Origin: Candidatus Poribacteria bacterium
GTDB taxonomy: Bacteria > Poribacteria > WGA-4E > WGA-3G
Length of the DNA stretch: 64,000 nt
NCBI GenBank assembly: GCA_022824265.1
Contig: JAJEAG010000053.1
Span: 1-64,000 of the forward strand
Direction of reading: 5' to 3'
Shown: in pieces, positions 1 to 64,000 of the stretch
How the letters are laid out: every line of letters begins with the position of its first letter
Numbering within the stretch: position 1 is the stretch's first letter
Notes under the pieces: model-generated
Told to the model about the DNA's origin: nothing
Seen by the model: only the letters and a program-made list of their open reading frames with translations
Databases searched by the model: none
Program-made: the position numbers and the translations under genes

Positions 1-132
1 AGAGATATAAACGGCGCGCGTGGGATATTCCTACGCGCTTTGGGAGATAACCCCGCACTGCTATCTATTAGCAGTGTCGCAAACCATGCAGAAACAGATA
101 CGTCCAACGTTCTCTGGGAATGTATAGGTTAA
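1..132 (+). CDS. C-terminal end of a probable TnpB-type (IS200/IS605) nuclease, cut by the window edge
   Basis: Frame 1 is open from the first base to a TAA at 130-132 and encodes the last 43 residues of a protein. It begins RDINGARGIFLRAL. A (D)RD-x-NGAR-x-(I/L)-L segment is typical of the last RuvC motif and zinc-ribbon end of TnpB/OrfB proteins, where the Asp is the third catalytic acid. That is family knowledge; the zinc ribbon and other RuvC motifs lie outside the window. The stop is only 17 bp before the next start, and I see no hairpin of the usual right-end type between them. The gene could be a degenerate copy, or the family call could be wrong. Confidence 0.5.
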   Translation, partial: RDINGARGIFLRALGDNPALLSISSVANHAETDTSNVLWECIG

Positions 133-149
133 TATTATCGGAAACTACT

Positions 150-989
150 ATGATTATTGATTCTCACACTCATGCATGGCAAAGATGGCCCTACCAACCA
201 CCCGTTCCAGATGGTGAAAGTCGTGGTAATGTTGAACAACTTTTACACGAAATGGATTTGCACAATGTTGATAAAGCAGTACTCATCTGTGCGCGTATTG
301 ATAAAAATCCTGACAATAACGACTATGCTGCTGATTGTGTTAAACGATACCCAGATAGACTCATTCAGTTCGCTGATGTTGATTGCTCATGGACAGATAC
401 ATACCATACAGATGGTGCGGCAGACAGATTAAAAACTGCTGCAGAAACATATAATCTAAAAGGTTACACACATTACCTACGAGGTGATGACGACGGAAGT
501 TGGTTCTTTTCAGATGAAGGGCAACGTTTCTTTCAAACGACAGCAGATCTTGAACTGATCGCAAGTATTGCGATGGGTAGTCATCATCACGTTCCACTCC
601 GAAAACTGGCTGCACAGTTCCCCACGGTTCCATTTGTCTGTCATCACATGGCAGGTGCACGTGCCGATGAAATTCCACCATATCCACAATTGGAAGAAGT
701 ACTCGCATCAGCAAAAGAACCCAATATCTACGTGAAAATGTCAGGATTCGCTTATGTCTCAAAGGTTTCTTGGGAATACCCTTATACGGATACACATAGA
801 GTTGTCCGTGCACTTTATGAACATTTTGGTGCATCTCGGCTCTGTTGGGGTTCTGACTATCCGGTAGTTCGCAACTTTATGACATACCAACACTCTATTG
901 AAGCGTTCCGTACGCACTGCACATTCATATCAGATGATGATAAAGCAGAGATTATGGGTGGTACACTTAATCGATTGCTAAATACATAA
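150..989 (+). CDS. Metal-dependent amidohydrolase, amidohydrolase_2 (TIM-barrel) family
   Basis: This 279-residue protein begins MIIDSHTHAW. The His-x-His after strand 1 is the metal-binding signature of the family. Further ligand candidates follow in order: H-H in VCHHMAG (about residue 165) and the late Asp in CWGSDYP (about residue 235). Members hydrolyse or decarboxylate ring compounds and lactones such as 2-pyrone-4,6-dicarboxylate and amidohydrolase-type sugar lactones, but the substrate cannot be told from sequence. The ATG at 150 is preferred over an in-frame ATG at 120, because the motif normally lies within the first ten residues and 120 falls inside the preceding reading frame. It is probably soluble and cytoplasmic, since no signal peptide is visible. 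The next gene has its own promoter, so this one is probably monocistronic. Confidence 0.85.
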   Translation: MIIDSHTHAWQRWPYQPPVPDGESRGNVEQLLHEMDLHNVDKAVLICARIDKNPDNNDYAADCVKRYPDRLIQFADVDCSWTDTYHTDGAADRLKTAAETYNLKGYTHYLRGDDDGSWFFSDEGQRFFQTTADLELIASIAMGSHHHVPLRKLAAQFPTVPFVCHHMAGARADEIPPYPQLEEVLASAKEPNIYVKMSGFAYVSKVSWEYPYTDTHRVVRALYEHFGASRLCWGSDYPVVRNFMTYQHSIEAFRTHCTFISDDDKAEIMGGTLNRLLNT

Positions 990-1019
990 TATCTATCATC
1001 TGCAACTTAGAATTCCGAC

Positions 1020-1048
1020 TTGACATCACAACATATTACTGATATTAT
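1020..1048 (+). promoter_or_regulatory. Sigma-70 promoter of the NHL-repeat gene
   Basis: TTGACA at 1020-1025, a 17-bp spacer, then TATTAT at 1043-1048. The start codon at 1073 lies 24 bp after the -10 box, leaving a short leader of about 17 nt. Confidence 0.75.
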
Positions 1049-1072
1049 ATAGAAAAACAGCAAAGGTTAATC

Positions 1073-3109
1073 ATGGATAAAATTACACCCTCCAAATTTA
1101 ATTATATTCTCGTCTTACTCTTATTTACATTATCAATACTATTTCAAAATACATATTTAAGTAATGCATTTGCAGTGGATTTCATTAAACTTGAACATGA
1201 GTTTTCTGGTAAAGGATCAACTGATGGGGCGTTTGGTAAAGATATTCACATTGCATTTAATAAAAACATCTATGTCAGTGATACAGAAAATCGGTTAATA
1301 CAAAAGCTCTCGCCGACAGGACAATTCCTATTCCAAATCCCCGAAGACCCAGAATCCCCGGATAACATCTTACGTAAACCAGGACACCTTGCCGTAGATA
1401 ACATAGGAAATATCTATGTTGCAGATATAACCGCACATCATATTGCCGAAACTAAAGATCCCAAAATCTATATGTTCGCCCCGTGCGTACGTAAATTTAG
1501 TCCAACAGGTGAGTTGTTACACACATACTTTGTCGATCCTGTTGACGAGAAGCCGGGTGTAGTATTACCTGCAAAGTTAATCATTGATGAAAATGGTAAA
1601 ACCGCATTCGGCATACAACCAACCGGTCACGACCGCGCCCTCCGTGTTGCTGTTAGCGATGATGGTCAATTGTATGTTTTGGATGCAAAACGGGGACGAA
1701 TTCATAAATTCAAGGCTGATGGTGAAAAAGTCCGGACATTCGGTAGGTATGGTGCAGGAGATGGCGAATTTGATAAAGATGCTGCTGATATCGCGATTGA
1801 TGCGCGAGGAAACATCTTCATAGCCGATGCAGGTAATCACCGTGTTGTTAAATTTGATCGTGATGGAAAGTATATGAGTAGTTTCGGAAGAAAAGGACGT
1901 AACAACGGTGAGTTTGTGAGACCAATGGCACTTACGACACTACCTACAGGAGAAGTGTTAGTCAAGGATGCCAGCAAATTCCGCAGAAAAGTTGGAGGAT
2001 TACCGGAAGTTATTGCTCTTTCACCGACTTTGACGCAGCTTACAGAAAGTACACCCAGTCAAGCAGAACTTGCTGATACGATAACGAATGCAACTCGTCC
2101 ACAATATGGACCATTTGCATATAATCCCAACGCAACAGTTAATGCTGCAAATCTAAACAGACGTTTACGTCTCCTTGAAGAAGCAGAATATCTTCGCTAT
2201 TATGAAGACAATGAATATGATGAAGACGATAAAGAACTTGCAGAAGAACTAAAACGAGCAGATATCAGATTGACACTATTTCACAATGTCATCTCACGGG
2301 TACAGAAGTTTGATAACAATGGAAGGTATATTGGACGAATAATATATGAAACTGATCAACTGAGTGAAGAGAAACATGACTTAACTTTTCTTGATCTTGA
2401 CTCATCTGGATACATATACCTGCGAGATACAAGTGATTTCACCATCGCGAAATATTCCATTACCGGTTTTACCGTGAAACCTTCTCACATGAACGGTTTT
2501 TACAGTTCCAGAGTGGCAAATTTGAATAATAAATATACGGAAGATTACGAAGATATTGACTTCTCAACCGATGTAGAGGACAAACTCAACCAGTTGGAAC
2601 TCAAAAATCTATTTGGGTGGACTTATAGTCTTTCCGAACGTTGGCATCTCACTTTTCTTGATGAACTGACATATAGCGAACAAGATGAACGATATACCAC
2701 TCCAGCCAAAATTGAGGATAGTTTTGATTTTGAGACACAGGCATTGGAAAATGCATTTGCAGCAAATCTGAAGTATATTACAAATCCAAATCCTTACCGG
2801 TATAAAGAAATAAACTTGTCTGTTGGTCGCGTTGACGGTACATCTGATCTCACACAGGATGCTCTTTTTCCAGAACTAAATAAACAACGTCGATTAGACA
2901 CAGGTGATGCAAGTTCAACGGTTCTTGAACTCAATTGGGATATATGGTCACGCACAAATCTGTGGTTACGCTATGCGAATCTCAATCCTTCTGAAACAAG
3001 CCGTAATTTTATTCGTAGATTTTACGATGTCTCTGGTGATCTCTATGAAGTATTCGGCAGCCGTAATGAAGCTAGTCAGTTTCTCGGTGAGTTGACGATT
3101 AAGTTCTAA
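1073..3109 (+). CDS. Secreted NHL-repeat beta-propeller protein with a probable outer-membrane beta-barrel C-terminus
   Basis: This 678-residue protein has an N-terminal signal peptide: a Lys-containing start, a hydrophobic stretch at about residues 12-30, and a cleavage site after N-A-F-A. Residues of about 35-300 contain several NHL-type blades with motifs such as G-N-I-Y-V-A-D and G-N-H-R-V-V-K-F-D, which form a six-bladed propeller used for ligand or protein binding. Residues 350-410 are charged and probably helical. From about residue 490 to the end the sequence alternates polar and hydrophobic/aromatic residues in strand-sized blocks and ends in L-T-I-K-F. A terminal Phe after alternating hydrophobics is the classical C-terminal signal of outer-membrane barrels. 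I infer a surface or periplasmic propeller tethered to a barrel. No enzymatic motif was seen. The stop overlaps a possible upstream start of the GNAT gene. Confidence 0.75.
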   Translation: MDKITPSKFNYILVLLLFTLSILFQNTYLSNAFAVDFIKLEHEFSGKGSTDGAFGKDIHIAFNKNIYVSDTENRLIQKLSPTGQFLFQIPEDPESPDNILRKPGHLAVDNIGNIYVADITAHHIAETKDPKIYMFAPCVRKFSPTGELLHTYFVDPVDEKPGVVLPAKLIIDENGKTAFGIQPTGHDRALRVAVSDDGQLYVLDAKRGRIHKFKADGEKVRTFGRYGAGDGEFDKDAADIAIDARGNIFIADAGNHRVVKFDRDGKYMSSFGRKGRNNGEFVRPMALTTLPTGEVLVKDASKFRRKVGGLPEVIALSPTLTQLTESTPSQAELADTITNATRPQYGPFAYNPNATVNAANLNRRLRLLEEAEYLRYYEDNEYDEDDKELAEELKRADIRLTLFHNVISRVQKFDNNGRYIGRIIYETDQLSEEKHDLTFLDLDSSGYIYLRDTSDFTIAKYSITGFTVKPSHMNGFYSSRVANLNNKYTEDYEDIDFSTDVEDKLNQLELKNLFGWTYSLSERWHLTFLDELTYSEQDERYTTPAKIEDSFDFETQALENAFAANLKYITNPNPYRYKEINLSVGRVDGTSDLTQDALFPELNKQRRLDTGDASSTVLELNWDIWSRTNLWLRYANLNPSETSRNFIRRFYDVSGDLYEVFGSRNEASQFLGELTIKF

Positions 3110-3123
3110 TGGAGTATTTAGAT

Positions 3124-4101
3124 ATGGAATTTCGCGCGCTTTATCCTGAGGAATTGGAAGCATGGTTAGACCACGTTACCCATGTCTTTTCAGGTGGTCG
3201 ACAATATTTTTCTAACCACTGGCATAATGATCCGTGGCGCGATGTAGAGGGAATTCGCGTTGCCGTTGATAATGGAAAGATCGTAAGCACTGTGAGAGTA
3301 TTTATCCGTAAGATATACTTCCATGGTGAACCTGTTTCTGTTGGCGGTATTGGAGAGGTCAGCACACGACCAGAATACCGAAAACGTGGTCTCGCGACAC
3401 AACTTCTCAAAGACTCCATACAGTTTATGGAAGACCGTCATATTGCTCTCTCAATGCTTCACGGAAGCCAACGCATATATTCGGTTGAAGGATGGGAAAG
3501 TGTGCCACGTTACTATGCCAAGAAAACCCTCCTCGGTAAAACACAACAAGAATGGAATATCCGTCCAGCCTACTTTCAAGATGCAGACGAGGTAAAACGA
3601 CTCGCTTCACTTTACGATTCCTATTCCCGCAAGTTCAATGGCACATTCGTCAGAGATGACATGGCATACTGGACAGATTGGGTGAAAACCGAATCTCCAC
3701 ATGCTTGGGTTGCTGTACGCGACGGTGTTATTGGAGGATATGTATCAGTTAGAAAACGGGAACAACAATTGGGTGTTAAAGAGTTCATTGTATCGGAGGA
3801 ATTATTTGCACATAACAGTGCCAAAGACTTTTTTGAGGTGATGTTATCTCATGTTATTGTAGAGATGGATGAGGAGAAACTTGAAGTGGAGTATCCAGCA
3901 CCGATTGCAGACGGATTCAACGCTCCATCAGTTGAGACATACGGAAGCACAATGTATCGTATTATCCAACCTTCTGCCCTACCAACAGATTTTGCCAAAA
4001 AACGGATTGATGTATTCCCAGATCTCATGCATTACCAAGTAGAATCTATCAGGCAAGATATAAGATCCCATCATGTCTTCTGGCATACTGATGGATTTTA
4101 G
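3124..4101 (+). CDS. GNAT-family N-acetyltransferase, Eis-like two-domain type
   Basis: This 325-residue protein opens MEFRALYPEELEAW. The acetyl-CoA site is visible at about residues 75-105: a V-G-G-I-G-E-V-S-T strand, then R-P-E-Y-R-K-R-G-L-A-T, the R/Q-x-x-G-x-G/A pyrophosphate loop. Length and layout (N-terminal GNAT fold, second GNAT-like half, C-terminal domain) resemble Eis-type acetyltransferases, which acetylate amines on antibiotics, peptides or small metabolites; the substrate is unknown. I chose the ATG at 3124 because GGAG at 3111-3114 sits 9 nt upstream. The ATG at 3109 overlaps the previous stop and has no clear ribosome site. The gene follows the NHL gene so closely that the two are probably cotranscribed from the promoter at 1020. 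Confidence 0.8.
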   Translation: MEFRALYPEELEAWLDHVTHVFSGGRQYFSNHWHNDPWRDVEGIRVAVDNGKIVSTVRVFIRKIYFHGEPVSVGGIGEVSTRPEYRKRGLATQLLKDSIQFMEDRHIALSMLHGSQRIYSVEGWESVPRYYAKKTLLGKTQQEWNIRPAYFQDADEVKRLASLYDSYSRKFNGTFVRDDMAYWTDWVKTESPHAWVAVRDGVIGGYVSVRKREQQLGVKEFIVSEELFAHNSAKDFFEVMLSHVIVEMDEEKLEVEYPAPIADGFNAPSVETYGSTMYRIIQPSALPTDFAKKRIDVFPDLMHYQVESIRQDIRSHHVFWHTDGF

Positions 4102-4177
4102 AAGGGAACAATTTGCACATATATTTTTTAGACCATGTTTATCATATCTTATATGATGTTTACATGATATACACGCT

Positions 4178-4543
4178 TTATAGTCGACGGATCCGCAAAC
4201 GTCCAGACCTGTAAACTGCAATCATGGGTGGTTTCCAATCGACTTCCATTCTAAGTAAATCTTGCAAATCGGAGATTACTTCAGATGAAGGACGCGCACC
4301 TGGTTGCAGATGGATAATCCCGGTAGTTGGTTGTTTCAGATAAACAGCGAGATGTCCAAAATCAGAATCATGGGTTAAAACAAAGCGGTGCATCGCGTGT
4401 GCGTTTGCAAGAATCTCTTTGTCCTCATAGTACTGCCAACCCTCTTCACGAGTATATAGCACATCAATACCTTGAGACCTCAGAAATCGAACTACCGAAA
4501 AAGCAATGTTTGCATCTGCAATAAGTGGAGGCAGTATCGTCAA
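4178..4543 (-). CDS. DUF5615 PIN-like protein, probable toxin of a toxin-antitoxin pair
   Basis: This 121-residue protein begins MTILPPLIADANIAFSV. It carries the PIN-like acidic residues of DUF5615: Asp in A-D-A-N near the N-terminus, a central K-E-I-L helix, and T-H-D-S-D-F-G at about residues 57-63. PIN-like domains usually are Mg-dependent RNases, and DUF5615 genes are commonly paired with DUF433 genes as VapC-like toxins. Its start overlaps the stop of the upstream DUF433 gene by 4 bp, so the two are translationally coupled. Catalytic activity is inferred from the family only. Confidence 0.8.
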   Translation of the reverse strand: MTILPPLIADANIAFSVVRFLRSQGIDVLYTREEGWQYYEDKEILANAHAMHRFVLTHDSDFGHLAVYLKQPTTGIIHLQPGARPSSEVISDLQDLLRMEVDWKPPMIAVYRSGRLRIRRL

Positions 4544-4779
4544 GATGTCCCCTCACGCGGAAAAGGCATATCTATCACGATGTCGTTCTTTAATGCGCGA
4601 GCTGCGTAACTAAGTACAGCCCGAATACTTTCTTCAGTTAGATCAGGATAATCCGCAATAATCTCCTCGTTTGTCATACCGTTTGCCAACAGTCCCAGGA
4701 CCTGTTCCACACTTATTCTTGTGCCTTCAATTACAGGTTTTCCGCCCAGGATTTCTGAATTAGCGATTATTCTTACCAT
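4540..4779 (-). CDS. DUF433 protein, probable antitoxin partner of DUF5615
   Basis: This 79-residue protein shows the full DUF433 pattern: I-L-G-G-K-P-V-I-E-G-T-R-I-S-V followed by a helix-turn-helix-like stretch (V-L-G-L-L-A-N-G-M-T, then E-I-I-A-D-Y-P-D-L) and S-Y-A-A-R. DUF433 proteins have a winged or homeodomain-like DNA-binding fold and are found beside PIN-like toxins. A strong GGAGG precedes the ATG and a promoter lies at 4820-4848. The pair lies between unrelated genes, as mobile stabilisation modules often do. Antitoxin function and autoregulation are inferred. Confidence 0.82.
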   Translation of the reverse strand: MVRIIANSEILGGKPVIEGTRISVEQVLGLLANGMTNEEIIADYPDLTEESIRAVLSYAARALKNDIVIDMPFPREGTS

Positions 4780-4819
4780 GATTATTTTCCTCCATCATAA
4801 AATTTATCTACCCATAAAT

Positions 4820-4848
4820 ATTTTATCAAAGTTTCCTGTTTATATCAA
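4820..4848 (-). promoter_or_regulatory. Probable sigma-70 promoter of the DUF433/DUF5615 pair
   Basis: Read on the minus strand: TTGATA (4848-4843), a 17-bp spacer, TAAAAT (4825-4820), about 40 bp upstream of the DUF433 start. Confidence 0.5.
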
Positions 4849-4872
4849 ATCGTTTTATTCTCCATAAAAGAC

Positions 4873-4901
4873 TTGACATCTAAACCGCTGCAGCATACAA
4901 T
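4873..4901 (+). promoter_or_regulatory. Sigma-70 promoter of the Gfo/Idh/MocA gene
   Basis: TTGACA at 4873-4878, 17-bp spacer, TACAAT at 4896-4901. It lies 63 bp upstream of the chosen ATG at 4965, and it places the alternative GTG at 4917 very close to the expected transcription start. Confidence 0.75.
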
Positions 4902-4964
4902 CATTTCTGAGATAATGTGATAACCTTATTGGAATCAGACTTTAGGATTGAGGAGGACAAGAAC

Positions 4965-5963
4965 ATGGCAAAGTTACGTGTAGGTGTAATAGGTTGTAGT
5001 GGTATCGGGACAACACACGCATCGGGGTTGATTGGTCTACCAAACGTAGAATTAGCCGCTGGATGCGATTTTGTGCAAAGCACACTGGATGCTTTCAAGG
5101 CAAAATATCAGGAAAATTGGGGTAACATCTCACTTTATACAAACCATAACCAGATGCTTGAAAACGAAGATTTGGATGTAGTAACGGTCGCAACTTCTGA
5201 CCATCGGCATGCTGACCTTGTCGTTGATGCTGCAAACGCAGGTGTCAAAGGTATCTTTTGTGAGAAACCGATGGCTACCAACGTTGAAGACGCAGATAGA
5301 ATGCTTGAAGCAGCTGAGAAAAACGGGACGATTCTATCTATTGACCACACTCGCAGATGGCAACCTTTATGGCGACACACCAGAGAAGAAATCGTTGGTG
5401 GAGGACGTATCGGTGATGTTCGCTATGTCATTGGCACGTTGAGTGGTGGACGTGCAATGCTTTTCCGTAACGGAACACATTGTGTTGATGCAATCTGTTA
5501 TTTCGCTGATTCAACTCCAGAGTGGGTTTCCGCTGAATTGGAGGATGGCTACGAAGACTACAATGAATATAAAGGTGACGGTGGACACGACCCGTCAACT
5601 GAACCATCAGCACACGGTTATATCCATTTTGAAAATGGTGTGCGTGGTTACTATGCAGGTGGACCAAAAAATACTCCATCCGGTTTCAGATGTGAGATTG
5701 TTGGAACAAATGGGTATATTTTAATTAGTGATAAAGGGGCGACAATTCATCAAGGAGATGATGTTGAAAAAATAGAAGCTCCAACGTGGGATGTTGTTGG
5801 CATTCCCGCTGGTGTTCAAGAGACGGTAAAACTCGTTGCTGAAGGTGGAGAACCGGTATCACCGGGTAGTGAAGGGCATAAAGTTGTTGAAATTATCATC
5901 GGTTTCTTAACATCACAGCAGAACGACAATGGGAAAATCAGGTTACCACTTCCGCGTGCCTAA
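4965..5963 (+). CDS. Gfo/Idh/MocA-family NAD(P)-dependent oxidoreductase
   Basis: This 332-residue protein has an N-terminal Rossmann fold (L-R-V-G-V-I-G-C-S-G-I-G near residue 5), then T-S-D-H-R-H-A and the conserved E-K-P-M-A-T (about residues 95-100), where the Lys is the catalytic residue of the family. The C-terminal substrate domain contains H-C-V-D-A. Members oxidise or reduce sugars, inositols and related polyols. The substrate here is unknown. The ATG at 4965 is chosen because GGAGG lies just upstream; a GTG at 4917 would add 16 poorly conserved residues. Its TAA (5961-5963) interlocks with the stop of the convergent ABC gene (5960-5962), so the two transcripts overlap at their ends. 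Confidence 0.88.
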   Translation: MAKLRVGVIGCSGIGTTHASGLIGLPNVELAAGCDFVQSTLDAFKAKYQENWGNISLYTNHNQMLENEDLDVVTVATSDHRHADLVVDAANAGVKGIFCEKPMATNVEDADRMLEAAEKNGTILSIDHTRRWQPLWRHTREEIVGGGRIGDVRYVIGTLSGGRAMLFRNGTHCVDAICYFADSTPEWVSAELEDGYEDYNEYKGDGGHDPSTEPSAHGYIHFENGVRGYYAGGPKNTPSGFRCEIVGTNGYILISDKGATIHQGDDVEKIEAPTWDVVGIPAGVQETVKLVAEGGEPVSPGSEGHKVVEIIIGFLTSQQNDNGKIRLPLPRA

Positions 5964-7126
5964 TCTATATCTGTTCTTAAGAGGATGGCATTCTCTGGTA
6001 ACCATTGTAGATATACAATATCTCCCTGTTGATACCGATGTTTCTCACCCATGCTTTTATTCTGTTCCTCAATACTGTTTGGTGATGTATCTATCTTTCG
6101 CCATTGCTGATTTACGACAATAGACGAAGGGTAATCGGTTCTCACTGTGTATTGAACTGTAGTGCCGAGATAACTTTCGTCTTGAATTGTCCCTTTCAAG
6201 CAATTTGGCAAATCTGGATTCAGTTCTGTTGATATTTCAAACCGTTCAGGTCGCACTGCAATTGTTACGGATGCACCTACCGGAAGATTATCCTTGTTAA
6301 TACAGACGAATTTAAACGACGGTTCGCTATCCGACTCTATTTCAGCAACGTCACCATCTGTCCTTATCAGCGTTCCATTAAGGAAGTTTGTAGTTCCGAT
6401 GAAATCTGCAACAAAACGATTTTGTGGTAAATCATATATTTCGGATGGTGTCCCTACCTGTAGGATTCTCCCTTCATTCATCACTGCTATCCGATCTGAC
6501 AATGCCAATGCTTCTCCCTGATCATGCGTAACATAAACAAAAGTAATACCGACTTTCCGTTGAAGTGCTTTCAGTTCCACCTGCATCTGTTTACGAAGTT
6601 TTTGGTCCAGTGCTGAAAGGGGTTCATCTAAGAGAAGGATTATCGGTTCATTGATTAACGCCCGCGCCAATGCAACGCGCTGTCTTTCCCCACCAGAAAG
6701 CTCTTTAGGTTTCCGTTCACCATAGCCAGACAATTGGATTAGATCAAGTGAACGTTCAACTGCATTCGCTATTTCCGCTTTTGGAAGTTTCTTCATCTGT
6801 AGTCCAAATGCAATGTTTTGGGCGACATTCTTATGTGGGAACAGCGCATAATTTTGAAAGACTGTGTTGACAGGACGACGATAGGGTGGTGTTTCAAGCA
6901 TCTGCTCGTTGTTGATATAGACATCTCCTGAAGTGGGATGGATAAACCCACCAATTATACGTAGAGTAGTCGTTTTACCACACCCACTTGGACCGAGTAA
7001 AGAAAAAAACTCACCACCTTCTATCTGCAATGATACATCATCAACTGCAACTGTATCACCGAACTTTTTTGTTACTGATGAGAGTATTATCTGACCTACG
7101 GACATGTTTAATCCGTTCTCTGACAT
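5960..7126 (-). CDS. ABC transporter ATP-binding protein, PotA/MalK-like import ATPase with TOBE domain
   Basis: This 388-residue protein has Walker A (L-G-P-S-G-C-G-K-T-T) at about residues 43-52, a Q-loop, the signature L-S-G-G-E-R-Q-R-V-A-L-A-R-A, Walker B (I-L-L-L-D-E-P-L-S-A-L-D) and the H-loop (V-T-H-D-Q). Residues past 240 form a TOBE-type regulatory domain (V-R-P-E-R and following strands). This arrangement is typical of ATPases that energise polyamine, iron(III), sulfate or sugar importers. No permease or binding-protein gene is adjacent, so its partners must be encoded elsewhere. The first ATG overlaps the end of the methyltransferase gene; an in-frame ATG at 7105 would avoid that overlap and keep the whole ATPase fold. 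Both starts are possible. Confidence 0.85.
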   Translation of the reverse strand: MSENGLNMSVGQIILSSVTKKFGDTVAVDDVSLQIEGGEFFSLLGPSGCGKTTTLRIIGGFIHPTSGDVYINNEQMLETPPYRRPVNTVFQNYALFPHKNVAQNIAFGLQMKKLPKAEIANAVERSLDLIQLSGYGERKPKELSGGERQRVALARALINEPIILLLDEPLSALDQKLRKQMQVELKALQRKVGITFVYVTHDQGEALALSDRIAVMNEGRILQVGTPSEIYDLPQNRFVADFIGTTNFLNGTLIRTDGDVAEIESDSEPSFKFVCINKDNLPVGASVTIAVRPERFEISTELNPDLPNCLKGTIQDESYLGTTVQYTVRTDYPSSIVVNQQWRKIDTSPNSIEEQNKSMGEKHRYQQGDIVYLQWLPENAILLRTDID

Positions 7127-8361
7127 ATCACAATGTTTTCTTCATTCATCGTTGACGAAGTTTGTCCTACTATATTGGATGGACTGTTCTTTTTTGGCAT
7201 CCGTTTATTAGGGATATTTCTAACAATGGTTTCCTTATGTGTAAATCCGTGTTTGCCAAATGAATATGCAACAAATTCGTCTGTTGGTAGAATAACGTCC
7301 TTTACACGACGGTTGCCAACAACATAGCATATTGTGGAACGTCGGGAAAGTATATTAGCAACTGAATCTATACTTTGTCCAAGATCAATGTAGAAAGCAT
7401 TAACTTCATGAGCACGTTTCTCATCGATTGATTGTATTTTTTCTACTGCTGAGGAAATAGGTGAATTCTTCAATATCTCTTTGTTAGGTGATCCACCCAT
7501 TGCAAGTTTGTCGATTTTCCGTGCGTTTGGTAACTCAAGCCATTCAGCGGATAAACGAGAAAATTGTCCATACGCAACTGTAGTTTGCGAATCGCCATAA
7601 GGTGGGGAAGTAATTACCAGATTATAACCACCAATCGGTTTTGGCATAGGTAGTTCTCCAGCAACAGTATTGACATCACAGATAGATGCTTCTACATCTT
7701 TTCGTTTTTCAAGATATGTGATTAGACCTTGTTTATTCCTATTTATTTTTTTACGAAAGATACCAAATACATCGGGTTGAAAATTCTCAAGTTTCTCTGC
7801 TGGAATCCGATGTAATTTGAATGTGCTTGTTCTTGTATAGGATACCTCGCGCACTGTTTCAGAAAATGCTACAATAATGAAATTCCTTACTGCCTTATCT
7901 TCTACCTTGTTAATCAAAGTCAGTAAACAAGCAAGATGTTTTTTTACTTCATCTGAAAACCAATAATCTAAATTCGGTATGTCAGGTATTGGTGTATCTG
8001 TAATCTTTGCAGTTCCAAATTCTAATTCAAAGAAAGTTTCGTTTATCCTATTGATTTCGCTATCAAGAGTATTTAAAGAGATATGGGTAGTTTTTGTTGT
8101 TGCAATCAAACGTACGAGTGGATTGATATCACACCCGACACTGTGCATACCGAACAGTGATGCTTCAACAAGCGATGTGCCAGTACCGCAATACGGATCA
8201 AGCAGCCATTCACCTTCTACGCCGTACTGATTTAGTAGTTCCCTTGCTATCTGAGGAATCATCATGGCAGGATAGGTATGGAAGCAGTGGGTGTACTCTT
8301 TGGTATCCGCTGTTCGAAAGTCCCACGATTCATCTTTGTATTTTAGATTCCATACACTCAA
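7108..8361 (-). CDS. DNA methyltransferase, probable N4-cytosine/N6-adenine type with TSPPY motif
   Basis: This 417-residue protein carries an AdoMet-binding motif I (L-L-D-P-Y-C-G-T-G-T-S-L-V-E-A, about residues 54-68), the acidic strand-2 motif (V-G-C-D-I-N-P) and the catalytic motif IV I-T-S-P-P-Y-G-D at about residue 250. The T/S-P-P-Y variant is commonest in N4-cytosine methyltransferases, while D/N-P-P-Y or F usually mark N6-adenine, so N4C is favoured but not proven. Motif I precedes motif IV by about 190 residues. It lies downstream of a second methyltransferase on the same strand with a 78-bp gap. No restriction endonuclease gene is recognisable nearby. Confidence 0.8.
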   Translation of the reverse strand: MSVWNLKYKDESWDFRTADTKEYTHCFHTYPAMMIPQIARELLNQYGVEGEWLLDPYCGTGTSLVEASLFGMHSVGCDINPLVRLIATTKTTHISLNTLDSEINRINETFFELEFGTAKITDTPIPDIPNLDYWFSDEVKKHLACLLTLINKVEDKAVRNFIIVAFSETVREVSYTRTSTFKLHRIPAEKLENFQPDVFGIFRKKINRNKQGLITYLEKRKDVEASICDVNTVAGELPMPKPIGGYNLVITSPPYGDSQTTVAYGQFSRLSAEWLELPNARKIDKLAMGGSPNKEILKNSPISSAVEKIQSIDEKRAHEVNAFYIDLGQSIDSVANILSRRSTICYVVGNRRVKDVILPTDEFVAYSFGKHGFTHKETIVRNIPNKRMPKKNSPSNIVGQTSSTMNEENIVICQRTD

Positions 8362-8439
8362 ATTAGTTTTTCCCGATTGTTAAAGCACGAATCCCAGTAA
8401 TTTGGATCAATTCTAAAAGCTGTACCTCGGTTGCTAACA

Positions 8440-9201
8440 TTATAACAACAAATCACACCCGATAAAATTTCGTCCTTTTGAGAGTGCTGCTTCCATGACA
8501 GAAAAAGAACCTGCTGCAGGATCAATAACATAGTCCCCTTCATTACTGACAGCTGCTATAAGTTCTGCTTGTAAACCGATAGGTTTTTGATGGGGATGTT
8601 CCTTTGTTTTTGTTCGTTCAAGCCAAACATCGCGAATATTGTGTATTTTCCATACGCCTTTAGCCTTCCGCGGATGTTTTTGTAAAACAACGCAATATTC
8701 ACTCACGCGTCGTGATCTATAACCCATTCCAAGTCTGTCTTTATTCCAAACGATCAAATCAACAACGTCTAACTGTGTGCCATCAAACCATGTTTTGAAT
8801 CCTTGACAAAGATGAAATTTATCCATCCACAGAAATAGATGTCCAGATGGAATAAGTACGTTATCAATACCTTGAATAAATTCTCCAATCAGTTCCTCGG
8901 ACATTTGCATCAATGAACTTCTACGTTTTTCTCTACTCTTTCCCTCATTACCATATTTCATTTTATCAAGTACACCTCTATATTGTGGGTCAAGAAACGC
9001 AACTGGTATAGATTCCTCAGGTAGATGACAAAGGAATTTCAGACCATCCATTTTTAACCTTGTATTAGGTATCAGAAAATCGGGTAAATCTATAGCAGGG
9101 GTTTGTATTATCCTTTCAGAGGAAAAAACTGAATTAGCACCGCCATCTGTTGTTTCAGGAAAAAGTGTCGGCGGTTCCTCCTTGAAGTATAATTTTTTCA
9201 T
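8440..9201 (-). CDS. DNA methyltransferase, beta-class motif order (motif IV before motif I)
   Basis: This protein has 253 residues from the chosen start. Motif IV appears as F-L-D-P-Q-Y-R-G early (about residue 70), where the usual form is D-P-P-Y. Motif I is at the C-terminus: [11 protein letters not shown], followed by F-I-G-C-D. The H-P-H-Q-K-P segment before motif I is a hallmark of this group of phage-like and restriction-modification N4/N6 methyltransferases. The ATG at 9201 is preferred because AAGGA lies just upstream and because longer forms run into gatB. The Pro-to-Gln change in motif IV is unusual and could alter activity. It precedes the TSPPY-type enzyme, and the two may act as a pair. 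Confidence 0.8.
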
Positions 9202-9271
9202 ATATGATCCTTGTTTCCTATCTCCATTTAACCCGTTCACTTTTATGGACATCACGAGTTTACATGATATA

Positions 9272-10717
9272 TTATTCCGTTGACAACTCACGGTTCAAAA
9301 TCTGGTTTACGAGTTGTGGGTTTGCTTTTCCTTGAGTTGCTTTCATTACCTGACCGACCAGAAATCCGATTGCTTTTTTCGTCCCATCACGAACATCCTG
9401 AGCAGGACCTGGGTTATCCTCAATCACTTGAAGGACGATTGCTTCAATCTCGGATGTATCAGTAATCTGTGACAAACCTTTATCTTCAACAATCTGTTTC
9501 GGCATTTTACCTGTATCAAAAGCATCATCAAGCACAGATTTGGCAATCTTTCCGCTGATAGTGTTGTTTTTTATTAATTGAATGAGCTCACTTAGATGTG
9601 CTGGTGTAACTTTAGAATCTTGGATCTCAATCTCAGCTGTATTGAGTAAGCGACTTAGGTCACCCATAATCCAGTTGGCACAGATTGATGGTTCCTTACT
9701 AAGGTGTGCTGCTTCATCAAAGAAATCAGCTATCTGTCGTGTAGTGGTTAGGAATTCAGCGTTTTCACTTGAAATGTCATAGTTTTGAATGAATCTTGTG
9801 CGTCTTTCAGCAGGAAGTTCAGGAAGTGAGGGTTGTATTTCATCAATCCATTCATCGTCTATCTGAACATGAACAAGGTCTGGTTCGGGAAAATATCGGT
9901 AGTCGTCCGCTTCTTCTTTTCCGCGCATCGCAACAGTTTTACCTGTATTTGCATCAAACAACAACGTTTCTTGGACCACCTCTCCACCTGAATCAAGAAT
10001 ACGTGCTTGCCGTTTTACTTCGTATTGCATTGCATCCATTAATTCTTGAAAAGAGTTTTTGTTTTTTATCTCAGTGCGTGTCCCCAATTCTTTACTCCCC
10101 TTCGGACGTAGAGAGATATTCGGTTCACAACGTAGACTTCCTTCCTCCATATTACAATCACTAACTTCAATGTATTCTAATATTTCTTTCACAGCACGAC
10201 AGTATGCAATTGCTTCTTCAGGTGAGTGAATTTCAGGTTCACTTACGATTTCCATTAGAGGGACACCTGCTCGGTTGAAATCCATAAAGCTTCGTGTCGG
10301 ATCACCAGTTACTTCAGCATGGATAGATTTTCCAGCATCCTCTTCAAGATGAATCCTGCGGAGTGCGACAGTACGTAATTCACCATCTAATTCAAATGTT
10401 ATTTCACCATTTTTACACAATGGCAGGTCATATTGTGATATTTGATAGTTTTTTGGGAGATCTGGATAGAAATAGTTCTTCCTGTCAAACTTGCTGTATG
10501 TAGTTATATCGCAATTCATTGCCAATCCAGCACGGATAGCATATTCTAATGCACGTTTATTAATAACTGGGAGTGTTCCGGGCATACCTAAGCAAATTGG
10601 ACATGTACAGTCATTTGCTGATGCACCGAAGGTATAAGCACAATTGCAGAATAACTTGCTCTCAGTGCATAATTCTGCGTGAATTTCTAAACCGATAACT
10701 ATTTCATATTTGTCCAT
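9272..10717 (-). CDS. gatB: Aspartyl/glutamyl-tRNA(Asn/Gln) amidotransferase subunit B
   Basis: This 481-residue protein matches GatB along its length: [13 protein letters not shown] at the start, the C[13 protein letters not shown] zinc and catalytic region (about residues 30-50), [34 protein letters not shown], and the C-terminal GatB/YqeY tRNA-binding helices. GatB phosphorylates Glu-tRNA(Gln) or Asp-tRNA(Asn) for amidation within the cytoplasmic GatCAB complex. gatA and gatC are not beside it, so the complex is encoded at separate loci. Cys residues of the zinc site (C-N-C-A-Y and C-T-C-P-I-C) are present. Confidence 0.97.
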
Positions 10718-10752
10718 CGTCTTACTCTCATTTACTTTTTTCTATAATAAAC

Positions 10753-10795
10753 AGCGCGAGTGTCCATCTCAATAATTGAAGGGACATCTCGCGCT
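10753..10795 (-). terminator. Inverted repeat downstream of the aldo/keto reductase, possible terminator
   Basis: AGCGCGAG-TGTCC at 10753-10765 pairs imperfectly with GGACA-TCTCGCGCT at 10782-10795. It lies between the aldo/keto reductase stop and the gatB start. No long T-run follows, so it could also be a dispersed repeat. Confidence 0.45.
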
Positions 10796-10812
10796 ACTAA
10801 AATAAAAATATA

Positions 10813-11586
10813 TTATATGCTATTCCCCGATAATTCATTTACAACTGCCACGTTTGCTTCTACTTCAGCATGAGATGTCATACCGATTGTCATCGCATGA
10901 ACACACGGTAACCCCATAACAAATTCTATTGCATCTCGTTGACTTTCAGAATCTTTTGCTAATTTACCCATACCTAAAACTTTCATTCCATAGATACCTT
11001 TACCGGTAAACGCCATGTGCTCCATGGTTCTGATAACATCTGGGGGAGAAGCGTCCATTTGAACACCAGTATGATTTATTCGTGCCAATACAACTTCAAC
11101 CCACTCGGTCATGGAGGATGTTTGGAATGCTCCAAAGTCGTGGCAGGAAACACCGTGGGCGCGAATTAATCCCTGTTCTTTACAACGGGAAAGTGCTTCC
11201 ATAGCATCCGGATAACGGCTTGGCCAGTCAACTTGTGTTAGGCAGTGAAGCAGGACGATATCTACATAGTCAGAACCGATCTCTTTAAGAAATCGCTTAA
11301 CATCTGCTTCTACCTCTTCAGCAGTTCGAGAAACAGTTTTCGTAGTAATAGTTACACTATTTCTGGGAACATGTTTAAGAGCTTCTTTAATATGTGGATG
11401 GCTGCCATACTGGTCGGCAGAATCCCAAAATGTTACTCCTTTTTCGTGTGCAAATAAAAGTAGGTCGCGTAAGGCTTCAAAACCTAAATCTGTCTGATTT
11501 GAACGACCATTCCAACCATTTGAACCAGTACCGATTGAAAGTCGTGAAACATCTAAACCAGTTTTACCAAGTGATACAATTTCCAT
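10813..11586 (-). CDS. Aldo/keto reductase family protein, short form
   Basis: This 257-residue protein begins M-E-I-V-S-L-G-K-T-G-L-D-V-S-R-L-S-I-G. The catalytic tetrad of the family is traceable: Asp and Tyr in F-W-D-S-A-D-Q-Y-G (about residues 54-62), Lys in T-I-T-T-K-T, and His in I-V-L-L-H-C. It is shorter than the usual 300-340 residues and lacks the C-terminal cysteine cluster present in some ferredoxin-like members, so the last part of the barrel is reduced. Such proteins reduce aldehydes or ketones with NADPH in the cytoplasm; the substrate is unknown. AGGAG precedes the ATG and a promoter lies at 11620-11648. It is probably monocistronic. Confidence 0.85.
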   Translation of the reverse strand: MEIVSLGKTGLDVSRLSIGTGSNGWNGRSNQTDLGFEALRDLLLFAHEKGVTFWDSADQYGSHPHIKEALKHVPRNSVTITTKTVSRTAEEVEADVKRFLKEIGSDYVDIVLLHCLTQVDWPSRYPDAMEALSRCKEQGLIRAHGVSCHDFGAFQTSSMTEWVEVVLARINHTGVQMDASPPDVIRTMEHMAFTGKGIYGMKVLGMGKLAKDSESQRDAIEFVMGLPCVHAMTIGMTSHAEVEANVAVVNELSGNSI

Positions 11587-11619
11587 GGTTTTCTCCTATA
11601 TATTAATATATCTGATGAA

Positions 11620-11648
11620 AGTATATCATTTTTTTCGTATTCTTACAA
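11620..11648 (-). promoter_or_regulatory. Sigma-70 promoter of the aldo/keto reductase
   Basis: Minus strand: TTGTAA (11648-11643), a 17-bp spacer, TATACT (11625-11620), 34 bp before the start codon. Confidence 0.6.
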
Positions 11649-11745
11649 CTTAATCCATTAATAAGATAGAGGCATTTAATTGTCACTGTAAGATGTTGGT
11701 ATATACCTCGTTTTTTCTTCAAATTCTGTGGATTTTGTTTCCTTC

Positions 11746-11876
11746 AAACCGTACCAGTTTTCGTTTTTTGGTACGGTTTTGGTACGGTGGTGTTTTCCCA
11801 GTCACTGTCTAAGTTTATTGGGGTTTTTATGTAGGTTTTTGCATTTTTTTATTTGGCATTTTTGGTACGGTTTGGG
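11746..11876. repeat. Cluster of GGTACGG motifs with an 11-bp inverted repeat, in G/T-rich non-coding DNA
   Basis: AAACCGTACCA (11746-11756) pairs perfectly with TGGTACGGTTT (11769-11779) around a T-rich loop. The same GGTACGG core recurs in direct orientation at about 11781-11787 and 11864-11870. The surrounding plus strand is strikingly G/T-rich. It holds no convincing reading frame and no known RNA that I can recognise. Confidence 0.6.
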
Positions 11877-12599
11877 TTTTGTATGATTGTCTGTTTTTAT
11901 CGTGTTACCTTTCTGTATGGAAAATTGGAGGTGATGATTCTGTTTATGTGTGTAAGAGGATTGTGGGTATCTAGCGCGCTTACAAAGTGCCAAATCAACG
12001 GTATGAATGCTTTTTAGCATTCCCCGCCTACCGTTTTGTGCATAAGTCTTGCCTTTAAAAGGTTACCGTACGGTAACCTTTTTTACATGACGGTAACTTT
12101 TGGTGTGATCGGTCTGCGTATAGTGCCTGTCTGGTTTTATTGGTTATTTGCATCGGTTTTTTCAGGAGAAAAAAGTAAATTTTGGTAACTTTTGCATCCT
12201 CTGGAAAAATACCAGTTTTTTGACTACTATTTCGTATATTTTTTCTAATTTCTTATGAATGTTGGTATCGTAAAATGTTAACATTATTGGGTTACCCATA
12301 ATCAAAGATTATATGTGACACATATTATAACATATAATAATAACTAATGTCAAGTTAAAAATTACATTTTTAAGTTTTTTTTGAATTTATTTCAGTTTTA
12401 TCGTTAAATTTGTAATATATTTTATGAATTACCGTTTAACCGATATGGAAATTTAACGTAATGAAATACAAAAAATAAATTACACAAGGTATTTCATGCA
12501 GGTGCTTTTACCAAACGTTTGACACAAAGCCCAATGCTTTAACTTTGGGATGTAGTGGTGCTCGTCCCTCAATCTCTCAAAATAATACCATTTCTATAT
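11877..12599. other. Non-coding stretch, part of a 1.6-kb gene-free region
   Basis: No supported gene is seen. It holds the perfect palindrome at 12057-12082 and two further GGTAACTTTT copies (12092-12101 and 12183-12192), then an AT-rich, low-complexity part (about 12290-12480). Short frames on either strand lack ribosome sites and protein-like composition. Confidence 0.6.
12057..12084. terminator. 26-bp perfect palindrome followed by T-run
   Basis: AAAAGGTTACCG followed by its mirror makes a perfect palindrome at 12057-12082, with T continuing to 12084. It has the form of an intrinsic terminator, but no gene ends just upstream. The arm GGTAAC-C/T-TTT recurs twice in the next 110 bp, so it may instead belong to the motif family at 11746-11876. 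Confidence 0.4.
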
Positions 12600-12990
12600 G
12601 ATAACATTATTTCGTAGGTCGGGTAGAAGCGGTAGTGAAACCCGGCTTTTTATAGTGTCATGTCGGGTTTTGTTCCTCAACCCATAGGTGTCAACCTAAG
12701 GATTATGCCTTCGTGTGAAATGTATTTGATAGTGCTTGTTGTCTGAATCACGGAAAGCACTGAAGACGCGGAACACACTGAAGGATTTTGGTATATCAAT
12801 GTCTCTTTGTAACGTCTGAAACCTAACCGCATTAAGCTGCGATTCTGATAGATTGCGCTGATTTTTGTGCATGATGTTCTGTGAATCAGATAGACAGTTC
12901 GGGTGTCGCTTGCGTTCTACCCGAACTACGGTATTTCATGTAAACGCTTCTACAAAGGAAACGTTGAACAACATTAAAGAGTAACTTGTT
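12600..12990. repeat. Dispersed palindromic-repeat debris
   Basis: The region contains phrases of intergenic repeat families. GGTCGGGT...AACCCGGC lies at about 12617-12650. A TTGTCTGAAT-led stretch begins near 12739, and its leading TGTCTGAA recurs near 59478 and 59620. A 9-bp inverted repeat AGTTCGGGT/ACCCGAACT lies at 12896-12927. CGCTTCTACAAAGG at about 12945 resembles TGCTTCTACAAAGG near 59666. No gene is seen up to the transglycosylase start at 13191. Confidence 0.55.
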
Positions 12991-13190
12991 GCCGAATTAA
13001 GCTTGTAACACAAAATTTTGTTGTCATTCTACATGATTTGACGTTATAATTACTGTTTTGAGTGAAAAGAAAAATCAACGATGTTTTATTTATATTTAAT
13101 ACTGTATTAGTAATTACAACATAATTTGTACATAATATGATTTCGTCTTAGGAGGATAAAAGCGACATTTATTCTTGCTTTTAAATAATA

Positions 13191-15437
13191 ATGGGTCTTT
13201 TTTCTAAAACGCTAACTTCAAGGATACTAACTTACCTTATAGTTTTATTTATTCTTAGTAGTTTTTGCTGCATAATGTGTATGCCTATTTCTGCCGAAGA
13301 GGATAGAAACCCAATCCGAGAGAGTGCATTTTCTCTCATAGATAATGGTGAATATAAACGTGCGGCAGCAAAATTAGAAAGTTTGCTACTCACAGATATG
13401 TCAAACATGGAAAAACTTGAGATTCACCATGCACTTGGTAATGTCTATGAGAAACTAAAGAATCGTCCTAAAGCAGTTGGACACTATGTTAGAGTTATAA
13501 CAAACGATTATCCACTTGCAGATATCGCAGCATTTCGTCTGGCTAAGCTTTACGAAGATATGAATAATGTTCCGAAATCAATAAAATGGTATACTCAACT
13601 TGTGAATGATTATTCTAAGAGTGTCTACCAACCAGAAGCAAAATGGAATTTGACTGAATTCCATCTTAATTTAAAACAATATGCAAAAGCAAAAGCAATT
13701 TTAGTGGATTTAATAGACCACCCGACTTACGCACGTAGAGCAAAATACGGATTAGCACGTTGTGAAGAAGGATTAGAAAACTATGCTGAGGCATTTGACA
13801 TTCATCAAAAACTGATTCGTCATAAGCAGTCCGATTCTGTGGCTGATGATGCTGTTGGGAAATTGAAAATGCTTGCACGCAATTATAAATCGCTTAAGTT
13901 AACTGTGGAAGACAGATTGAATTGCGGTTTAGTTCATTATTATCAAGGAAACTGGAAATCAGCAGTAAACGAATTTACTCCTCTTACGCAAAGTTCAGAT
14001 ATAAGGCTAAAAGGAAGAGCACTTTACCATCTGGGACTCGCTAATCAAGGAAGGAAATGGTATAATACCGCTACGAAAAATTACAATGCTGTTGTTGCAC
14101 TCGGTTCAAAAACCGAATACTTAACTCGGGCACACTATCAGATTGCACAATGCTATAGGAGTAAAGGGAGTCTGACAACTGCGGTAAATCGTCTTGAGAG
14201 TTTTGTGAAAACATATCCCTGGAGTGAATTAGTAGATAACGCGCTTTACGATATAGCACAAATACAGGAAAAACGAAATAAGACTGAAGCAGCATTAGAA
14301 ACGTATTCACGATTGATAGATGTTCAACCTGGGAGTCCATACGCAGATTGGGCAGCGTGGCGTATTGGTTGGCAGAGATTTGACGAAAAACGATATGAAG
14401 AGAGTTATAAGGCTTTTGAAGGTTTAAAGGACAACTTTCCAGGTAATCGATATGCGATGGGTGCACATTTTTGGATGGCAAAAATCCGAGAACGACAGAA
14501 TAAACCTGAGCTTGCACAAAAAATATATAATGAAGTAGCAAAGGCACGTTATTGGTATTATAGTGCAAGAGCAAAGGCAATTCTTAGAATCACTACCTCC
14601 GAATTGGAACCAAGAGCAGTACCCGATGTAGAACTAATACAATATGTAGCATGTCCTGAACACTTATCAACTATATTGAAACTAAGGCTGTACGAGGATG
14701 GTATCTATCTGTTATCACATTTCATAGACAATACCGCGACAGCTGCTAAAGAATGTTATTATGCATTGGTTACATGCTACGAAAAACTGCAAAGGTATGA
14801 CAAAGCACGGGAAGTAGTAGACAGAGCACTTTTAAGTCCATCATTTGCAAATAAATCAACTGACGAATTAGCCAGACTCCGTAAACTCCTTTACCCGCTA
14901 CATTACGAAAAGTACGTCGAGAAATATTCTAAACAGTATAATGTAGAGAGTGCTTTGATCTATGCAATGATTTTAGAGGAAAGTAGATACCGTTCCGATG
15001 CAATAAGTTGGGCAGGAGCAATTGGACTGATGCAGATTATGCCTGCTACAGGTAGAGAACTTGCAAGACAACTCAATATCAGCCGATTCCGCACTTCAAT
15101 GCTCAAAATCCCAGAGATCAATATCCGAATGGGAACAAAATATATTGGATATCTCAACTCAATTTTTGAGGGTAATGCAATGTTGGTTTCTGGAGCTTAT
15201 AATGGTGGTCCAGGTCGTATGAGTCGGTGGTTGGAATCGAAAAAAATCAAGGACATAGACGAATTCGTTGAAAAAATCACCATCCGTGAAACTCGACTCC
15301 ACATTAAAAAAGTCATCAACAGTTATGACAACTATATTGAGATTTACGGACAACCTGAAATTCCCGCAGTAAATTCTGCTTTAGGAGTTCAAGATAAAGA
15401 ACAAAAGACTCCAATTTTGGGTAAGTTAGATAAATAG
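13191..15437 (+). CDS. TPR-containing soluble lytic murein transglycosylase (Slt-like)
   Basis: This 748-residue protein starts with a signal peptide (hydrophobic residues of about 11-32, cleavage near S-A-E-E). Residues 40-580 are a long array of TPR-like helical repeats such as A-L-G-N-V-Y-E-K-L and Y-D-I-A-Q-I-Q-E-K, resembling the alpha-solenoid of Slt70. The catalytic SLT domain lies at about residues 590-720: I-L-E-E-S-R-Y with the catalytic Glu, G-A-I-G-L-M-Q-I-M-P-A-T, N-I-R-M-G-T-K-Y and the Y-N-G-G-P-G-R loop. It cleaves peptidoglycan glycan strands to 1,6-anhydro products in the periplasm. GGAGG at 13151-13155 is too far from the ATG to be its ribosome site. The gene stands alone between repeat-rich gaps. 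Confidence 0.92.
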   Translation: MGLFSKTLTSRILTYLIVLFILSSFCCIMCMPISAEEDRNPIRESAFSLIDNGEYKRAAAKLESLLLTDMSNMEKLEIHHALGNVYEKLKNRPKAVGHYVRVITNDYPLADIAAFRLAKLYEDMNNVPKSIKWYTQLVNDYSKSVYQPEAKWNLTEFHLNLKQYAKAKAILVDLIDHPTYARRAKYGLARCEEGLENYAEAFDIHQKLIRHKQSDSVADDAVGKLKMLARNYKSLKLTVEDRLNCGLVHYYQGNWKSAVNEFTPLTQSSDIRLKGRALYHLGLANQGRKWYNTATKNYNAVVALGSKTEYLTRAHYQIAQCYRSKGSLTTAVNRLESFVKTYPWSELVDNALYDIAQIQEKRNKTEAALETYSRLIDVQPGSPYADWAAWRIGWQRFDEKRYEESYKAFEGLKDNFPGNRYAMGAHFWMAKIRERQNKPELAQKIYNEVAKARYWYYSARAKAILRITTSELEPRAVPDVELIQYVACPEHLSTILKLRLYEDGIYLLSHFIDNTATAAKECYYALVTCYEKLQRYDKAREVVDRALLSPSFANKSTDELARLRKLLYPLHYEKYVEKYSKQYNVESALIYAMILEESRYRSDAISWAGAIGLMQIMPATGRELARQLNISRFRTSMLKIPEINIRMGTKYIGYLNSIFEGNAMLVSGAYNGGPGRMSRWLESKKIKDIDEFVEKITIRETRLHIKKVINSYDNYIEIYGQPEIPAVNSALGVQDKEQKTPILGKLDK

Positions 15438-15478
15438 TTGAATATTTGGTAGGTGTAGCGTAGCATAAACTATTATTT

Positions 15479-15884
15479 GACATACTCCCACAACTAAAGT
15501 AGTGGGATTCTTCAATCCCTATATTAGTTGTGAAATCGTAGGATCAATGACCTTTGCTACAAAGTAGTCTTACAAAGCCTACTCCAACAGTTGACATCCC
15601 AACTGCACCTCCAAAGGAGGTCTTAAAAACGATTAGTACACGTGATTTAGACGGGATGAGCTATTACGCTGCTTTCCCTGAACGTGCAATAGATGTTACA
15701 AAGAACTTTAGCAGTATTGAATCGCAAGGCTTGGACATAGTTGTTTCACTGCTTAGCTGTCTACCACAACATCAACTATAACCAATGCCGACTGCTACGA
15801 ACATACTAACAGACTAAACGCTTTTTGTCAAGTAAAACATTTTAGCCGTTGGACATCCCAAAGCTAAAGCATTGGGTTTTGAAC
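15479..15884. mobile_element. Probable non-autonomous IS200/IS605-type element or remnant
   Basis: Two hairpins of one design frame about 400 bp. The first (GACAT then CCCACaACT-AAA-AGTaGTGGG at 15487-15506) and the second (GACAT then CCCAAaGC-TAAA-GCaTTGGG at 15857-15876) both have GACAT before the stem and a CTAAAG-type loop. Such subterminal GACAT-CCCA hairpins are typical ends of IS200/IS605 and TnpB elements. The interior has a 75-codon frame (15554-15781) with no recognisable transposase or TnpB motif, so I do not call it a gene. An alternative is that the hairpins are remnants of two neighbouring insertions. Confidence 0.5.
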
Positions 15885-15918
15885 GGAACGTTTGATAAAA
15901 GGATGTACGATATACATT

Positions 15919-17607
15919 CTAATCGTTTGTGCTACACGGTAATTCAATTATTTCCGGTTCATTGTCTCTTGTAATGATGATACGCCGTTTCCATTCAGTA
16001 TCATCTTGTTCGGGGAAATCTGCCCGGTAGTGTGCCCCACGGCTCTCTGTTCTTGTGAGAGCGGCTTTTGTTATTATCCACGCAACATTAAGCATGTTTA
16101 TAGTCTCACACAATTCTACATTAGCAGTTTGAATACTGGTAGGTGAAGATTGACAGAGACTAATCTCATCCCCGATTTCTTCCAAATCGGAAAGGGTTAA
16201 TTCTAAACCTTCACAGTCGCGTTCAATAGCAACATTCTCCCATAGTGTTTCGCAAATCGCTTCCTTTATTGAAAGCATAGTATCCTTATCTAACGTGTTG
16301 TTCTTTTTATCATCTTCAGTTATTTTGGGATATGACAGTTGCGATATTGGTGGTAATTTTAGTGTCTGTGTTGCTGCATAAGAGGCAGCGTTATTCCCTG
16401 CACGCACTCCAAATACGAGACATTCTAAGAGAGAATTACTTGCCAAACGGTTTGCTCCATGGACACCAGTACATGCAACTTCACCACACGCATATAGACC
16501 TTGTATGTTAGTTTCCGAGTCAGAGTTAGTATGGATTCCACCCATCATAAAATGTGCCCCTGGTCGCACAGGGATAAGATCAATACTAATATCCAGACCG
16601 AAATGTTTGGTCGTTGAAGAAATAGTTGGAAATCGTTCAATAATAAAGTCGGCAGGTTTATGTGTAATATCAAGATATACGCACGGGAATCCTGTTAATA
16701 ACATCTCATTTTGGATAGCACGACTGACCACATCTCTGGGAGCAAGTTCTCCTCTTTCGTGGTATTTATCCATAAATTGCTCACCACGAATGTTAACAAG
16801 TTTTCCGCCTTCTCCCCTTACAGCTTCAGAAATTAGAAAATTTGGTGCCCCGTCAAGGTAAAGTGTTGTCGGATGGAACTGAACGAACTCCATATCTATC
16901 ATTTCACATCCTGCACGCCACGCAGCTGCAAAGCCATCACCAGTAGCCACTTCTGGATTTGATGTACACGGATAGAGACGACCAAGTCCTCCAGTAGCAA
17001 GAATTGTAGCTTTTGCATAGAGGTGTACTATCTTACCTTCAACAATTGCGGTAACACCGTAACATGTTATTTTCTCATCATTAGCAACCGATGTTTCATC
17101 TGTTAGTAGATCAACAGCAAAAGCGTTAGATACAACACGAATACGTTCTGTATTTAACACTCGCTGAACGAGAACGTCTGTTGTTTCACGTCCAGTTGCA
17201 TCTCCTTTATGAACAATCCTTTTTCGGCTATGTGCTGCTTCCTGTGTAAAACGGGGTAGTGTGCCTTCCCAATCAAAATTTGCACCCCAGTCTAACAACT
17301 CTGTCACCCGTGGAATGCCTTCTGAAACCATAGTCTCAACTGCACTGATGTCACACAATCCACATCCTGCGCTGCATGTATCTTCCACATGGAGTGCTAC
17401 CGTGTCATCAACATTCATTGCAACAGCGATACCGCCTTGTGCGTATAACGTATTGCTTTCCTTGAGAGTTGTTTTTGTGATGAGCGTAACATTGGTTTTT
17501 TCGCTTGCAGCAAGCGCAGCGCGTAGACCTGCAGCACCACTACCAATGATTAGGACATCTGTCCACCATTCTGAACGTTGATCTGAATTATCAGTTTCGT
17601 TGTTCAT
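15919..17607 (-). CDS. nadB: L-aspartate oxidase (NAD biosynthesis)
   Basis: This protein has 562 residues from the ATG at 17607. The FAD-binding D-V-L-I-I-G-S-G-A-A-G-L-R-A-A motif is near the N-terminus. T-L-Y-A-Q-G-G-I-A-V-A follows, then the active-site H-S-R-K-R-I-V-H-K-G-D-A-T-G region. G-L-Y-A-C-G-E-V-A-C-T-G-V-H-G-A-N-R-L-A-S-N begins the conserved C-terminal FAD segment, which is followed by the helical bundle. It oxidises L-aspartate to iminoaspartate, the first step of quinolinate and NAD synthesis. The frame extends to 17676, but the extra Cys-rich 23 residues overlap the thioesterase end, so the later ATG is preferred. nadA and nadC are not adjacent. It is the last gene of a valS-thioesterase-nadB run. 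Confidence 0.93.
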   Translation of the reverse strand: MNNETDNSDQRSEWWTDVLIIGSGAAGLRAALAASEKTNVTLITKTTLKESNTLYAQGGIAVAMNVDDTVALHVEDTCSAGCGLCDISAVETMVSEGIPRVTELLDWGANFDWEGTLPRFTQEAAHSRKRIVHKGDATGRETTDVLVQRVLNTERIRVVSNAFAVDLLTDETSVANDEKITCYGVTAIVEGKIVHLYAKATILATGGLGRLYPCTSNPEVATGDGFAAAWRAGCEMIDMEFVQFHPTTLYLDGAPNFLISEAVRGEGGKLVNIRGEQFMDKYHERGELAPRDVVSRAIQNEMLLTGFPCVYLDITHKPADFIIERFPTISSTTKHFGLDISIDLIPVRPGAHFMMGGIHTNSDSETNIQGLYACGEVACTGVHGANRLASNSLLECLVFGVRAGNNAASYAATQTLKLPPISQLSYPKITEDDKKNNTLDKDTMLSIKEAICETLWENVAIERDCEGLELTLSDLEEIGDEISLCQSSPTSIQTANVELCETINMLNVAWIITKAALTRTESRGAHYRADFPEQDDTEWKRRIIITRDNEPEIIELPCSTND

Positions 17608-17638
17608 ACATTTCTTGCATGTCCACCTACAGCCACAT

Positions 17639-18070
17639 TTATTGTGTTGAAGGTGTGGGTGCAAAACTTTCATCAACCGGCATAACTTTACCAGTTCCGG
17701 TTGCTATGGTAGTGCTATCACTGAGTTTTACTTCGGCAATTGCTTCAACTAATCTTCGTGAAACTTTAGTCCGTTCTGCAGTCACAAAAAGTTTTACACC
17801 TGTCGGTGCAGGTTTCCGAAAACGGACTTCAAGTTGTGCTGTTACAGCAGGACCATCAAAAGTTCCTATACCTATATGAGTTATTGCTTCATCTAACAGT
17901 GTACTAATTATACCACCGTGTAAGATGTTTGCCCATCCTTGCATGTGTTCGGGTGGTGTGCATTCGATGTGAACCTCTGCACCAGCATCTCTAACTTCCG
18001 GTTTGACTTTAAAGCCGTAAGGGTTTTCCTGACCACAAACAAAACAGCGGTTGTTGTTCTCAATTGCCAT
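17639..18070 (-). CDS. PaaI-like hotdog-fold thioesterase
   Basis: This 143-residue protein has the hotdog signature L-H-G-G-I-I-S-T-L-L-D-E-A at about residues 51-63, where the Asp/Glu is the catalytic acid in the PaaI/YdiI-type 4HBT family. The central beta-sheet carries F-R-K-P-A-P-T-G. The N-terminal C-F-V-C-G-Q-E-N-P-Y-G-F motif is typical of a PaaI subset and could bind a metal. Substrates are acyl-CoA esters, identity unknown. It lies between valS and nadB with gaps of 39 and 31 bp, suggesting cotranscription. No signal peptide is seen. Confidence 0.85.
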   Translation of the reverse strand: MAIENNNRCFVCGQENPYGFKVKPEVRDAGAEVHIECTPPEHMQGWANILHGGIISTLLDEAITHIGIGTFDGPAVTAQLEVRFRKPAPTGVKLFVTAERTKVSRRLVEAIAEVKLSDSTTIATGTGKVMPVDESFAPTPSTQ

Positions 18071-18109
18071 GTATTTCCTTAAATCGTTTTCAGTTAATGT
18101 GCAGTTTCG

Positions 18110-20767
18110 TTAGGATGAAGTGAGCATTGACAGGCTACGTTCTAACTTCTCCTGTTCAATCAACAACCTTTCAAGTAGTTCACGTTTTTGAGCTACGACG
18201 TTTTCTGGAGCTCTTTCAATAAAATTTGGATTTTCCAAAGTTTTCTGAGCAGATGTCACATCTTTCACTGCTTGCTGATGACGTTTTGTTAATCGCGCCT
18301 GTTCAGCCTCAAGATCAATCACACCTGCAAGTGGAATATAGATAGCAAGGTCTCCAATAACCGCTTCCGCAGAATTGGACGGTTTTGGTAATGATTCTGC
18401 AATTGTTATCTCATCTACCCTTGTAAATGCAGGTAAATACTGTTTAAGGTATATTTCAAGACGATTCCGAACTTCAGTATTTGGAGCTTGAATATGTACC
18501 TCCACGGAAGCCCCAATCGGCACGTTTAATTCTCCCCGTATGCTCCTTATATTATCTATGACTTCCATGACAGATGCCATTGTCGCTTCGGCATCTGGAT
18601 TCTGCGTTGCCGGCTTTGGATAAGGTGCAATAGTGATAGATGCATTGACATCAGAAGCAGAACTATTAGCACCGTGTGTTAATTGCTGCCAAATCTCCTC
18701 AGTAATAAATGGCATAAGCGGGTGCAGTAGTCGCATCATCTGTTCCAAGACATCTGCAGCAACCCATAATGGATACGGTTTGTCTTTTGTTAGACTCTGT
18801 TTAGCGAATTCCAAATACCAGTCACAGAACTCATGCCAGAGAAACGCGTATAACGTTTGCGCTACCTCGTAGAAGCGGAAGTTTTCCATCGCGTCAGTTG
18901 TCGTTTGTATTGTGTGACTCAAACGACTTTTAATCCATTGGACTTCTAACGGTTCCTGTTGTTCTCCTCTTTCATCGGCAGTAGGAATTGGGTGTTTTTC
19001 CAAATTCATCATGATAAACCGAGCAGCATTCCACACTTTGTTTGCAAACCTTCTACCAGATTCAATTTGTGCTTCTGGTAATGGAACATAAGGGATAGGC
19101 GTACTTGTATTTGCAAGAGCGAAACGAAAAGCATCTGTTCCATAAGTTTCAATTGTTTCTAAAGGATCAATGCTATTACCTTTTGATTTACTCATCTTCT
19201 GCCCCTTCTCATCAGCAACAAGACCGTGTAAATAGACAGTACGAAACGGCACTTCATCCATACATGCCAGTCCTAACATTATCATCCTTGCTACCCAGAA
19301 GAAGAGGATATCCCATCCGGTGACTAACACCGATGTGGGATAAAAAGTCTGCAACTCGTCAGTTTCTTGGGGCCATCCCATTGTTGAGAAGGGCCACAAA
19401 CCTGAACTGAACCAAGTATCTAATACATCTTCATCCTGATGAAAATCTGTTGATCCACACTCACACCTATCTGGTGTATCCATTGATGCAATAACTTTTT
19501 CACATGAATTACAGTACCATATCGGTAATCGGTGTCCCCACCATCTTTGTCGTGAAATTGGCCACGGTTCAATATTCTCCATCCAATGAAAAAATCTGCT
19601 GGTTTCGCGCTCAGGAATGAACTTCACTTCTCCCTTTTTGGTGGCATCTATAGCGCGTTCCGCAAGGGGACGCACATTCATAAACCATTGCAACGATATT
19701 GCCGGTTCAACTATTGTATTACATCTATCGTGATGACCAACAGCATGTCTATGTGGAACGATTTTCACAAGATAATTCTCGTTCTCTAAATCTTCAATCA
19801 CCTTTTTCCGACAATCCCAACGGGATAAACCGACGTAGTTTTCACCTGCCTCTTGATTCATATATCCATCTGATGTGAAGATGGTTAGTTGTTCAAGATT
19901 ATTCCTCAAACCGATCTCATAATCATTCATATCGTGGGCAGGGGTGACTTTTAGTGCTCCAGTTCCAAATTCAGTATCTACATAGTCATCACTAATTATT
20001 GGTATTTCTCTATCACATAGGGGCAAGAGAACTTTTTTTCCAATTAGATGTTGGTATCGTTTATCATCAGGGTGTACTGCTACAGCTGTATCACCTAACA
20101 TCGTTTCAGGTCGTGTAGTCGCAATTTCAAGCACTATATCCGTATCTTTGACTGGATAACGTATATGGTAGAAGTTGCCATCAATTTCAACAGGTTCCAC
20201 CTCAAGGTTACTTACAGCGGTATTGCACTGTGGGCACCAATTTACCATATAGGTATCACGATAAATAAGTCCCTGATTATAGAGTTTTACAAATGCTGTT
20301 CGGACAGCCTCTGACAATCCTTCATCAAGCGTGAACCGCTCGCGTTCCCAGTCACAGGAACAACCAAGTTTCTGAAGTTGTGAAACGATATAACCCGCGG
20401 ATTCGTCTTTCCATTGCCACATTCGTTCAATAAACTTTTCACGACCCAGATCATTTCTGCTCGTTCCTTCTTCCACCAGTTTTCGTTCCATTATAAGTTC
20501 GGTTACAATACCAGCGTGATCAGTTCCTGGCATCCAAAGTGTATTATAACCTTGCATGCGTCTCCAACGAATAAGGCAATCCTGTAGTGTGTTATCAAGT
20601 GCATGACCAATATGTAGACTGCCAGTGATGTTAGGTGGTGGGATTACTATAGCATAGGGAGGTTTGTCAGAGGATGCTTCTGCGTGAAAAAAAGCGTTTT
20701 GTTGCCAAAATTTGTACCACTTACTTTCAATTTCCTTAGGATCGTAACTTTTTGGAAGACTTGTCAT
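18110..20767 (-). CDS. valS: Valyl-tRNA synthetase
   Basis: This 885-residue class I synthetase carries the HIGH motif in P-P-N-I-T-G-S-L-H-I-G-H-A (about residues 44-56) and the KMSKS motif in G-Q-K-M-S-K-S-K-G-N (about residue 520). The editing CP1 domain contains A-T-T-R-P-E-T-M-L-G-D-T-A-V. Zinc-binding cysteines appear in W-C-P-Q-C-N and Y-C-N-S-C. The C-terminus is the coiled-coil tRNA-binding arm typical of ValRS. Length matches bacterial enzymes of 870-950 residues. AGGATAG precedes the ATG. It appears to head the valS-thioesterase-nadB unit. Confidence 0.97.
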   Translation of the reverse strand: MTSLPKSYDPKEIESKWYKFWQQNAFFHAEASSDKPPYAIVIPPPNITGSLHIGHALDNTLQDCLIRWRRMQGYNTLWMPGTDHAGIVTELIMERKLVEEGTSRNDLGREKFIERMWQWKDESAGYIVSQLQKLGCSCDWERERFTLDEGLSEAVRTAFVKLYNQGLIYRDTYMVNWCPQCNTAVSNLEVEPVEIDGNFYHIRYPVKDTDIVLEIATTRPETMLGDTAVAVHPDDKRYQHLIGKKVLLPLCDREIPIISDDYVDTEFGTGALKVTPAHDMNDYEIGLRNNLEQLTIFTSDGYMNQEAGENYVGLSRWDCRKKVIEDLENENYLVKIVPHRHAVGHHDRCNTIVEPAISLQWFMNVRPLAERAIDATKKGEVKFIPERETSRFFHWMENIEPWPISRQRWWGHRLPIWYCNSCEKVIASMDTPDRCECGSTDFHQDEDVLDTWFSSGLWPFSTMGWPQETDELQTFYPTSVLVTGWDILFFWVARMIMLGLACMDEVPFRTVYLHGLVADEKGQKMSKSKGNSIDPLETIETYGTDAFRFALANTSTPIPYVPLPEAQIESGRRFANKVWNAARFIMMNLEKHPIPTADERGEQQEPLEVQWIKSRLSHTIQTTTDAMENFRFYEVAQTLYAFLWHEFCDWYLEFAKQSLTKDKPYPLWVAADVLEQMMRLLHPLMPFITEEIWQQLTHGANSSASDVNASITIAPYPKPATQNPDAEATMASVMEVIDNIRSIRGELNVPIGASVEVHIQAPNTEVRNRLEIYLKQYLPAFTRVDEITIAESLPKPSNSAEAVIGDLAIYIPLAGVIDLEAEQARLTKRHQQAVKDVTSAQKTLENPNFIERAPENVVAQKRELLERLLIEQEKLERSLSMLTSS

Positions 20768-20882
20768 ATTCTATCCTGAAAATGCTATAATACCATTAAT
20801 TGCACGTCTATATATGAGATTCATAAATCTATATGAGAATAATATATGTGCTGTTTAAAATCGAATTCAACAGGTTTTTATG

Positions 20883-21440
20883 TTACATGAATGATGGTTC
20901 TACCCAACCATAAGCCCCATTATCAGATTGATAAAGTAGATTCACCTGACGAGTTTCAGAATTTAGAAACATCAAAAGCGATTCTCCAGAGGAATGAAGT
21001 TCAGTTGCAGCTTCACTTACAGTCAGCGGCTTTGCAGCGAACTTTTCTGCTGCTGGTACTATTATGGGTTCCTCTGCTGAATCAGTATCTGTCGCCATCT
21101 CTGTGGTGTCTGGGTTCAACTGTTCTACCACCTCACGATGTGGAACATTATGTCTTCTGTCCTTCACACGTTCTTTATACCGACGAATCTGGCTTATTAC
21201 CTTATCAGCAGCACCATCTAAAGCAGACATAAGTTCATGTGTCTCGTTTTTTGCATAAAAGGAGACACGTGGAGCAGTAACTTTAACTTCTGCCTCAAAC
21301 CTATGCTTTTCTGCCTTAAGCAATACATTGAACTCTTGTATCTCGCCGAATCGAGATTCAATTTTCTCAGCACGTTTTAGTATATAATCATGTAGATCGT
21401 CAGTTATTTTTAGTTGATGACTGGAATAAGTAATTTTCAT
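20883..21440 (-). CDS. hpf: Long-form ribosome hibernation promoting factor
   Basis: This 185-residue protein has the N-terminal S30AE/YfiA domain (residues 1-100; beta-alpha-beta layout, R-A-E-K-I-E-S-R-F near residue 23 and Y-A-K-N-E-T-H-E-L) and the C-terminal dimerisation domain (residues 130-185, K-P-L-T-V-S-E-A and Y-G-W-V-E-P). Long HPF binds the 30S decoding region and joins two 70S ribosomes into 100S dimers in stationary phase. A strong AAGGGAGG lies upstream of the ATG. It follows rpoN with an 81-bp gap, the classical lptB-rpoN-hpf order. The linker (residues 100-128) is acidic and variable. Confidence 0.94.
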   Translation of the reverse strand: MKITYSSHQLKITDDLHDYILKRAEKIESRFGEIQEFNVLLKAEKHRFEAEVKVTAPRVSFYAKNETHELMSALDGAADKVISQIRRYKERVKDRRHNVPHREVVEQLNPDTTEMATDTDSAEEPIIVPAAEKFAAKPLTVSEAATELHSSGESLLMFLNSETRQVNLLYQSDNGAYGWVEPSFM

Positions 21441-21521
21441 TCTATCCCTCCCTTGTATAAATTAAATATATATGAGATGTAAGCCGCCAAAGTAATCTTT
21501 ATTTTTATTGAGCTACCAAAT

Positions 21522-23324
21522 TCACCTATCAAGAATCTTTCTTTGACGGGAAGATAGTATTCCAAGTTCTTCACGATATTTTTGAACAGTCCGTCTTGCA
21601 ACGACAATCCCTTTTTTTTTCAATGAAGCACTGATGGCTTGGTCACTTAAAGGTTTTTCTGGATTTTCCTTGTTAATCAATTCTTTTATTTCTGCTTTGA
21701 CATGTTCAGAAGAAACCGAGTTGCCTTCAGTTGTTGCCAATTGATTGCTAAAAAAGAACTTCAACGGGTATGTGCCGATAGGTGTTTGTACATATTTGTT
21801 ACTTGTTACTCGACTTACGGTTGATTCATGAACTCCTGCCATATCAGCTATAGTTTTCAAAGTCAAAGGTTTAATGCTATGAGGACCTTCTGTCAAAAAA
21901 TCAGATTGAACATCAAAAATTGCTTCTGTTACGCGTTCAATAGTGCGTCCACGTTGTGCTATACTACTGAGAAGATCTGTCGCATCATTATATTTCTTTT
22001 GTATCCATTTTTTTGCTTCAGAATCTAATGCTTTACTCTCGTCTCGCATTAGGTTTATATAGTATGGATTCATGCGTAAACGTGGAATATAATTGTCATA
22101 CGGGAATATATAATAATCACCGTCTATCATTACAATTTGCACATCCGGTGTGATCCCTTGAACAGTCTCAGGTGATCTTACCAAGTCTTTTACAGATGGA
22201 TCAGAAAAGTATCTTCCTGGATATGGAGACAACGTGCTAATCCATTGAGACACCTTATGAATATCAGCTTTATCTACATCCAGAGCTTGAGATATTGAGG
22301 TGATTCGGCTGTTTAATAAATCCTGTAAGTGATTTTCAACGATCTCTCTGGCAAGATGAAATGGCACATTGTTATCAAACGGGGTTTGTCCGTTCTGTTT
22401 AAAATGTAGCACTTCATGATGTCGGATTTGTATACTCAAAGTTTCTTTGAGATCACGATAAGCAATACCTGATGGTTCGAAAGTCTCCTGTATGGTACGT
22501 AGAACTTTTTCCACGATAGACACTGAGCAATTAACTTCAGATGCAATATCTTCTAAAGTGAGTTCATATAGATTTAGTTCATCTTGCTCATGTTTAATCG
22601 TATATGTCTTATTACCAGTTGCGTCAATGATTTTCCAGATACTGCTTTCTTGCTCGCCATTGTAAGTATCCAGCGATTCATCTATTTGTATGATTTCAAA
22701 TAACTTTTCTTTCTCTGCATTTTTTGATGATTTACTACTGTTTTTTTGAATACTGAGTTTATTTGATAATGTCTGATGTAATTCATCTGATAAATGTCCA
22801 TTTTGAAAATCAATTAGGAACTCATTAGATAGAGAAAACAGTTTCAGTTGTAGTTGACCGTCATCATTTAAATTACCAATAATCAACTCACCAATTTCGC
22901 GTTCTATATCGGTAAAAGGAACTGAATGCAGCTGTTGTAAAAGATAATTCTGGAGCGAAATTGCTTCAGCGATATCAGGTTCTGGGGCATCACGGTCATC
23001 TGGTTGTTCACTGACGGTTGTTCCAGGCACTCGCATGTCATCATAAACTGACTGCCAGTCTATATCAACTGAGGTATCCTCACGATCAATGTTTTCTTCA
23101 GGCTTATTCCATTCAGGAGTTGGGTCATAATCCTCCATAGAAAGGGCATTGTCATACTCATCATCAATTTCTAAAAGTGGATTTTGGTTTAACTCTTGTT
23201 CAATAAACTGCTTTAACTCAAGTTGCGGCATCATAAGCACCTTAATTGCTTGCTGCAACTTCGGTGTCATGACTATTTTCTGTTGTTGAGTTTGAGTTTG
23301 GGTAAGTTTCGGTGTTATTTTCAT
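21522..23324 (-). CDS. rpoN: RNA polymerase sigma-54 factor
   Basis: This protein has 600 residues from the ATG at 23324. Region I is Gln/Leu-rich (K-L-T-Q-T-Q-T-Q-Q-Q-K-I-V-M-T-P-K-L-Q-Q). Region III holds the core-binding part and the helix-turn-helix (I-A-D-M-A-G-V-H-E-S-T-V-S-R-V). The RpoN box A-R-R-T-V-Q-K-Y-R-E-E-L is intact near the C-terminus. It is longer than the usual 430-500 residues because the stretch between region I and the core-binding domain (about residues 70-260) is expanded and acidic. The ATG at 23324 has GGAG 9 nt upstream; an ATG at 23339 would add five residues. The protein needs AAA+ activators at -24/-12 promoters, none of which I found here. Confidence 0.95.
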   Translation of the reverse strand: MKITPKLTQTQTQQQKIVMTPKLQQAIKVLMMPQLELKQFIEQELNQNPLLEIDDEYDNALSMEDYDPTPEWNKPEENIDREDTSVDIDWQSVYDDMRVPGTTVSEQPDDRDAPEPDIAEAISLQNYLLQQLHSVPFTDIEREIGELIIGNLNDDGQLQLKLFSLSNEFLIDFQNGHLSDELHQTLSNKLSIQKNSSKSSKNAEKEKLFEIIQIDESLDTYNGEQESSIWKIIDATGNKTYTIKHEQDELNLYELTLEDIASEVNCSVSIVEKVLRTIQETFEPSGIAYRDLKETLSIQIRHHEVLHFKQNGQTPFDNNVPFHLAREIVENHLQDLLNSRITSISQALDVDKADIHKVSQWISTLSPYPGRYFSDPSVKDLVRSPETVQGITPDVQIVMIDGDYYIFPYDNYIPRLRMNPYYINLMRDESKALDSEAKKWIQKKYNDATDLLSSIAQRGRTIERVTEAIFDVQSDFLTEGPHSIKPLTLKTIADMAGVHESTVSRVTSNKYVQTPIGTYPLKFFFSNQLATTEGNSVSSEHVKAEIKELINKENPEKPLSDQAISASLKKKGIVVARRTVQKYREELGILSSRQRKILDR

Positions 23325-23421
23325 CACGCGGCACTCCATTATACCCTATTAGAACGTTTGATGTGTGCCTGCAAACATCTACTTCGTAATTCAAATGTAA
23401 TGGAACGTTTCAGTATTTTAA

Positions 23422-24198
23422 CTAAGGTTTGTTCTCCTGTATCGCATATTGAAAATTATGTCCGAAATACAGTTCTCTTGCGACTTCGCTATTTAGAAGT
23501 TCATCTGGTGTTCCATCCAAAGTTATTTTTCCCTCTGCAATGAGATACGCGCGATCTACTATATTTAATGTTTCAACAGCATTATGGTCAGTAATGAGAA
23601 TTCCAAGATTACGACTTCGTAAATGCAAAATAAGTTGTTTTATGTCCGCAACAGCAATTGGATCAATACCTGAAAGTGGTTCATCCAGCAGTATAAAGTC
23701 AGGTTGTGCTGCAAGCGCGCGCGCAATTTCCGCCCGTCTACATTCACCACCAGAAAGTGTATAAGCCTTACGATCCAAAAGGTTGGTTATACCAAGTTCA
23801 TCAGTAAATTCAATAATACGTGCTGCTCTCTCATCCTTTGGCATACCACGCGCTTCTAAAATTGCCTCAATGTTCTGTTTTACCGTTAATTTACGAAAAA
23901 TAGATGTCTCCTGTGAAAGATAACCTATACCGAGGCGGGCACGTTTATACATTGGCAAAAATGTTATATCTCTATCTCCATAAGTTATCCGACCCGCATT
24001 TGGGCGGATTAAACCGACCACCATATAGAAAGTAGTTGATTTTCCTGCACCGTTCGGTCCTAATAAACCTACTATTTCTCCCTGCTGAACTGATATACTT
24101 ACTTCGTTGACGACAATTGGACCTCGTCGGGTATACCTTTTTACAAGATTGTGTGCTTGTAGTTCTGTTGCCACCTTATCGCTACCTATACTCTCCAT
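23422..24198 (-). CDS. lptB: LPS export ABC transporter ATPase
   Basis: This 258-residue protein carries Walker A (L-L-G-P-N-G-A-G-K-S-T), the Q-loop, the signature L-S-G-G-E-C-R-R-A-E-I-A-R-A, Walker B (F-I-L-L-D-E-P-L-S-G-I-D) and the LptB-type H-loop I-T-D-H-N. It powers extraction of lipopolysaccharide from the inner membrane with LptFG and LptC. The signature has Cys where LptB normally has Arg (S-G-G-E-R-R-R). Gene order lptC-lptA-lptB-rpoN-hpf matches that of many diderms, so the assignment is firm. lptF and lptG are not in the window. Confidence 0.95.
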   Translation of the reverse strand: MESIGSDKVATELQAHNLVKRYTRRGPIVVNEVSISVQQGEIVGLLGPNGAGKSTTFYMVVGLIRPNAGRITYGDRDITFLPMYKRARLGIGYLSQETSIFRKLTVKQNIEAILEARGMPKDERAARIIEFTDELGITNLLDRKAYTLSGGECRRAEIARALAAQPDFILLDEPLSGIDPIAVADIKQLILHLRSRNLGILITDHNAVETLNIVDRAYLIAEGKITLDGTPDELLNSEVARELYFGHNFQYAIQENKP

Positions 24199-24313
24199 TT
24201 GTTATGCTGTTTGTGTATTACTAACAAGTAGTTTTGGAACAATATTAACTGGAAACCGATTGCTGACAGTCAATTGCATGTATAGTGAAATCCAAATTAT
24301 ATACACTCTCTCT

Positions 24314-24373
24314 GGTAGGTGCGGTTTCTAACCGCACTCTTTACACAGGTTCGGTTAGGAAACCGAACCTACC
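24314..24373. repeat. Compound inverted repeat between lptB and lptA
   Basis: Two small hairpins, GTGCGGTT-TCT-AACCGCAC (24319-24337) and AGGTTCGGTT-AGGA-AACCGAACCT (24347-24370), lie inside an outer GGTAGG/CCTACC pair (24314-24319 and 24368-24373). It looks like a dispersed intergenic repeat. It could act as a processing or termination signal within the lpt operon on either strand. Confidence 0.6.
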
Positions 24374-24406
24374 AAAGTGTCCAAGTAATTACAAATATTA
24401 CTAAAT

Positions 24407-25408
24407 CTATTGTTCTTCTTCTGGTGATGTTTCATCATCTGTTTCTTCAGACTCAGCAGGTTCAGTTTCCTCAGATTCTACAGGTTCAGTCTCTTCTGAC
24501 TCAGCAGGTTCAGTCTCTTTATCTTCTTTAGATTCTTCCTCTTTGTCTTCAGTATCTGGTTTAGCAGTTTTTACTTCGGCATCTGGTTTGTCAGAATCAC
24601 TTTCAGACTCTTTCTCAACCTTTGTGTCTGTGTCTGGAGATGTCTCCTTTTTCTCAGTATTCTCAGACGTATCAGTCGTCCCCTCACTGTCAGTACCGTT
24701 TCCCTCAGATTCCTCTTCAGTACTCACAGGTGTAGTCTGTGTAACTGCCACTTTAAACTTTACGCCACCTACCCCGGTCTGTTTTCCAGTTATACGGTTG
24801 AAGGTAAAGAGTTTTGTTTCAAGACGATCTTCCTTTTGTAAAACGACAACGTTTTCTTTTAGCACAATTATATGCGTTTTGTTATCCATTGTAGCATGGT
24901 CACAGGTAGCAAAGATCGTATTATCCCGAATTTCAACGTTGCCTTCTGCAATTATTTCAATCGTTTGTCCTGTTTCTGGGTCACTTTTGAGTGTAATTTT
25001 ATCAGCGTTGAGGAATCCGATTTCAACACCATCTTCTGTATGCCTTTTTGTTTTTGCATTCCCTATAAGAATTGTAATCCCTGCCTTTTCATATCGCTCC
25101 ATTTCATCTGAGGTGCCGGTTATCACCTCTTTTGAAACTATTACCGCTTCTTCATCAGTATCAGAACTTGCTATATCCGTATTTTTTGATGAACTATTGT
25201 CAGTCTCTTTTTTTGCTACTTCAGGTTTCTTTTCCGTTTCCTTGACAACTTCAGCATCTTTTTTTTCTGATTCAGGCGGGTCATCTGACCATACGGGTAT
25301 TGTTGTCAAACAGATAACTACCGTGATAAAAACCATCCAGTTTGCTACGAATCGGGGTAGTATTGATGACATGTTCGTATTATTAGCGTTAACATTCTTG
25401 CTATTCAT
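24407..25408 (-). CDS. lptA: LptA/OstA-domain periplasmic LPS transport protein with acidic repeat tail
   Basis: This 333-residue protein has a signal peptide at about residues 18-42 (hydrophobic W-M-V-F-I-T-V-V-I, cleavage near W-S-D-D). After an acidic Lys/Glu/Ser linker, the OstA beta-jellyroll occupies about residues 105-215 (I-G-N-A-K-T-K-R, A-D-K-I-T-L, I-I-A-E-G-N-V-E-I and V-V-L-Q-K-E-D-R-L). LptA monomers bridge the periplasm from LptC to LptD. The last 110 residues are very acidic and end in near-repeats of E-E-T-E-P-A-E-S, which normal LptA lacks. The gene overlaps lptC by 8 bp. Function is supported by neighbours more than by identity. Confidence 0.85.
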   Translation of the reverse strand: MNSKNVNANNTNMSSILPRFVANWMVFITVVICLTTIPVWSDDPPESEKKDAEVVKETEKKPEVAKKETDNSSSKNTDIASSDTDEEAVIVSKEVITGTSDEMERYEKAGITILIGNAKTKRHTEDGVEIGFLNADKITLKSDPETGQTIEIIAEGNVEIRDNTIFATCDHATMDNKTHIIVLKENVVVLQKEDRLETKLFTFNRITGKQTGVGGVKFKVAVTQTTPVSTEEESEGNGTDSEGTTDTSENTEKKETSPDTDTKVEKESESDSDKPDAEVKTAKPDTEDKEEESKEDKETEPAESEETEPVESEETEPAESEETDDETSPEEEQ

Positions 25409-25952
25409 TTATTTCCTCGTCTTTAGGATATAGTCTAAATCTATTGTTTGACATCTTTACTGTTTCAAGATTAGGATTAGCAGTCATTTCTATTCCATAC
25501 CATGTGGAGTCACCACGAACTACCTTGACTTCTGTGGGTGAGTAGAGTGTATCTTCTTTGTTTCGCCACTCAAGTTCCTCTGTGTAAAGAGACCCATTAT
25601 TATTGACACCGACTACCTCACCTTCTAAATACACATTATTTCTTTTACTACCAGTGCTGAAAAGTATTCCTTTTTTACTTGTCAAGGTAATAGAAACTTT
25701 TCCTTCTTCAAAGATTTGAACTTTCGGATTCTGTACAATAATCCTATTACCTATCGCCTTGCTTTCTCGCAGCTCTGATGTTTCACCCACCAATGTCCAT
25801 TTCAAAACCCCTTCCTCTGTATGCTGAGTAGAAAAGGAATGTAACTGCTGGATCGGCGGAGGAGCTGCAGATTGGTTTTCTTCTTCACGTTCACATCCTA
25901 AAACGAATGTGGAACATAGTAACATCACTATTATTGCGTTTATTTTCTTCAA
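25401..25952 (-). CDS. lptC: LptC-like LPS export lipoprotein
   Basis: From a TTG at 25952 this protein has 183 residues: M-K-K-I-N-A-I-I-V then a hydrophobic run ending in the lipobox V-L-G-C. The mature part fits the LptC family (L-K-W-T-L-V-G-E-T-S-E near residue 55, V-Q-N-P-K-V-Q-I-F, L-T-S-K-K-G, Y-L-E-G-E-V-V-G-V). It resembles LptC in domain order, and its position before lptA and lptB supports the role of handing LPS from LptBFG to LptA. LptC normally has a membrane anchor; a lipid anchor would replace it. The frame is open to 26105, but the upstream part overlaps the acyltransferase and would bury the lipobox, so I consider it non-coding. The exact start is uncertain. Confidence 0.78.
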   Translation of the reverse strand: MKKINAIIVMLLCSTFVLGCEREEENQSAAPPPIQQLHSFSTQHTEEGVLKWTLVGETSELRESKAIGNRIIVQNPKVQIFEEGKVSITLTSKKGILFSTGSKRNNVYLEGEVVGVNNNGSLYTEELEWRNKEDTLYSPTEVKVVRGDSTWYGIEMTANPNLETVKMSNNRFRLYPKDEEINE

Positions 25953-25983
25953 CAAAGTAACATTAAACAGGACGATTACACTG

Positions 25984-26856
25984 TTATGGTCGTGTTTTCC
26001 ACCGTTTATGCATCCAAATCCACTGTTCAGGATGTTTTCGGATGTAGGATTCAATGATCTCTGTAAATATCTGTGTATTCTTAACAAGTTCTTTCTCTTT
26101 ATCATTACACCGTTTTAACTCTAACGGTTTCTCAATAATTGCCTGATGTGTGCCATCAGGTTGGCGTATAATAAAAGATGGTAATATGGCTGCACCCGTT
26201 TTTAGTGCGAAAGCTACCGGACTATATGGGGTATAAGCAGGTCGACCAAAAAAGTTAACAAAAACGCCGTTCACTGTTGTGTCAACATCAGCAACAATAC
26301 CGAGAAGTTCATTCCTTTTTAAACATCTCAAGGCTTGTCTAATACCTGTATCTCTATCTATAGTTGAATATCCTGCTTTTTCTCTGTAACCACTTACAAT
26401 GACATTGAGACGCGGTGAACGCAATTCTCGTACAATTGGAAATAAAGGTGCAATTGTATTACTGATACTTGCTGCTAATAGTTCCCAATTCCCAAAATGT
26501 CCGGTTAGTATAATTGCTCCATTTCCTTTTGATAAGGCATCGTGCACATGCTGTATACCTTCAAAACGGACATACTGATCAATCTGCTTTGAATTCAAAC
26601 GTGGAAACCGCATGAATTCAACCAATGTTTTACCTATATTTTTAAAACATGCCTTTGCTATTGCTTTAACATTACGTCTGTCTGTAAGTTCCAAACTCAG
26701 TCTTATGTGTTCAACGGCTAAACGCCTCTGTTCATGAGCAAACCAATATACAAGAACTCCTAACCTACCACCTATGAACAATGCTAATGAACGTGGTAGA
26801 CGAGAAAGACAATATCCAGCAAGTTTGGCAGTAAATCCGTAACACCAATCTTTCAT
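25984..26856 (-). CDS. Lysophospholipid acyltransferase, LpxL/HtrB-like lipid A acyltransferase family
   Basis: This 290-residue protein carries the catalytic H-x4-D/E motif as T-G-H-F-G-N-W-E-L (about residues 118-126), typical of LpxL/LpxM, followed by conserved segments G-I-V-A-D-V-D-T and F-F-G-R-P-A-Y-T-P. A hydrophobic N-terminal segment would anchor it to the inner membrane. Family enzymes add secondary acyl chains to lipid A precursors, which suits its place directly upstream of the lpt genes. E-Q-W-I-W-M-H-K-R-W near the C-terminus is the family's typical ending. Whether it acts on lipid A or another lipid cannot be decided here. Confidence 0.9.
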   Translation of the reverse strand: MKDWCYGFTAKLAGYCLSRLPRSLALFIGGRLGVLVYWFAHEQRRLAVEHIRLSLELTDRRNVKAIAKACFKNIGKTLVEFMRFPRLNSKQIDQYVRFEGIQHVHDALSKGNGAIILTGHFGNWELLAASISNTIAPLFPIVRELRSPRLNVIVSGYREKAGYSTIDRDTGIRQALRCLKRNELLGIVADVDTTVNGVFVNFFGRPAYTPYSPVAFALKTGAAILPSFIIRQPDGTHQAIIEKPLELKRCNDKEKELVKNTQIFTEIIESYIRKHPEQWIWMHKRWKTRP

Positions 26857-27343
26857 TAGAAATATAGTATACCAAATTTCTTACACAATTACAAAGAAAT
26901 TTAAATAGTCATGACTATCTAATCTCTCAAAAATAGGACATAAATGTTTGTTGTATCACTTGATAGTTTTCTTTGTTAAATATAACATGAATTCGGAATA
27001 AGTAACTTTAGGAATCGGTTGAATCCACATCCTAAATTCCGTTGTTTTTGTTATTCGTAGAATAATCCGAATTTTCAGAGTCATTCCTGACTAAATAAGT
27101 CATAATAGACCTGTAAAACCATATATAATATAGAATCATGGCACATGGAAAAATTGTGCAATTTTCCTCTTGACTCTGAAAACTCTGAATCTTTAGAACG
27201 AAAGTAATGTAAATATCATCATATAAAAGTGTTTTCATTCTATCAAACAATACTATTCATTATTTATACCCCACCAATAAAACTATTTATCACATTAACA
27301 TCAATTGATTCTACATATAATATCAGTTATACTCAAGAACATA
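26857..27343. other. Intergenic region between divergent genes
   Basis: This AT-rich stretch between the acyltransferase (minus) and the MATE gene (plus) has no supported gene. It contains short imperfect repeats (GACTCTGAAAACTCTGAATC near 27172; GAAAAATTGTGCAATTTTC near 27147). A possible MATE promoter lies at its right end. Confidence 0.5.
27305..27333 (+). promoter_or_regulatory. Possible sigma-70 promoter of the MATE gene
   Basis: TTGATT at 27305-27310, a 17-bp spacer, TATACT at 27328-27333. The chosen ATG at 27344 is only 10 bp past the -10 box, which would make the transcript almost leaderless, so this is less secure than the other promoters. Confidence 0.35.
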
Positions 27344-28678
27344 ATGGAAACCTACATACCGAAATCCAATAACATCAACAAACAGATATTCAAACTTGCA
27401 TTCCCTAACATCATCAGTAACTTCTCTATACCGTTGCTTGGGGCAGTGGATACCGCGTTGATGGGAAGGTTGGAAACAGTTCATTACCTCGGTGCTGTTG
27501 GCATTGGTGGTGTCATCTTCAGTTTTATCTATTGGGGATTTGGATTTCTCAGAATGGCTACAACGGGTATGACAGCACAAGCATTCGGAGAGAAAGATAC
27601 CACAGAATGTGGACTATTGTTACAGCAAAGTTTGTCCATTGGTATTATTGGGAGTCTATTGTTATTATGCCTTCAGTGGGTTCTTGCAGACCTATGCTTT
27701 GCACTCATTGAAACAAGTCCTGAGGTAGAGCAGCTTGCCCGAACCTATTTTCATATACGCATATACGCTGCACCAGCAACTCTATGCCTACACGCATTCA
27801 ACGGTGTCTTTCTCGGTCTACAAAATGCCACGTATCCAATGTTTCTGACAATAATTGTTAACCTTGTCAACGTCGTGCTAAATTTGGTATTTGTGAGTGT
27901 GTTAGGAATGAAGGTGGAAGGTGTTGCTTTAGCCACTGTTATTGCACAGTATGTAGGTCTTATTCTTGCAGTGCTTCTTTTTCTATTTCGTTATCAACAT
28001 ATCCTTACTACATGGGACATACGTAAAATACTTGCGTTTTCTAAACTCAAGCGGTTTCTAATCATTAGTAACGACATATTTATTCGCACGCTCTGTCTTG
28101 TCTTTAGTCTAACCTACTTTACTGCAAAATCTGCTACATTGAGTGATACCTTCTTAGCCATCAACACCATACTGCTTCAGTATATAAATCTCATGTCTTA
28201 TGCGATAGATGGATTTGCTTTTGCTGCAGAGAGCATGGTCGGTAAATACAAAGGCGCGAAGGATATGTATAATCTAAAGCGATCAACACGGTATATTTTC
28301 CTATGGTCTTACGTGTTTGGTGGCATAACGATGGTGATTTTTGCTCTATATGGGAAACAGTTGTTGTTTCTCTTCACGGATAAACTAAATCTGATTGAAC
28401 AAACAAAACCTTATCTTATCTGGATTATAGCCGCACCGGTTGTAAACGTAGCCGCTTATATATGGGATGGAATATACCTCGGTGCCACCTCCTCAAAAGT
28501 GTTACGGAATACCATGATTGTATCCATGCTGCTCTTTTTATGTGCTGTCTATCTGCTGCTTCCCTATGGCAACCATGGTTTATGGTGTGCATTTACACTG
28601 CTTTTGATTGTACGTGGTGTGTTGCTAACCGTGTTGGCACAGAAGCATCTGTTTACGCAGCACAATATTACGTTTTGA
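27344..28678 (+). CDS. MATE-family multidrug/organic cation antiporter
   Basis: This 444-residue protein begins METYIPKSNNINKQIFKLA. It is a 12-helix membrane protein in two similar halves. The family start P-N-I-I-S-N-F-S-I-P-L-L-G-A-V-D-T-A-L-M-G is clear at about residues 21-40; its Asp aligns with the cation-coupling Asp of DinF-like MATE proteins. MATE transporters export drugs or metabolites using Na+ or H+ gradients. Length is normal. An in-frame start at 27305 would add 13 residues and lies in the putative promoter. It is convergent with the cadherin gene, with an inverted repeat between them. Confidence 0.9.
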   Translation: METYIPKSNNINKQIFKLAFPNIISNFSIPLLGAVDTALMGRLETVHYLGAVGIGGVIFSFIYWGFGFLRMATTGMTAQAFGEKDTTECGLLLQQSLSIGIIGSLLLLCLQWVLADLCFALIETSPEVEQLARTYFHIRIYAAPATLCLHAFNGVFLGLQNATYPMFLTIIVNLVNVVLNLVFVSVLGMKVEGVALATVIAQYVGLILAVLLFLFRYQHILTTWDIRKILAFSKLKRFLIISNDIFIRTLCLVFSLTYFTAKSATLSDTFLAINTILLQYINLMSYAIDGFAFAAESMVGKYKGAKDMYNLKRSTRYIFLWSYVFGGITMVIFALYGKQLLFLFTDKLNLIEQTKPYLIWIIAAPVVNVAAYIWDGIYLGATSSKVLRNTMIVSMLLFLCAVYLLLPYGNHGLWCAFTLLLIVRGVLLTVLAQKHLFTQHNITF

Positions 28679-28697
28679 CTTATGATTAGGTCAATGT

Positions 28698-28736
28698 ATA
28701 GATATATGCACGCTCATATTACACACATATATCTAT
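28698..28736. terminator. Inverted repeat between convergent genes
   Basis: ATAGATATATG (28698-28708) pairs perfectly with CATATATCTAT (28726-28736), and the pairing can be extended outward with one bulge. It lies between the MATE and cadherin stops and may serve as a weak bidirectional terminator. Confidence 0.5.
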
Positions 28737-28750
28737 TACATTTGTTCTTA

Positions 28751-31700
28751 TTAGTTGTTCGGATCACAATCATCATCCTCAAGATACGATAACAATGTAG
28801 CAACATCAAGAATACCGTTAGATGTGTTGTTATCGATATCTGGATATGTGATGCCTCTTGTCGTAAAACTCCATGTCCCTAAGTCATCAGCAGCATTGCA
28901 AATTGTCTGATATAGAGTCTTAGTAGCTGCCTCAGTAGTACTATCATGCACTGAGGCTTTTATATGACCATGGGTGTAACCATCTTCTTCAGAGTAATCT
29001 GCCTTCCAAATATCTAAATAATCGGAAATAGCATTTTCTTCTAATACTGAACTCCATCCAGTTGAGGTCTGTTCTGAAGAACCATCTTCAAACTTGTAAT
29101 AGTTATCTACATAAATTGGATTATCACCATCGTAACCGTAACCACGTATGGTATAACACTGCACTGTCAAATGATTTCCGTCCAATTTGACAGCATAATA
29201 GGCTTCTATGAACTCCTGTTTTGGCACGTAAAATTCAAGCACATCAATCTCAACCGATATTTCGTCGGTACCACCGTTATTGTCAGTGACAGAGACTGTA
29301 ACGGAGTAGGACGATTGAGTGCCATAGTCAAGAGTCGTGTCTGTCTTTAACCGTCCCGTCCTGGTATTAAGGCTGAATGAACTCGCATCAGTCCCGCTTA
29401 TACTGTAAGTAAGCGTATCATCATCCTCATCAGTAGCAGAAACCGCATGTCCGACATTAGTACCAGATACAGCCGATTCAAGAATTGCTCGCAGAGCTGT
29501 TTCACCCTCTTTAAACACAGGAGCATCATTTGCATCGGTTACACTGACTGTGACGAAAGTTCCGTTAGTACCACCTTTGTTGTCAGTTACAGAAAGGGTT
29601 ACAGAATACGACGATCGCTCTTCATGATTGAATAATGCCTTGGTACTTAGTTGTGCTGAATTGCTATCAACACCGAAAATATCTGTATTGGAACTGGCAA
29701 TACTGTATTCAAGTGTATCACCGTCTTCATCCGTTGCCAAGACTGGATCTCCGATAGTTGCTCCCGCTGCCAAATTCTCTGCTACCGAACGTCTCACAAA
29801 GAATCCTTCTGTAAAAACAGGACTATCATTCGCATCGGTTACACTGATATTCACCGTTATATTGGCTGTACCACCATTGTTATCGTCAACAGTAACTATC
29901 ACCGAATAAGTGTCTCGGCTTTCATAGTTAAGTTTCTTGCTTGTCCTTATCTGACCTGAACTACTATCAACACTAAAGGAATCTGCATCCGTTCCTGAAA
30001 GACTGTATTCAAGTGTATCATCGTCTTCATCCGTTGCTGATAGGGGATCTCCTACGGATGCAGATACCAAGTTCTCTGCTACAGATCTGTTAGTGGGAGA
30101 AGTATCTGAAAATACAGGAGCATCATTCGCATCGGTGATACTGATATTCACCGTTATATTGGTTGTGCCACCGTTGTTATCATCAGCAGTAACTATTACC
30201 GAATAAGAATCGTCGGCTTCATGATCAAATGGTTCACTCGTCCTTATCTGACCTGAACTACTATCAATACTAAAGGAATCTGCATCCGTTCCTGAAAGAC
30301 TGTATTCAGGTGTATCATTATCTTCATCCGTTGCTAATACTGGATTTCCGACAGTTGCACCTGCAGCCAAGTTCTCTGCTACAGATCTGTTAGTAGGAGA
30401 AGTATCTGAAAATACAGGAGCATCATTTGCATCGGTGATATTAATTGTTACTGGTATCGTGTCTGTACCACCTTTATTATCAGAAACAGTAACCGATACG
30501 GAGTATGAATTCTTTACTTCATAGTTAAGTGGTTCATTAGTTTTTAGAACACTTGTGCTACTCTCTATGTCGAATACTGTTCCATCTGTACCTGCAAGAC
30601 CGTATTCAAGCACATCATTATCTTCATCTGTTGCTAAAAAAGGATCACCGAAAACTTGTCCAGTGGGAGTATTTTCTTCCACGGAACGTATTGCGGATTC
30701 ATCTACAAACATAGGAGCAACGTTACACACAGGCACTGGATTTGGAGACAAATCTATCAAGGCATCCATGCTACCTATAAGAGAACTTGTGCCATCTCCA
30801 TTAGGGGTATACTTTTCAACTGTCACATCTCCGGTGGTAAGTCCACACCACCGTTCAAAATCGCTAACATCAACATGGATAGTGGTAGCTGAGTCGTCTA
30901 AATCCCTTGGTACTAAACACCAGGCTTGGACACCCCATAAGTTCCATTTATTACCTCTAAATACACCGAAACCGTCAAAACTTGGATGGACTATGGTGCC
31001 ATCAATATTACATGAAATATCAATACTAACACCTGGCAGTGCGACGTATGGTTGATATAACATTTTTTTCGGTCCTATCGCTACACGAAGCTTTATAGTA
31101 GGGACACCTGCTGGCGGAATCCAAGAGTTAGGGTCTGCTTCACCAATCCTATTATTCGTTCCACCATCAGGTTCATTCCCCGTAATATTTCCCGGTGTTA
31201 GACCTCCATCATTCGTCCCACCATCGGGTTCAGTTCCAGTATTCCCTCCTGGATTATTTCCATCATTATTCGTTCCACCATCGGGTTCAGTTCCAGTATT
31301 ACCCCCCGGTGTAGAACCAGTATTTGTGTCATCGGGTTCAGTTCCCATATTATTTCCCGGTGTAGAACCCGGATTATTCCCGCCATTATTCGTTCCACCA
31401 TCAGGTTCAGTTCCAGTATTACCCCCCGGATTATTTCCATCATTATTCGTTCCACCATCAGGTTCAGTCCCCATATTATTCCCTGGTGTAGAACCGTCAT
31501 TATTTCCTGGCGTAGAACCGTCATTATTCCCTGGTGTAGAACCATTAGTTGTGTCATCAGGTTCATTCCCCATATTATTTCCCGGTGTAGAACCCGGATT
31601 ATTCCCGCCATTATTCGTTCCACCATCAGGTTCAGTTCCAGTATTACCTCCCGGATTATTACCATCATCTCTTCCCTGATTTGTCCCATCGTTTACTCCG

Positions 31701-32251
31701 TCATCTTTGGAGTTTGGATCTGTGGTATCCTTTTTATCAGCCTCAGGTGGAATAGGAACAAGATCATCGTCGCGTATATCTCCCATTGTTGTTGAATCTT
31801 TATCCTCATTTGGTGGTGGAGGATTCGTTATATAGTCAGTCGTTTCATCTATAATATCATCTATTGGTATGTCAATTATATCACCTGGTTTTACGAATTC
31901 TTTGATACGATCCAATATGAATTCAACAAGTTCATCAATATCAACTTTTCGACCTGTTTCTATATATTGTTTTTCTATTCGTGTTATAATCTTTTCTATA
32001 GGAACTTGGATTATTACCTCTTTTTTCACAATTCGTTCTACAATATTTGTAACTACAGTCTCAATACGGATTGTCTTTGTAGTTGCGTCTGTTACAATAC
32101 ACATTGAAGGCACACCCAGTATATTATAACAACTAACGGTGAGAGTGCTAACTTCATCAGTACTGATAACTGATGTGTATTGTGAATCAAAACGACCACA
32201 ACCTGCAATAGAGATTAAAAAAAGAAATAACATAAGATAGCGGTTTATCAT
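28751..32251 (-). CDS. Large cadherin-repeat lipoprotein with Gly/Asn/Thr-rich linker and dockerin-like tail
   Basis: This 1166-residue protein has a lipoprotein signal, I-S-I-A-G-C, with lipidated Cys18. Residues 25-150 are an Ile/Val/Glu-rich segment shared with the small neighbouring paralogue. Residues of about 185-370 are a low-complexity linker of repeats such as G-G-N-T-G-T-E-P-D-G-G-T-N-N. A beta-rich domain (about 375-515) precedes five cadherin-like modules (about 520-1000), each with V-A-E-N-L, A-T-D-E-D-N-D and D-A-N-D-A-P-V-F calcium motifs. The C-terminus (D-I-D-N-N-T-S-N-G-I-L-D) resembles a single dockerin-type calcium loop. It is probably exposed on the cell surface and used for adhesion or matrix contact. 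AGGAG precedes the ATG. Binding partners are unknown. Confidence 0.85.
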   Translation of the reverse strand: MINRYLMLFLFLISIAGCGRFDSQYTSVISTDEVSTLTVSCYNILGVPSMCIVTDATTKTIRIETVVTNIVERIVKKEVIIQVPIEKIITRIEKQYIETGRKVDIDELVEFILDRIKEFVKPGDIIDIPIDDIIDETTDYITNPPPPNEDKDSTTMGDIRDDDLVPIPPEADKKDTTDPNSKDDGVNDGTNQGRDDGNNPGGNTGTEPDGGTNNGGNNPGSTPGNNMGNEPDDTTNGSTPGNNDGSTPGNNDGSTPGNNMGTEPDGGTNNDGNNPGGNTGTEPDGGTNNGGNNPGSTPGNNMGTEPDDTNTGSTPGGNTGTEPDGGTNNDGNNPGGNTGTEPDGGTNDGGLTPGNITGNEPDGGTNNRIGEADPNSWIPPAGVPTIKLRVAIGPKKMLYQPYVALPGVSIDISCNIDGTIVHPSFDGFGVFRGNKWNLWGVQAWCLVPRDLDDSATTIHVDVSDFERWCGLTTGDVTVEKYTPNGDGTSSLIGSMDALIDLSPNPVPVCNVAPMFVDESAIRSVEENTPTGQVFGDPFLATDEDNDVLEYGLAGTDGTVFDIESSTSVLKTNEPLNYEVKNSYSVSVTVSDNKGGTDTIPVTINITDANDAPVFSDTSPTNRSVAENLAAGATVGNPVLATDEDNDTPEYSLSGTDADSFSIDSSSGQIRTSEPFDHEADDSYSVIVTADDNNGGTTNITVNISITDANDAPVFSDTSPTNRSVAENLVSASVGDPLSATDEDDDTLEYSLSGTDADSFSVDSSSGQIRTSKKLNYESRDTYSVIVTVDDNNGGTANITVNISVTDANDSPVFTEGFFVRRSVAENLAAGATIGDPVLATDEDGDTLEYSIASSNTDIFGVDSNSAQLSTKALFNHEERSSYSVTLSVTDNKGGTNGTFVTVSVTDANDAPVFKEGETALRAILESAVSGTNVGHAVSATDEDDDTLTYSISGTDASSFSLNTRTGRLKTDTTLDYGTQSSYSVTVSVTDNNGGTDEISVEIDVLEFYVPKQEFIEAYYAVKLDGNHLTVQCYTIRGYGYDGDNPIYVDNYYKFEDGSSEQTSTGWSSVLEENAISDYLDIWKADYSEEDGYTHGHIKASVHDSTTEAATKTLYQTICNAADDLGTWSFTTRGITYPDIDNNTSNGILDVATLLSYLEDDDCDPNN
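31185..31680. repeat. In-frame tandem repeats encoding the Gly/Asn-rich linker
   Basis: The plus strand shows many near copies of units such as CATTATTCGTTCCACCATC and GGTTCAGTTCCAGTATTA inside the cadherin gene. Units are multiples of 3 bp and mostly third-position variants, so the protein repeat is maintained. A tract of this kind is prone to length change by slippage or recombination. Confidence 0.85.
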
Positions 32252-32304
32252 ATTTTCTCCTGGAGTGTTGTATATTTTAATAATGGTTATTTTTCAGGAG
32301 TACG

Positions 32305-32736
32305 TCAAGATTGTTCTATAAATTCCATTGTAACCTCTTCTACTATTGCCTCAAGGGGTACGTCCTTAATTTCATCTTCGGGTACAAGTTCTTTCACTTT
32401 TTCTATTACTTCCGAGACAATTTCCTCAATGTTTGTTTCAGTAGTGATATACTCTATTTCAATTTCAGTAACAATTGTCTCAATAATCACTTCCTCAATA
32501 ACTTCTACCTCAACGATAGTTTCAATTATCGTTGTTACCACTGTCTCTACTTCAACTGTGATAATGCGATCTTGATCAATTACACAAAAGATCGGTATAC
32601 CTAATAGGGTTGTACAAAACACATGTGTGATATATACCTCCTCAGATGAGACAACTCGCATGAATTGATTTTCGAATTTTCCACATCCAATCAATGCAAT
32701 GAGTATGATAAGAATCAAAAGTAATCTAACTAACAT
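32305..32736 (-). CDS. Small lipoprotein, paralogue of the N-terminus of the cadherin lipoprotein
   Basis: This 143-residue protein has a lipoprotein signal ending A-L-I-G-C with Cys18, the same position as in its neighbour. After the Cys both proteins read G-x-F-x-x-Q-F/Y-x-x-V-I/V-S-x-x-E-V, then C-x-x-L-L/I-G-V/I-P, then a long alternating Ile/Val and Glu/Thr segment (I-E-T-I-V-E-V-E-V-I-E-E-V-I), then E-K-V-K-E-L-V-P-E-D. It therefore equals the first 150 residues of the 1166-residue protein without linker or cadherins. AAGGAG precedes the ATG. The two genes are 53 bp apart and probably form an operon. No known domain is recognised. Confidence 0.8.
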   Translation of the reverse strand: MLVRLLLILIILIALIGCGKFENQFMRVVSSEEVYITHVFCTTLLGIPIFCVIDQDRIITVEVETVVTTIIETIVEVEVIEEVIIETIVTEIEIEYITTETNIEEIVSEVIEKVKELVPEDEIKDVPLEAIVEEVTMEFIEQS

Positions 32737-33701
32737 AATATCTCCTTAAAAATACAAGAAATTAAAAGTAGATATTAGGGAATATTTTATTAATAAGAGG
32801 ACTAAACCCTAATTTAATGGGAAGGTACATTAAGATCATATAATAAATGTCTTATCAAATGAAACTCCTTCTGATCAGATATTGCCTAATTTTTTAATGG
32901 CTTCATATTGTCTATAAATAGTGAATATTAACATCATGTCAAAATAGTATCGTTTAGATAGTAAGGTTATTTCAGCAGAGCGAGTAATGGAAACGTGTCA
33001 TTTGAAATGCCAATAAAATTGTGCAATGTAAATTGATGGCATCTCTAACAGAGAACGCTTACATATACGTATATAGTATGATATGTAAGCATATCAGTAA
33101 ACAGGGGTATGTTTAAGTTTCCGATTTTGTGAAAATGGAGTGAGTCGTTTCACTAAAATAGTGAATACCTATAGTAACGACTCATAGTAATGGCTGTGAT
33201 ATAACATCCACACAGGAATATCTGCCTATGTAGTGTGAACACCATATACTGTTGAAGTATATAAACTTCGTTATTGGTAGGTATATTCTTTTCACGTTCC
33301 GATTCTCCCCTAAGTTTACCTTCAAATGACACATTATCATACAAAAGATAATAACGGCACATGTTATACTATTTTGAATACCTGGTTAACTTATTCAGTC
33401 AAGTATATTAACAATTTTAAGGATATAATCTGGAAAAATAAATGTATGTAAAAGAATATATAAATAAAAAGATATGGGTATGAAAAATAAAATAAATATT
33501 AAAAATACAGCATATACATAGAATTGATAAAAATAAAATATAAGATGAAAGATAGATGAACAACTGTATTTATAAATTAATCTAAAACATATATATAAAT
33601 AAAATATAAATAAAATATTATATGATTATTATTAATTAATGGGATTATATATTATTATTAATTTTAATTCAAGGTTTTTTACATTTTCTGTGTTTTTCAT
33701 G
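32737..33701. other. AT-rich gap without recognised genes
   Basis: Nearly 1 kb with very high A+T, especially 33400-33650 where the plus strand is almost only A and T. The short frames have no ribosome sites or protein-like composition. I saw no tRNA, no DnaA-box cluster and no known element. Confidence 0.6.
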
Positions 33702-33741
33702 CTGTGTATTAATGATAATGTCATTAATACACAGGTTTTTC
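33702..33741. terminator. 14-bp perfect hairpin followed by T-run
   Basis: CTGTGTATTAATGA (33702-33715), loop TAATG, TCATTAATACACAG (33721-33734), then GTTTTT. It has the form of an intrinsic terminator for plus-strand transcription, although no gene ends just upstream. It may be an end of the decayed insertion sequence that follows. Confidence 0.5.
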
Positions 33742-33832
33742 AGACTGTAGAGCATATAACAGATTGTACTGCCATCGGAAATTTAGACCATTCCCTAAAA
33801 CAAGATTGTGATATAATTACAATCTAATTAGG

Positions 33833-34218
33833 ATGGTTCAACTTTCAAAGTGGAAATGCCAACTTCTTGAAAATACGGCATCCCGCTTTGAACCTATTGA
33901 TAAACAGACCGATGCATCTCAACAGCGGATCACCAACTATGTTTCAGTTCTTATGGATGTATTTACTGGAATGGTAAGAGGTTGGCAACTGAGCCGACAT
34001 TTGACTCAATCTCTGATAGAGGGTGTCCTTGGGAGAACGGTTATGCGGAAGACTTATCCGTACTCTTAAGGAGGAAAAGTTCACCTGAATCACTATCATG
34101 ATATCGCGAAGATAATGCTCACAAGAGCAAGTATATAACCAGAAACGACCTCACTTGGCATTAGGGTATTTAAACACCTATGGAATTTGAGCAAAAAACT
34201 TGTCTTAACTATCACTAA
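33833..34218 (+). pseudogene. Decayed IS3/IS481-type transposase (rve integrase core)
   Basis: The first frame (33833-34069) includes Y-V-S-V-L-M-D-V-F-T-G-M-V-R-G-W-Q-L-S-R-H-L, a classic integrase-core stretch. After about 34020 the matching continues in other frames: E-N-G-Y-A-E near 34032 (the region of the catalytic Glu), V-H-L-N-H-Y-H-D-I-A near 34080, and L-A-L-G-Y-L then T-P-M-E-F-E-Q-K to a stop at 34216-34218. The part holding the second catalytic Asp is deleted, and at least two frameshifts are present. It cannot encode an active transposase. Its left end and the N-terminal domain are not recognisable. Confidence 0.75.
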
Positions 34219-34268
34219 ATTGTGGTCTAAAAAATCGATGGCACTTCAATGTGTCTGCTTTCTGTATT

Positions 34269-34796
34269 CTATTTCGTTAGTCTTTCTATAATTTTATCCA
34301 CAACACTATCAGCACGTTCTTGTATCTGTTCCTGTGTAAGACTTTGTATAGGATGGGCAACGGTCAATGGCTCCATCTCATTATATCCAAGTACACGTGC
34401 TTGAACTTTTCCCGCAGAGAAAAACACTTCTGAACATATTGCTACACTTGGAACACCGCGTTCCTCTAAAACTGATCCGTCGTGCATACTGCACGAAATA
34501 CAGGAACCTCAGTCAGCAAGTCCTTCTATAACGAAATCTACGCTTTGAGCAAGGTTTCTAAGAAGTTCGGTTGGTGCTGGACGTGCAAATGTAGGTTTTT
34601 TGACACGGACAACATCAGCAATCTCAAATTGATTGCATATTAATTCCTCAACACGATCAAGGAAAATATCACTACCTTTTTTTGTTATGTCAAGTATACC
34701 CATGACTTTACCATTTAAATCAGTAAATCGTGGTGCTAATTTTTTATCAACTTGTTCTCCCTCATAGGTGGGATCAAGTAATGTAATATTTGCCAT
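34269..34796 (-). CDS. UGSC-family selenoprotein (in-frame TGA encodes Sec96)
   Basis: Reading through the TGA at 34511-34509 gives 175 residues. The N-terminal part (I-T-L-L-D-P-T-Y-E-G, then I-L-D-I-T-K-K-G-S-D-I-F-L) and the C-terminal part (M-H-D-G-S-V-L-E-E-R-G-V-P) join at A-D-U-G-S-C-I-S-C, the U/T/C-G-S-C motif that gives the family its name. A hairpin fitting the bacterial SECIS pattern starts 13 nt after the TGA. The family is thought to be redox-active and is distantly linked to glycine-reductase-type selenoproteins; the reaction is unknown. The ATG at 34796 has GGAAAGAG upstream. It lies 15 bp after a TPR gene, under a consensus promoter. A routine gene finder would split it into two false genes. 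Confidence 0.92.
34481..34495 (-). promoter_or_regulatory. Bacterial SECIS element of the UGSC gene
   Basis: Minus-strand hairpin CGUGC-AGUAU-GCACG. The apical loop begins 18 nt after the UGA, has five bases and has G in its second position. This meets the published pattern for bacterial SECIS (loop 16-37 nt from UGA, G among the first two loop bases). Confidence 0.8.
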
Positions 34797-34811
34797 AAAA
34801 TCTCTTTCCAA

Positions 34812-35141
34812 TTATGATTTATCGGTATTCTCGATTTGTATCTGTTGAGACTTTGCCATAGCGTCTTCTGCTTCCTGAATCATCCCTTTTCTTTGGTAAC
34901 AGATAGATAAACTGGTATATACCAGTGGATCATTTGGATTGATTTCAATCGCTTTTTGAACGGCTTCAATTGCATCGTCGTATTGGCTTAATCGTTCATA
35001 CGCATGTCCGAGACCGAGATAGCCTTCGATATAGTCCGGATATGTCTCTATAAGTTCCTTGAATGCGTTAACTGCTGCATCAAGGTCATTATCAGCGAAA
35101 TGTGTAAGTGCGACATCATAAAGTTCTTCTTGTGTAGACAT
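34812..35141 (-). CDS. Small tetratricopeptide-repeat protein
   Basis: This 109-residue protein consists of about three TPR units: L-Y-D-V-A-L-T-H-F-A-D-N-D-L-D-A-A-V, then E-G-Y-L-G-L-G-H-A-Y-E-R-L-S-Q-Y-D-D-A and V-Y-T-S-L-S-I-C-Y-Q-R-K-G-M. TPR folds bind other proteins. No signal peptide is seen, so it is cytoplasmic. AGGAAAAG precedes the ATG. It is the first gene of a two-gene unit with the UGSC selenoprotein, and I infer that it may be a partner or scaffold for it. Confidence 0.88.
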   Translation of the reverse strand: MSTQEELYDVALTHFADNDLDAAVNAFKELIETYPDYIEGYLGLGHAYERLSQYDDAIEAVQKAIEINPNDPLVYTSLSICYQRKGMIQEAEDAMAKSQQIQIENTDKS

Positions 35142-35189
35142 ATTCTTTTCCTAACTGAATATGGTGTATTCTCGACTAAATTTGGAAAG

Positions 35190-35218
35190 ATTATAACATT
35201 ATCATTAAGAAATGTCAA
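35190..35218 (-). promoter_or_regulatory. Consensus-perfect sigma-70 promoter of the TPR-UGSC operon
   Basis: Minus strand: TTGACA (35218-35213), exactly 17 bp, TATAAT (35195-35190), about 48 bp upstream of the TPR start. All twelve consensus bases match, which suggests strong constitutive expression. Confidence 0.85.
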
Positions 35219-35270
35219 TTGAACTTTTGGTTAGCAATTTGGTTGAAGGTTGTCAATTGGTTAGCACATT

Positions 35271-36725
35271 TCAATCCAACGGAAATATTGGTCTTCGAAC
35301 TTTTTGATACGTAAAATGTTGCGGATTCACAGCAGTCAATCCAGGGGTATCAACTTCAATTATCTTATCGGCAATTGGTTCATAGGCAGCACGGTATGCG
35401 ATTGCAGCTTTGACAACAATAATATGCATTTGCTGAGGATTGATTCCAAGACTCAGTAATTGCTGTAGACTAAACGGTGTTTGTCGCTTACTTGTCAAAA
35501 CAACTATGGAGTTTTCCACAGCAATAACTGCTGTGAGACCTTGATCGTGATATTTTTGTCCGCCGTGACGTGGTTCTGATTCTACAAAAAGTCCATCGTG
35601 AATCATACGAATTTTTCCTGTAATTGCTACAGGATTTCCGTGAAGTTGATCTGTCTTACCACCTACTTTCAAAGATATTTCATTGCCGACACCTGACTTA
35701 ATACAGGTCTCCACGCATTCAGGATCATATAAAACGACAACAAATCCACCTGCTTTCTGTTTGATTAACTCTTCAAGAATAATTGTACTATCACCCGGTG
35801 AACCACCACCAATGTTATCTCCCATTTCAACAAGTATTACTGGATGTTTATCGCTTCCTATCGCTTGGTACGCAGCACAGGACGCATCAGGTAAATTGAG
35901 GGTTAATTGATCATGGGAATTCCACAACATATTTGATAATTGATCTGCATGTGTTTGGGCAAGTTCTTGATTGTTATCAGACACAATAACAAAAGACGGT
36001 CCTATCTCAGAAACATCTGCGTAAGGATACCCAGCTGCGACATTAGCAACAAGTACGTTGTCATCATTTTCCATTTGGTTAGCCATATTTATTATAGATG
36101 ACATCGGTTCTGCACTCGTGTTTTGATGTAGGATATTTAGAATCATCGGTGGTTTAGCAAGTGCTTGGGTCGGAGTAACTTCATCTCTGAGAATACTGAT
36201 AATCAATTCTGTTGCTTGTATACCTCGTTGTCTTTGATCAATATGTGGATTTGTTTTGTAAATTATCAGTGCTGTTGATTGATCAACCATCTGTTCAGAC
36301 ACATTTGCATGATGATCCAGTGTAACTACAATAGGAAAAGATTGACCATAGATTTTACGTAGTCTCCGCAACACTTCTCCATCAGCATCTGGAAAACTCT
36401 CAACAACCATTGCTCCATGCAGAGCCAGTAACAATCCATCCAGATTTGGAATTGCCTTAAGTTCTTGTATCAACAGATTAGTAAGTTTATCAAAGGCATC
36501 ATCTGTTACAGGACCAGCTGGTGTTGCAGTAGCCATAAACGTTGAATATGGTGTGTACCCCTGTTCTTCTAAACCTTGTATGAATCCACCCACTTCATGA
36601 TGTGAATCCTTCCAAACTGAGAATATATCGTCACCGATAGTGCAAGAAAACGCATCAAATTCAGTAGAAATGTTATTGAATGTGTTTGATTCATGCATTA
36701 TTCCACCGAACGCAATCCTATACAT
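35271..36725 (-). CDS. M81-family metallopeptidase, MlrC (microcystinase C)-like
   Basis: This 484-residue protein starts M-Y-R-I-A-F-G-G-I-M-H-E-S-N-T-F, the M81 N-terminal hallmark. The conserved T-L-D-H-H-A-N-V-S (about residues 135-143), G-G-G-S-P-G-D-S-T and the C-terminal MlrC domain (G-N-P-V-A-I-T-G-K, S-E-P-R-H-G-G) are present. MlrC in sphingomonads cleaves linearised microcystin, but most homologues occur in bacteria not known to degrade it, so the true substrate is probably another peptide or amide. The AAGGAG box precedes the ATG. It is divergent from the HD gene, with 215 bp between them. Confidence 0.9.
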   Translation of the reverse strand: MYRIAFGGIMHESNTFNNISTEFDAFSCTIGDDIFSVWKDSHHEVGGFIQGLEEQGYTPYSTFMATATPAGPVTDDAFDKLTNLLIQELKAIPNLDGLLLALHGAMVVESFPDADGEVLRRLRKIYGQSFPIVVTLDHHANVSEQMVDQSTALIIYKTNPHIDQRQRGIQATELIISILRDEVTPTQALAKPPMILNILHQNTSAEPMSSIINMANQMENDDNVLVANVAAGYPYADVSEIGPSFVIVSDNNQELAQTHADQLSNMLWNSHDQLTLNLPDASCAAYQAIGSDKHPVILVEMGDNIGGGSPGDSTIILEELIKQKAGGFVVVLYDPECVETCIKSGVGNEISLKVGGKTDQLHGNPVAITGKIRMIHDGLFVESEPRHGGQKYHDQGLTAVIAVENSIVVLTSKRQTPFSLQQLLSLGINPQQMHIIVVKAAIAYRAAYEPIADKIIEVDTPGLTAVNPQHFTYQKVRRPIFPLD

Positions 36726-36826
36726 ATTTTCTCCTTAAACACCATTGATGTTTTACAGTATGTATCAAAGTGTAAACTCAATTTTTGATAAGTCGTTCTT
36801 GAAATAAACTCCATTTTAAAAATTTC

Positions 36827-36855
36827 TTGACGGAGTGTCAAAATTAGTGTATCAT
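36827..36855 (+). promoter_or_regulatory. Sigma-70 promoter of the HD-domain gene
   Basis: TTGACG at 36827-36832, a 17-bp spacer, TATCAT at 36850-36855, about 85 bp before the start codon. Confidence 0.6.
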
Positions 36856-36940
36856 TTAAGACAGTTTTAATCTCTGATTTTTTACCATTGCTAATAACAT
36901 AATAACATCCACAGGCACTGATAGGGTAGTAATAGAACGT

Positions 36941-37543
36941 ATGACAGAAGAATGTACTTGGAAAAATCGCATTGAAGAAGCAATAGAAATTGCTGCCCAG
37001 GCTCACGATGGACAATTTCGGAAAGGCACATCAACACCATATATTACACATCCGTTTGCTGTTGGTCTATTATTGATGGATGCAGGATGCTCTGAATCAT
37101 TGGTAATTGCGGGAATACTACATGATACAGTTGAGGATACCGATTTGACATTAGAGTGTATTCGCAAGAACTTTGGGAATCATGTAGCGGAAATTGTTGA
37201 CGGTTGTTCGGAAAACAAATCCTTACGATGGCGTGAGAGAAAGTCGGAATGTATTGAAGCATTAAAAACTGCCACTACTGAGGTATGTATTGTTACATGC
37301 GCTGATAAATTACACAACCTACGGACTGTAATTTCTGAGTTTGATGACATTGGTGATGTAGTTTGGGAAAGGTTTCATGGTGGATTAGAGGCACAGGAGT
37401 GGTATTATAGAAGTGTTTTGGATAGTCTACGAACACAGAAAGAGTCTAAGAAAAAAGGTTCTGTAAATGGAATTGTACAGAAACAATTCAATACTATTTT
37501 TGAGCAACTACATCTTGCTGTAAATTATCTATTTGACGGTTAA
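36941..37543 (+). CDS. HD-domain phosphohydrolase, small SpoT-like type
   Basis: This 200-residue protein shows the metal-binding pattern of RelA/SpoT HD hydrolases: A-H-D-G-Q-F-R-K-G-T, Y-I-T-H-P-F-A-V (first His), A-G-I-L-H-D-T-V-E-D-T-D (H-D pair) and C-A-D-K-L-H-N-L-R (last Asp). Such stand-alone enzymes can hydrolyse (p)ppGpp or similar nucleotides with Mn2+. The synthetase domain is absent. Substrate remains open, since some family members act on other nucleotides. It lies upstream of selD with a 160-bp gap and the same direction. Confidence 0.85.
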   Translation: MTEECTWKNRIEEAIEIAAQAHDGQFRKGTSTPYITHPFAVGLLLMDAGCSESLVIAGILHDTVEDTDLTLECIRKNFGNHVAEIVDGCSENKSLRWRERKSECIEALKTATTEVCIVTCADKLHNLRTVISEFDDIGDVVWERFHGGLEAQEWYYRSVLDSLRTQKESKKKGSVNGIVQKQFNTIFEQLHLAVNYLFDG

Positions 37544-37704
37544 TTAAATAAAGATTAAATATGCCTGTCAATGCAAAGTCTTATATTCCTCTCTAAATGA
37601 TACTTTTAATTTCTTGCGATTTTGACTCATACTATACTAACACTAAAAATGATAAAACAACATTATCAAACTCGATAATCAAATAAAATTACATCACAAT
37701 TATA

Positions 37705-38751
37705 ATGACAAACAAAAAGATCCGTCTTACAGAAACCGTTAAATGTGCGGGATGAGCATCAAAATTGGCTCCGGGTGAGCTTTCACACATATTAGATAAC
37801 CTACCCAAATGTACTGACCCAAACCTTCTCGTCGGGACTGAAACCTCCGATGATGCAGGAATATACCGTATTTCAGATGACCTTGCCCTTGTCAATACGG
37901 TGGATTACTTTACACCTATTGTTGATGACCCATATACTTTTGGTGCGATTGCAGCTACGAATTCACTCAGCGATGTATATAGCATGGGAGGAGTTCCCAA
38001 AACTGCATTAAATATCACCTGCTGGCCCAAAGAGGATCTTGAACTCTCAATTCTGGGGGACATTGTGAGAGGAGGGGCAGAAAAAGCAGCTGAATCCGGT
38101 ACAGCACTTGTAGGTGGACACACAGTGGAATCTCCAGAACTTATGTATGGATTGGCTGTGACTGGAGTTGTTCATCCTGAAAAATATGTCAAAAATCACG
38201 GTGCACGGTTGGGAGATGTCCTAATTTTAACGAAAAAGCTTGGTATAGGTATTCTCACAACTGGATTGAAATTCAACAAAATCAGTGATGAAATTCTACC
38301 ATCATTAGTTGAATCGATGACAAGACTGAATGCTACTGCATCTGAAGTGATGTTAAAATACGGTGTATCAGCATGTACAGATGTCACTGGTTATGGGTTG
38401 TTAGGTCATGCATCGGAAATGGCAGAAGGGAATGATGTTCGCTTGCAGATAAATAGCGGTGATGTACCATATTTTAATGATGCACCTGCACTTGTTGCAA
38501 AGAATACCTATACTCAAGCCTATCTGTCTAATACTAAGTTTCTTGCCGATAAGGTATCATTCCGCACATCAGTATCAGAAGAAATGCGTCATATTATGAT
38601 GGAGGCTGAAACGTCTGGGGGATTATTATTTGCCCTACCAGCAGAAAATGCGGATGCAGCAATAAAGGAACTACATGCTGCTGATTGTCCAGAAGCCGCT
38701 ATAATTGGTGAAGTGGTTGCAGGAGATGAAGCACACATTGAAGTGCATTAG
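37705..38751 (+). CDS. selD: Selenide, water dikinase with selenocysteine in the active site (Sec17)
   Basis: The ATG at 37705 opens M-T-N-K-K-I-R-L-T-E-T-V-K-C-A-G, then TGA at 37753-37755, then A-S-K-L-A-P-G-E-L, the universal SelD catalytic stretch C-A-G-C/U-A-x-K. The full protein is 348 residues, normal for SelD. The glycine-rich ATP-site segments (V-G-T-E-T-S-D-D-A-G, L-V-G-G-H-T-V-E, C-T-D-V-T-G-Y-G-L-L-G-H) follow. SelD makes selenophosphate from selenide and ATP, the donor for Sec-tRNA synthesis. A start after the TGA (TTG at 37765) would lose the catalytic residue and Lys. It precedes pyrE by 23 bp. selA, selB and selC are outside the window. Confidence 0.95.
37768..37780 (+). promoter_or_regulatory. 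Putative bacterial SECIS element of selD
   Basis: GCUC-CGGGU-GAGC. The loop begins 17 nt after the UGA and has G in its second position, fitting the bacterial pattern. The stem is short (4 bp plus a possible G-U pair). Confidence 0.65.
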
Positions 38752-38774
38752 TCAAATTATCAACGGTGGCTTAT

Positions 38775-39296
38775 ATGACAAAATCCGAATTGGCAAAGCA
38801 GGTACGTGCGGTTTCATATCTTACAGGTGAATTCAAACTCCGTTCAGGCAATATCAGCAACTTTTATTGGGACAAATATCGTTTTGAAAGTAATCCTAAC
38901 TTACTCGCAGCCATTGCAAGTGAGATGGTAAAATTACTACCAACTGATTTTGATGGGTTAGCAGGATTGGAATTAGGAGGTATCCCACTGGCAACTGCGA
39001 TCTCTTTACAGACCGGAATTCCCTGCTATTATGTCCGTAAAGAAGCAAAAAGTTATGGCACTAATAATCTAATTGAAGGAGGTGTTAAGGAGAATAGTAA
39101 ACTTGTTGTAATTGAAGATGTAATAACGACTGCGGGACAAGTATGCACATCCATAGAACAAATTCGTGGCGTTGGGTATATAGTTGAACATGTTGTAGCA
39201 GTCATTGACCGTCAAGCAGGGGGAGAGAAAAAAGTAAATGCACTCGGATGTTCATTAACATCCGTTTTTTCGCTTGACGAGTTAGCAACTGAATAG
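38775..39296 (+). CDS. pyrE: Orotate phosphoribosyltransferase
   Basis: This 173-residue protein has the PRPP-binding motif V-V-I-E-D-V-I-T-T-A-G-Q (about residues 112-123) preceded by Y-V-R-K-E-A-K-S-Y-G-T, the flexible catalytic loop with its Lys residues, and a substrate region F-K-L-R-S-G-N-I-S-N-F-Y. It converts orotate and PRPP to OMP in pyrimidine synthesis. The ATG at 38775 has GGTGG 5 nt upstream; a GTG at 38766 would add three residues. It lies at the start of the long plus-strand gene run and right after selD. Other pyr genes are absent here. Confidence 0.88.
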   Translation: MTKSELAKQVRAVSYLTGEFKLRSGNISNFYWDKYRFESNPNLLAAIASEMVKLLPTDFDGLAGLELGGIPLATAISLQTGIPCYYVRKEAKSYGTNNLIEGGVKENSKLVVIEDVITTAGQVCTSIEQIRGVGYIVEHVVAVIDRQAGGEKKVNALGCSLTSVFSLDELATE

Positions 39297-39459
39297 ACAT
39301 CATAATTTACTTTAATTTAACAATACAGATTCTAACAAGTTTTTCAAAAAATCATCAACTTGTGCAGTGGATTAAGAAAAGATAAAATAAAAGGCAATTC
39401 CACAATAATTAATTTGCACAAGTGAACCGTAATATTTACGAGAAATGTGAAATAAAAAA

Positions 39460-40248
39460 ATGAAAATACTATTTATTGGAGATATTGTTGGAAATCCGGG
39501 GAGAAGGGCAGTAACCGAATATATAAAAGAAATACAAAACATTTCTACTAATACATACGACTTCATCATTGCAAATGGTGAAAATGCTGCTGGAGGGAAA
39601 GGTTTAACATTTGATATTGTAGATCAATTGTTAGCATCAGGTGTTTCTGTTATTACAAGTGGAAACCATGTTTGGGCACAGAAAGAAATATTTGACTTCG
39701 TTGATACAACTCCGCAGTTGATTCGTCCTGCTAATTACCCAGTGGATGTTCCTGGACGAGGGTTTACTGTTGTTTCTTCTGCAGGTGGTAATAAGAAACT
39801 TGCTGTAATCAACCTTGCGGGTCAGATTTTCATGAATAGATACACCAATCCGTTTCATGCCTTGGATTCAATCTTGACTGATTTGAAAGATGAGACACCG
39901 TACATAATTTTGGATTTTCATGCTGAAGCAACATCAGAGAAAATTGCCATGGGATGGTATGCAGATGGAAGGGTAGGGGCAGTGGTAGGAACACATACAC
40001 ACGTCCAGACTGCAGATGAGCGTATTCTTCCACAAGGCACTGCATATATCACAGATGTTGGTATGACAGGTCCACATGATTCAGTTATTGGTAGTAAAAT
40101 TGAACAAGTCATTGATAGTTTTTTGACATTGATGCCTTCCCGTTTTGGTGTTGCAAAAGACAATGTCAGGTTAAATGCTGTCCAGATTGAATTGAATGAA
40201 GAAACCGGTTTAGCTGAGAATATTGAGAGAATTCAATATCAGATTTGA
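39460..40248 (+). CDS. YmdB-family metallophosphoesterase
   Basis: This 262-residue protein begins M-K-I-L-F-I-G-D-I-V-G-N-P-G-R-R, the D-x-G/V-x-x-x metal site of the family. N-G-E-N-A-A-G-G-K-G, T-S-G-N-H-V-W, D-F-H-A-E-A-T-S-E-K and G-T-H-T-H-V-Q-T-A-D provide the remaining dinuclear-metal ligands. Bacillus YmdB is a 2',3'-cyclic nucleotide phosphodiesterase that affects biofilm formation and sporulation. That role is known for the family and not shown here. Length matches (about 264). It is in line with pyrE and xseA, though it has a 163-bp upstream gap. Confidence 0.92.
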   Translation: MKILFIGDIVGNPGRRAVTEYIKEIQNISTNTYDFIIANGENAAGGKGLTFDIVDQLLASGVSVITSGNHVWAQKEIFDFVDTTPQLIRPANYPVDVPGRGFTVVSSAGGNKKLAVINLAGQIFMNRYTNPFHALDSILTDLKDETPYIILDFHAEATSEKIAMGWYADGRVGAVVGTHTHVQTADERILPQGTAYITDVGMTGPHDSVIGSKIEQVIDSFLTLMPSRFGVAKDNVRLNAVQIELNEETGLAENIERIQYQI

Positions 40249-40316
40249 TAATCTATTTCAATTCTCTACTGCTGATATTGTTTAATTCTGTGCTTAATTG
40301 AATGGGATAATCCTAA

Positions 40317-41537
40317 ATGCCTTTAGATATACCGATTCCTCGTACTATTTTCAGTGTAACGCAAATCACTAATACTCTATCGCGTGTTATCCAGCAACAG
40401 CCTATACTTCAAAATGTATGGGTTAAGGGTCAAGTTTCAAATCTAAGTCGTCCCGCGTCTGGTCATATATATTTTACTCTAAAAGATGAGAAAAGTAATA
40501 TCAGAGGTGTAATCTGGCGTAGTAGTGCTTCACGATTAAAATTTTTGCCGAGTGACGGTGAAGAGATATTGGCACAAGGACAGATCGGCATTTACTCTGC
40601 AGGTAGCAATTATCAAATAACAGTGAATGAAGTTGAACCACTTGGTATTGGAGCACTGCAGAGAGCGTTTGAAGATCTAAAACAGAGACTATCTGAAGAG
40701 GGTTTATTCGATGATCGCTATAAAAAAACCCTACCTGTATTTCCCCAAAAAATTGGTGTAATAACATCTGAGACAGGCGCAGCTATACAGGATATTCAGC
40801 AACAACTTCAGAAACGATATCCATTAGCAGAACTTTTGTTATATCCGACTCTTGTTCAAGGTGAGTTTGCTGCGGCACAAATTGCAGCTGCCATTCGTGC
40901 ATTGAATAATAGAACAGACATAGATGTGATGATTGTTGGTCGGGGTGGTGGTTCAATTGAAGACCTGTGGGCATTTAATGAAGAAATTGTTGCAAGAGCC
41001 ATTTTTGAATCAAAAATACCAATTGTATCGGCAGTTGGTCATGAAACAGATTTTACTATATCTGATATGGTTGCGGATCACCGATCTCCTACTCCGTCTG
41101 CTGCTGTTGAACATATAGTCCAAGATCAACAGGAACTTTTATACAACCTTGATTCCACAATTTCCCGTCTTAACCAATTAATTTTACAGAGACTTGCAAC
41201 ACAACACACTCAACTTAATTCATTGGAGGAAGGACTTTCACCATTCCGAAGAATGGATACCATTCTACAGTTGTCCCAAATGGTTGACGGACTTGAGGCT
41301 GTAAATCATAGAACAATTAACGAAAAATTAGATGATGAGAACATCCGATTACAGTCATTAGTTGATCGATTAAATTCTCTTAGTCCATTAGCCACCTTAA
41401 GCCGTGGATATAGTATCTGTAGGACATCGGCAGGACAGATTGTTACCTCAATTCAACAGATCAATGTTGGAGAACGTCTTGATGTAAAACTTGCAGAAGG
41501 TGAACTTGCATGTACTGTTGAGGAACGGTTAGAATGA
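40317..41537 (+). CDS. xseA: Exodeoxyribonuclease VII large subunit
   Basis: This 406-residue protein has an N-terminal OB-fold (about residues 10-110; V-W-V-K-G-Q-V-S-N-L, G-H-I-Y-F-T-L-K-D). The catalytic Exonuc_VII_L domain contains K-I-G-V-I-T-S-E-T-G-A-A, D-V-M-I-V-G-R-G-G-G-S-I-E-D-L-W-A-F-N, and V-G-H-E-T-D-F-T-I. A C-terminal coiled coil and P-L-A-T-L-S-R-G-Y-S complete it. With XseB it degrades single-stranded DNA to oligonucleotides. It is somewhat shorter than the 456-residue E. coli protein. It ends in TGA, showing that TGA also works as a stop here. Confidence 0.96.
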   Translation: MPLDIPIPRTIFSVTQITNTLSRVIQQQPILQNVWVKGQVSNLSRPASGHIYFTLKDEKSNIRGVIWRSSASRLKFLPSDGEEILAQGQIGIYSAGSNYQITVNEVEPLGIGALQRAFEDLKQRLSEEGLFDDRYKKTLPVFPQKIGVITSETGAAIQDIQQQLQKRYPLAELLLYPTLVQGEFAAAQIAAAIRALNNRTDIDVMIVGRGGGSIEDLWAFNEEIVARAIFESKIPIVSAVGHETDFTISDMVADHRSPTPSAAVEHIVQDQQELLYNLDSTISRLNQLILQRLATQHTQLNSLEEGLSPFRRMDTILQLSQMVDGLEAVNHRTINEKLDDENIRLQSLVDRLNSLSPLATLSRGYSICRTSAGQIVTSIQQINVGERLDVKLAEGELACTVEERLE

Positions 41538-41627
41538 AAGAGAACCTAATATTTACACTAATCTTTAGATTAGTTTATTGTGATTTGTTGGTTTGCAAAA
41601 CTAATGTGTATAGGTAAGGAGAAACTG

Positions 41628-41858
41628 TTGACATTTGAAGAGAAACTTGAAAGACTGAAAGAAATTGTCGCGAAGTTGGAATCACCAGATATGTTAGAAT
41701 TAGACGCATCTCTTACGCTATTTGAGGAAGGCGTGGGTTTAGTGCGTTCGTGTAAGAAACTCCTTGAAGAGGCAGAACTCCGAGTGCAAAACCTAACAAA
41801 AGAAGAAAATGGTGACACCGAAGGTGAATCTGCAATTGAAGACGAAAACGGAGAATAG
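41628..41858 (+). CDS. xseB: Exodeoxyribonuclease VII small subunit
   Basis: This 76-residue protein starts at TTG 41628, with AAGGAG six bases upstream: T-F-E-E-K-L-E-R-L-K-E-I-V-A-K-L-E. The family pattern L-F-E-E-G-V-G-L-V-R-S-C-K-K-L-L-E-E-A-E is complete. It assembles several copies around XseA. The upstream ATG-led extension of 16 residues has no support. Its stop TAG (41856-41858) is followed at once by the dxs ATG. Confidence 0.93.
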   Translation: MTFEEKLERLKEIVAKLESPDMLELDASLTLFEEGVGLVRSCKKLLEEAELRVQNLTKEENGDTEGESAIEDENGE

Positions 41859-41859
41859 G

Positions 41860-43719
41860 ATGGTATTGGAAAAAATTAACGACCCATTGGATTTGAAGAA
41901 CCTTAGTATAAGTGAACTTGAAACACTTGCTGAGGAAATGCGCGGTCATTTATTAACGGTTCTATCCAAACATCCTGGACATTTCGCACCAAACTTTGGT
42001 ACGGTGGAACTTGCTATAGCAGTTCACACTGTTTTCGACACACCACGGGATAAAGTAATATGGGATATCGGGCATCAAGCCTATCCACATAAGCTACTAA
42101 CAGGACGTTTAGACACATTTGACACGTTGAGACAGACCGATGGTATTAGTGGGTTTCTTAGTCGTGAAGAAAGTAAGTATGATGTTTTTGGGGCAGGACA
42201 TTCAAGTACATCAATTTCAGCAGCATTAGGCATAGCCACTGCACGTGATGTAAACAATGATGATTTCAATGTTGTTGCTATAATTGGTGATGGTGGATTG
42301 ACAGGTGGAATGGCACTTGAAGGATTGAATGCTGCGGGTGACTTTAGAAAGGATATGCTTGTCATACTTAATGACAATCAGATGTCAATTTCACCAACTA
42401 TCGGGGCTATCTCAAAGCATTTTCATAGATTGATTAGTTCGCGCGGTTATAATAGGCTCCGCACAGGTGCAAAGGAATTGATGAATTTCATTTCATCTGA
42501 TGCAAAGGCACTTGCACAAAAGATTGAAGCCTCACTAAAGCCCGGGACTCTATTTGAAGAATTTGGCTTTCGTTATTTTGGTCCACTTGATGGGAATGAT
42601 TTAGAATCGCTTATACCTGTACTTACAGGAATAAGGGAGTTATCAGGTCCGATTTTAGTCCACGTGGTAACAAAGAAAGGATTAGGATATCCACCAGCAG
42701 AAAAAGATCCGGTTGGGTTTTATAGTGTTAGTGGTCAGTTTGACCTGAAAACTGGTAAATCACTCAAACCTACTTCTGCTATTCCAAAATATACTGATGT
42801 TTTCAGTCGGACATTAATTGAAGCAGCGAAAAAGGACAAGCGGATTATTGGCGTTACAGCAGCAATGCCCGGAGGAACAGGTTTAGATAAGTTTTCGGAT
42901 GCGTTTCCTGATAGATGCTTTGATGTTGGATTAGCGGAACAGTGTGCTGTGACTTTTGCCGCTGGTTTAGCTACTGAAGGTTTAAAACCTGTGGTTGCGA
43001 TTTATTCAACCTTTCTACAACGTGGTTATGATCAAGTTCTACATGATGTCTGTATACAAAATCTACCAGTAGTCTTTGCTATTGACCGTGCAGGACTTGT
43101 CGGTGCGGACGGTCCAACTCATCATGGAGTATTTGATATTGCCTATCTTCGTTCTATTCCAAACATCGTTATGATGTCACCTAAAGATGAAAATGAATTA
43201 CAACACATGTTAAAAACAGCATTGACCTATGAGGAAGGACCAATAGCACTTCGTTACCCACGTGGTACTGGAATAGGTGTTAAATTAGCTTCTGATCCTA
43301 AACCACTTTCTATTGGAAAAGCTGAAATTTGCTGTAAAGGTGAAGATCTTTTAATTGTTGCAATAGGAAATAGGGTATACCCAGCAATTGAGGCTACAGA
43401 AACTTTGCGTGAAACAGGTATCAATACCTCAGTCATTAATGCACGTTTCGTAAAACCCTTAGATACAGAATTGATAGTAGAAATGGCAAAAGATATTGGG
43501 AAAGTAATAACTGTAGAAGATAGTGTTTTAATGGGAGGATTTGGGAGTGCAGTATTAGAAGCACTTGCTGATGAAGGTGTTTCAGATGTACGTGTAACTA
43601 CACTTGGGGTTCCCGACCGGTTTATTGAACATGGAGATGTCAAAACATTATATGACCGTTATGGATATGATACACAAGCGATTATCCGCGCTGGAGTTGC
43701 CTTAACTGTAGGGACGTAA
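41860..43719 (+). CDS. dxs: 1-deoxy-D-xylulose-5-phosphate synthase
   Basis: This 619-residue thiamine-diphosphate enzyme has W-D-I-G-H-Q-A-Y-P-H-K-L, G-A-G-H-S-S-T-S-I-S, the TPP motif G-D-G-G-L-T-G-G-M-A-L-E-G-L-N, D-V-G-L-A-E-Q-C-A-V-T-F-A-A-G (catalytic Glu) and the transketolase C-terminal domain. It makes DXP from pyruvate and glyceraldehyde 3-phosphate for isoprenoid, thiamine and pyridoxal synthesis. The ATG at 41860 has GGAG upstream, and starting at 41809 would overlap xseB. The xseB-dxs-tlyA order is common in bacteria. Confidence 0.97.
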   Translation: MVLEKINDPLDLKNLSISELETLAEEMRGHLLTVLSKHPGHFAPNFGTVELAIAVHTVFDTPRDKVIWDIGHQAYPHKLLTGRLDTFDTLRQTDGISGFLSREESKYDVFGAGHSSTSISAALGIATARDVNNDDFNVVAIIGDGGLTGGMALEGLNAAGDFRKDMLVILNDNQMSISPTIGAISKHFHRLISSRGYNRLRTGAKELMNFISSDAKALAQKIEASLKPGTLFEEFGFRYFGPLDGNDLESLIPVLTGIRELSGPILVHVVTKKGLGYPPAEKDPVGFYSVSGQFDLKTGKSLKPTSAIPKYTDVFSRTLIEAAKKDKRIIGVTAAMPGGTGLDKFSDAFPDRCFDVGLAEQCAVTFAAGLATEGLKPVVAIYSTFLQRGYDQVLHDVCIQNLPVVFAIDRAGLVGADGPTHHGVFDIAYLRSIPNIVMMSPKDENELQHMLKTALTYEEGPIALRYPRGTGIGVKLASDPKPLSIGKAEICCKGEDLLIVAIGNRVYPAIEATETLRETGINTSVINARFVKPLDTELIVEMAKDIGKVITVEDSVLMGGFGSAVLEALADEGVSDVRVTTLGVPDRFIEHGDVKTLYDRYGYDTQAIIRAGVALTVGT

Positions 43720-43757
43720 GTTTAGGTATGTATGATTTCTTCTAATAAAAAACAAAG

Positions 43758-44579
43758 ATGGAAAGGTTAGATATAGTTCTTGTTAAACAAGGTTTAGTTG
43801 AGAGTCGTCAGCAAGCAAGACGTTTAATTTTAGCAGGTGCTGTAAAAGTAAACAATAATTCACAGCTTAAGCCGGGACAACGCATATCTCCAGACGTTGA
43901 AATTGAGATCGAACAATCACCAAAATATGTAAGTCGTGGTGGTTTGAAACTGGAAAAGGCAATAAACACCTTTGAAATTACTACTGAGAACAGAGTCGCT
44001 ATCGATATTGGTGCATCGACAGGTGGTTTTACTGATTGTTTACTCCAACATGGTGCTGCCTTTGTTTATGCTGTAGATGTTGGTTACGGACAAATTGCAT
44101 GGAAACTTCGTAAAGATGCACGTGTGACCGTCCTTGACAAAACTAATATACGATATATTGACAAACAGTTATTATCACATCCTCTTGACATTGCAGTCAT
44201 TGATGTTTCTTTCATCTCCTTATGCAAAGTATTGCCAGTGGTTTTAGAAAAGTTAGATGTAAACGATGTAATCGCTTTAGTAAAACCTCAGTTTGAGGCA
44301 GGTCGTGCTAATATAAAAAAAGGTGGTATTGTTGATGATCCAGATGTTCATAAGGATATATTGGTTAATCTGATTGACTTTGCTCAGGAAAACTTTTCAA
44401 CATATCCTATCGGACTAACATTTTCACCAGTATATCGAGACATTGGAAATATAGAATATTTACTCTGGCTACAAAAGACTGATCATACACAATCTGAAAA
44501 AAGTTCTATCCCACCTATCATAGATACTGATTTCATCACCGATTTAGTTAAAACTGCACATCATGAATTCTATACATAA
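43758..44579 (+). CDS. tlyA: TlyA-family rRNA (cytidine-2'-O)-methyltransferase
   Basis: This 273-residue protein has an N-terminal S4 RNA-binding domain (E-R-L-D-I-V-L-V-K-Q-G-L-V-E-S-R-Q-Q-A, residues 2-60) and an FtsJ-like methyltransferase domain with motif I A-I-D-I-G-A-S-T-G-G-F-T-D (about residues 80-92), A-V-D-V-G-Y-G-Q, D-V-S-F-I-S-L and K-P-Q-F-E-A-G. TlyA enzymes methylate 16S C1409 and 23S C1920 and affect capreomycin sensitivity. Length is typical. It follows dxs by 38 bp. Confidence 0.93.
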   Translation: MERLDIVLVKQGLVESRQQARRLILAGAVKVNNNSQLKPGQRISPDVEIEIEQSPKYVSRGGLKLEKAINTFEITTENRVAIDIGASTGGFTDCLLQHGAAFVYAVDVGYGQIAWKLRKDARVTVLDKTNIRYIDKQLLSHPLDIAVIDVSFISLCKVLPVVLEKLDVNDVIALVKPQFEAGRANIKKGGIVDDPDVHKDILVNLIDFAQENFSTYPIGLTFSPVYRDIGNIEYLLWLQKTDHTQSEKSSIPPIIDTDFITDLVKTAHHEFYT

Positions 44580-44603
44580 CACAGACATAACGGATAAGAT
44601 ACA

Positions 44604-47600
44604 ATGACAAGACGCAGAATCCTATTAATTTACTTGTCTCTATTCATTCTACTTTGTGGAATTGGTGGATATTTTTTTATTAGTTCGGATTACTTTCTTG
44701 ATAAATACATTAAGAATCGTTTAATTTCAGCATTGCAAGACCAGATAAATGAAGACTATAAAGTTATAATAGACAATTTGCATGGAAATGTCCTCACTGG
44801 TGTTGTGGTTGATGACTTTTCTATAATAGATGAAAAAAACGTTGAACTACCTATCCTCTCCACAGAAAAGATAATCCTTAAATACAACATACTTGGTTTG
44901 CTTAGACGTAAGTTCCTTGTGACTGAGTTTGAGATAGATTCTCCGAAAGTGGATGTTGTTCGTCAGCCAGATGGACAGGTTAATCTAACACAATTATTTC
45001 GCAAATCAACGCAGGATTCTGAAACAGAGTCTGATAGTAATTTTACCTTTGCTATATCAAGTTTTAAAATCGATGGTGGTGAGATTAACTTTGTTGATAA
45101 ACAAGAGAACATAAAAGTAAGTCTTCCTAAAATAGAGGTTAAGTTAGATGGTCAGTTAGATGAATGGAATCATTCGGGAAGTTTCTCTATTGGTAAGGGT
45201 AATTTCATTATAAATGGAACTGAGATGTTGATTGACCGTATTGATGATGTGAAGTTTGCACTTACAACAAATGGAGGTGAACTTAATCCTCTTCAACTAA
45301 AATTGGGAAACTCAATAATAGATATCAAGCAATTCAACAGACATTGGAATAATGGTCTGTGGGATACGCGTTTAGAAATGACAATTGATGCTTCAGATGT
45401 GCAGAATTTTCTTGATGGTAAAACTCAACTTGCAGGATTAGGTAGGATTGTATTGGATATAAACGGAACAGATTCTATTTTGCAAGGTAAACTAACGGTT
45501 ACTTCAGAAGCGTTGACAATCCAGCAAAATATAGGCACATCAACAGGCAATTCCGATTCTAAATTGAGAAGATTAGATATAACAGATTTAGTAATAGACA
45601 CCATATTGGATATAGATGGCGAACCCAATGTGACATTAGAAAAACTGAGTTTACAAATTGCTGGTGGCACATTGTCTGGTAACGGAAAGGTCACATTAGA
45701 TAGTTCAATCAAAGGAAATCTGTTGGATAGGTTACAGGAATATGTTAAACGGAACATCTCGTACGATGGTAATATACAAATTTCAGATATAAAACTAAAA
45801 TCCCTCTTAGCAATGTTCGTAGAAATACCGAAGGAGGCACCGCAAGTAGAGTCTGGATCATTAAACGGTTCAGCACAAATTAACGGTGATACTGCAGGAT
45901 TATTACACTTTGATAGTAATGTTGATTTATCCAAAACACATCTACTTGTAAATGGAAAAACAGAACCAATATTATTGAATGCGTCTTATCTGAAATGTGA
46001 AATTACATCGGAAAAGAACAATGCATCAAAAATCTATGCAAATGGTATGTTTGATGATGCCGCTTTTAAATTGAATGGTTCTTTGGAGGAGATGGATTTA
46101 AGAATAGACAATTTTGATTTTGGAAAGATCTGCAAAATAGGAAATACTATTCCCTTTGTAGGAATAGGAAGTGTTACGACAAAGATTAATAAAGATGGTA
46201 CTGCTACTGGATATATTGAGATACCTGAAACTTCCTATGGTAATTTTATGCCACCAATTTCACTGGGTAAATTAACTGGAAATTTTCGATATTTTGAGGA
46301 AACGGTGTATATTGAAAATGCAAAACTTGTAAAAGAAGGTGAAACCGGAGAAACAAAAGTATCAATTACTGGTGATGTCAAATTAGAAAATAAACTACCT
46401 ACAAATTTTAACGTAATTGCAGAGCAATTGTTTCTTGACTCTGATTATAATAAACTCTTTTTTCAGCAAGAACTTCCAATCAAAGGCAAGATAAAAGGCG
46501 AACTACATTTATACGGATACCTTATTGATAATCTTGATGGTAAGGGTCTTTTCACTATAGAATCCGGAAATGCATGGAATATCAATATTGATCCAGTAAC
46601 TATGTCATTGGAAATAGACGACTATTCTCTAACTATTCCAAATTTTGAGATTACAACACGTGGGCAACAAGTGGTTTTTAATGCACATGTTACGAGTGAC
46701 GGTGAGTTCAACTTTAATCTCAAGAATCAAAACGATAACCCTATTCAATTAGCTGAAATTGCCCTTGCTGCGGAAATCGCTGATTTTCCACTTGATGGAA
46801 AATTGAATATTAACGTTGATTCATATCAAAAATTGAATGAAGATTTTGTATTTGAAGTAGATTTTGACTTTTCTGATTTGACATTTGATGGCAATCCACT
46901 TGGTGATGCAACACTGTTTGCTACTCTTATAGTGGGAAATAGGGAATTGGACGAACCGGATTATTTCAACTTTACGGGAGAAGCGTTTGAAGGAACAGTT
47001 AGTATCAAAGGAAGAATCATCAATATCATAGATAATCCATATCAATTCACCTTAATAAGTGAAGGTATGGCTGCTACACCAATTCTTCGCATTTTTGATA
47101 AAAGACTTGAAGCAATTACTGGCACTGCAGATGGCATCGTTAAGGTTGAAGGAACACTAACAGATTTAACCATAATACCTGAAGATCCTATTGATAAACG
47201 TATTCATCCTTATGATGTTGATATTACAGTCAATAATACGCGACTACAGTATAATTCAGTCAATTTTACAAATTCAAAACCAATTCTGATGTTATTAAAG
47301 GATGACATACTGACGATTGTTGATAGTTCACTGGCTGTTGATGGAGAGAAAACATCATTCGTAAATCTTACTGGCAGTTTGAATTTGAAAAATGAGGAGG
47401 TTGATATCTCAGCAAATTCAGATGATAATATTGTTCTTGAACATTTTGGTAAAGCGTTTGATGTTCCAGTATCGGGTAGTGGTTTCTACCAATTAAAATG
47501 GAATGGCACGATAAATAACCCACTCGTTGAACTAAAATGGGGAATACCGTCGTTAGTTGTGGAAACAGAATTGGGGAATATTAGTTCAAGTAATATTGGT

Positions 47601-50600
47601 GGTGAAATTACATATCAAGATCATATTCTTACTATAAAGCCTATGCTACTGGAGGTAATGGGAAATTCCATACAAGTGGGTGGTACTATTTCAGTCAATC
47701 AGAATGAATTCAATCACTCACTTCTTAACATTGATATTAGTTGTGATAATCTTGATTTAATAGGTTATTCAGATTTCGTGAAAAACAGCCTATCAGATAA
47801 AGTATTGAAGCGACTAATATTGGAAGATACCCCATTTCTACAAGGAGTTTTGGGTGTTTCAGCAAACTTGGAGGGTAGGATTAATGAAATTGAGATTAAT
47901 CTTAATTTACATACAATTGGAAACCATCCTATTAAGTTGGGGGCATTCAAGAAACCGATTTCATTGAATAAATTCCATGCAGTTACAACTGTTAGCGAGA
48001 AAGCAATTCATATTCAAGATTTAAATATACTTGGGCAAATTAGTCAAGGAAGTTTCCAATTAAACGGTGAGACATCAATTCCTATCAATAATAGAGATGA
48101 AACTATATATGATTTAAATGTATCTGTTCAGAAATTAGAGGTAGGTGATTTTGTCAGGTTGATCCATCATGATGAATCAATTGTATCAGGTATATTGGGT
48201 GGTAGTTTTACATTATCAGGTAAAGGTTTTAATTCTGATCTTATTTCAGCGACATGCAAAATAGATGAACTAAATTTATACTCTAAAGATTTCCATATAT
48301 CCAATAACTCTCTTATTGACTTCAAATTAGAGAATAATAGTGTTACTTCCCAAATCTCAATTCAAATTTCTTCTCCAATAATTGAAATTACAGTAGACAC
48401 ACGTATTGATGGAACACTAACTTCACCCATCATAAAGGTTCAACAACAAGGTATACTCAAAAGACAATGGAGTGAAACTGAATTACCCTTACAATTAAAT
48501 GGAAACATAGAATATACTGACAAACAGATTACACTGGAAGTCAAACTTACTGATAATGATACTGATAATGATGTAAGTTTAAATGGTATAATTCCATTTG
48601 ATTTGACTATATCAGATAAAAATCTAACAGAAAGATTTAGTGATACAACTATTAATATCACACTCATTGGAAATGAACTACCATTAACTTTTTTCCATGT
48701 ATTAGATAATGTCATTTCCGAAGTTGATGGTGTATCAGATATTAATTTGAACCTTCAAGGTGTATACCCAAATCTTCATTTACGTGGTGATATTTATGTG
48801 CAGGCATCACACCTACTATTCAATGGGTTTCCTCATAGCATAGAGAATGTGAACATACAACTCCATGCAGGTAAACATTATGATGGAAATGACGTTATTG
48901 AGTTGAAAAAGTTCCAGTTCGACTTGGAGAGTGGTGAGGTAAGACTACAACATGACAAACATAGCATATTGTTATTGGAAGGAATAACACCAAAGAGATT
49001 AGAGTTAAATGGATTGACATTAAACGAGTACCCCATCGGTTCTTTTTTTGAACATTCGATTTCGACTGAAATGTTGCAAGATTTTGAGGGAAAAGTTACA
49101 GCAACATTGGAGAAGTTGAGTATTCCATTTGACATGTTTTTTGAAAATGGAGACAGAATGCCTGTTCCAATAGTTCGTGATATGATAACCTTTGATGCTC
49201 TTTCACAACATGCCTATGTAGATTTAAGGATAGATGATTTCTCTTTAGATGTTTCGGTTTTAGGACAACCTTTCAGTTTAATTAATCCGTCTCCTATTCC
49301 GTTAATACTTGATAAGGGTGAATTTACACTAAGTGAACTTAAACTTCAGAATATATTAACCGAATCTTCAAGTGAAACGCAGGTGCCATTAGTTTTCAGT
49401 AGTTTCGGTAAATGGAATATGCATGGAGGGATGCTTATCAACCTAAAACTATCCAATTTCGATCTTTCTGTTCTTGATCCATTCTTTATTGATGCAAATC
49501 TTGATAATTATAGTCTTAGAGGAATGATATCAACAGGTATTAACATCACAGGTACTTATGCAGAACCCGATATTAGCGTTAGGTTTGATGGACAGGATAT
49601 AACTCTAAATCAGGCAATCGTTGACTTATTCAGTGGAACGATAAATTACAAAAGTAAAGACAAACAATGGTCAATTGATGAAAGTTCTCCAGCAATATTA
49701 AGATCTGGCAGAAATCAACTCACTTGTTCTGGCTATATACCATTTATTACATCCTTCACTAATTTTCAAGCGATGCCAATGAACAAACCGATGGAAGTTA
49801 ACTTTACTCTAAAAATGGATGAGTTTGGATTATTGTCAGATATTGAACCGATTATTTCATCTGCTAAAGGCACAGGAGTAATTACAGCAACTGTCTATGG
49901 TACACCTGATTCACCCAGACTCACAGGAGATGGTGATTTCAATTCTGTATCATTTAAGATTGACGGTTCCCCTATTTCTATCGAAAACACTGATGCTCAA
50001 TTTGTATTCTCCGAGTCTAATCTACAAATTGAGTCCATACTTGGTGAATTAAATGATGGAATATATTTTATATCTGGTAATCTCGACTCAGATTGGTTTA
50101 ACGTGAATTATATGGATATTAGTTTGAGTATGGATAATTTCAGTATTGTTGAACCTGGACAATATAAAGCAACACTCAGTACTGGAGCAGACGATCTACG
50201 ATTATATGGAAATATTGAAGAATCTGTTAAGTCAAATTTAAGATTGAGTGGTGATGTAATAGTCCATTCGGGAGATTATGAGCAGAACTGGGAAAATGTG
50301 CAAGATTGGTTCAGTGGTGCAACTGTAAGTCAGGTCGAACTTGCCTTTGGTAATACTATATTTAACAATCTTCTGTTAGATGTTGGTATTGAAATACCAA
50401 ACGAAATAAGTTTTCTTTCATCTCTTGGTGGATCTACCGTCATAAAAATCAATGGTAGCGGTCGACTGACAGGACTAATTCAAGAACCGATTTATGTCGG
50501 TAATATAAATATTCTTGAAGGAAGGATCAGCACCGTTACACAAGTTTTTGATATTGTTGAAGGCTCAAATATCCGCAATCAAAACACGAGTGTGTTTAAT

Positions 50601-50981
50601 CCTGATATTAATATAATTTTAGAACTTCCAAACCCAATTCGTGGAGTAATACTTGAAGATGGCAGTACAACAGATGTAATGGTGAGGTTAACAATTACAG
50701 GAACGTTAGATAATAATAAGCCTACATATATACCAGAGTTACTCAATTCTTCTACATCAGTAACATTAACAGAAGCAGATGTGCTTGCTCTCCTTTTACC
50801 GGGTAATTCAATCTCAAGATCAATTGGTGGAATAACAATTACAGTTTCATCTGGTTTTGATCCTGAGGAACGACACATTATCGCTGAATATCCGTTGCCA
50901 AATAATATGTCAATTAAAGTCGAAGGTGATGAAAAAGGTGACTTTGGAGTAGACATTAAACTACTGGAGCGGCGTTTTTGA
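44604..50981 (+). CDS. TamB-like (DUF490) inner-membrane-anchored translocation/assembly protein
   Basis: This 2125-residue protein has an N-terminal uncleaved anchor at about residues 6-28, then a very long series of beta-strand repeats, and the DUF490/TamB C-terminal domain (L-S-G-D-V-I-V-H-S-G-D-Y, N-I-L-E-G-R-I-S-T-V, L-T-E-A-D-V-L-A-L-L-L-P-G, ending R-R-F). TamB and related AsmA-like proteins span the periplasm as hydrophobic grooves that carry phospholipid to, or help assemble, the outer membrane. It is much longer than E. coli TamB (about 1259 residues), which suggests a longer bridge or a wider periplasm. Its stop region overlaps the next gene's start, so the two are coupled. Confidence 0.88.
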   Translation: MTRRRILLIYLSLFILLCGIGGYFFISSDYFLDKYIKNRLISALQDQINEDYKVIIDNLHGNVLTGVVVDDFSIIDEKNVELPILSTEKIILKYNILGLLRRKFLVTEFEIDSPKVDVVRQPDGQVNLTQLFRKSTQDSETESDSNFTFAISSFKIDGGEINFVDKQENIKVSLPKIEVKLDGQLDEWNHSGSFSIGKGNFIINGTEMLIDRIDDVKFALTTNGGELNPLQLKLGNSIIDIKQFNRHWNNGLWDTRLEMTIDASDVQNFLDGKTQLAGLGRIVLDINGTDSILQGKLTVTSEALTIQQNIGTSTGNSDSKLRRLDITDLVIDTILDIDGEPNVTLEKLSLQIAGGTLSGNGKVTLDSSIKGNLLDRLQEYVKRNISYDGNIQISDIKLKSLLAMFVEIPKEAPQVESGSLNGSAQINGDTAGLLHFDSNVDLSKTHLLVNGKTEPILLNASYLKCEITSEKNNASKIYANGMFDDAAFKLNGSLEEMDLRIDNFDFGKICKIGNTIPFVGIGSVTTKINKDGTATGYIEIPETSYGNFMPPISLGKLTGNFRYFEETVYIENAKLVKEGETGETKVSITGDVKLENKLPTNFNVIAEQLFLDSDYNKLFFQQELPIKGKIKGELHLYGYLIDNLDGKGLFTIESGNAWNINIDPVTMSLEIDDYSLTIPNFEITTRGQQVVFNAHVTSDGEFNFNLKNQNDNPIQLAEIALAAEIADFPLDGKLNINVDSYQKLNEDFVFEVDFDFSDLTFDGNPLGDATLFATLIVGNRELDEPDYFNFTGEAFEGTVSIKGRIINIIDNPYQFTLISEGMAATPILRIFDKRLEAITGTADGIVKVEGTLTDLTIIPEDPIDKRIHPYDVDITVNNTRLQYNSVNFTNSKPILMLLKDDILTIVDSSLAVDGEKTSFVNLTGSLNLKNEEVDISANSDDNIVLEHFGKAFDVPVSGSGFYQLKWNGTINNPLVELKWGIPSLVVETELGNISSSNIGGEITYQDHILTIKPMLLEVMGNSIQVGGTISVNQNEFNHSLLNIDISCDNLDLIGYSDFVKNSLSDKVLKRLILEDTPFLQGVLGVSANLEGRINEIEINLNLHTIGNHPIKLGAFKKPISLNKFHAVTTVSEKAIHIQDLNILGQISQGSFQLNGETSIPINNRDETIYDLNVSVQKLEVGDFVRLIHHDESIVSGILGGSFTLSGKGFNSDLISATCKIDELNLYSKDFHISNNSLIDFKLENNSVTSQISIQISSPIIEITVDTRIDGTLTSPIIKVQQQGILKRQWSETELPLQLNGNIEYTDKQITLEVKLTDNDTDNDVSLNGIIPFDLTISDKNLTERFSDTTINITLIGNELPLTFFHVLDNVISEVDGVSDINLNLQGVYPNLHLRGDIYVQASHLLFNGFPHSIENVNIQLHAGKHYDGNDVIELKKFQFDLESGEVRLQHDKHSILLLEGITPKRLELNGLTLNEYPIGSFFEHSISTEMLQDFEGKVTATLEKLSIPFDMFFENGDRMPVPIVRDMITFDALSQHAYVDLRIDDFSLDVSVLGQPFSLINPSPIPLILDKGEFTLSELKLQNILTESSSETQVPLVFSSFGKWNMHGGMLINLKLSNFDLSVLDPFFIDANLDNYSLRGMISTGINITGTYAEPDISVRFDGQDITLNQAIVDLFSGTINYKSKDKQWSIDESSPAILRSGRNQLTCSGYIPFITSFTNFQAMPMNKPMEVNFTLKMDEFGLLSDIEPIISSAKGTGVITATVYGTPDSPRLTGDGDFNSVSFKIDGSPISIENTDAQFVFSESNLQIESILGELNDGIYFISGNLDSDWFNVNYMDISLSMDNFSIVEPGQYKATLSTGADDLRLYGNIEESVKSNLRLSGDVIVHSGDYEQNWENVQDWFSGATVSQVELAFGNTIFNNLLLDVGIEIPNEISFLSSLGGSTVIKINGSGRLTGLIQEPIYVGNINILEGRISTVTQVFDIVEGSNIRNQNTSVFNPDINIILELPNPIRGVILEDGSTTDVMVRLTITGTLDNNKPTYIPELLNSSTSVTLTEADVLALLLPGNSISRSIGGITITVSSGFDPEERHIIAEYPLPNNMSIKVEGDEKGDFGVDIKLLERRF

Positions 50982-50983
50982 TA

Positions 50984-53900
50984 ATGTGTAATAATGATAA
51001 TAATTTTACTCAGAAATCTAATTCAATTTTATATGTTCCGCAACGAATTTATATTGCTATTCTTACTATCCTTCTCATTTACTATTTCTCCATTCCCTCC
51101 GAATGCATTGCAGATGACACTACAATATCACAACAACCACATATTGAAACTTTACAACAGAATAAAGTGATAAAGATTGAGTTTGTAATTGATGAACATC
51201 CTGTGACTGATACAGAGTTACAAAACAATCTAATTGATCTGATCAATTTGTCTATCGGGGCTAACTTTTCTCGATATGCTGTCCAACGGAGTGTAACTTC
51301 TATCTATGCGCTAAAAGAGTATTCCCAAGTTGATGTATATACAAAATATACACAAGATGGGATCATATTAAAATACGAATTAGTCAAGATGATGTTACTA
51401 AAACAAGTTAAGGTAATTGGCATAGATTCTGATGAACTCTTGAGTGCAATTACTTCAGAACTAAAACTAAAACCAGAGAAAATATATGCTCCTATAATTG
51501 CTAAAGATGATGTAAATACTATCAAGGAATTGTGTGCTGATTGGGGTTATTTTGATGTCAGTGTAGATGTCATTACAACCGTTGCTAATGGAACAATAAC
51601 ATTTCAGATTACATTAGGTAATCCTACTTATGTTTCGGAATTCAAAATTGATGGAAATGCATCTATATTTACAGAACATATAAAAGAAGTATGTAATACT
51701 CACCTCAATCAGATATATCGTCAATCTGATGTTAATGAAGATATAAAGGCAATTCAAGAACTATATAGTAATAGATATTATCCAAGTAGTGATGTTAAGT
51801 CTACTTTCAATCATGATGTTGGTTTATTGACATACTATATTAATGAAGGTAAACAATTATTACTTGATTTTGTGGATGAGAATGGGAAACCTATATTACA
51901 GGAACCCTTTTTTTATAAGTTATTGTCAGTATTAGATATTGACACCGAAGAACCAGAAAGAGAACAATTGAGGAAAAAAATAGAACCGTTAATCAGCGAT
52001 AGATCTCGATGGGAAGATGAAGTTAAAGACTATTTTGAAGCAAAGGGATACCACGGAACTGAAGTAGCATCCAGAACATTAACAAATTCACCACTTCATA
52101 TTGAGTTTATTGTTAAACATGGTACTCGTTATTTTGTGTCTTCAGTAGAATTCACTGGTAATGAGGCGTTTTTGGATAGGGAGTTACTTCGCGAAATGGA
52201 ATCTAAACCTGTCAATTTTTTCTCAAGACACTTTCGTAAACGTTATTTTTCTGACTTTGCCCTTGATAGGGATAAGAACAGAATAGAGATATTATATGAA
52301 AGGGCAGGATATCGCAATGTGAAAATAATATCTAAATTAAATAAACATAACGATAATAAGCAGCGAGATGGTGAAGTCTCAATAAATTTCACTATTTACG
52401 AACCTTCAAAAGAGGTGATTAACAGATGTTTGTTTAGAGGGAACAAATTACTTAATGCTGCAACACTTTATAATGCATTACCAAGTAAACCTCCAGAACC
52501 CAATGCACCTCTTGTTCAGAAAAAATACGAAAATGCCATTCTTAAAGCCTATCAAGATAGAGGTTATTATTATGTAAGGGTTGAAAAAACAGAATATAAG
52601 CATAAAACGGATGTACCAGTGTTTCAAATTAAAGGAGATTTTACTCAACATCTGAATGCTGGTAGAATACCTCCAAAATTGATAGATGCATTTCATGAAA
52701 ACAATCTAACACTTTCTGGTGTATTCATTGCAACAAGTATTGGAGTGGAATGGAGTATACAAGATGTAAATGGTAACGCGCGTTATACATTGGAACAAGA
52801 AAAGAATCATCTTTCGGTTTATCAGCATGGTATTCTGCAATTTGATATTATTGAGGGGGATAGGATATTATTTGGTAAGTTTAATTTTGTTGGGGACCCA
52901 GGTGTTGTTCCTTCTGTTTTATATCGCGAAGTTTCTGGCTTACAAGGAACTCTTCTTACCAAAGATAAGTTAGATCGTGTGATTCAAAACTTATACAATA
53001 CTCGTATCTTTGAACCAGGAATCCAAAGGAAACTAATACCATCGAAAAGTAATTTTAATCAAATTAATAACATAGACAACGACATTAATCCTATTAGTTC
53101 TTTACCAATTCAGAAAGTTAACGATGTTGAAATCAGACTTCAACATCGCCTACCAAGAACGTCTGGCGCGAGTGTGGGTTATGGTACCTCTGACGGTCCT
53201 CGTGGGACAATTGCATTTAGTCATTTCAACTTATTTAGACGTAATATCCGATTTCACTTACGTGGTAGGTGGGGGACACGCGGATATTTATATGATACAA
53301 CGCTTACTGAACCATGGTTGATAGGTAGAACAAGTGGGAGTTTACAGTTTCTGGGTCGGAAATTGGAAGAGGATGATGGAGTTCGTGCATTGCAAGGTAG
53401 TTTTACATTGAGTAGAAAGTTGCCGCGTTCACACCGCTTGAATCTACAGTACAGTTATCGTTATTTAAAAGATACATTTATAGCGGGATTATCAGGAACA
53501 CCGTCATTGCCAAAACCATCAACCACAGTCAGTAGTCTGCGTTTTTTATGGAGACAAGATAGTAGAGTTCCTTCTTTAAACCCAAGATCAGGTATGCTAA
53601 ACGAAGTAACAGTTGAGTATGCTGGTGGTGTTTTGGGTGGAGAAAGCGGTTTCATTAAGTTCGTTTCAGATTCAGAATATCACAGACAATTAAATGTATT
53701 TGGTTATGTATTATCCTCAGCACTACAATTGGGTTACACGCCGGGATTACAAACAAATGATAATGATGAGGAAGAATTAATTTCATTTGAAAGATTTTGG
53801 GCAGGAGGAAGCACAACAGTCAGAGGATATGAGGAGAGAGGACTCGGTCCTGAAGATAGTACAGGGAAACATCGGGGTAACGTCCAATTAATATTTAAGA

Positions 53901-54136
53901 CTCAATTACGTTTTCCAATTATTGATCTATTTCAAGGAGTTTTGTTCTATGACACAGGTAATGTATGGAATTCAATAGAAGATATTGAATATAACTGGAT
54001 GCCATCTTCAATTGGTGTTGGATTAAGACTAAACTTGGGTCCATTAAGACTTGGCGTTGATTACGCAGTTCCTCTAATAACAGTACGCGATGTGCCTACT
54101 GTTCCATATTATTTTCGTATTGGTAGTACATTTTAA
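50984..54136 (+). CDS. BamA/TamA (Omp85) family outer-membrane protein
   Basis: This protein has 1050 residues. It has a signal peptide (hydrophobic residues of about 22-42, cleavage after C-I-A). Several POTRA-like repeats follow (about 60-700), and then the 16-strand Omp85 barrel with Y-G-T-S-D-G-P-R-G, F-S-H-F-N-L-F-R, the lid-lock V-R-G-Y-E-E-R-G-L-G-P and the C-terminal Y-F-R-I-G-S-T-F. The POTRA region is about twice that of E. coli BamA. Because it adjoins tamB, it may be the TamA-like partner, but it could serve as BamA. A TTG at 50978 is in better register with GGAG (50965-50968) than the ATG; the start is uncertain by two codons. Confidence 0.9.
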   Translation: MCNNDNNFTQKSNSILYVPQRIYIAILTILLIYYFSIPSECIADDTTISQQPHIETLQQNKVIKIEFVIDEHPVTDTELQNNLIDLINLSIGANFSRYAVQRSVTSIYALKEYSQVDVYTKYTQDGIILKYELVKMMLLKQVKVIGIDSDELLSAITSELKLKPEKIYAPIIAKDDVNTIKELCADWGYFDVSVDVITTVANGTITFQITLGNPTYVSEFKIDGNASIFTEHIKEVCNTHLNQIYRQSDVNEDIKAIQELYSNRYYPSSDVKSTFNHDVGLLTYYINEGKQLLLDFVDENGKPILQEPFFYKLLSVLDIDTEEPEREQLRKKIEPLISDRSRWEDEVKDYFEAKGYHGTEVASRTLTNSPLHIEFIVKHGTRYFVSSVEFTGNEAFLDRELLREMESKPVNFFSRHFRKRYFSDFALDRDKNRIEILYERAGYRNVKIISKLNKHNDNKQRDGEVSINFTIYEPSKEVINRCLFRGNKLLNAATLYNALPSKPPEPNAPLVQKKYENAILKAYQDRGYYYVRVEKTEYKHKTDVPVFQIKGDFTQHLNAGRIPPKLIDAFHENNLTLSGVFIATSIGVEWSIQDVNGNARYTLEQEKNHLSVYQHGILQFDIIEGDRILFGKFNFVGDPGVVPSVLYREVSGLQGTLLTKDKLDRVIQNLYNTRIFEPGIQRKLIPSKSNFNQINNIDNDINPISSLPIQKVNDVEIRLQHRLPRTSGASVGYGTSDGPRGTIAFSHFNLFRRNIRFHLRGRWGTRGYLYDTTLTEPWLIGRTSGSLQFLGRKLEEDDGVRALQGSFTLSRKLPRSHRLNLQYSYRYLKDTFIAGLSGTPSLPKPSTTVSSLRFLWRQDSRVPSLNPRSGMLNEVTVEYAGGVLGGESGFIKFVSDSEYHRQLNVFGYVLSSALQLGYTPGLQTNDNDEEELISFERFWAGGSTTVRGYEERGLGPEDSTGKHRGNVQLIFKTQLRFPIIDLFQGVLFYDTGNVWNSIEDIEYNWMPSSIGVGLRLNLGPLRLGVDYAVPLITVRDVPTVPYYFRIGSTF

Positions 54137-54147
54137 TTTGTTGAGAT

Positions 54148-55092
54148 TTATTCTGAAGGATCATAAGGTCTACCTAATGCGAGAGGTGCTTCAGCACGTC
54201 CGACGAAACCTGCCAAAACTGCTAAACATAAGACAAACGGTAACATCAAAAACCATTGATATTGAATTCCTAATCCAGAAGCTTGAAACCGGTTGTCCAG
54301 TGCAAAACCGAGACCGAACAGTAACGCTGCCCCAAATACTTTAGTCGGATGCCACTTTCCAAAAATAACTATTGCAAGTGCAATAAAACCGCGCCCGGCA
54401 GTCATTTCAGGAATGAAGTATGGAACATCCGCAAGCGAGAGATACCCTCCGCCGATACCTGCCATAGTACCAGCAAACAAGATACACAATGTACGTAAGA
54501 GTGAGACATTGGATCCAACTGTTGCAATTGCTTTAGGATGTTCTCCACAGGCACGTATTCTTAAACCTTGTTGTGTATGGTATAGGAAGAAATAAACGCA
54601 TGGTACAAGTATCACTGCCAAAAAGACAACTATATTGTGTGAAAAAAAAGCCTGTCCAAGTAATGGGATTTGAGAGAGGATAGGTACGTCGAATTCTTTG
54701 AAATTGACAACACTTTGTGGACTACCAGTTTCACCGAATAGTTGTCTATATATCACTTCAGTTAAACCCAAGGCAAATAGTGTGATTGCAGTGCCGATAA
54801 CAACTTGGTCACCACGTAGATTGATTGCAAAATATGCAAAAATTGCTGCAGTTGCGAGACCACTGATTCCTGCAACTAACAGTCCAATCCAAGGTGCAAC
54901 AAACGGTAAACCCGATGCATAAAATGATCCCATCATGCCAAATAAAGCACCAATTAGCATCATGCCTTCTATGCCGATATTTATTATACCCGCCCGTTGT
55001 GAGACTACTTCCCCTAATGCAGCGATTAGTAGTGGCGTTGCACCACGTATCGTTGCTGAGATAATGTCTTCAAAAAACTCAATATAATTCAC
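54148..55092 (-). CDS. ABC transporter permease, NupQ/RnsD-like (BMP-family nucleoside/sugar import)
   Basis: This 314-residue protein has about eight hydrophobic segments and the BPD_transp_2 pattern: E-V-V-S-Q-R-A-G-I-I-N-I-G-I-E-G-M-M-L near residue 28, Y-F-A-I-N-L-R-G-D-Q-V-V-I-G-T-A, and G-R-G-F-I-A-L-A-I-V-I-F-G. The first motif is characteristic of permeases for purine nucleosides or related solutes fed by BMP/Med-type lipoproteins. It is the third gene of an ATPase-permease-permease operon. It faces the BamA-like gene with 11 bp between stops. Confidence 0.92.
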   Translation of the reverse strand: MNYIEFFEDIISATIRGATPLLIAALGEVVSQRAGIINIGIEGMMLIGALFGMMGSFYASGLPFVAPWIGLLVAGISGLATAAIFAYFAINLRGDQVVIGTAITLFALGLTEVIYRQLFGETGSPQSVVNFKEFDVPILSQIPLLGQAFFSHNIVVFLAVILVPCVYFFLYHTQQGLRIRACGEHPKAIATVGSNVSLLRTLCILFAGTMAGIGGGYLSLADVPYFIPEMTAGRGFIALAIVIFGKWHPTKVFGAALLFGLGFALDNRFQASGLGIQYQWFLMLPFVLCLAVLAGFVGRAEAPLALGRPYDPSE

Positions 55093-55126
55093 TTTTCAAA
55101 TATACCAACATGAATTAAAGCCGTAA

Positions 55127-56233
55127 CTAATTTGTTTGATTGTGTTTTTGGAATAATGATAAAGAACCAAAACCTATTACAAAAAGTAGTATGATTGCTT
55201 GCATCATCCAAGTTACTTGTTTTGATATTCCTACCTCTGCTTCCATTGCAAATGCACCTTTTGAAAGTGCGCCAAATAGTAGAGCAGTTGCAATTGTCAG
55301 CAATGGATGCAGCTTTGCAAGTAGTGCAACAGCGATTGCAGTGTACCCGTATCCAGGAGAAAAACTCTCTGTAAGTCGAGGTGAGAGTGCCATCAATTCA
55401 ATTGCTCCTCCGAGTGCAGCAAGTGCACCGCTGAGAATAAAGACTCGGATAGTATTATATGCTACTGAAAAACCTGCAGCTTTTGCTGCATCTGCCCCTT
55501 CACCGACAGCCCGGATTTGATAACCAAACGTAGTCCGAAATAGGACAAAAGTCAGAATAATTGCCAATACGACTGCGATAGCGATTCCTGGATGTACACG
55601 GTGAGAATCAAACAGTCTTGGAAGCGTAACCCATTGTACAATAGGATCGCTTTGTGGTCCAGTTTTTGATGCTTCCTGAAGCGGTCCTCCATCAATCATT
55701 AGACTTACAAAGTGAATTGCAATGTAGTTCAGCATAATTGTGCTGATAACTTCATTAACACCGCGTGTTACTTTAAGAACGGCAGGGATCACACCCCATA
55801 ATCCTCCTGCGAGAATTGCGAGTAATAGGCAGATTGGCACAGCAATCCAAGAAGTATGCGGTAGAAGTGTTGCTACTTTTGTGCCGAAGAAGGTTGCTGC
55901 CAAAGCACCCAACAGGAATTGACCCTCAGCACCGATATTCCAAATCCCACAACGAAATGCAATTGCCACTGATAGTCCTGTCATTAAATATGGAGTGCTT
56001 TTTACCAGTGTTTCTCCGATGGCTCTTGGTGAACCGAATGAACCCAAAAAAGCAGCCACGTAAGCTTTAAAAGGGTTGTAACCACATAGCAGTATTATGA
56101 TTCCATTTACGATAAACGCTCCAAATAAAATGAGTGAGGGTGATATGATCCAATGTAAAAATCGGGGAGATTTCTCCAATAGACTAAGATAAAGGTTTTT
56201 TGCTTTACGAAATGAAGCAGGAATATTATACAT
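55127..56233 (-). CDS. ABC transporter permease, NupP/RnsC-like
   Basis: This 368-residue protein has about nine to ten membrane segments. Motifs include A-F-R-C-G-I-W-N-I-G-A-E-G-Q-F-L-L-G-A at about residues 88-106 and V-N-E-V-I-S-T-I-M-L-N-Y-I-A. It is the larger of the two permeases usual in BMP-type importers. The start overlaps the ATPase gene end by 8 bp, showing translational coupling. The solute is not determined. Confidence 0.92.
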   Translation of the reverse strand: MYNIPASFRKAKNLYLSLLEKSPRFLHWIISPSLILFGAFIVNGIIILLCGYNPFKAYVAAFLGSFGSPRAIGETLVKSTPYLMTGLSVAIAFRCGIWNIGAEGQFLLGALAATFFGTKVATLLPHTSWIAVPICLLLAILAGGLWGVIPAVLKVTRGVNEVISTIMLNYIAIHFVSLMIDGGPLQEASKTGPQSDPIVQWVTLPRLFDSHRVHPGIAIAVVLAIILTFVLFRTTFGYQIRAVGEGADAAKAAGFSVAYNTIRVFILSGALAALGGAIELMALSPRLTESFSPGYGYTAIAVALLAKLHPLLTIATALLFGALSKGAFAMEAEVGISKQVTWMMQAIILLFVIGFGSLSLFQKHNQTN

Positions 56234-57818
56234 TCGTATCCGTTTCCCCAGTCATAAGCAGTCCCAATGCCTCAATATCGTCACGGTGTGCAGTAGCTTC
56301 AAATAGTTTTCCTTTGGACATAACATAAAGTCTGTCACTCATCTTCAGTACTTCATCCAATTCTGTTGAAATCAAAAGAACAGATTTGCTATTTTCCCGT
56401 TGTTTGAACAAGTTTTTGTGTACATATTGTGCTGCATTAATGTCTAATCCGCGTGTAGGATTTACAGCGATAAGTAGATCCGGTTGTGGAGAGATTTCCC
56501 TTGCCAGTACTATTTTCTGTTGATTTCCACCGGATAGAGCGGATGCAGGAATAGTTGGTTTTGGTGGACGGATATCGTAATTTTCAATTAACTTTATAGC
56601 AGTTCGTGACATTGATGCTTGATCAATCATGCTCCATTTTGATATGTTTTCTAAATGAGGAACATTTAAAATAAGATTCTCAGTAATTGAGAAGGATGTA
56701 ATAACCCCCATTGTACGTCTATCTTCGGGTATGTAACCGACACTACATTGTCGTATATTCTTTGTTCCGATTGGTTTACGTCCTAATATTTCGACTGTTC
56801 CAGATAAAGTTGCTCGCAATCCCATTATTGCCTCAGCTAATTCACGTTGACCGTTGCCATCAACACCTGCAATACCTACAATTTCACCCCGATACGTTTT
56901 CAATTTGAGATCTTTTACTGCAATTTCGTCACGGTTACCTCGTACGGTTAGATTAGATATATTAAGTACAAGGTCATTGGTAGGTTTGTTCTGTTTTCGT
57001 TCTATTTCTGTTATATCTTCTCCGATCATCTCTCTTGCCAGTTCACGTGTTGAGAGTTCACCAGTTATTCCGTTGTAGACTTTCTTACCGTGTCTCAATA
57101 CCGTAATCCTATCACTGATTTCTAATACTTCTTTCATTTTGTGGCTAATAAATAGTATAGATCTGTTATCATCTTTAAGTTTGCGCAATATGTTAAAAAA
57201 TCCAGTGACCTCCTGTGGACTCAATACTGCTGTCGGTTCATCCAGTATAAGAATGCGTGCATCTACAGCAAGAGCCTTCAGTATTTCGACTCGTTGTTTT
57301 AATCCTACAGATAGAGAGCGAATAAGTGCATTTGGGTCAACCACCAAGCCGTATTGTTGTGAAAGTGATTCAGTAATTTTGATTGCTTCGTCTGTTTTAT
57401 AGCGAAATTTGCTTAGTTTTGGTTTGTTGCTGTTTCCATTTTGAGAAATAATTTCGTGATTATGAGGGTATGTCTTTTCGACTCTTGTACTGAATTTTGC
57501 GACGGTTAATGCTATATTTTCAGCGACGGTTAGATTTTCTACAAGCATAAAGTGTTGATGAACCATACCAACACCATTTGCAATAGCGTCGCGTGGGGAT
57601 CTAAATTGTTTTTGAATTCCAGATATATGGATACTCCCATCAGTAGGTTGATAGAGACCGTAGATGAGGTTCATTAGGGTGGATTTACCCGCGCCATTCT
57701 CCCCTAAAATGGCATGGATTTCACCTACTTGTAGTTCAAAATTGACGTTGTCAACTGCTACAAGATCACCAAATGTTTTTGAAATGTTCTGTAGTTCAAG
57801 TATATTTTCTGATTCCAT
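56226..57818 (-). CDS. ABC transporter ATPase with two nucleotide-binding domains, NupO/RnsB-like
   Basis: This 530-residue protein has two ATPase halves. The first has L-G-E-N-G-A-G-K-S-T-L-M-N, S-V-G-L-K-Q-R-V-E-I-L-K-A and I-L-D-E-P-T-A-V-L. The second has G-V-D-G-N-G-Q-R-E-L (a degenerate Walker A, as usual for sugar/nucleoside ATPases), S-G-G-N-Q-Q-K-I-V-L-A-R-E and the V-N-P-T-R-G-L-D-I motif. The order is typical of simple-sugar and nucleoside importers. It starts directly after the PmoA-like gene stop. The usual substrate-binding BMP lipoprotein gene is not next to it. Confidence 0.93.
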   Translation of the reverse strand: MESENILELQNISKTFGDLVAVDNVNFELQVGEIHAILGENGAGKSTLMNLIYGLYQPTDGSIHISGIQKQFRSPRDAIANGVGMVHQHFMLVENLTVAENIALTVAKFSTRVEKTYPHNHEIISQNGNSNKPKLSKFRYKTDEAIKITESLSQQYGLVVDPNALIRSLSVGLKQRVEILKALAVDARILILDEPTAVLSPQEVTGFFNILRKLKDDNRSILFISHKMKEVLEISDRITVLRHGKKVYNGITGELSTRELAREMIGEDITEIERKQNKPTNDLVLNISNLTVRGNRDEIAVKDLKLKTYRGEIVGIAGVDGNGQRELAEAIMGLRATLSGTVEILGRKPIGTKNIRQCSVGYIPEDRRTMGVITSFSITENLILNVPHLENISKWSMIDQASMSRTAIKLIENYDIRPPKPTIPASALSGGNQQKIVLAREISPQPDLLIAVNPTRGLDINAAQYVHKNLFKQRENSKSVLLISTELDEVLKMSDRLYVMSKGKLFEATAHRDDIEALGLLMTGETDTNV

Positions 57819-58673
57819 CTATACCTTACACCAGTCATTGGACCTTGCTTCTGTTAATTCTCCATCGTAAGCAACAAATCTAAGTGAAATTTTCCATGAT
57901 CCATTTTCTGGTGTTGAAATAGGACCGGTCTGTGTAGGGTTATATAGTGCCATACCGTAGTCCCGAATGAACCACGGACCACGAACTGTATCTTCAAGTA
58001 TTGTCATAAAAACACCGTAATGTCCATGTCCTGGTAATTTGTTTTGGTATGTCACAAAGTCCGATAAATTATCATCAATAGCATCAACTTTACCTGTGCG
58101 ATTGTTGTCTCCAATTACAATTCCGCCCATGACAGGTAATAGTCTTGGTTCGACTCGCATACCGATGCTTCCGTACTTAGTCTGTGGATATTCAACGTCA
58201 CCATAGGATGCAATCTTTTCACTTGACATATCACAAACTGTGGCATCAGACAATGTGTATAGATTTATTGTGCGAATTTCGTCAAGTAATGGTTCTTCTT
58301 GATTATCACGCCAGGTCACATTTTGTACGAATTGGATTCCATTTGCATGCGGGGTGATGTCAATTTCTTTTTGTGTTTCCATCCGACCCAATTTCTCGAA
58401 AAGTCTATCTGTAAATGAACGGCGCGGTGGTGCACCCCAAAACCATGCTTCACGATCTCCAACTTTAATTGGGGCTTGTCCCACAAAGATTCCGTTATGA
58501 AATGGATGATCAAATGCGAATTCTTGAATAACTGTGTGTCCAGCAGGCGTATAGAATGGAAAGACAAAGGGTCGGTAAAAATTAGTTCCGATACCGCCAA
58601 GACAACGATTTGTATGGGTATCAACAACTAAGTGTGTTCTTGCGTTAACTATTACTTCAAAAGTACTCATCAT
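57819..58673 (-). CDS. PmoA/DUF6807 family protein
   Basis: This 284-residue protein carries P-F-Y-T-P-A-G-H-T-V-I-Q-E-F-A-F-D-H-P-F-H-N-G-I-F (about residues 38-62), the D-H-x-H-H/P-F-H-x-G pattern of DUF6807, annotated as PmoA-like although unrelated to the methane monooxygenase subunit. Family members are beta-rich and often sit among carbohydrate-use genes of planctomycetes and bacteroidetes. Its stop abuts the ATPase start (TAG then ATG), so it begins the operon. I infer a link to the solute handled by the transporter, perhaps a sugar or nucleoside. Confidence 0.75.
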   Translation of the reverse strand: MMSTFEVIVNARTHLVVDTHTNRCLGGIGTNFYRPFVFPFYTPAGHTVIQEFAFDHPFHNGIFVGQAPIKVGDREAWFWGAPPRRSFTDRLFEKLGRMETQKEIDITPHANGIQFVQNVTWRDNQEEPLLDEIRTINLYTLSDATVCDMSSEKIASYGDVEYPQTKYGSIGMRVEPRLLPVMGGIVIGDNNRTGKVDAIDDNLSDFVTYQNKLPGHGHYGVFMTILEDTVRGPWFIRDYGMALYNPTQTGPISTPENGSWKISLRFVAYDGELTEARSNDWCKV

Positions 58674-58905
58674 TTCACCAAATATAGATATTATATTCTC
58701 ATATTAATTCTCACAAGTATGTCCGATTATTGTAAAAGTATATTGTATCAATCTATAGATGTCAAATTCAATTTGAATAGCGTCATAAGCAGAGGTATTC
58801 AATTGTTGATTTTTCTGTCAGAAATCGCTGTGGACGCACGATTCTGACAATTTACATGTCGGAGGTCGCTGTGCTTGCTCCAACTTACGAGGTTTATACC
58901 GTGAA

Positions 58906-58930
58906 TAGGGGCGGGGAAACCCCGCCCCTA
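58906..58930. repeat. GC-rich 11-bp perfect hairpin
   Basis: TAGGGGCGGGG-AAA-CCCCGCCCCTA, followed by CGATGG. The CGCCCCTACGATG end recurs at about 59608-59620, so this is a member of a dispersed repeat family. It is far more GC-rich than its surroundings. Confidence 0.7.
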
Positions 58931-59122
58931 CGATGGAAATATGTAAAGGATTGGGTTTATTGTTCATGGGATTGTTTGTTGTTTTGTATGATTATTTTTA
59001 GTATGATTGTTGCGAAGTTGACATAGGTTGTGGATTGGTTGCGTGTCCATGAATTCTTCATAAGATATGACGGTGAAATTTTTATGTTTCGCTTGTAAAT
59101 ACATCGATTTTTGTTCTTTCTA

Positions 59123-59250
59123 AAAACGTACACAAAAAGGGCGTTTTTCGTTTCTGTGTACGTTTTGCTTTTTGGGGTTATGCTTGTCTGGGACTGGGTT
59201 TATCAGTGTGTACGAAACTTTTTGAAATTTTCATTTTGGTACGTTTTTTA
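59123..59250. repeat. 12-bp inverted repeat and further GTACG motifs in G/T-rich DNA
   Basis: AAAACGTACACA (59123-59134) pairs perfectly with TGTGTACGTTTT (59155-59166). The core recurs as TGTGTACGAAA near 59206 and GGTACGTTTTTT near 59235. The architecture resembles the cluster at 11746-11876 although the arm sequence differs. Confidence 0.55.
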
Positions 59251-59477
59251 TTTGCTTGATTATGGTCGGTTCTTGGGTGGATATTTTTGGATAACAGATG
59301 ACGTTTGTTGGTTGTGTAAGGTTTTTGTTTTTCATAGTGGTAGTATTATAACTGGTGTTGGAGAAGGATGGAAGGATATGTGGATATTAGGACAATATGT
59401 TTCATGTATGTTTGATGTGGTTTTCAGATTCTTAGTTGTCAGCTATTGGCTGTCGGCTGTCAGAGGCGCGATGGATT

Positions 59478-59700
59478 GTCTGAACCAGGATGGACAGGAT
59501 TTCAGGATTTGCAGGATAAGAGGTTGCTTCTGAGGTAGAGGGATGGTCGCGATTCGGAGATCGCTCCTACAGAAGAGGATGTGGGTGAAGACGGTTGAGG
59601 ATACCTCGCCCCTACGATGTTGTCTGAACGAGGATTTTCAGGGTAATAGGTTGCGATTCGGAGAGTGCTTCTACAAAGGAAGGCTTAATATTGAAAATAA
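59478..59700. repeat. Dispersed repeat copies
   Basis: Two TGTCTGAAC-led stretches (about 59478 and 59620) and two GCGATTCGGAGA-led stretches (about 59549 and 59652), the latter ending GCTCCTACAGAAG and GCTTCTACAAAGG. Related phrases occur at about 12739 and 12945, so the families are scattered through the genome. Confidence 0.6.
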
Positions 59701-59745
59701 TAGGATTTGGAAAACTGAATGCCTCTGATTATACATAATTATACA

Positions 59746-59774
59746 TTGACACATCAGTTGTTTTCTGTTACAAT
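59746..59774 (+). promoter_or_regulatory. Sigma-70 promoter of the double-TGA beta-barrel gene
   Basis: TTGACA at 59746-59751, a 17-bp spacer, TACAAT at 59769-59774, about 85 bp before the ATG at 59860. It shows that transcription starts upstream of the signal-peptide part, supporting the extended gene model. Confidence 0.75.
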
Positions 59775-59859
59775 TATTAACATTGAAAAATGCACACATA
59801 TTTAGCATCAAACATTAATAAAAACTTTACAATATACATTATTCTGAGGTAAAAATATT

Positions 59860-60903
59860 ATGAAAAGACTTGTTTCGGTAATACTTGCCATTCAATTCAT
59901 ATTTATATCTCTTAGTTTTGCCCAAGAGAGCTGAGGCGCGTGAAGTAATCCCACCATCCCACAAGGTGGTGGTAGTGAAGTTAGTTTAACTTCAGAGCAA
60001 AATAGGTTTCAGTTTTCATTTGGTACACGTGGATTCAATGCACAAGGTGCACATCATGAGAGGAAAGGACTATCTGCAACTGGAGAAGTCATTCAGGTAG
60101 CACAACATCAACATGAAGTGCAGATGAATGTTGTCCGGTTTGATTTCGGTCTAAAATACCAACTCAATCCCCAATTTCGATTGGAAGGTACTTTCCCTTA
60201 TGATATAAAAAGTCAAGATGCAAATATTCCTGATATAGATGGGTTTGAAGATCCTGAGGAGAGGGCTGCAATGCTCCGAAATCAGGATATACATCACAGG
60301 AATGCAACCTACCGTGGTGTATCGGATCCAGATCTTCTGTTGGGTTATACTAAGCATGGTATCCTTGGTCAACATGATATGCTCACAACGAAAATCGGGA
60401 CAACGATACCGTTTGGAAAAACTGAAGATGACCCTTGGGTTCTTGGAGATATGGGAAAAGAACACCTACATCTCCAATTTGGCACAGGGACATTTAATCC
60501 TATTGCTGATATGCAGTATAGGTTTCATGTCTATAGTGGGTTGTCTGCGAATGTAAGTATCCGTGGTAAGTTCCCATTTTATGAGAACAGCAAAACATAC
60601 CGTGGATCATGGGATGTAACTTATACAGGCGGGTTGAATTATCGCTTGAATGATTGGCTTACACTTCAATCAAGTTATTTAGGTCTCTATCAATCTTATG
60701 CATATTGGGCAGGTGAGAAGGACATCAATACGGGGTTACGCTTCAGCATGGCATCTTTGGGTGCGTCTTTTGCGACACCATATAATGTACCGCTTACAGT
60801 GTTGTTCATGTTGCCGATACATCAGGAAACCTTGTATGATGATGATAGTGATGCCTTTAAATTGAGTGCACTGGTTTCCGTTACGGCATTATACTCTTTT
60901 TAA
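59860..60903 (+). CDS. Candidate selenoprotein: outer-membrane beta-barrel with N-terminal U-x-x-U motif (TGA at codons 25 and 28)
   Basis: The ATG at 59860 has GAGGT nine bases upstream. It opens M-K-R-L-V-S-V-I-L-A-I-Q-F-I-F-I-S-L-S-F-A, a clear signal peptide. TGA follows at 59932-59934 and 59941-59943, giving mature Q-E-S-U-G-A-U-S-N-P-T-I-P. The frame then stays open to 60903 (347 residues). After a Gly-rich and a His-rich stretch (H65, H66, H83, H85) comes a barrel-like region: alternating strands such as L-K-Y-Q-L-N-P-Q-F-R-L-E-G-T-F, and the C-terminal V-T-A-L-Y-S-F. Between the second TGA and codon 87 there is no start codon, so a conventional call (GTG 60118) would lack any export signal. 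By analogy the Sec pair would replace a Cys-x-x-Cys. Periplasmic redox or metal binding is inferred. It could be a pseudogene, but the intact frame and signals argue against that. Confidence 0.72.
59951..59972 (+). promoter_or_regulatory. Hairpin after the two TGA codons, possible SECIS
   Basis: CCACCAUC pairs with GGUGGUGG (8 bp, one G-U) around the loop CCACAA. The loop starts 25 nt after the first UGA and 16 nt after the second. Position and stem fit a bacterial SECIS, but the first two loop bases are C, so the usual G is missing. Confidence 0.45.
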
Positions 60904-60954
60904 TATAATTTCAGGAATTGTATTCTGCATACCTAATTCCTTAGGTAAAACTAT

Positions 60955-60989
60955 AGCCGTCACTTCTATGGAAACAGATTGTGACGGCT
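60955..60989. terminator. Bidirectional terminator-like inverted repeat
   Basis: AGCCGTCAC (60955-60963) pairs perfectly with GTGACGGCT (60981-60989) between two convergent genes. A TATATTTT tract follows on the plus strand, fitting termination of the beta-barrel transcript. Confidence 0.65.
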
Positions 60990-61011
60990 TATATTTTCGA
61001 CTAACTTTATT

Positions 61012-61677
61012 TTAGAAACGGTCCGTCTTGACAGATGCCCATTGTGTTGTTAGTTTTTCTTTTGCATCAACGGGAAACGTGTCTTCACGTGCCAATTCAT
61101 CTTCTGGCTCTCCTTCAAAAAACCGGAAATTATCAATCCAAAAATCAATATCAGATTGAGCGATTGCAAGCGACACCCACATAAGTCTGTTGACAGTTTG
61201 TGATGCGGTAAATGTTAGTGAATATTCTTCCCATTCAGGACCCGCGATAGTGAAATCTCCACCTTGAAGGAAATCCCATGGATCTTGTTGTATCTGAACA
61301 TTAAACTGTGCCGGACGTGCTTTTTCAGATCGTGCCCAAAAAATTATCGTATATTTCTTATCTGCACGCATAGACACATCTTTTTGTTTAATCTTAGCAT
61401 GCCATCCAGTTCCTGTTGCAATATGACCAACGATTTTAAGACATTTGTCTCCATGCTGTGGGTTGTCATTGTCAATCTCCATCGTATATAACCCACCCCG
61501 ATCACAACATGCACCATCCTCTAATTCCCAGGCTGCCAAACCATCTTCAAAACTAAAGTTCTCAAGTAATAGTTCACCTATTTCCCATTTTCCTAATTCT
61601 TGTGGGGTACGTGCAAAGGTGCTGAATCCTACCAACACAGTCATAAGGATAATGACTATTAAAATAAGTCTATTCAC
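61012..61677 (-). CDS. Secreted protein with CenC/CBM4-9-like carbohydrate-binding jellyroll
   Basis: This 221-residue protein has a signal peptide (hydrophobic residues of about 3-20, cleavage near T-F-A-R). The rest resembles the CenC-type galactose-binding jellyroll: L-L-L-E-N-F-S-F-E-D-G-L-A-A-W-E-L at the start, K-C-L-K-I-V-G in the middle, K-Y-T-I-I-F-W-A-R-S and I-D-F-W-I-D-N-F-R-F-F at the end. Such modules bind glycans and often accompany hydrolases, but no catalytic domain is present. It may bind surface or external polysaccharide. It lies 58 bp downstream of the small gene at 61736 and may share its promoter. Confidence 0.75.
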   Translation of the reverse strand: MNRLILIVIILMTVLVGFSTFARTPQELGKWEIGELLLENFSFEDGLAAWELEDGACCDRGGLYTMEIDNDNPQHGDKCLKIVGHIATGTGWHAKIKQKDVSMRADKKYTIIFWARSEKARPAQFNVQIQQDPWDFLQGGDFTIAGPEWEEYSLTFTASQTVNRLMWVSLAIAQSDIDFWIDNFRFFEGEPEDELAREDTFPVDAKEKLTTQWASVKTDRF

Positions 61678-61735
61678 GTAATAAACTCCCTTGCGTGTTT
61701 TACCTACGCTTTTAATATGATTACTCTTAATATGA

Positions 61736-62104
61736 TTAACTGTCTCCTCGCATGAGAGCTTCTATTTCAGGCAGTATTTTCGTTACTGCTGTTTGGTCAA
61801 CTTCATTGGCTATATTGGTATAACCTGCGGTATTTATCATCTCAGCGAGATTCTGTCCAAGTTGTTCAATCGTCCATGCTACGGAATCCGGTACTTCTTC
61901 TTTGTCAAGGTTCCGATGGTCGTTCTTTCCTGAAGGATCGTAATGATAGTGTGGATTCTTCCTGAAGCAGTCAAAACGAAGCAATTGGATATTTTTGCCA
62001 TCTGCTTCACCGAAAACGCGTACGGATGGACCTCCATCTTCGCCGAAATTGCGGTTGTCAACGTGGAATTCAACACCACCAGCACTGAATACCTTTTCGT
62101 CCAT
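61736..62104 (-). CDS. Conserved small hypothetical protein (DUF7700-like)
   Basis: This 122-residue protein starts M-D-E-K-V-F-S-A-G-G-V-E-F-H-V. The N-terminal half is beta-rich and contains H-Y-H-Y-D-P-S-G-K-N-D-H-R-N, whose several His residues could bind metal. The C-terminal half is helical (W-T-I-E-Q-L-G-Q-N-L-A-E-M-I). I recognise a resemblance to a DUF7700-type family but know no function. GGGAG precedes the ATG, and a consensus promoter lies upstream. No signal peptide is seen, so it is cytoplasmic. Confidence 0.75.
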   Translation of the reverse strand: MDEKVFSAGGVEFHVDNRNFGEDGGPSVRVFGEADGKNIQLLRFDCFRKNPHYHYDPSGKNDHRNLDKEEVPDSVAWTIEQLGQNLAEMINTAGYTNIANEVDQTAVTKILPEIEALMRGDS

Positions 62105-62136
62105 GTTATTCTCCCAGTTTATAGAGTTATGATGAA

Positions 62137-62165
62137 ATTATACATTATATATCTGTTCATGTCAA
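62137..62165 (-). promoter_or_regulatory. Consensus-perfect sigma-70 promoter of the small hypothetical gene
   Basis: Minus strand: TTGACA (62165-62160), exactly 17 bp, TATAAT (62142-62137), about 33 bp before the ATG. Confidence 0.85.
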
Positions 62166-62247
62166 CTGAAATGGGACTTACCGTATAGAGAATATAATCA
62201 GTATAATCAGGTCAAATCTTTTTTATAGTATTTACTTTAAAAAATAC

Positions 62248-62276
62248 TTGCAAACTACATTTGAATATGCTATACT
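62248..62276 (+). promoter_or_regulatory. Sigma-70 promoter of moaA
   Basis: TTGCAA at 62248-62253, a 17-bp spacer, TATACT at 62271-62276, 30 bp before the ATG at 62307. Confidence 0.65.
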
Positions 62277-62306
62277 TTAAAATAAATAAAATTGGTCAAT
62301 TTTATA

Positions 62307-63302
62307 ATGAAACAGCAACTGATTGATAGTTTTGGACGTGTCCATACAAACCTTAGAATCTCCGTCACAGATGTATGTAATTTTCGGTGCATCTACTGTA
62401 TGCCAGAGGACATGGTATTTATGCCAGATGCTGCTCTTATGACGGACGACGAGATACTACATCTCACCCGTATCTTTGTTGGGTTAGGCGTTAACAAGAT
62501 TCGGATAACAGGAGGAGAACCGCTTGTACGTCCCAGTGTTCCGTATCTCATTGAACAATTTGGTGAGATGCAGGCACTGAAAGACATCAGTTTAACCACC
62601 AATGGTATTGGGTTAATAACCCAAGCACAGGCACTATATGATGCAGGACTAAGACGTATCAATGTGAGTTTGGATACGCTCAATGAAGAAAAGTTTGAGC
62701 AGATGACACGGAGAAAAGTTCTATCACGTGTTCTTGCAGGACTAAAAGCTGCACACGAATGCGGGTTCAATCCCATTAAAGTCAACGCTGTTGCGATGCG
62801 CGGGTTTACGGATGATGAAATCGTGGATTTAGCCACATTTGCCCGAAATAACAGCTATCAATTGCGATTCATAGAGTTCATGCCATTGGATGCAGATGAT
62901 ATTTGGGGACGGAATATGTTCATCCCCGGTAAGGAGATTATTGATAAGATTAGCAGTGTTTATCCGTTGGAAAGACTTTCGTTAAATGGAGATTCAAAGA
63001 GCGATACTGCCCAACGTTTTCGTTTCGCAGATAACGGTTCTGAACTTGGCGTGATACCTTCCGTTAGTGAACCGTTTTGTGAAAACTGTAACCGCATCCG
63101 TCTCACTGCTGATGGCAAGTTCCGAACGTGTCTATTTTCACTAACAGAGACCGATCTACTCACACCATTACGCGAAGGTGCGTCAGATGAAATGATTGAA
63201 AGTCTTATAATTGATGCAGTTGCGCAAAAAGAGGCAGGACATAAAATTAATGCTGCTGACTTTATCAAACCTGAGCGAAACATGTCAAGAATTGGTGGGT
63301 AA
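62307..63302 (+). CDS. moaA: GTP 3',8-cyclase (molybdenum cofactor biosynthesis)
   Basis: This 331-residue radical-SAM enzyme has the N-terminal C-N-F-R-C-I-Y-C cluster motif, the G-G-E-P SAM-binding motif, and the second [4Fe-4S] site in the C-terminus (F-C-E-N-C-N-R-I-R-L-T and F-R-T-C-L-F). The final I-G-G supplies the double-Gly tail needed for catalysis. It converts GTP to 3',8-cH2GTP, the first step of Moco synthesis. The ATG at 62307 is chosen over a TTG at 62292 because it fits M-K-Q-Q-L-I-D-S-F-G-R. Mo enzymes such as formate dehydrogenase often contain Sec, which would suit this organism, but none is in view. Confidence 0.96.
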   Translation: MKQQLIDSFGRVHTNLRISVTDVCNFRCIYCMPEDMVFMPDAALMTDDEILHLTRIFVGLGVNKIRITGGEPLVRPSVPYLIEQFGEMQALKDISLTTNGIGLITQAQALYDAGLRRINVSLDTLNEEKFEQMTRRKVLSRVLAGLKAAHECGFNPIKVNAVAMRGFTDDEIVDLATFARNNSYQLRFIEFMPLDADDIWGRNMFIPGKEIIDKISSVYPLERLSLNGDSKSDTAQRFRFADNGSELGVIPSVSEPFCENCNRIRLTADGKFRTCLFSLTETDLLTPLREGASDEMIESLIIDAVAQKEAGHKINAADFIKPERNMSRIGG

Positions 63303-63355
63303 AATAGTTGACACTAAACATATATATAGCAAATTAAGGAGTCCGAAGACAAGAG

Positions 63356-64000
63356 ATGAGCAATGAGTTGATAATTAATGATTTACACATCAGCGTACAA
63401 GGCAATGAGATAATTAAAGGCTTAAATTTAACAGTCAAACAAGGTGAAGTGCATGCCCTCATGGGACCGAATGGATCTGGAAAAAGCACGCTCGCGAATG
63501 GTTTAATGGGACACCCGTTGTACGATGTGGATTCAGGTGAAGTGATATTTAACGGTATTGACATTCAGGAATTGGAACCGAATGAACGTGCAAAATTGGG
63601 ACTTTTCCTCGCTTTTCAATATCCGACAGCTATCCCTGGAGTCAGTATGGCAAATTTCCTTCGGAGTGCTGTTAGTGCAGTACGTTCTACGGAAACAAAC
63701 GGTTCCGAAACACCCGAACTGATTCCGATGCGTGAATTCCGTAAAGAACTTCGAGAAAAAATGGAACAACTCGGTATGGACGATTCTTTTGCCAGACGGT
63801 ATCTCAACGATGGTTTCTCTGGTGGAGAGAAAAAACGTGCTGAAATCCTACAACTTGCGATGCTTGAACCGAAAATTGCGGTTCTTGACGAAACTGACTC
63901 CGGACTTGATATTGACGCTGTTCGCATTGTCGGCGAAAGCGTGAATAGTTTGGTTGGACCTGAACTCGGAGTACTGATTATCACACACTATCCTCGATTG
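63356..64000 (+). CDS. sufC: Fe-S cluster assembly ATPase SufC, cut by the window edge
   Basis: 215 residues are visible, starting [10 protein letters not shown]. Walker A is [12 protein letters not shown], followed by [10 protein letters not shown], the SufC signature [14 protein letters not shown], Walker [15 protein letters not shown], and I-I-T-H-Y. The T-D/E-S-G-L-D form is diagnostic. It forms the SufBCD scaffold that builds Fe-S clusters; sufB and sufD are expected just beyond the window. AAGGAG lies at 63336, 14 bases before the ATG, and AAGAG is adjacent to it. The end of the gene is outside the window. Confidence 0.94.

Follow-up and report, generated by a model that had tools for sequence, protein, structure and literature searches.

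A conserved Poribacteria protein family that joins an NHL propeller and outer-membrane-type strands in a single chain

The NHL propellers of Brat, TRIM2/3/71 and PknD belong to RNA-binding, ubiquitin-ligase or kinase proteins. At the bacterial outer membrane, BamB is a separate eight-bladed propeller lipoprotein that stands beside the Omp85 barrel BamA. In an account of Gallionellaceae, the NHL proteins UetHI are named together with the porin UetC (PMC10734462). NHL repeats of sponge symbionts have been classed as eukaryotic-like domains (PMC5524777) and are likewise counted among eukaryotic-like host-interaction domains in a further report (PMC9531527), while free-living Thaumarchaeota are described as also having NHL repeats (PMC7848895). 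No description of a propeller-barrel fusion, or of the Poribacteria protein considered here, was found in the open-licence papers searched.

The gene under study lies near the start of a 64,000-nucleotide stretch of a Candidatus Poribacteria contig, analysed as a whole and referred to below as the window. An earlier note, made from the letters alone, had reported an open reading frame (ORF) at 1073-3109 encoding an NHL propeller apparently fused to an outer-membrane barrel. The reading frame is confirmed, with an NHL propeller and outer-membrane strands in one chain. The main features are as follows.

1073..3109, forward strand: complete coding sequence, 678 amino acids, ATG start, stop codon included.
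1073..1174, forward strand: putative type I-like signal peptide, residues 1-34 (...LSNAFA/VDF), read as such on sequence inspection; no Cys within it in the window protein.
1175..1990, forward strand: NHL propeller blades preceding the insert, residues 35-306 (PF01436, AF2, VIA matches over 32-470).
1991..2281, forward strand: insert 307-403 separating the last two blades, partly helical, acidic, low pLDDT.
2282..2470, forward strand: closing propeller blade, residues 404-466 (strands 404-464; inside structure matches reaching 465-470).
2477..3106, forward strand: outer-membrane strand domain, residues 469-678 (AF2 pLDDT 91.8, pTM 0.77; Foldseek, VIA, alternation).
3080..3106, forward strand: terminal strand with a GELTIKF end, beta-signal-like, with invariant F678.

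The homologue set comprises 67 named loci, 65 of which hold a closed ORF matching the 678-residue protein; L088 and L097 are truncated at contig ends. Both halves are present in 64 of these 65 ORFs (38-93% identity), the sole broken member being L122, and the nearest named relatives are Candidatus Poribacteria records at 93 and 90% identity. In L122 (KatS3mg115, 7938-9533), the frame of the orthologue stops at 532 amino acids (query residue 538). Judged by coordinates, G079:C11 is this very locus, and there the C-terminal part continues in a different frame; the break is either a sequencing error or genuine. Cleavage of the signal peptide would be expected after residue 34, and the full-length AF2 model has a helix at 6-30. 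In many orthologues one of the first 48 residues is a Cys, which on inspection falls in the hydrophobic stretch and not at the cleavage site.

The propeller is well supported. PF01436 (NHL) exceeds its curated cut-off (64.4 bits against 20), the PDB sequence matches are mainly NHL domains of TRIM-type proteins and designed propellers, and a Pfam match to SGL is marginal (26.8 bits against 26.3). Partial profile matches within the propeller to ScyF (NF035926; best stretch 192-305) and LIC_12708 (NF047780; best stretch 31-151) do not reach their cut-offs, with 107.5 against 350 bits and 35.1 against 150 bits, respectively. A full-length AF2 model (42 alignment rows, mean pLDDT 74.6) shows propeller strands up to residue 306, a low-confidence region at 307-403, strands at 404-464 and then long C-terminal strands. 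Residues 32-465 of the model match the Brat NHL domain 5ex7 with Z 29.1 (267 aligned of 274, 2.8 Å), which identifies a six-bladed propeller, and residues 32-470 match 4zlr with Z 28.6. Since these matches span 32-465 and 32-470, the final blade is placed past the insert, at 404-466. The NHL blades noted earlier in the N-terminal half are thus borne out as a propeller, but one that runs longer, through 35-306 and 404-466. The insert contains 18 D/E and 9 K/R. The mean share of the commonest residue is 0.80 over 467-678, 0.79 over 404-466, 0.77 over 35-306 and 0.68 in the insert, which makes the C-terminal domain the slightly best-conserved region of the protein.

The C-terminal domain was modelled alone (residues 469-678, AF2 monomer, 61-row alignment), giving eight long strands with mean pLDDT 91.8 and pTM 0.77. 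These comprise residues 473-490, 501-519, 524-542 and 551-571 (strands 1-4) and 578-597, 606-625, 628-651 and 657-676 (strands 5-8, the last two interrupted). The number of strands is even, as in outer-membrane barrels, and their length of ~20 residues is twice a membrane span. At E 1, Pfam yields nothing over the last 210 residues of the window protein, and NCBIfam gives a single match at E 0.12, far below cut-off. Likewise, no C-terminal domain family is found by Pfam at E 0.001 in the 61 family members; PF13505 (OMP_b-brl) appears in 2/61 at E up to 1 (best 0.0037) and not in the window protein. Matches to DUF3601 in 8/61 members (best 0.022) and to NF053839 in 39/61 (best 0.019; 11.2 bits for the window protein against a cut-off of 600) were taken as chance. 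A profile of the 61 members finds nothing among PDB sequences but a nudix-type protein at E 0.9.

Comparison of structures is more informative. In a Foldseek search of the PDB with the 469-678 model, ranks 1-20 are all outer-membrane proteins, including OmpA, OmpW, FapF, a Legionella porin, OprG, FyuA and Pla. These matches are weak (four at E <= 0.001, best 3.0e-4; TM-score to the query <= 0.36 in the OmpA and OmpW rows), and complement C9/perforin pore proteins start at rank 21 with probability 0.05-0.21. Outer-membrane proteins also occupy all 50 best rows of VIA-align. No match at E 0.001 was obtained in the viral structure library with the C-terminal domain model or in PHROGs, and no relative was found among 35 candidate stretches of viral contigs. 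The last 190 residues had been described as barrel-like; outer-membrane-type strands are indeed predicted there (AF2, Foldseek), but over ~210 residues (469-678).

The LTIKF terminus is as described from the sequence. All 61 rows of alignment A4 have Phe at position 678, and the pattern [VILMFYW]x[VILMFYW]xF ends 65/66 focal ORFs (a set that includes the window ORF and the broken L122) compared with 7/595 other ORFs of at least 150 residues from the same loci, four of the seven being one repeated family. Membrane-type alternation was scored over the ten residues of each strand closest to the short turns and chain ends, with 5000 within-segment shuffles. The focal family scores 0.441 against 0.229 for shuffled sequences (3/5000 shuffles reach the observed value), and a paralogous family described below scores 0.531 against 0.228 (0/5000). 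The outer strand halves show no alternation, with 4686/5000 (focal) and 2171/5000 (paralogue) shuffles reaching the observed value. The amphipathicity score tried first, based on the best 9-residue window and the octanol scale, had been reached by 529/2000 shuffles for the focal family and was rejected; for the paralogue the figure was 9/2000. The turn-side score, with its fixed halves and simpler scale, was devised after this first score and inspection of the strands, and the focal family test is thus not blind. The paralogue offers the fairer comparison, and in view of the first score's failure with the focal family it is given more weight.

With respect to closure of the barrel, VIA-align superposes the C-terminal domain on FauA over 173 residues at 2.9 Å, on HasR over 178 at 3.0 Å and on FecA over 188 at 3.3 Å, followed by Fiu (201 residues, 4.0 Å) and CymA (Z 12.6, 174 residues, 4.8 Å). 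OmpW and OmpA superpose at 9.9-13.0 Å in Foldseek. The model hence appears to favour arcs of larger TonB-dependent receptor barrels over most small closed barrels. The earlier note had staked its reading on a closed barrel in the predicted C-terminal part: the model is confident and its tightest fits are large-barrel arcs, yet the Bdellovibrio OmpA structure 9gf0 superposes over 147 residues at 3.3 Å (VIA-align). Covariation between strand 1 and strand 8 (mean-field DCA, 131 rows, Neff 33) ranks 18/28 in the joint set, 25/28 in the focal family and 7/28 in the paralogue, and decides nothing on their contact because known neighbouring strands also rank unevenly. It may be that the modelled sheet is open, whether as an AF2 artefact of a shallow alignment or as part of a real barrel pooled from several chains.

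The loops of the C-terminal domain model fall on two sides, one holding 491-500, 543-550, 598-605 and the hairpin tip 652-656, the other 520-523, 572-577 and 626-627 together with the domain N-terminus and F678. An even strand number and a C-terminal Phe at the periplasmic rim place both ends of BAM substrates in the periplasm. The linker from propeller to strand domain is only ~7 residues, leaving no room for autotransporter-style passage through the lumen. On these grounds of strand parity, terminal Phe and linker length, the propeller is most likely on the periplasmic side of the outer membrane and not at the surface, and the earlier suggestion of a surface receptor or gated pore is not supported. 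Two further elements of the strand domain stand out.

2543..2572, forward strand: conserved acidic loop linking strand 1 to strand 2 (residues 491-500), predicted to be extracellular; conservation is 0.85 in the focal family and 0.91 in the paralogue.
2786..2803, forward strand: conserved short turn 572-577 (PNPYRY), predicted periplasmic (conservation 0.93 focal, 0.76 paralogue).

The predicted outer loops of the focal family are conserved at 0.77-0.90, which is unusual for surface loops. In the acidic loop D491, Y492, D494 and D496 are invariant in alignment A2, making it a possible metal site or partner-binding site. The loop reads EDYEDID in the focal family and IDNQDDLD in many paralogues.

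The C-terminal domain profile (A4) matches 79/84 genomes of the phylum. The focal family itself is present in 78/84, since the sole match of G076 is the paralogue (L163), and one of the five genomes with no A4 match (G035) holds a copy cut off close to a contig end. In the subset with completeness of 90% or more and contamination of 5% or less, the focal family is found in 53/55 genomes, G009 and G071 being the two without it. The paralogue in the source genome (595 amino acids, G000:C44) has the same part order and ends GYF, whereas the paralogues in G076, G077 and G080 lack the final Phe and end GLD or GYL. Other NHL proteins exist in the source genome beside these two; a supposed third copy at C47 (E 0.076) was a false lead, the ORF in frame reading like a radical-SAM protein. 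A joint profile of focal family and paralogue matches 82/84 phylum genomes, 74/84 having two or more matching places, a few of which are perhaps a single gene in pieces.

In a midpoint-rooted tree of 30 rows (12 focal, 18 paralogue), the two families are divided by a single split supported at 100/100. Rows from the deep families f9 and f10 occur in both clades (L054 and L160 for the paralogue; FL114 and FL116, taken as G081 and G082, for the focal family), and on the simplest reading the duplication therefore predates the sampled radiation of the phylum. Searching for homologues with the two-part layout returned both halves in the 64 named loci noted above, and the joint C-terminal domain profile matched 0/302 genomes outside the phylum at E 0.01. 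These 302 are a small fraction of the genomes available, and a diverged domain could have escaped the profile. Thirty NHL loci from 10 genomes outside the phylum were also inspected, taking the longest frame across the locus middle (several loci share one gene and 4 frames are cut); the barrel-type terminal pattern was absent from the end of all 30. Judged from these profile matches, the protein apparently represents a conserved, phylum-specific outer-membrane protein family.

Immediately downstream of the focal gene lies one conspicuous neighbour.

3109..4101, forward strand: GNAT acetyltransferase neighbour, its ATG overlapping the stop codon by one base; not counted as part of the system.

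The GNAT cluster is found downstream of the focal gene in 43/66 loci, with different neighbours in other clades, and no operon is conserved across the phylum in these 66 loci, many of them cut by contig ends. This lack of a steady operon fits a general envelope protein rather than part of one pathway. A DUF5615/Mut7-C-like protein is encoded on the reverse strand at window 4178-4543, and its cluster is near the focal gene in 7/66 loci. In the deep-lineage loci L115, L117, L118 and L122, one or two members of a cluster containing ABC ATPases lie directly upstream. The source genome has six Omp85-family matches and four OmpA-domain (PF00691) matches. Elsewhere in the window (44604-54136, forward strand) a gene for a 2125-residue protein, which we take to be of TamB/AsmA type, overlaps by 4 bases a gene for a 1052-residue protein with a PF01103 (Omp85) match, perhaps a TamB-TamA-like pair. 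No multihaem cytochromes were recognised by eye among the ORFs of window 1-12000.

Computation has yielded a propeller fold, membrane-type strands, a terminal Phe, phylum-wide conservation and an old paralogue. As to how the parts might work together, we lean, by a little, towards a periplasmic docking scaffold held by a small barrel. The protein would be exported by Sec, and the BAM machinery would insert the eight C-terminal strands in the outer membrane as a small, presumably closed barrel of the OmpA/OmpW size class. This strand domain would anchor the six-bladed NHL propeller against what is probably the periplasmic face, where the propeller would most likely serve as a scaffold on which a partner in the envelope docks. 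A scaffold is preferred because no catalytic family other than the marginal SGL match exceeds its cut-off in the propeller, no partner gene was found, and conservation is deep; given that SGL does lie marginally above its cut-off, an enzyme role may be conceivable. The fit to arcs of FauA, HasR and FecA could also be read to mean that the domain does not close alone, and that several copies, or the focal protein together with its paralogue, combine their sheets of eight strands in one large barrel, a pore or export channel with propellers around its periplasmic opening. The pooled-barrel pores of the C9/perforin kind that follow the outer-membrane proteins in Foldseek point the same way, as does the co-occurrence of two paralogues of the same layout, fully separated in the tree and together occupying at least two places in most phylum genomes. 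Nevertheless, monomer AF2 on a shallow alignment of similar sequences may leave a barrel open, the OmpA-type chain 9gf0 does fit, and charged inward-facing residues seen on sequence inspection would equally suit a packed core like that of OmpA; to our knowledge, eight strands per protomer corresponds to no known form of pooled barrel. We regard such pooling as rather unlikely. Its more specific form, in which the two ancient paralogues are halves of a composite channel, a wide multi-chain barrel with an NHL-ringed periplasmic mouth, is very unlikely, but if true would make that channel a phylum-specific export or uptake gate.

It is also highly improbable that the propeller acts outside the cell as a surface receptor with the barrel a mere anchor. 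The sponge-symbiont literature, in which NHL is among the 'eukaryotic-like' domains thought to act on the host (PMC5524777, PMC9531527), would favour that role. However, the even strand number, the terminal Phe and the short-turn side put both termini on the periplasmic side, passage via the lumen would need a longer linker, and the family is also present in the deep lineages SpSt-970, KatS3mg115, casp150 and Arabian9, labels that do not suggest sponges. Hardly any probability attaches to the C-terminal strands being a soluble or surface-layer sheet outside the membrane: the long strands, the outer halves lacking alternation and the want of a Pfam family in the 61 members would be compatible with this, but turn-side alternation is seen in two families, the terminal pattern marks the focal ORFs and few others, and outer-membrane proteins are the top structural matches in both Foldseek and VIA. 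As the focal and paralogue families are old and phylum-wide, further evidence would be needed before their NHL domains are taken as a trait of symbiosis.

The periplasmic scaffold on a small barrel, as preferred above, has parallels in several described systems. In BamB on BamA, too, a propeller is held on the periplasmic face of a barrel in the outer membrane, but here the arrangement would be a single chain and the propeller is NHL-type and six-bladed. UetHI and UetC likewise bring NHL proteins together with an outer-membrane barrel within a single predicted system, but as separate proteins accompanied by multihaem cytochromes (PMC10734462), whereas here there is one chain. The propeller shares its fold with the NHL domains of Brat, TRIM2/3/71 and the extracellular domain of PknD (Z 21-29); unlike these, it has a 97-residue insert splitting the last two blades and is followed by an outer-membrane domain. 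That domain has the OmpA and OmpW transmembrane domains as its Foldseek ranks 1 and 2, and resembles them in having eight amphipathic strands, a side on which the turns are short and a C-terminal aromatic residue; it differs in its low identity (8-13%), the global superposition of 9.9-13.0 Å, its longer strands and the N-terminal propeller. The family adds a conserved outer-membrane component to the picture of an uncultured phylum, the membrane part of the window protein being one with no Pfam model. NHL propellers and small outer-membrane barrels are each known; the present protein joins an NHL propeller with outer-membrane strands in one chain.

Follow-up and report, generated by a model that had tools for sequence, protein, structure and literature searches.

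Does the gene at positions 59860..60903 (forward strand) of the analyzed window, a 64,000-nucleotide stretch of contig JAJEAG010000053.1 from Candidatus Poribacteria bacterium, encode a selenoprotein with two closely spaced selenocysteines (Sec) on an outer-membrane β-barrel, and what could such a pair do there? The phylum Poribacteria consists of uncultivated bacteria, most of them associated with sponges. The comparative evidence, consisting of the double TGA, the exchange between Sec and Cys, the Sec machinery of the host and purifying selection, makes it very probable that codons UGA25 and UGA28 are both decoded as Sec, although there is no experimental proof. We are evenly divided over the complete statement, a Sec-decoded double-Sec outer-membrane channel family of Poribacteria with a metal role. 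Within it, export and the barrel are predicted, and the plug position, metal binding and diselenide are inferred.

The frame comprises 347 codons from ATG 59860 to the stop codon TAA at 60901-60903, including the two TGA codons read as Sec. As the initial annotation had described, it is continuous except for TGA 59932-59934 (UGA1, Sec25) and TGA 59941-59943 (UGA2, Sec28), which lie three codons apart in the local motif S-U-G-A-U-S-N-P. With both TGAs read as Sec, the protein of 347 residues is MKRLVSVILAIQFIFISLSFA|QES-U-GA-U-SNPTIPQGGG.... The standard gene finder output at this position is only a 261-aa ORF from 60118, which misses the signal peptide; ordinary annotation thus drops both the signal peptide and the U-x-x-U motif.

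The upstream signals proposed earlier were also recovered. A consensus scan assigned 11 of 12 matches to a predicted sigma-70-like promoter, TTGACA-17-TACAAT (59746..59774, forward strand), the top-scoring site of the region; the number of sites there is not above chance, and no functional data exist for the promoter. By sequence inspection, a Shine-Dalgarno-like GAGG (59846..59849, forward strand) is located 10 nt 5' of the ATG, and residues 1-21 (59860..59922, forward strand) form a putative signal peptide with predicted cleavage at SFA|QES. Since the signal peptide has no lipobox, the mature protein is expected to start at Q22, with the Secs as mature residues 4 and 7, so that the motif falls at the predicted mature N-terminus as had been claimed. 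Q22 is invariant among homologues, whereas the hydrophobic segment varies. The predicted mature N-terminal tryptic peptide is pyroGlu-ES-U-GA-U-SNPTIPQGGGSEV.... Two other roles for the motif were rejected, the lipidated +1 residue of a lipoprotein, as no lipobox precedes U25, and a c-type haem site, as U-x-x-U is followed by Ser rather than His. Directly 5' of the gene, at ~59545-59680 of the window, there are short repeats (gattcggaga-tcgct-cctaca and variants) that resemble a dispersed intergenic repeat.

One scan of GTDB contigs with a single-sequence query identified 13 relatives, which are 55-93% identical, all carry U-G-A-U and come without exception from Candidatus Poribacteria MAGs. 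The host genome (4.45 Mb in 100 contigs) itself possesses a paralogue that is 53% identical to the window copy and keeps both TGAs. Using a profile search, we found the family in 67 of 85 Poribacteria genomes, all from a single order: it is present in 59/59 genomes of the window's family and in 8/14 others of its order, and in 0/12 genomes outside the order. The motif could be read in 117 copies as UGAU (80 copies, 2 of them in visibly decayed genes), CPAU (36) or CSAU (1). Codon 28 is TGA in 117/117 copies, and codon 25 is TGA in 80, TGT in 29 and TGC in 8, that is, Sec in 80 copies and Cys in 37. In the maximum-likelihood tree, the CPAU copies form one fully supported clade, the CSAU copy stands separately inside a UGAU group, and UGAU is basal; therefore, at least two Sec/Cys changes occurred at position 25. 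The dN/dS ratios 3' of the TGAs are about 0.03-0.24 in ten pairs.

According to the initial annotation, homologues without Cys or Sec at both sites, or with TAA, TAG or frameshifts, would refute the proposal. The proposal withstood these tests: no TAA, TAG or residue other than Cys or Sec occurs at positions 25 and 28 in the 117 readable copies. A few truly decayed copies exist in other genomes. Of the homologue types it suggested looking for, U-x-x-U was recovered, alongside C-x-x-U; no all-Cys homologues were found in the 85 Poribacteria genomes or in plasmids. Outside Poribacteria, no relatives were found in ~300 genomes of other phyla (searched with A1) or in a second set of 374 genomes (searched with A3), in which the listed genomes are mostly small; these searches did not target Desulfobacterota and similar Sec-rich groups. 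No Rfam matches were found in the window. The broken or frameshifted family copies are L134 (G019), L135 (G028) and L136 (G046), with intact relatives elsewhere. In addition, a conserved Trp position is occupied by a third TGA in L044 (G054), and several family members themselves end in TGA.

The ability of the host to insert Sec had been inferred from selD and a UGSC gene in the window, and the rest of the genome supports this inference. The selD gene (37705-38748, forward strand) is of the Sec type, with an in-frame TGA at 37753 in CAGUASK, and its product is 38% identical to E. coli SelD; the UGSC-type selenoprotein gene (34272-34811, reverse strand) has its TGA at 34511. The window therefore holds three Sec genes, including the barrel gene. 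Elsewhere in the same genome, selA was found on contig 85 and selB on contig 34, followed after ~60 bases by tRNA-SeC(tca). Two criteria for a bacterial selenoprotein are fulfilled: selA, selB, selD and tRNA-Sec(UCA) are all present in the host, and the in-frame TGA is conserved and replaced by Cys only. At the same time, TGA serves as an ordinary stop in 6/33 long frames in the window and in 5/18 in other loci of this genome. Taken together, the Sec machinery and the continued use of TGA as a stop indicate that Sec is decoded in this genome without global recoding, and global TGA reassignment was rejected.

The TGAs are followed by two hairpins, H1 (CCACC / GGTGG; 59951..59969, forward strand) and H2 (59976..59994, forward strand), the latter with 8 bp and a GUU loop, TGAAGTTA-GTT-TAACTTCA. 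In 44 diverse U-U sequences, 89% of cells are paired in the main helix of H1 (6-7 bp), with both-side changes at 2/6 pairs, and 96% of cells are paired in H2, with both-side changes at 5/8 pairs; some of these changes are silent (GTC..TTG vs GTT..TTA). None of 500 shuffles and none of the slid registers reached the covariation of the hairpins. H2 is a candidate SECIS-like element, and the weaker H1 is possibly part of the Sec-insertion signal; because simple hairpin scans can fold the H1 region in two registers, we did not assign H1 and H2 to UGA1 and UGA2, respectively. The published strict bSECIS constraints are a loop of 3-9 nt, a G in the first two loop positions, a distance of 16-37 nt from the UGA and MFE <= -7.5 (PMC13188914). 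Applied to UGA2, they are satisfied by 41/80 UGAU and 29/32 CPAU distinct sequences, and also by 19% of simple shuffles. The 8-bp hairpin seen earlier is present and covarying, but the window copy fails the strict rule because 40 nt separate UGA2 from the H2 loop, above the limit of 37; H2 itself fits the loop and stem rules. Some bacterial SECIS elements are known to lie outside the bSECIS model (PMC13188914). The hairpins are likely to be the Sec-insertion signal, which is unproven.

The remainder of the gene (60007..60900, forward strand) is predicted to encode a 12-stranded outer-membrane β-barrel, in agreement with the exported barrel of the initial annotation and on the basis of AlphaFold, Foldseek and invariant columns. 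The AlphaFold model, built with 53 family members, is a barrel in which we count 12 strands, with pLDDT 81.8 and pTM 0.79, and a pLDDT of about 50 in the N-terminal segment. The best Foldseek matches among solved structures are FapF (5o67, E 4e-13) and a COG4313 channel (4rl8, E 2e-10); sequence identity is 11-12% in both cases. Weak matches to PF13557 (Phenol_MetA_deg) were obtained for 18/53 members at E <= 0.1 (best 2.5e-5). The window copy matches neither PF13557 nor any NCBIfam model, Pfam scans gave no CopB-type match, and a sequence search of the PDB returned chance matches only. Seven His residues are invariant across 53 diverse members (65, 83, 85, 145, 146, 202 and 204 in the full-length protein; 44, 62, 64, 124, 125, 181 and 183 in mature numbering), and those of strands 1-2 are on the polar, presumably lumenal, face of the barrel. 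The phylum also contains another barrel family rich in His/Met ('SRPDSHAPIGVMGDHGHK'; L003, L138, L139 and L140; G000:C69 and relatives), which lacks the Sec motif. These weak HMM matches were rejected as family members, and their barrel is possibly another metal-related channel.

The suggestion of metal binding, made earlier from a His-rich stretch, draws support from the neighbourhood of the C-x-x-U paralogue and none from the neighbours of the window copy. This copy is a solitary gene with a predicted promoter of its own, flanked on one side by an ABC-transporter/DUF6807 cluster and on the other by CBM/DUF7700 genes, beyond which are moaA-like and sufC-like genes (named from sequence inspection). 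In all 36 loci of the C-x-x-U paralogue, a small exported Cys-rich protein is encoded upstream (e.g. L154:7214-7651, L156:7477-7911, L166:6697-7164); it has no Pfam or NCBIfam matches and its family is unknown. In 23/36 loci, the retrieved flank additionally encodes an outer-membrane efflux protein (OEP) and a protein with a YHS domain, and YtkA-like His-rich and FMN-binding-like proteins are nearby in 11/36. The loci that were read further (L154, L156 and L157) continue with a CusB-like adaptor with heavy-metal-binding domains (HMBD), four of them in L154, and then a CusA/CzcA-family RND pump, whose L154 copy scores above the NCBIfam cut-off. Among U-U copies, that of G028 also has small Cys-rich, YtkA-like and FMN-binding-like neighbours. 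An aldo-keto reductase adjoins 55/80 U-U copies, and a family-5 (peptide-type) ABC binding protein is found beside 37/80.

From these data we propose the following model. SelB and tRNA-Sec would decode UGA25 and UGA28 as Sec, the protein would be exported and cleaved after residue 21, and the mature protein, freed of its signal peptide, would form a 12-stranded outer-membrane channel. In a COG4313 structure, the lumen is blocked by ~14 N-terminal residues that fold inward (PMC4493636). The QES-U-G-A-U-SNP segment may similarly lie at the periplasmic mouth or in the lumen, its orientation and insertion being assumed by analogy only. There, the Sec pair (Cys-Sec in the paralogue) would most likely form, together with the invariant barrel His, a binding or gating site for soft metals (Cu(I)/Ag(I)/Hg(II)-like), and a reversible diselenide may be the metal-free or oxidised form of the pair. 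The metal reading is based mainly on the operon of the paralogue and the invariant His, and additionally on the precedent of OprC, in which Cys/Met of the plug and His/Met of the barrel bind copper (PMC8610252). Most UGAU copies, being beside aldo-keto reductase and peptide-type ABC genes and not metal genes, speak against the whole statement.

The main rival dispenses with metal and casts the pair as a diselenide switch: a redox centre (diselenide or selenenylsulfide, of the SelL or thioredoxin kind) by which the channel is gated or stabilised, or which passes electrons to and from periplasmic partners. The spacing of U-x-x-U and C-x-x-U is classic for redox pairs, the aldo-keto reductase adjoins most UGAU copies, and most prokaryotic selenoproteins are considered redox proteins (PMC13188914). 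Moreover, 119/128 sequences have no Cys 3' of the motif, and the window protein has none at all, so the pair could react only within itself or with partners. However, the metal-efflux operon of the C-x-x-U paralogue, the seven invariant His and the absence of a thioredoxin fold argue against it; we treat this alternative as possible, yet with a clearly smaller chance than the metal site. Still less probable is a barrel that transports hydrophobic compounds, as in COG4313 channels, or secretes a polypeptide, as FapF does, with the Sec pair merely stabilising the plug. The fold matches to 4rl8 and FapF and the weak Phenol_MetA_deg matches are what such a function would predict, but identity to both structures is only about 11-12%, and neither fap nor aromatic-degradation genes were identified among the neighbours listed or in the subset of them that was profiled. 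In addition, the strictly retained Sec and the invariant His argue for chemistry.

With respect to the codons themselves, reading of UGA as another residue, through near-cognate readthrough or general TGA reassignment, would be consistent with the failure of the window copy under the strict bSECIS rule. We judge it highly unlikely, given that Cys alone replaces UGA in homologues, that tRNA-Sec, selA and selB are present, and that TGA still terminates genes, some members of this family among them. A pseudogene or sequencing artefact, with the TGAs as ordinary nonsense mutations, can be dismissed with near certainty despite the few truly decayed copies in other genomes, since both TGAs are kept in independent MAGs and in the paralogue, Cys is the only replacement and dN/dS is low.

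The proposed double-Sec barrel was compared with an inventory of prokaryotic selenoproteins from 2026 that covers 119 families, in which outer-membrane barrels are represented by NF041027 and NF049945 with a single Sec each, and U-x-x-U is listed only for Prx-like proteins, metal-binding NF041115 and FmdB proteins (PMC13188914). The Poribacteria family is absent from this inventory and, within the open literature and the searched genomes, is therefore a new selenoprotein family with an unusual fold and two Sec. No text on Poribacteria selenoproteins was found in the open-access literature; subscription journals were outside the search. Whether this is the first channel family with a double-Sec plug, having a lumenal Sec-x-x-Sec/His site for soft-metal binding or sensing or for diselenide gating and a C-x-x-U paralogue in a Cus-type operon, is in our estimate a question with equal weight on either answer. 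The family adds two close Sec to the outer membrane, a location with few known selenoproteins, and its natural U-x-x-U / C-x-x-U pair makes the contribution of each Sec directly addressable. It also raises the questions of how decoding copes with two UGAs spaced by nine bases, and whether Sec acts as a metal ligand in the envelope. Toxic-metal handling is a possible role of the channel protein.

Among known systems, PcoB/CopB and OprC handle copper at the outer membrane, which resembles the role that is only inferred for the Poribacteria barrel, and a His/Met-rich N-terminal region is found in most PcoB homologues (PMC12509749). They differ in having no Sec, and the Poribacteria family lacks a CopB-type Pfam match. 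The GSU2204/MtrB-PioB type (NF041027) and the TonB-dependent receptor FCYXU (NF049945) are likewise outer-membrane barrels with Sec; however, they have a single Sec and belong to other families, and neither model matches ours. The closest fold is that of the amyloid exporter FapF (5o67, E 4e-13), which at 12% identity has no known Sec motif and whose fap genes do not adjoin the Poribacteria copies, among the neighbours listed. The COG4313/Phenol_MetA_deg (PF13557) channel 4rl8 shares the 12-stranded barrel and a similar size (E 2e-10, with weak Pfam matches), but it is about 11% identical, has no Sec and is implicated in the uptake of hydrophobic molecules, and cysteine is not mentioned in PMC4493636. 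The U-x-x-U diselenide of fish SelL is credited to Shchedrina et al. 2007 in PMC3316567. Our diselenide is a mere analogy to it, without bond data. SelL and the bacterial Prx-like, NF041115 and FmdB proteins share with the Poribacteria family two Sec with two residues between them. To our knowledge, and judging from the family names, none of these is an outer-membrane barrel. The Prx/thioredoxin-like fold of SelL is not met by the Poribacteria protein, a predicted β-barrel, whereas its U-x-x-U spacing is.
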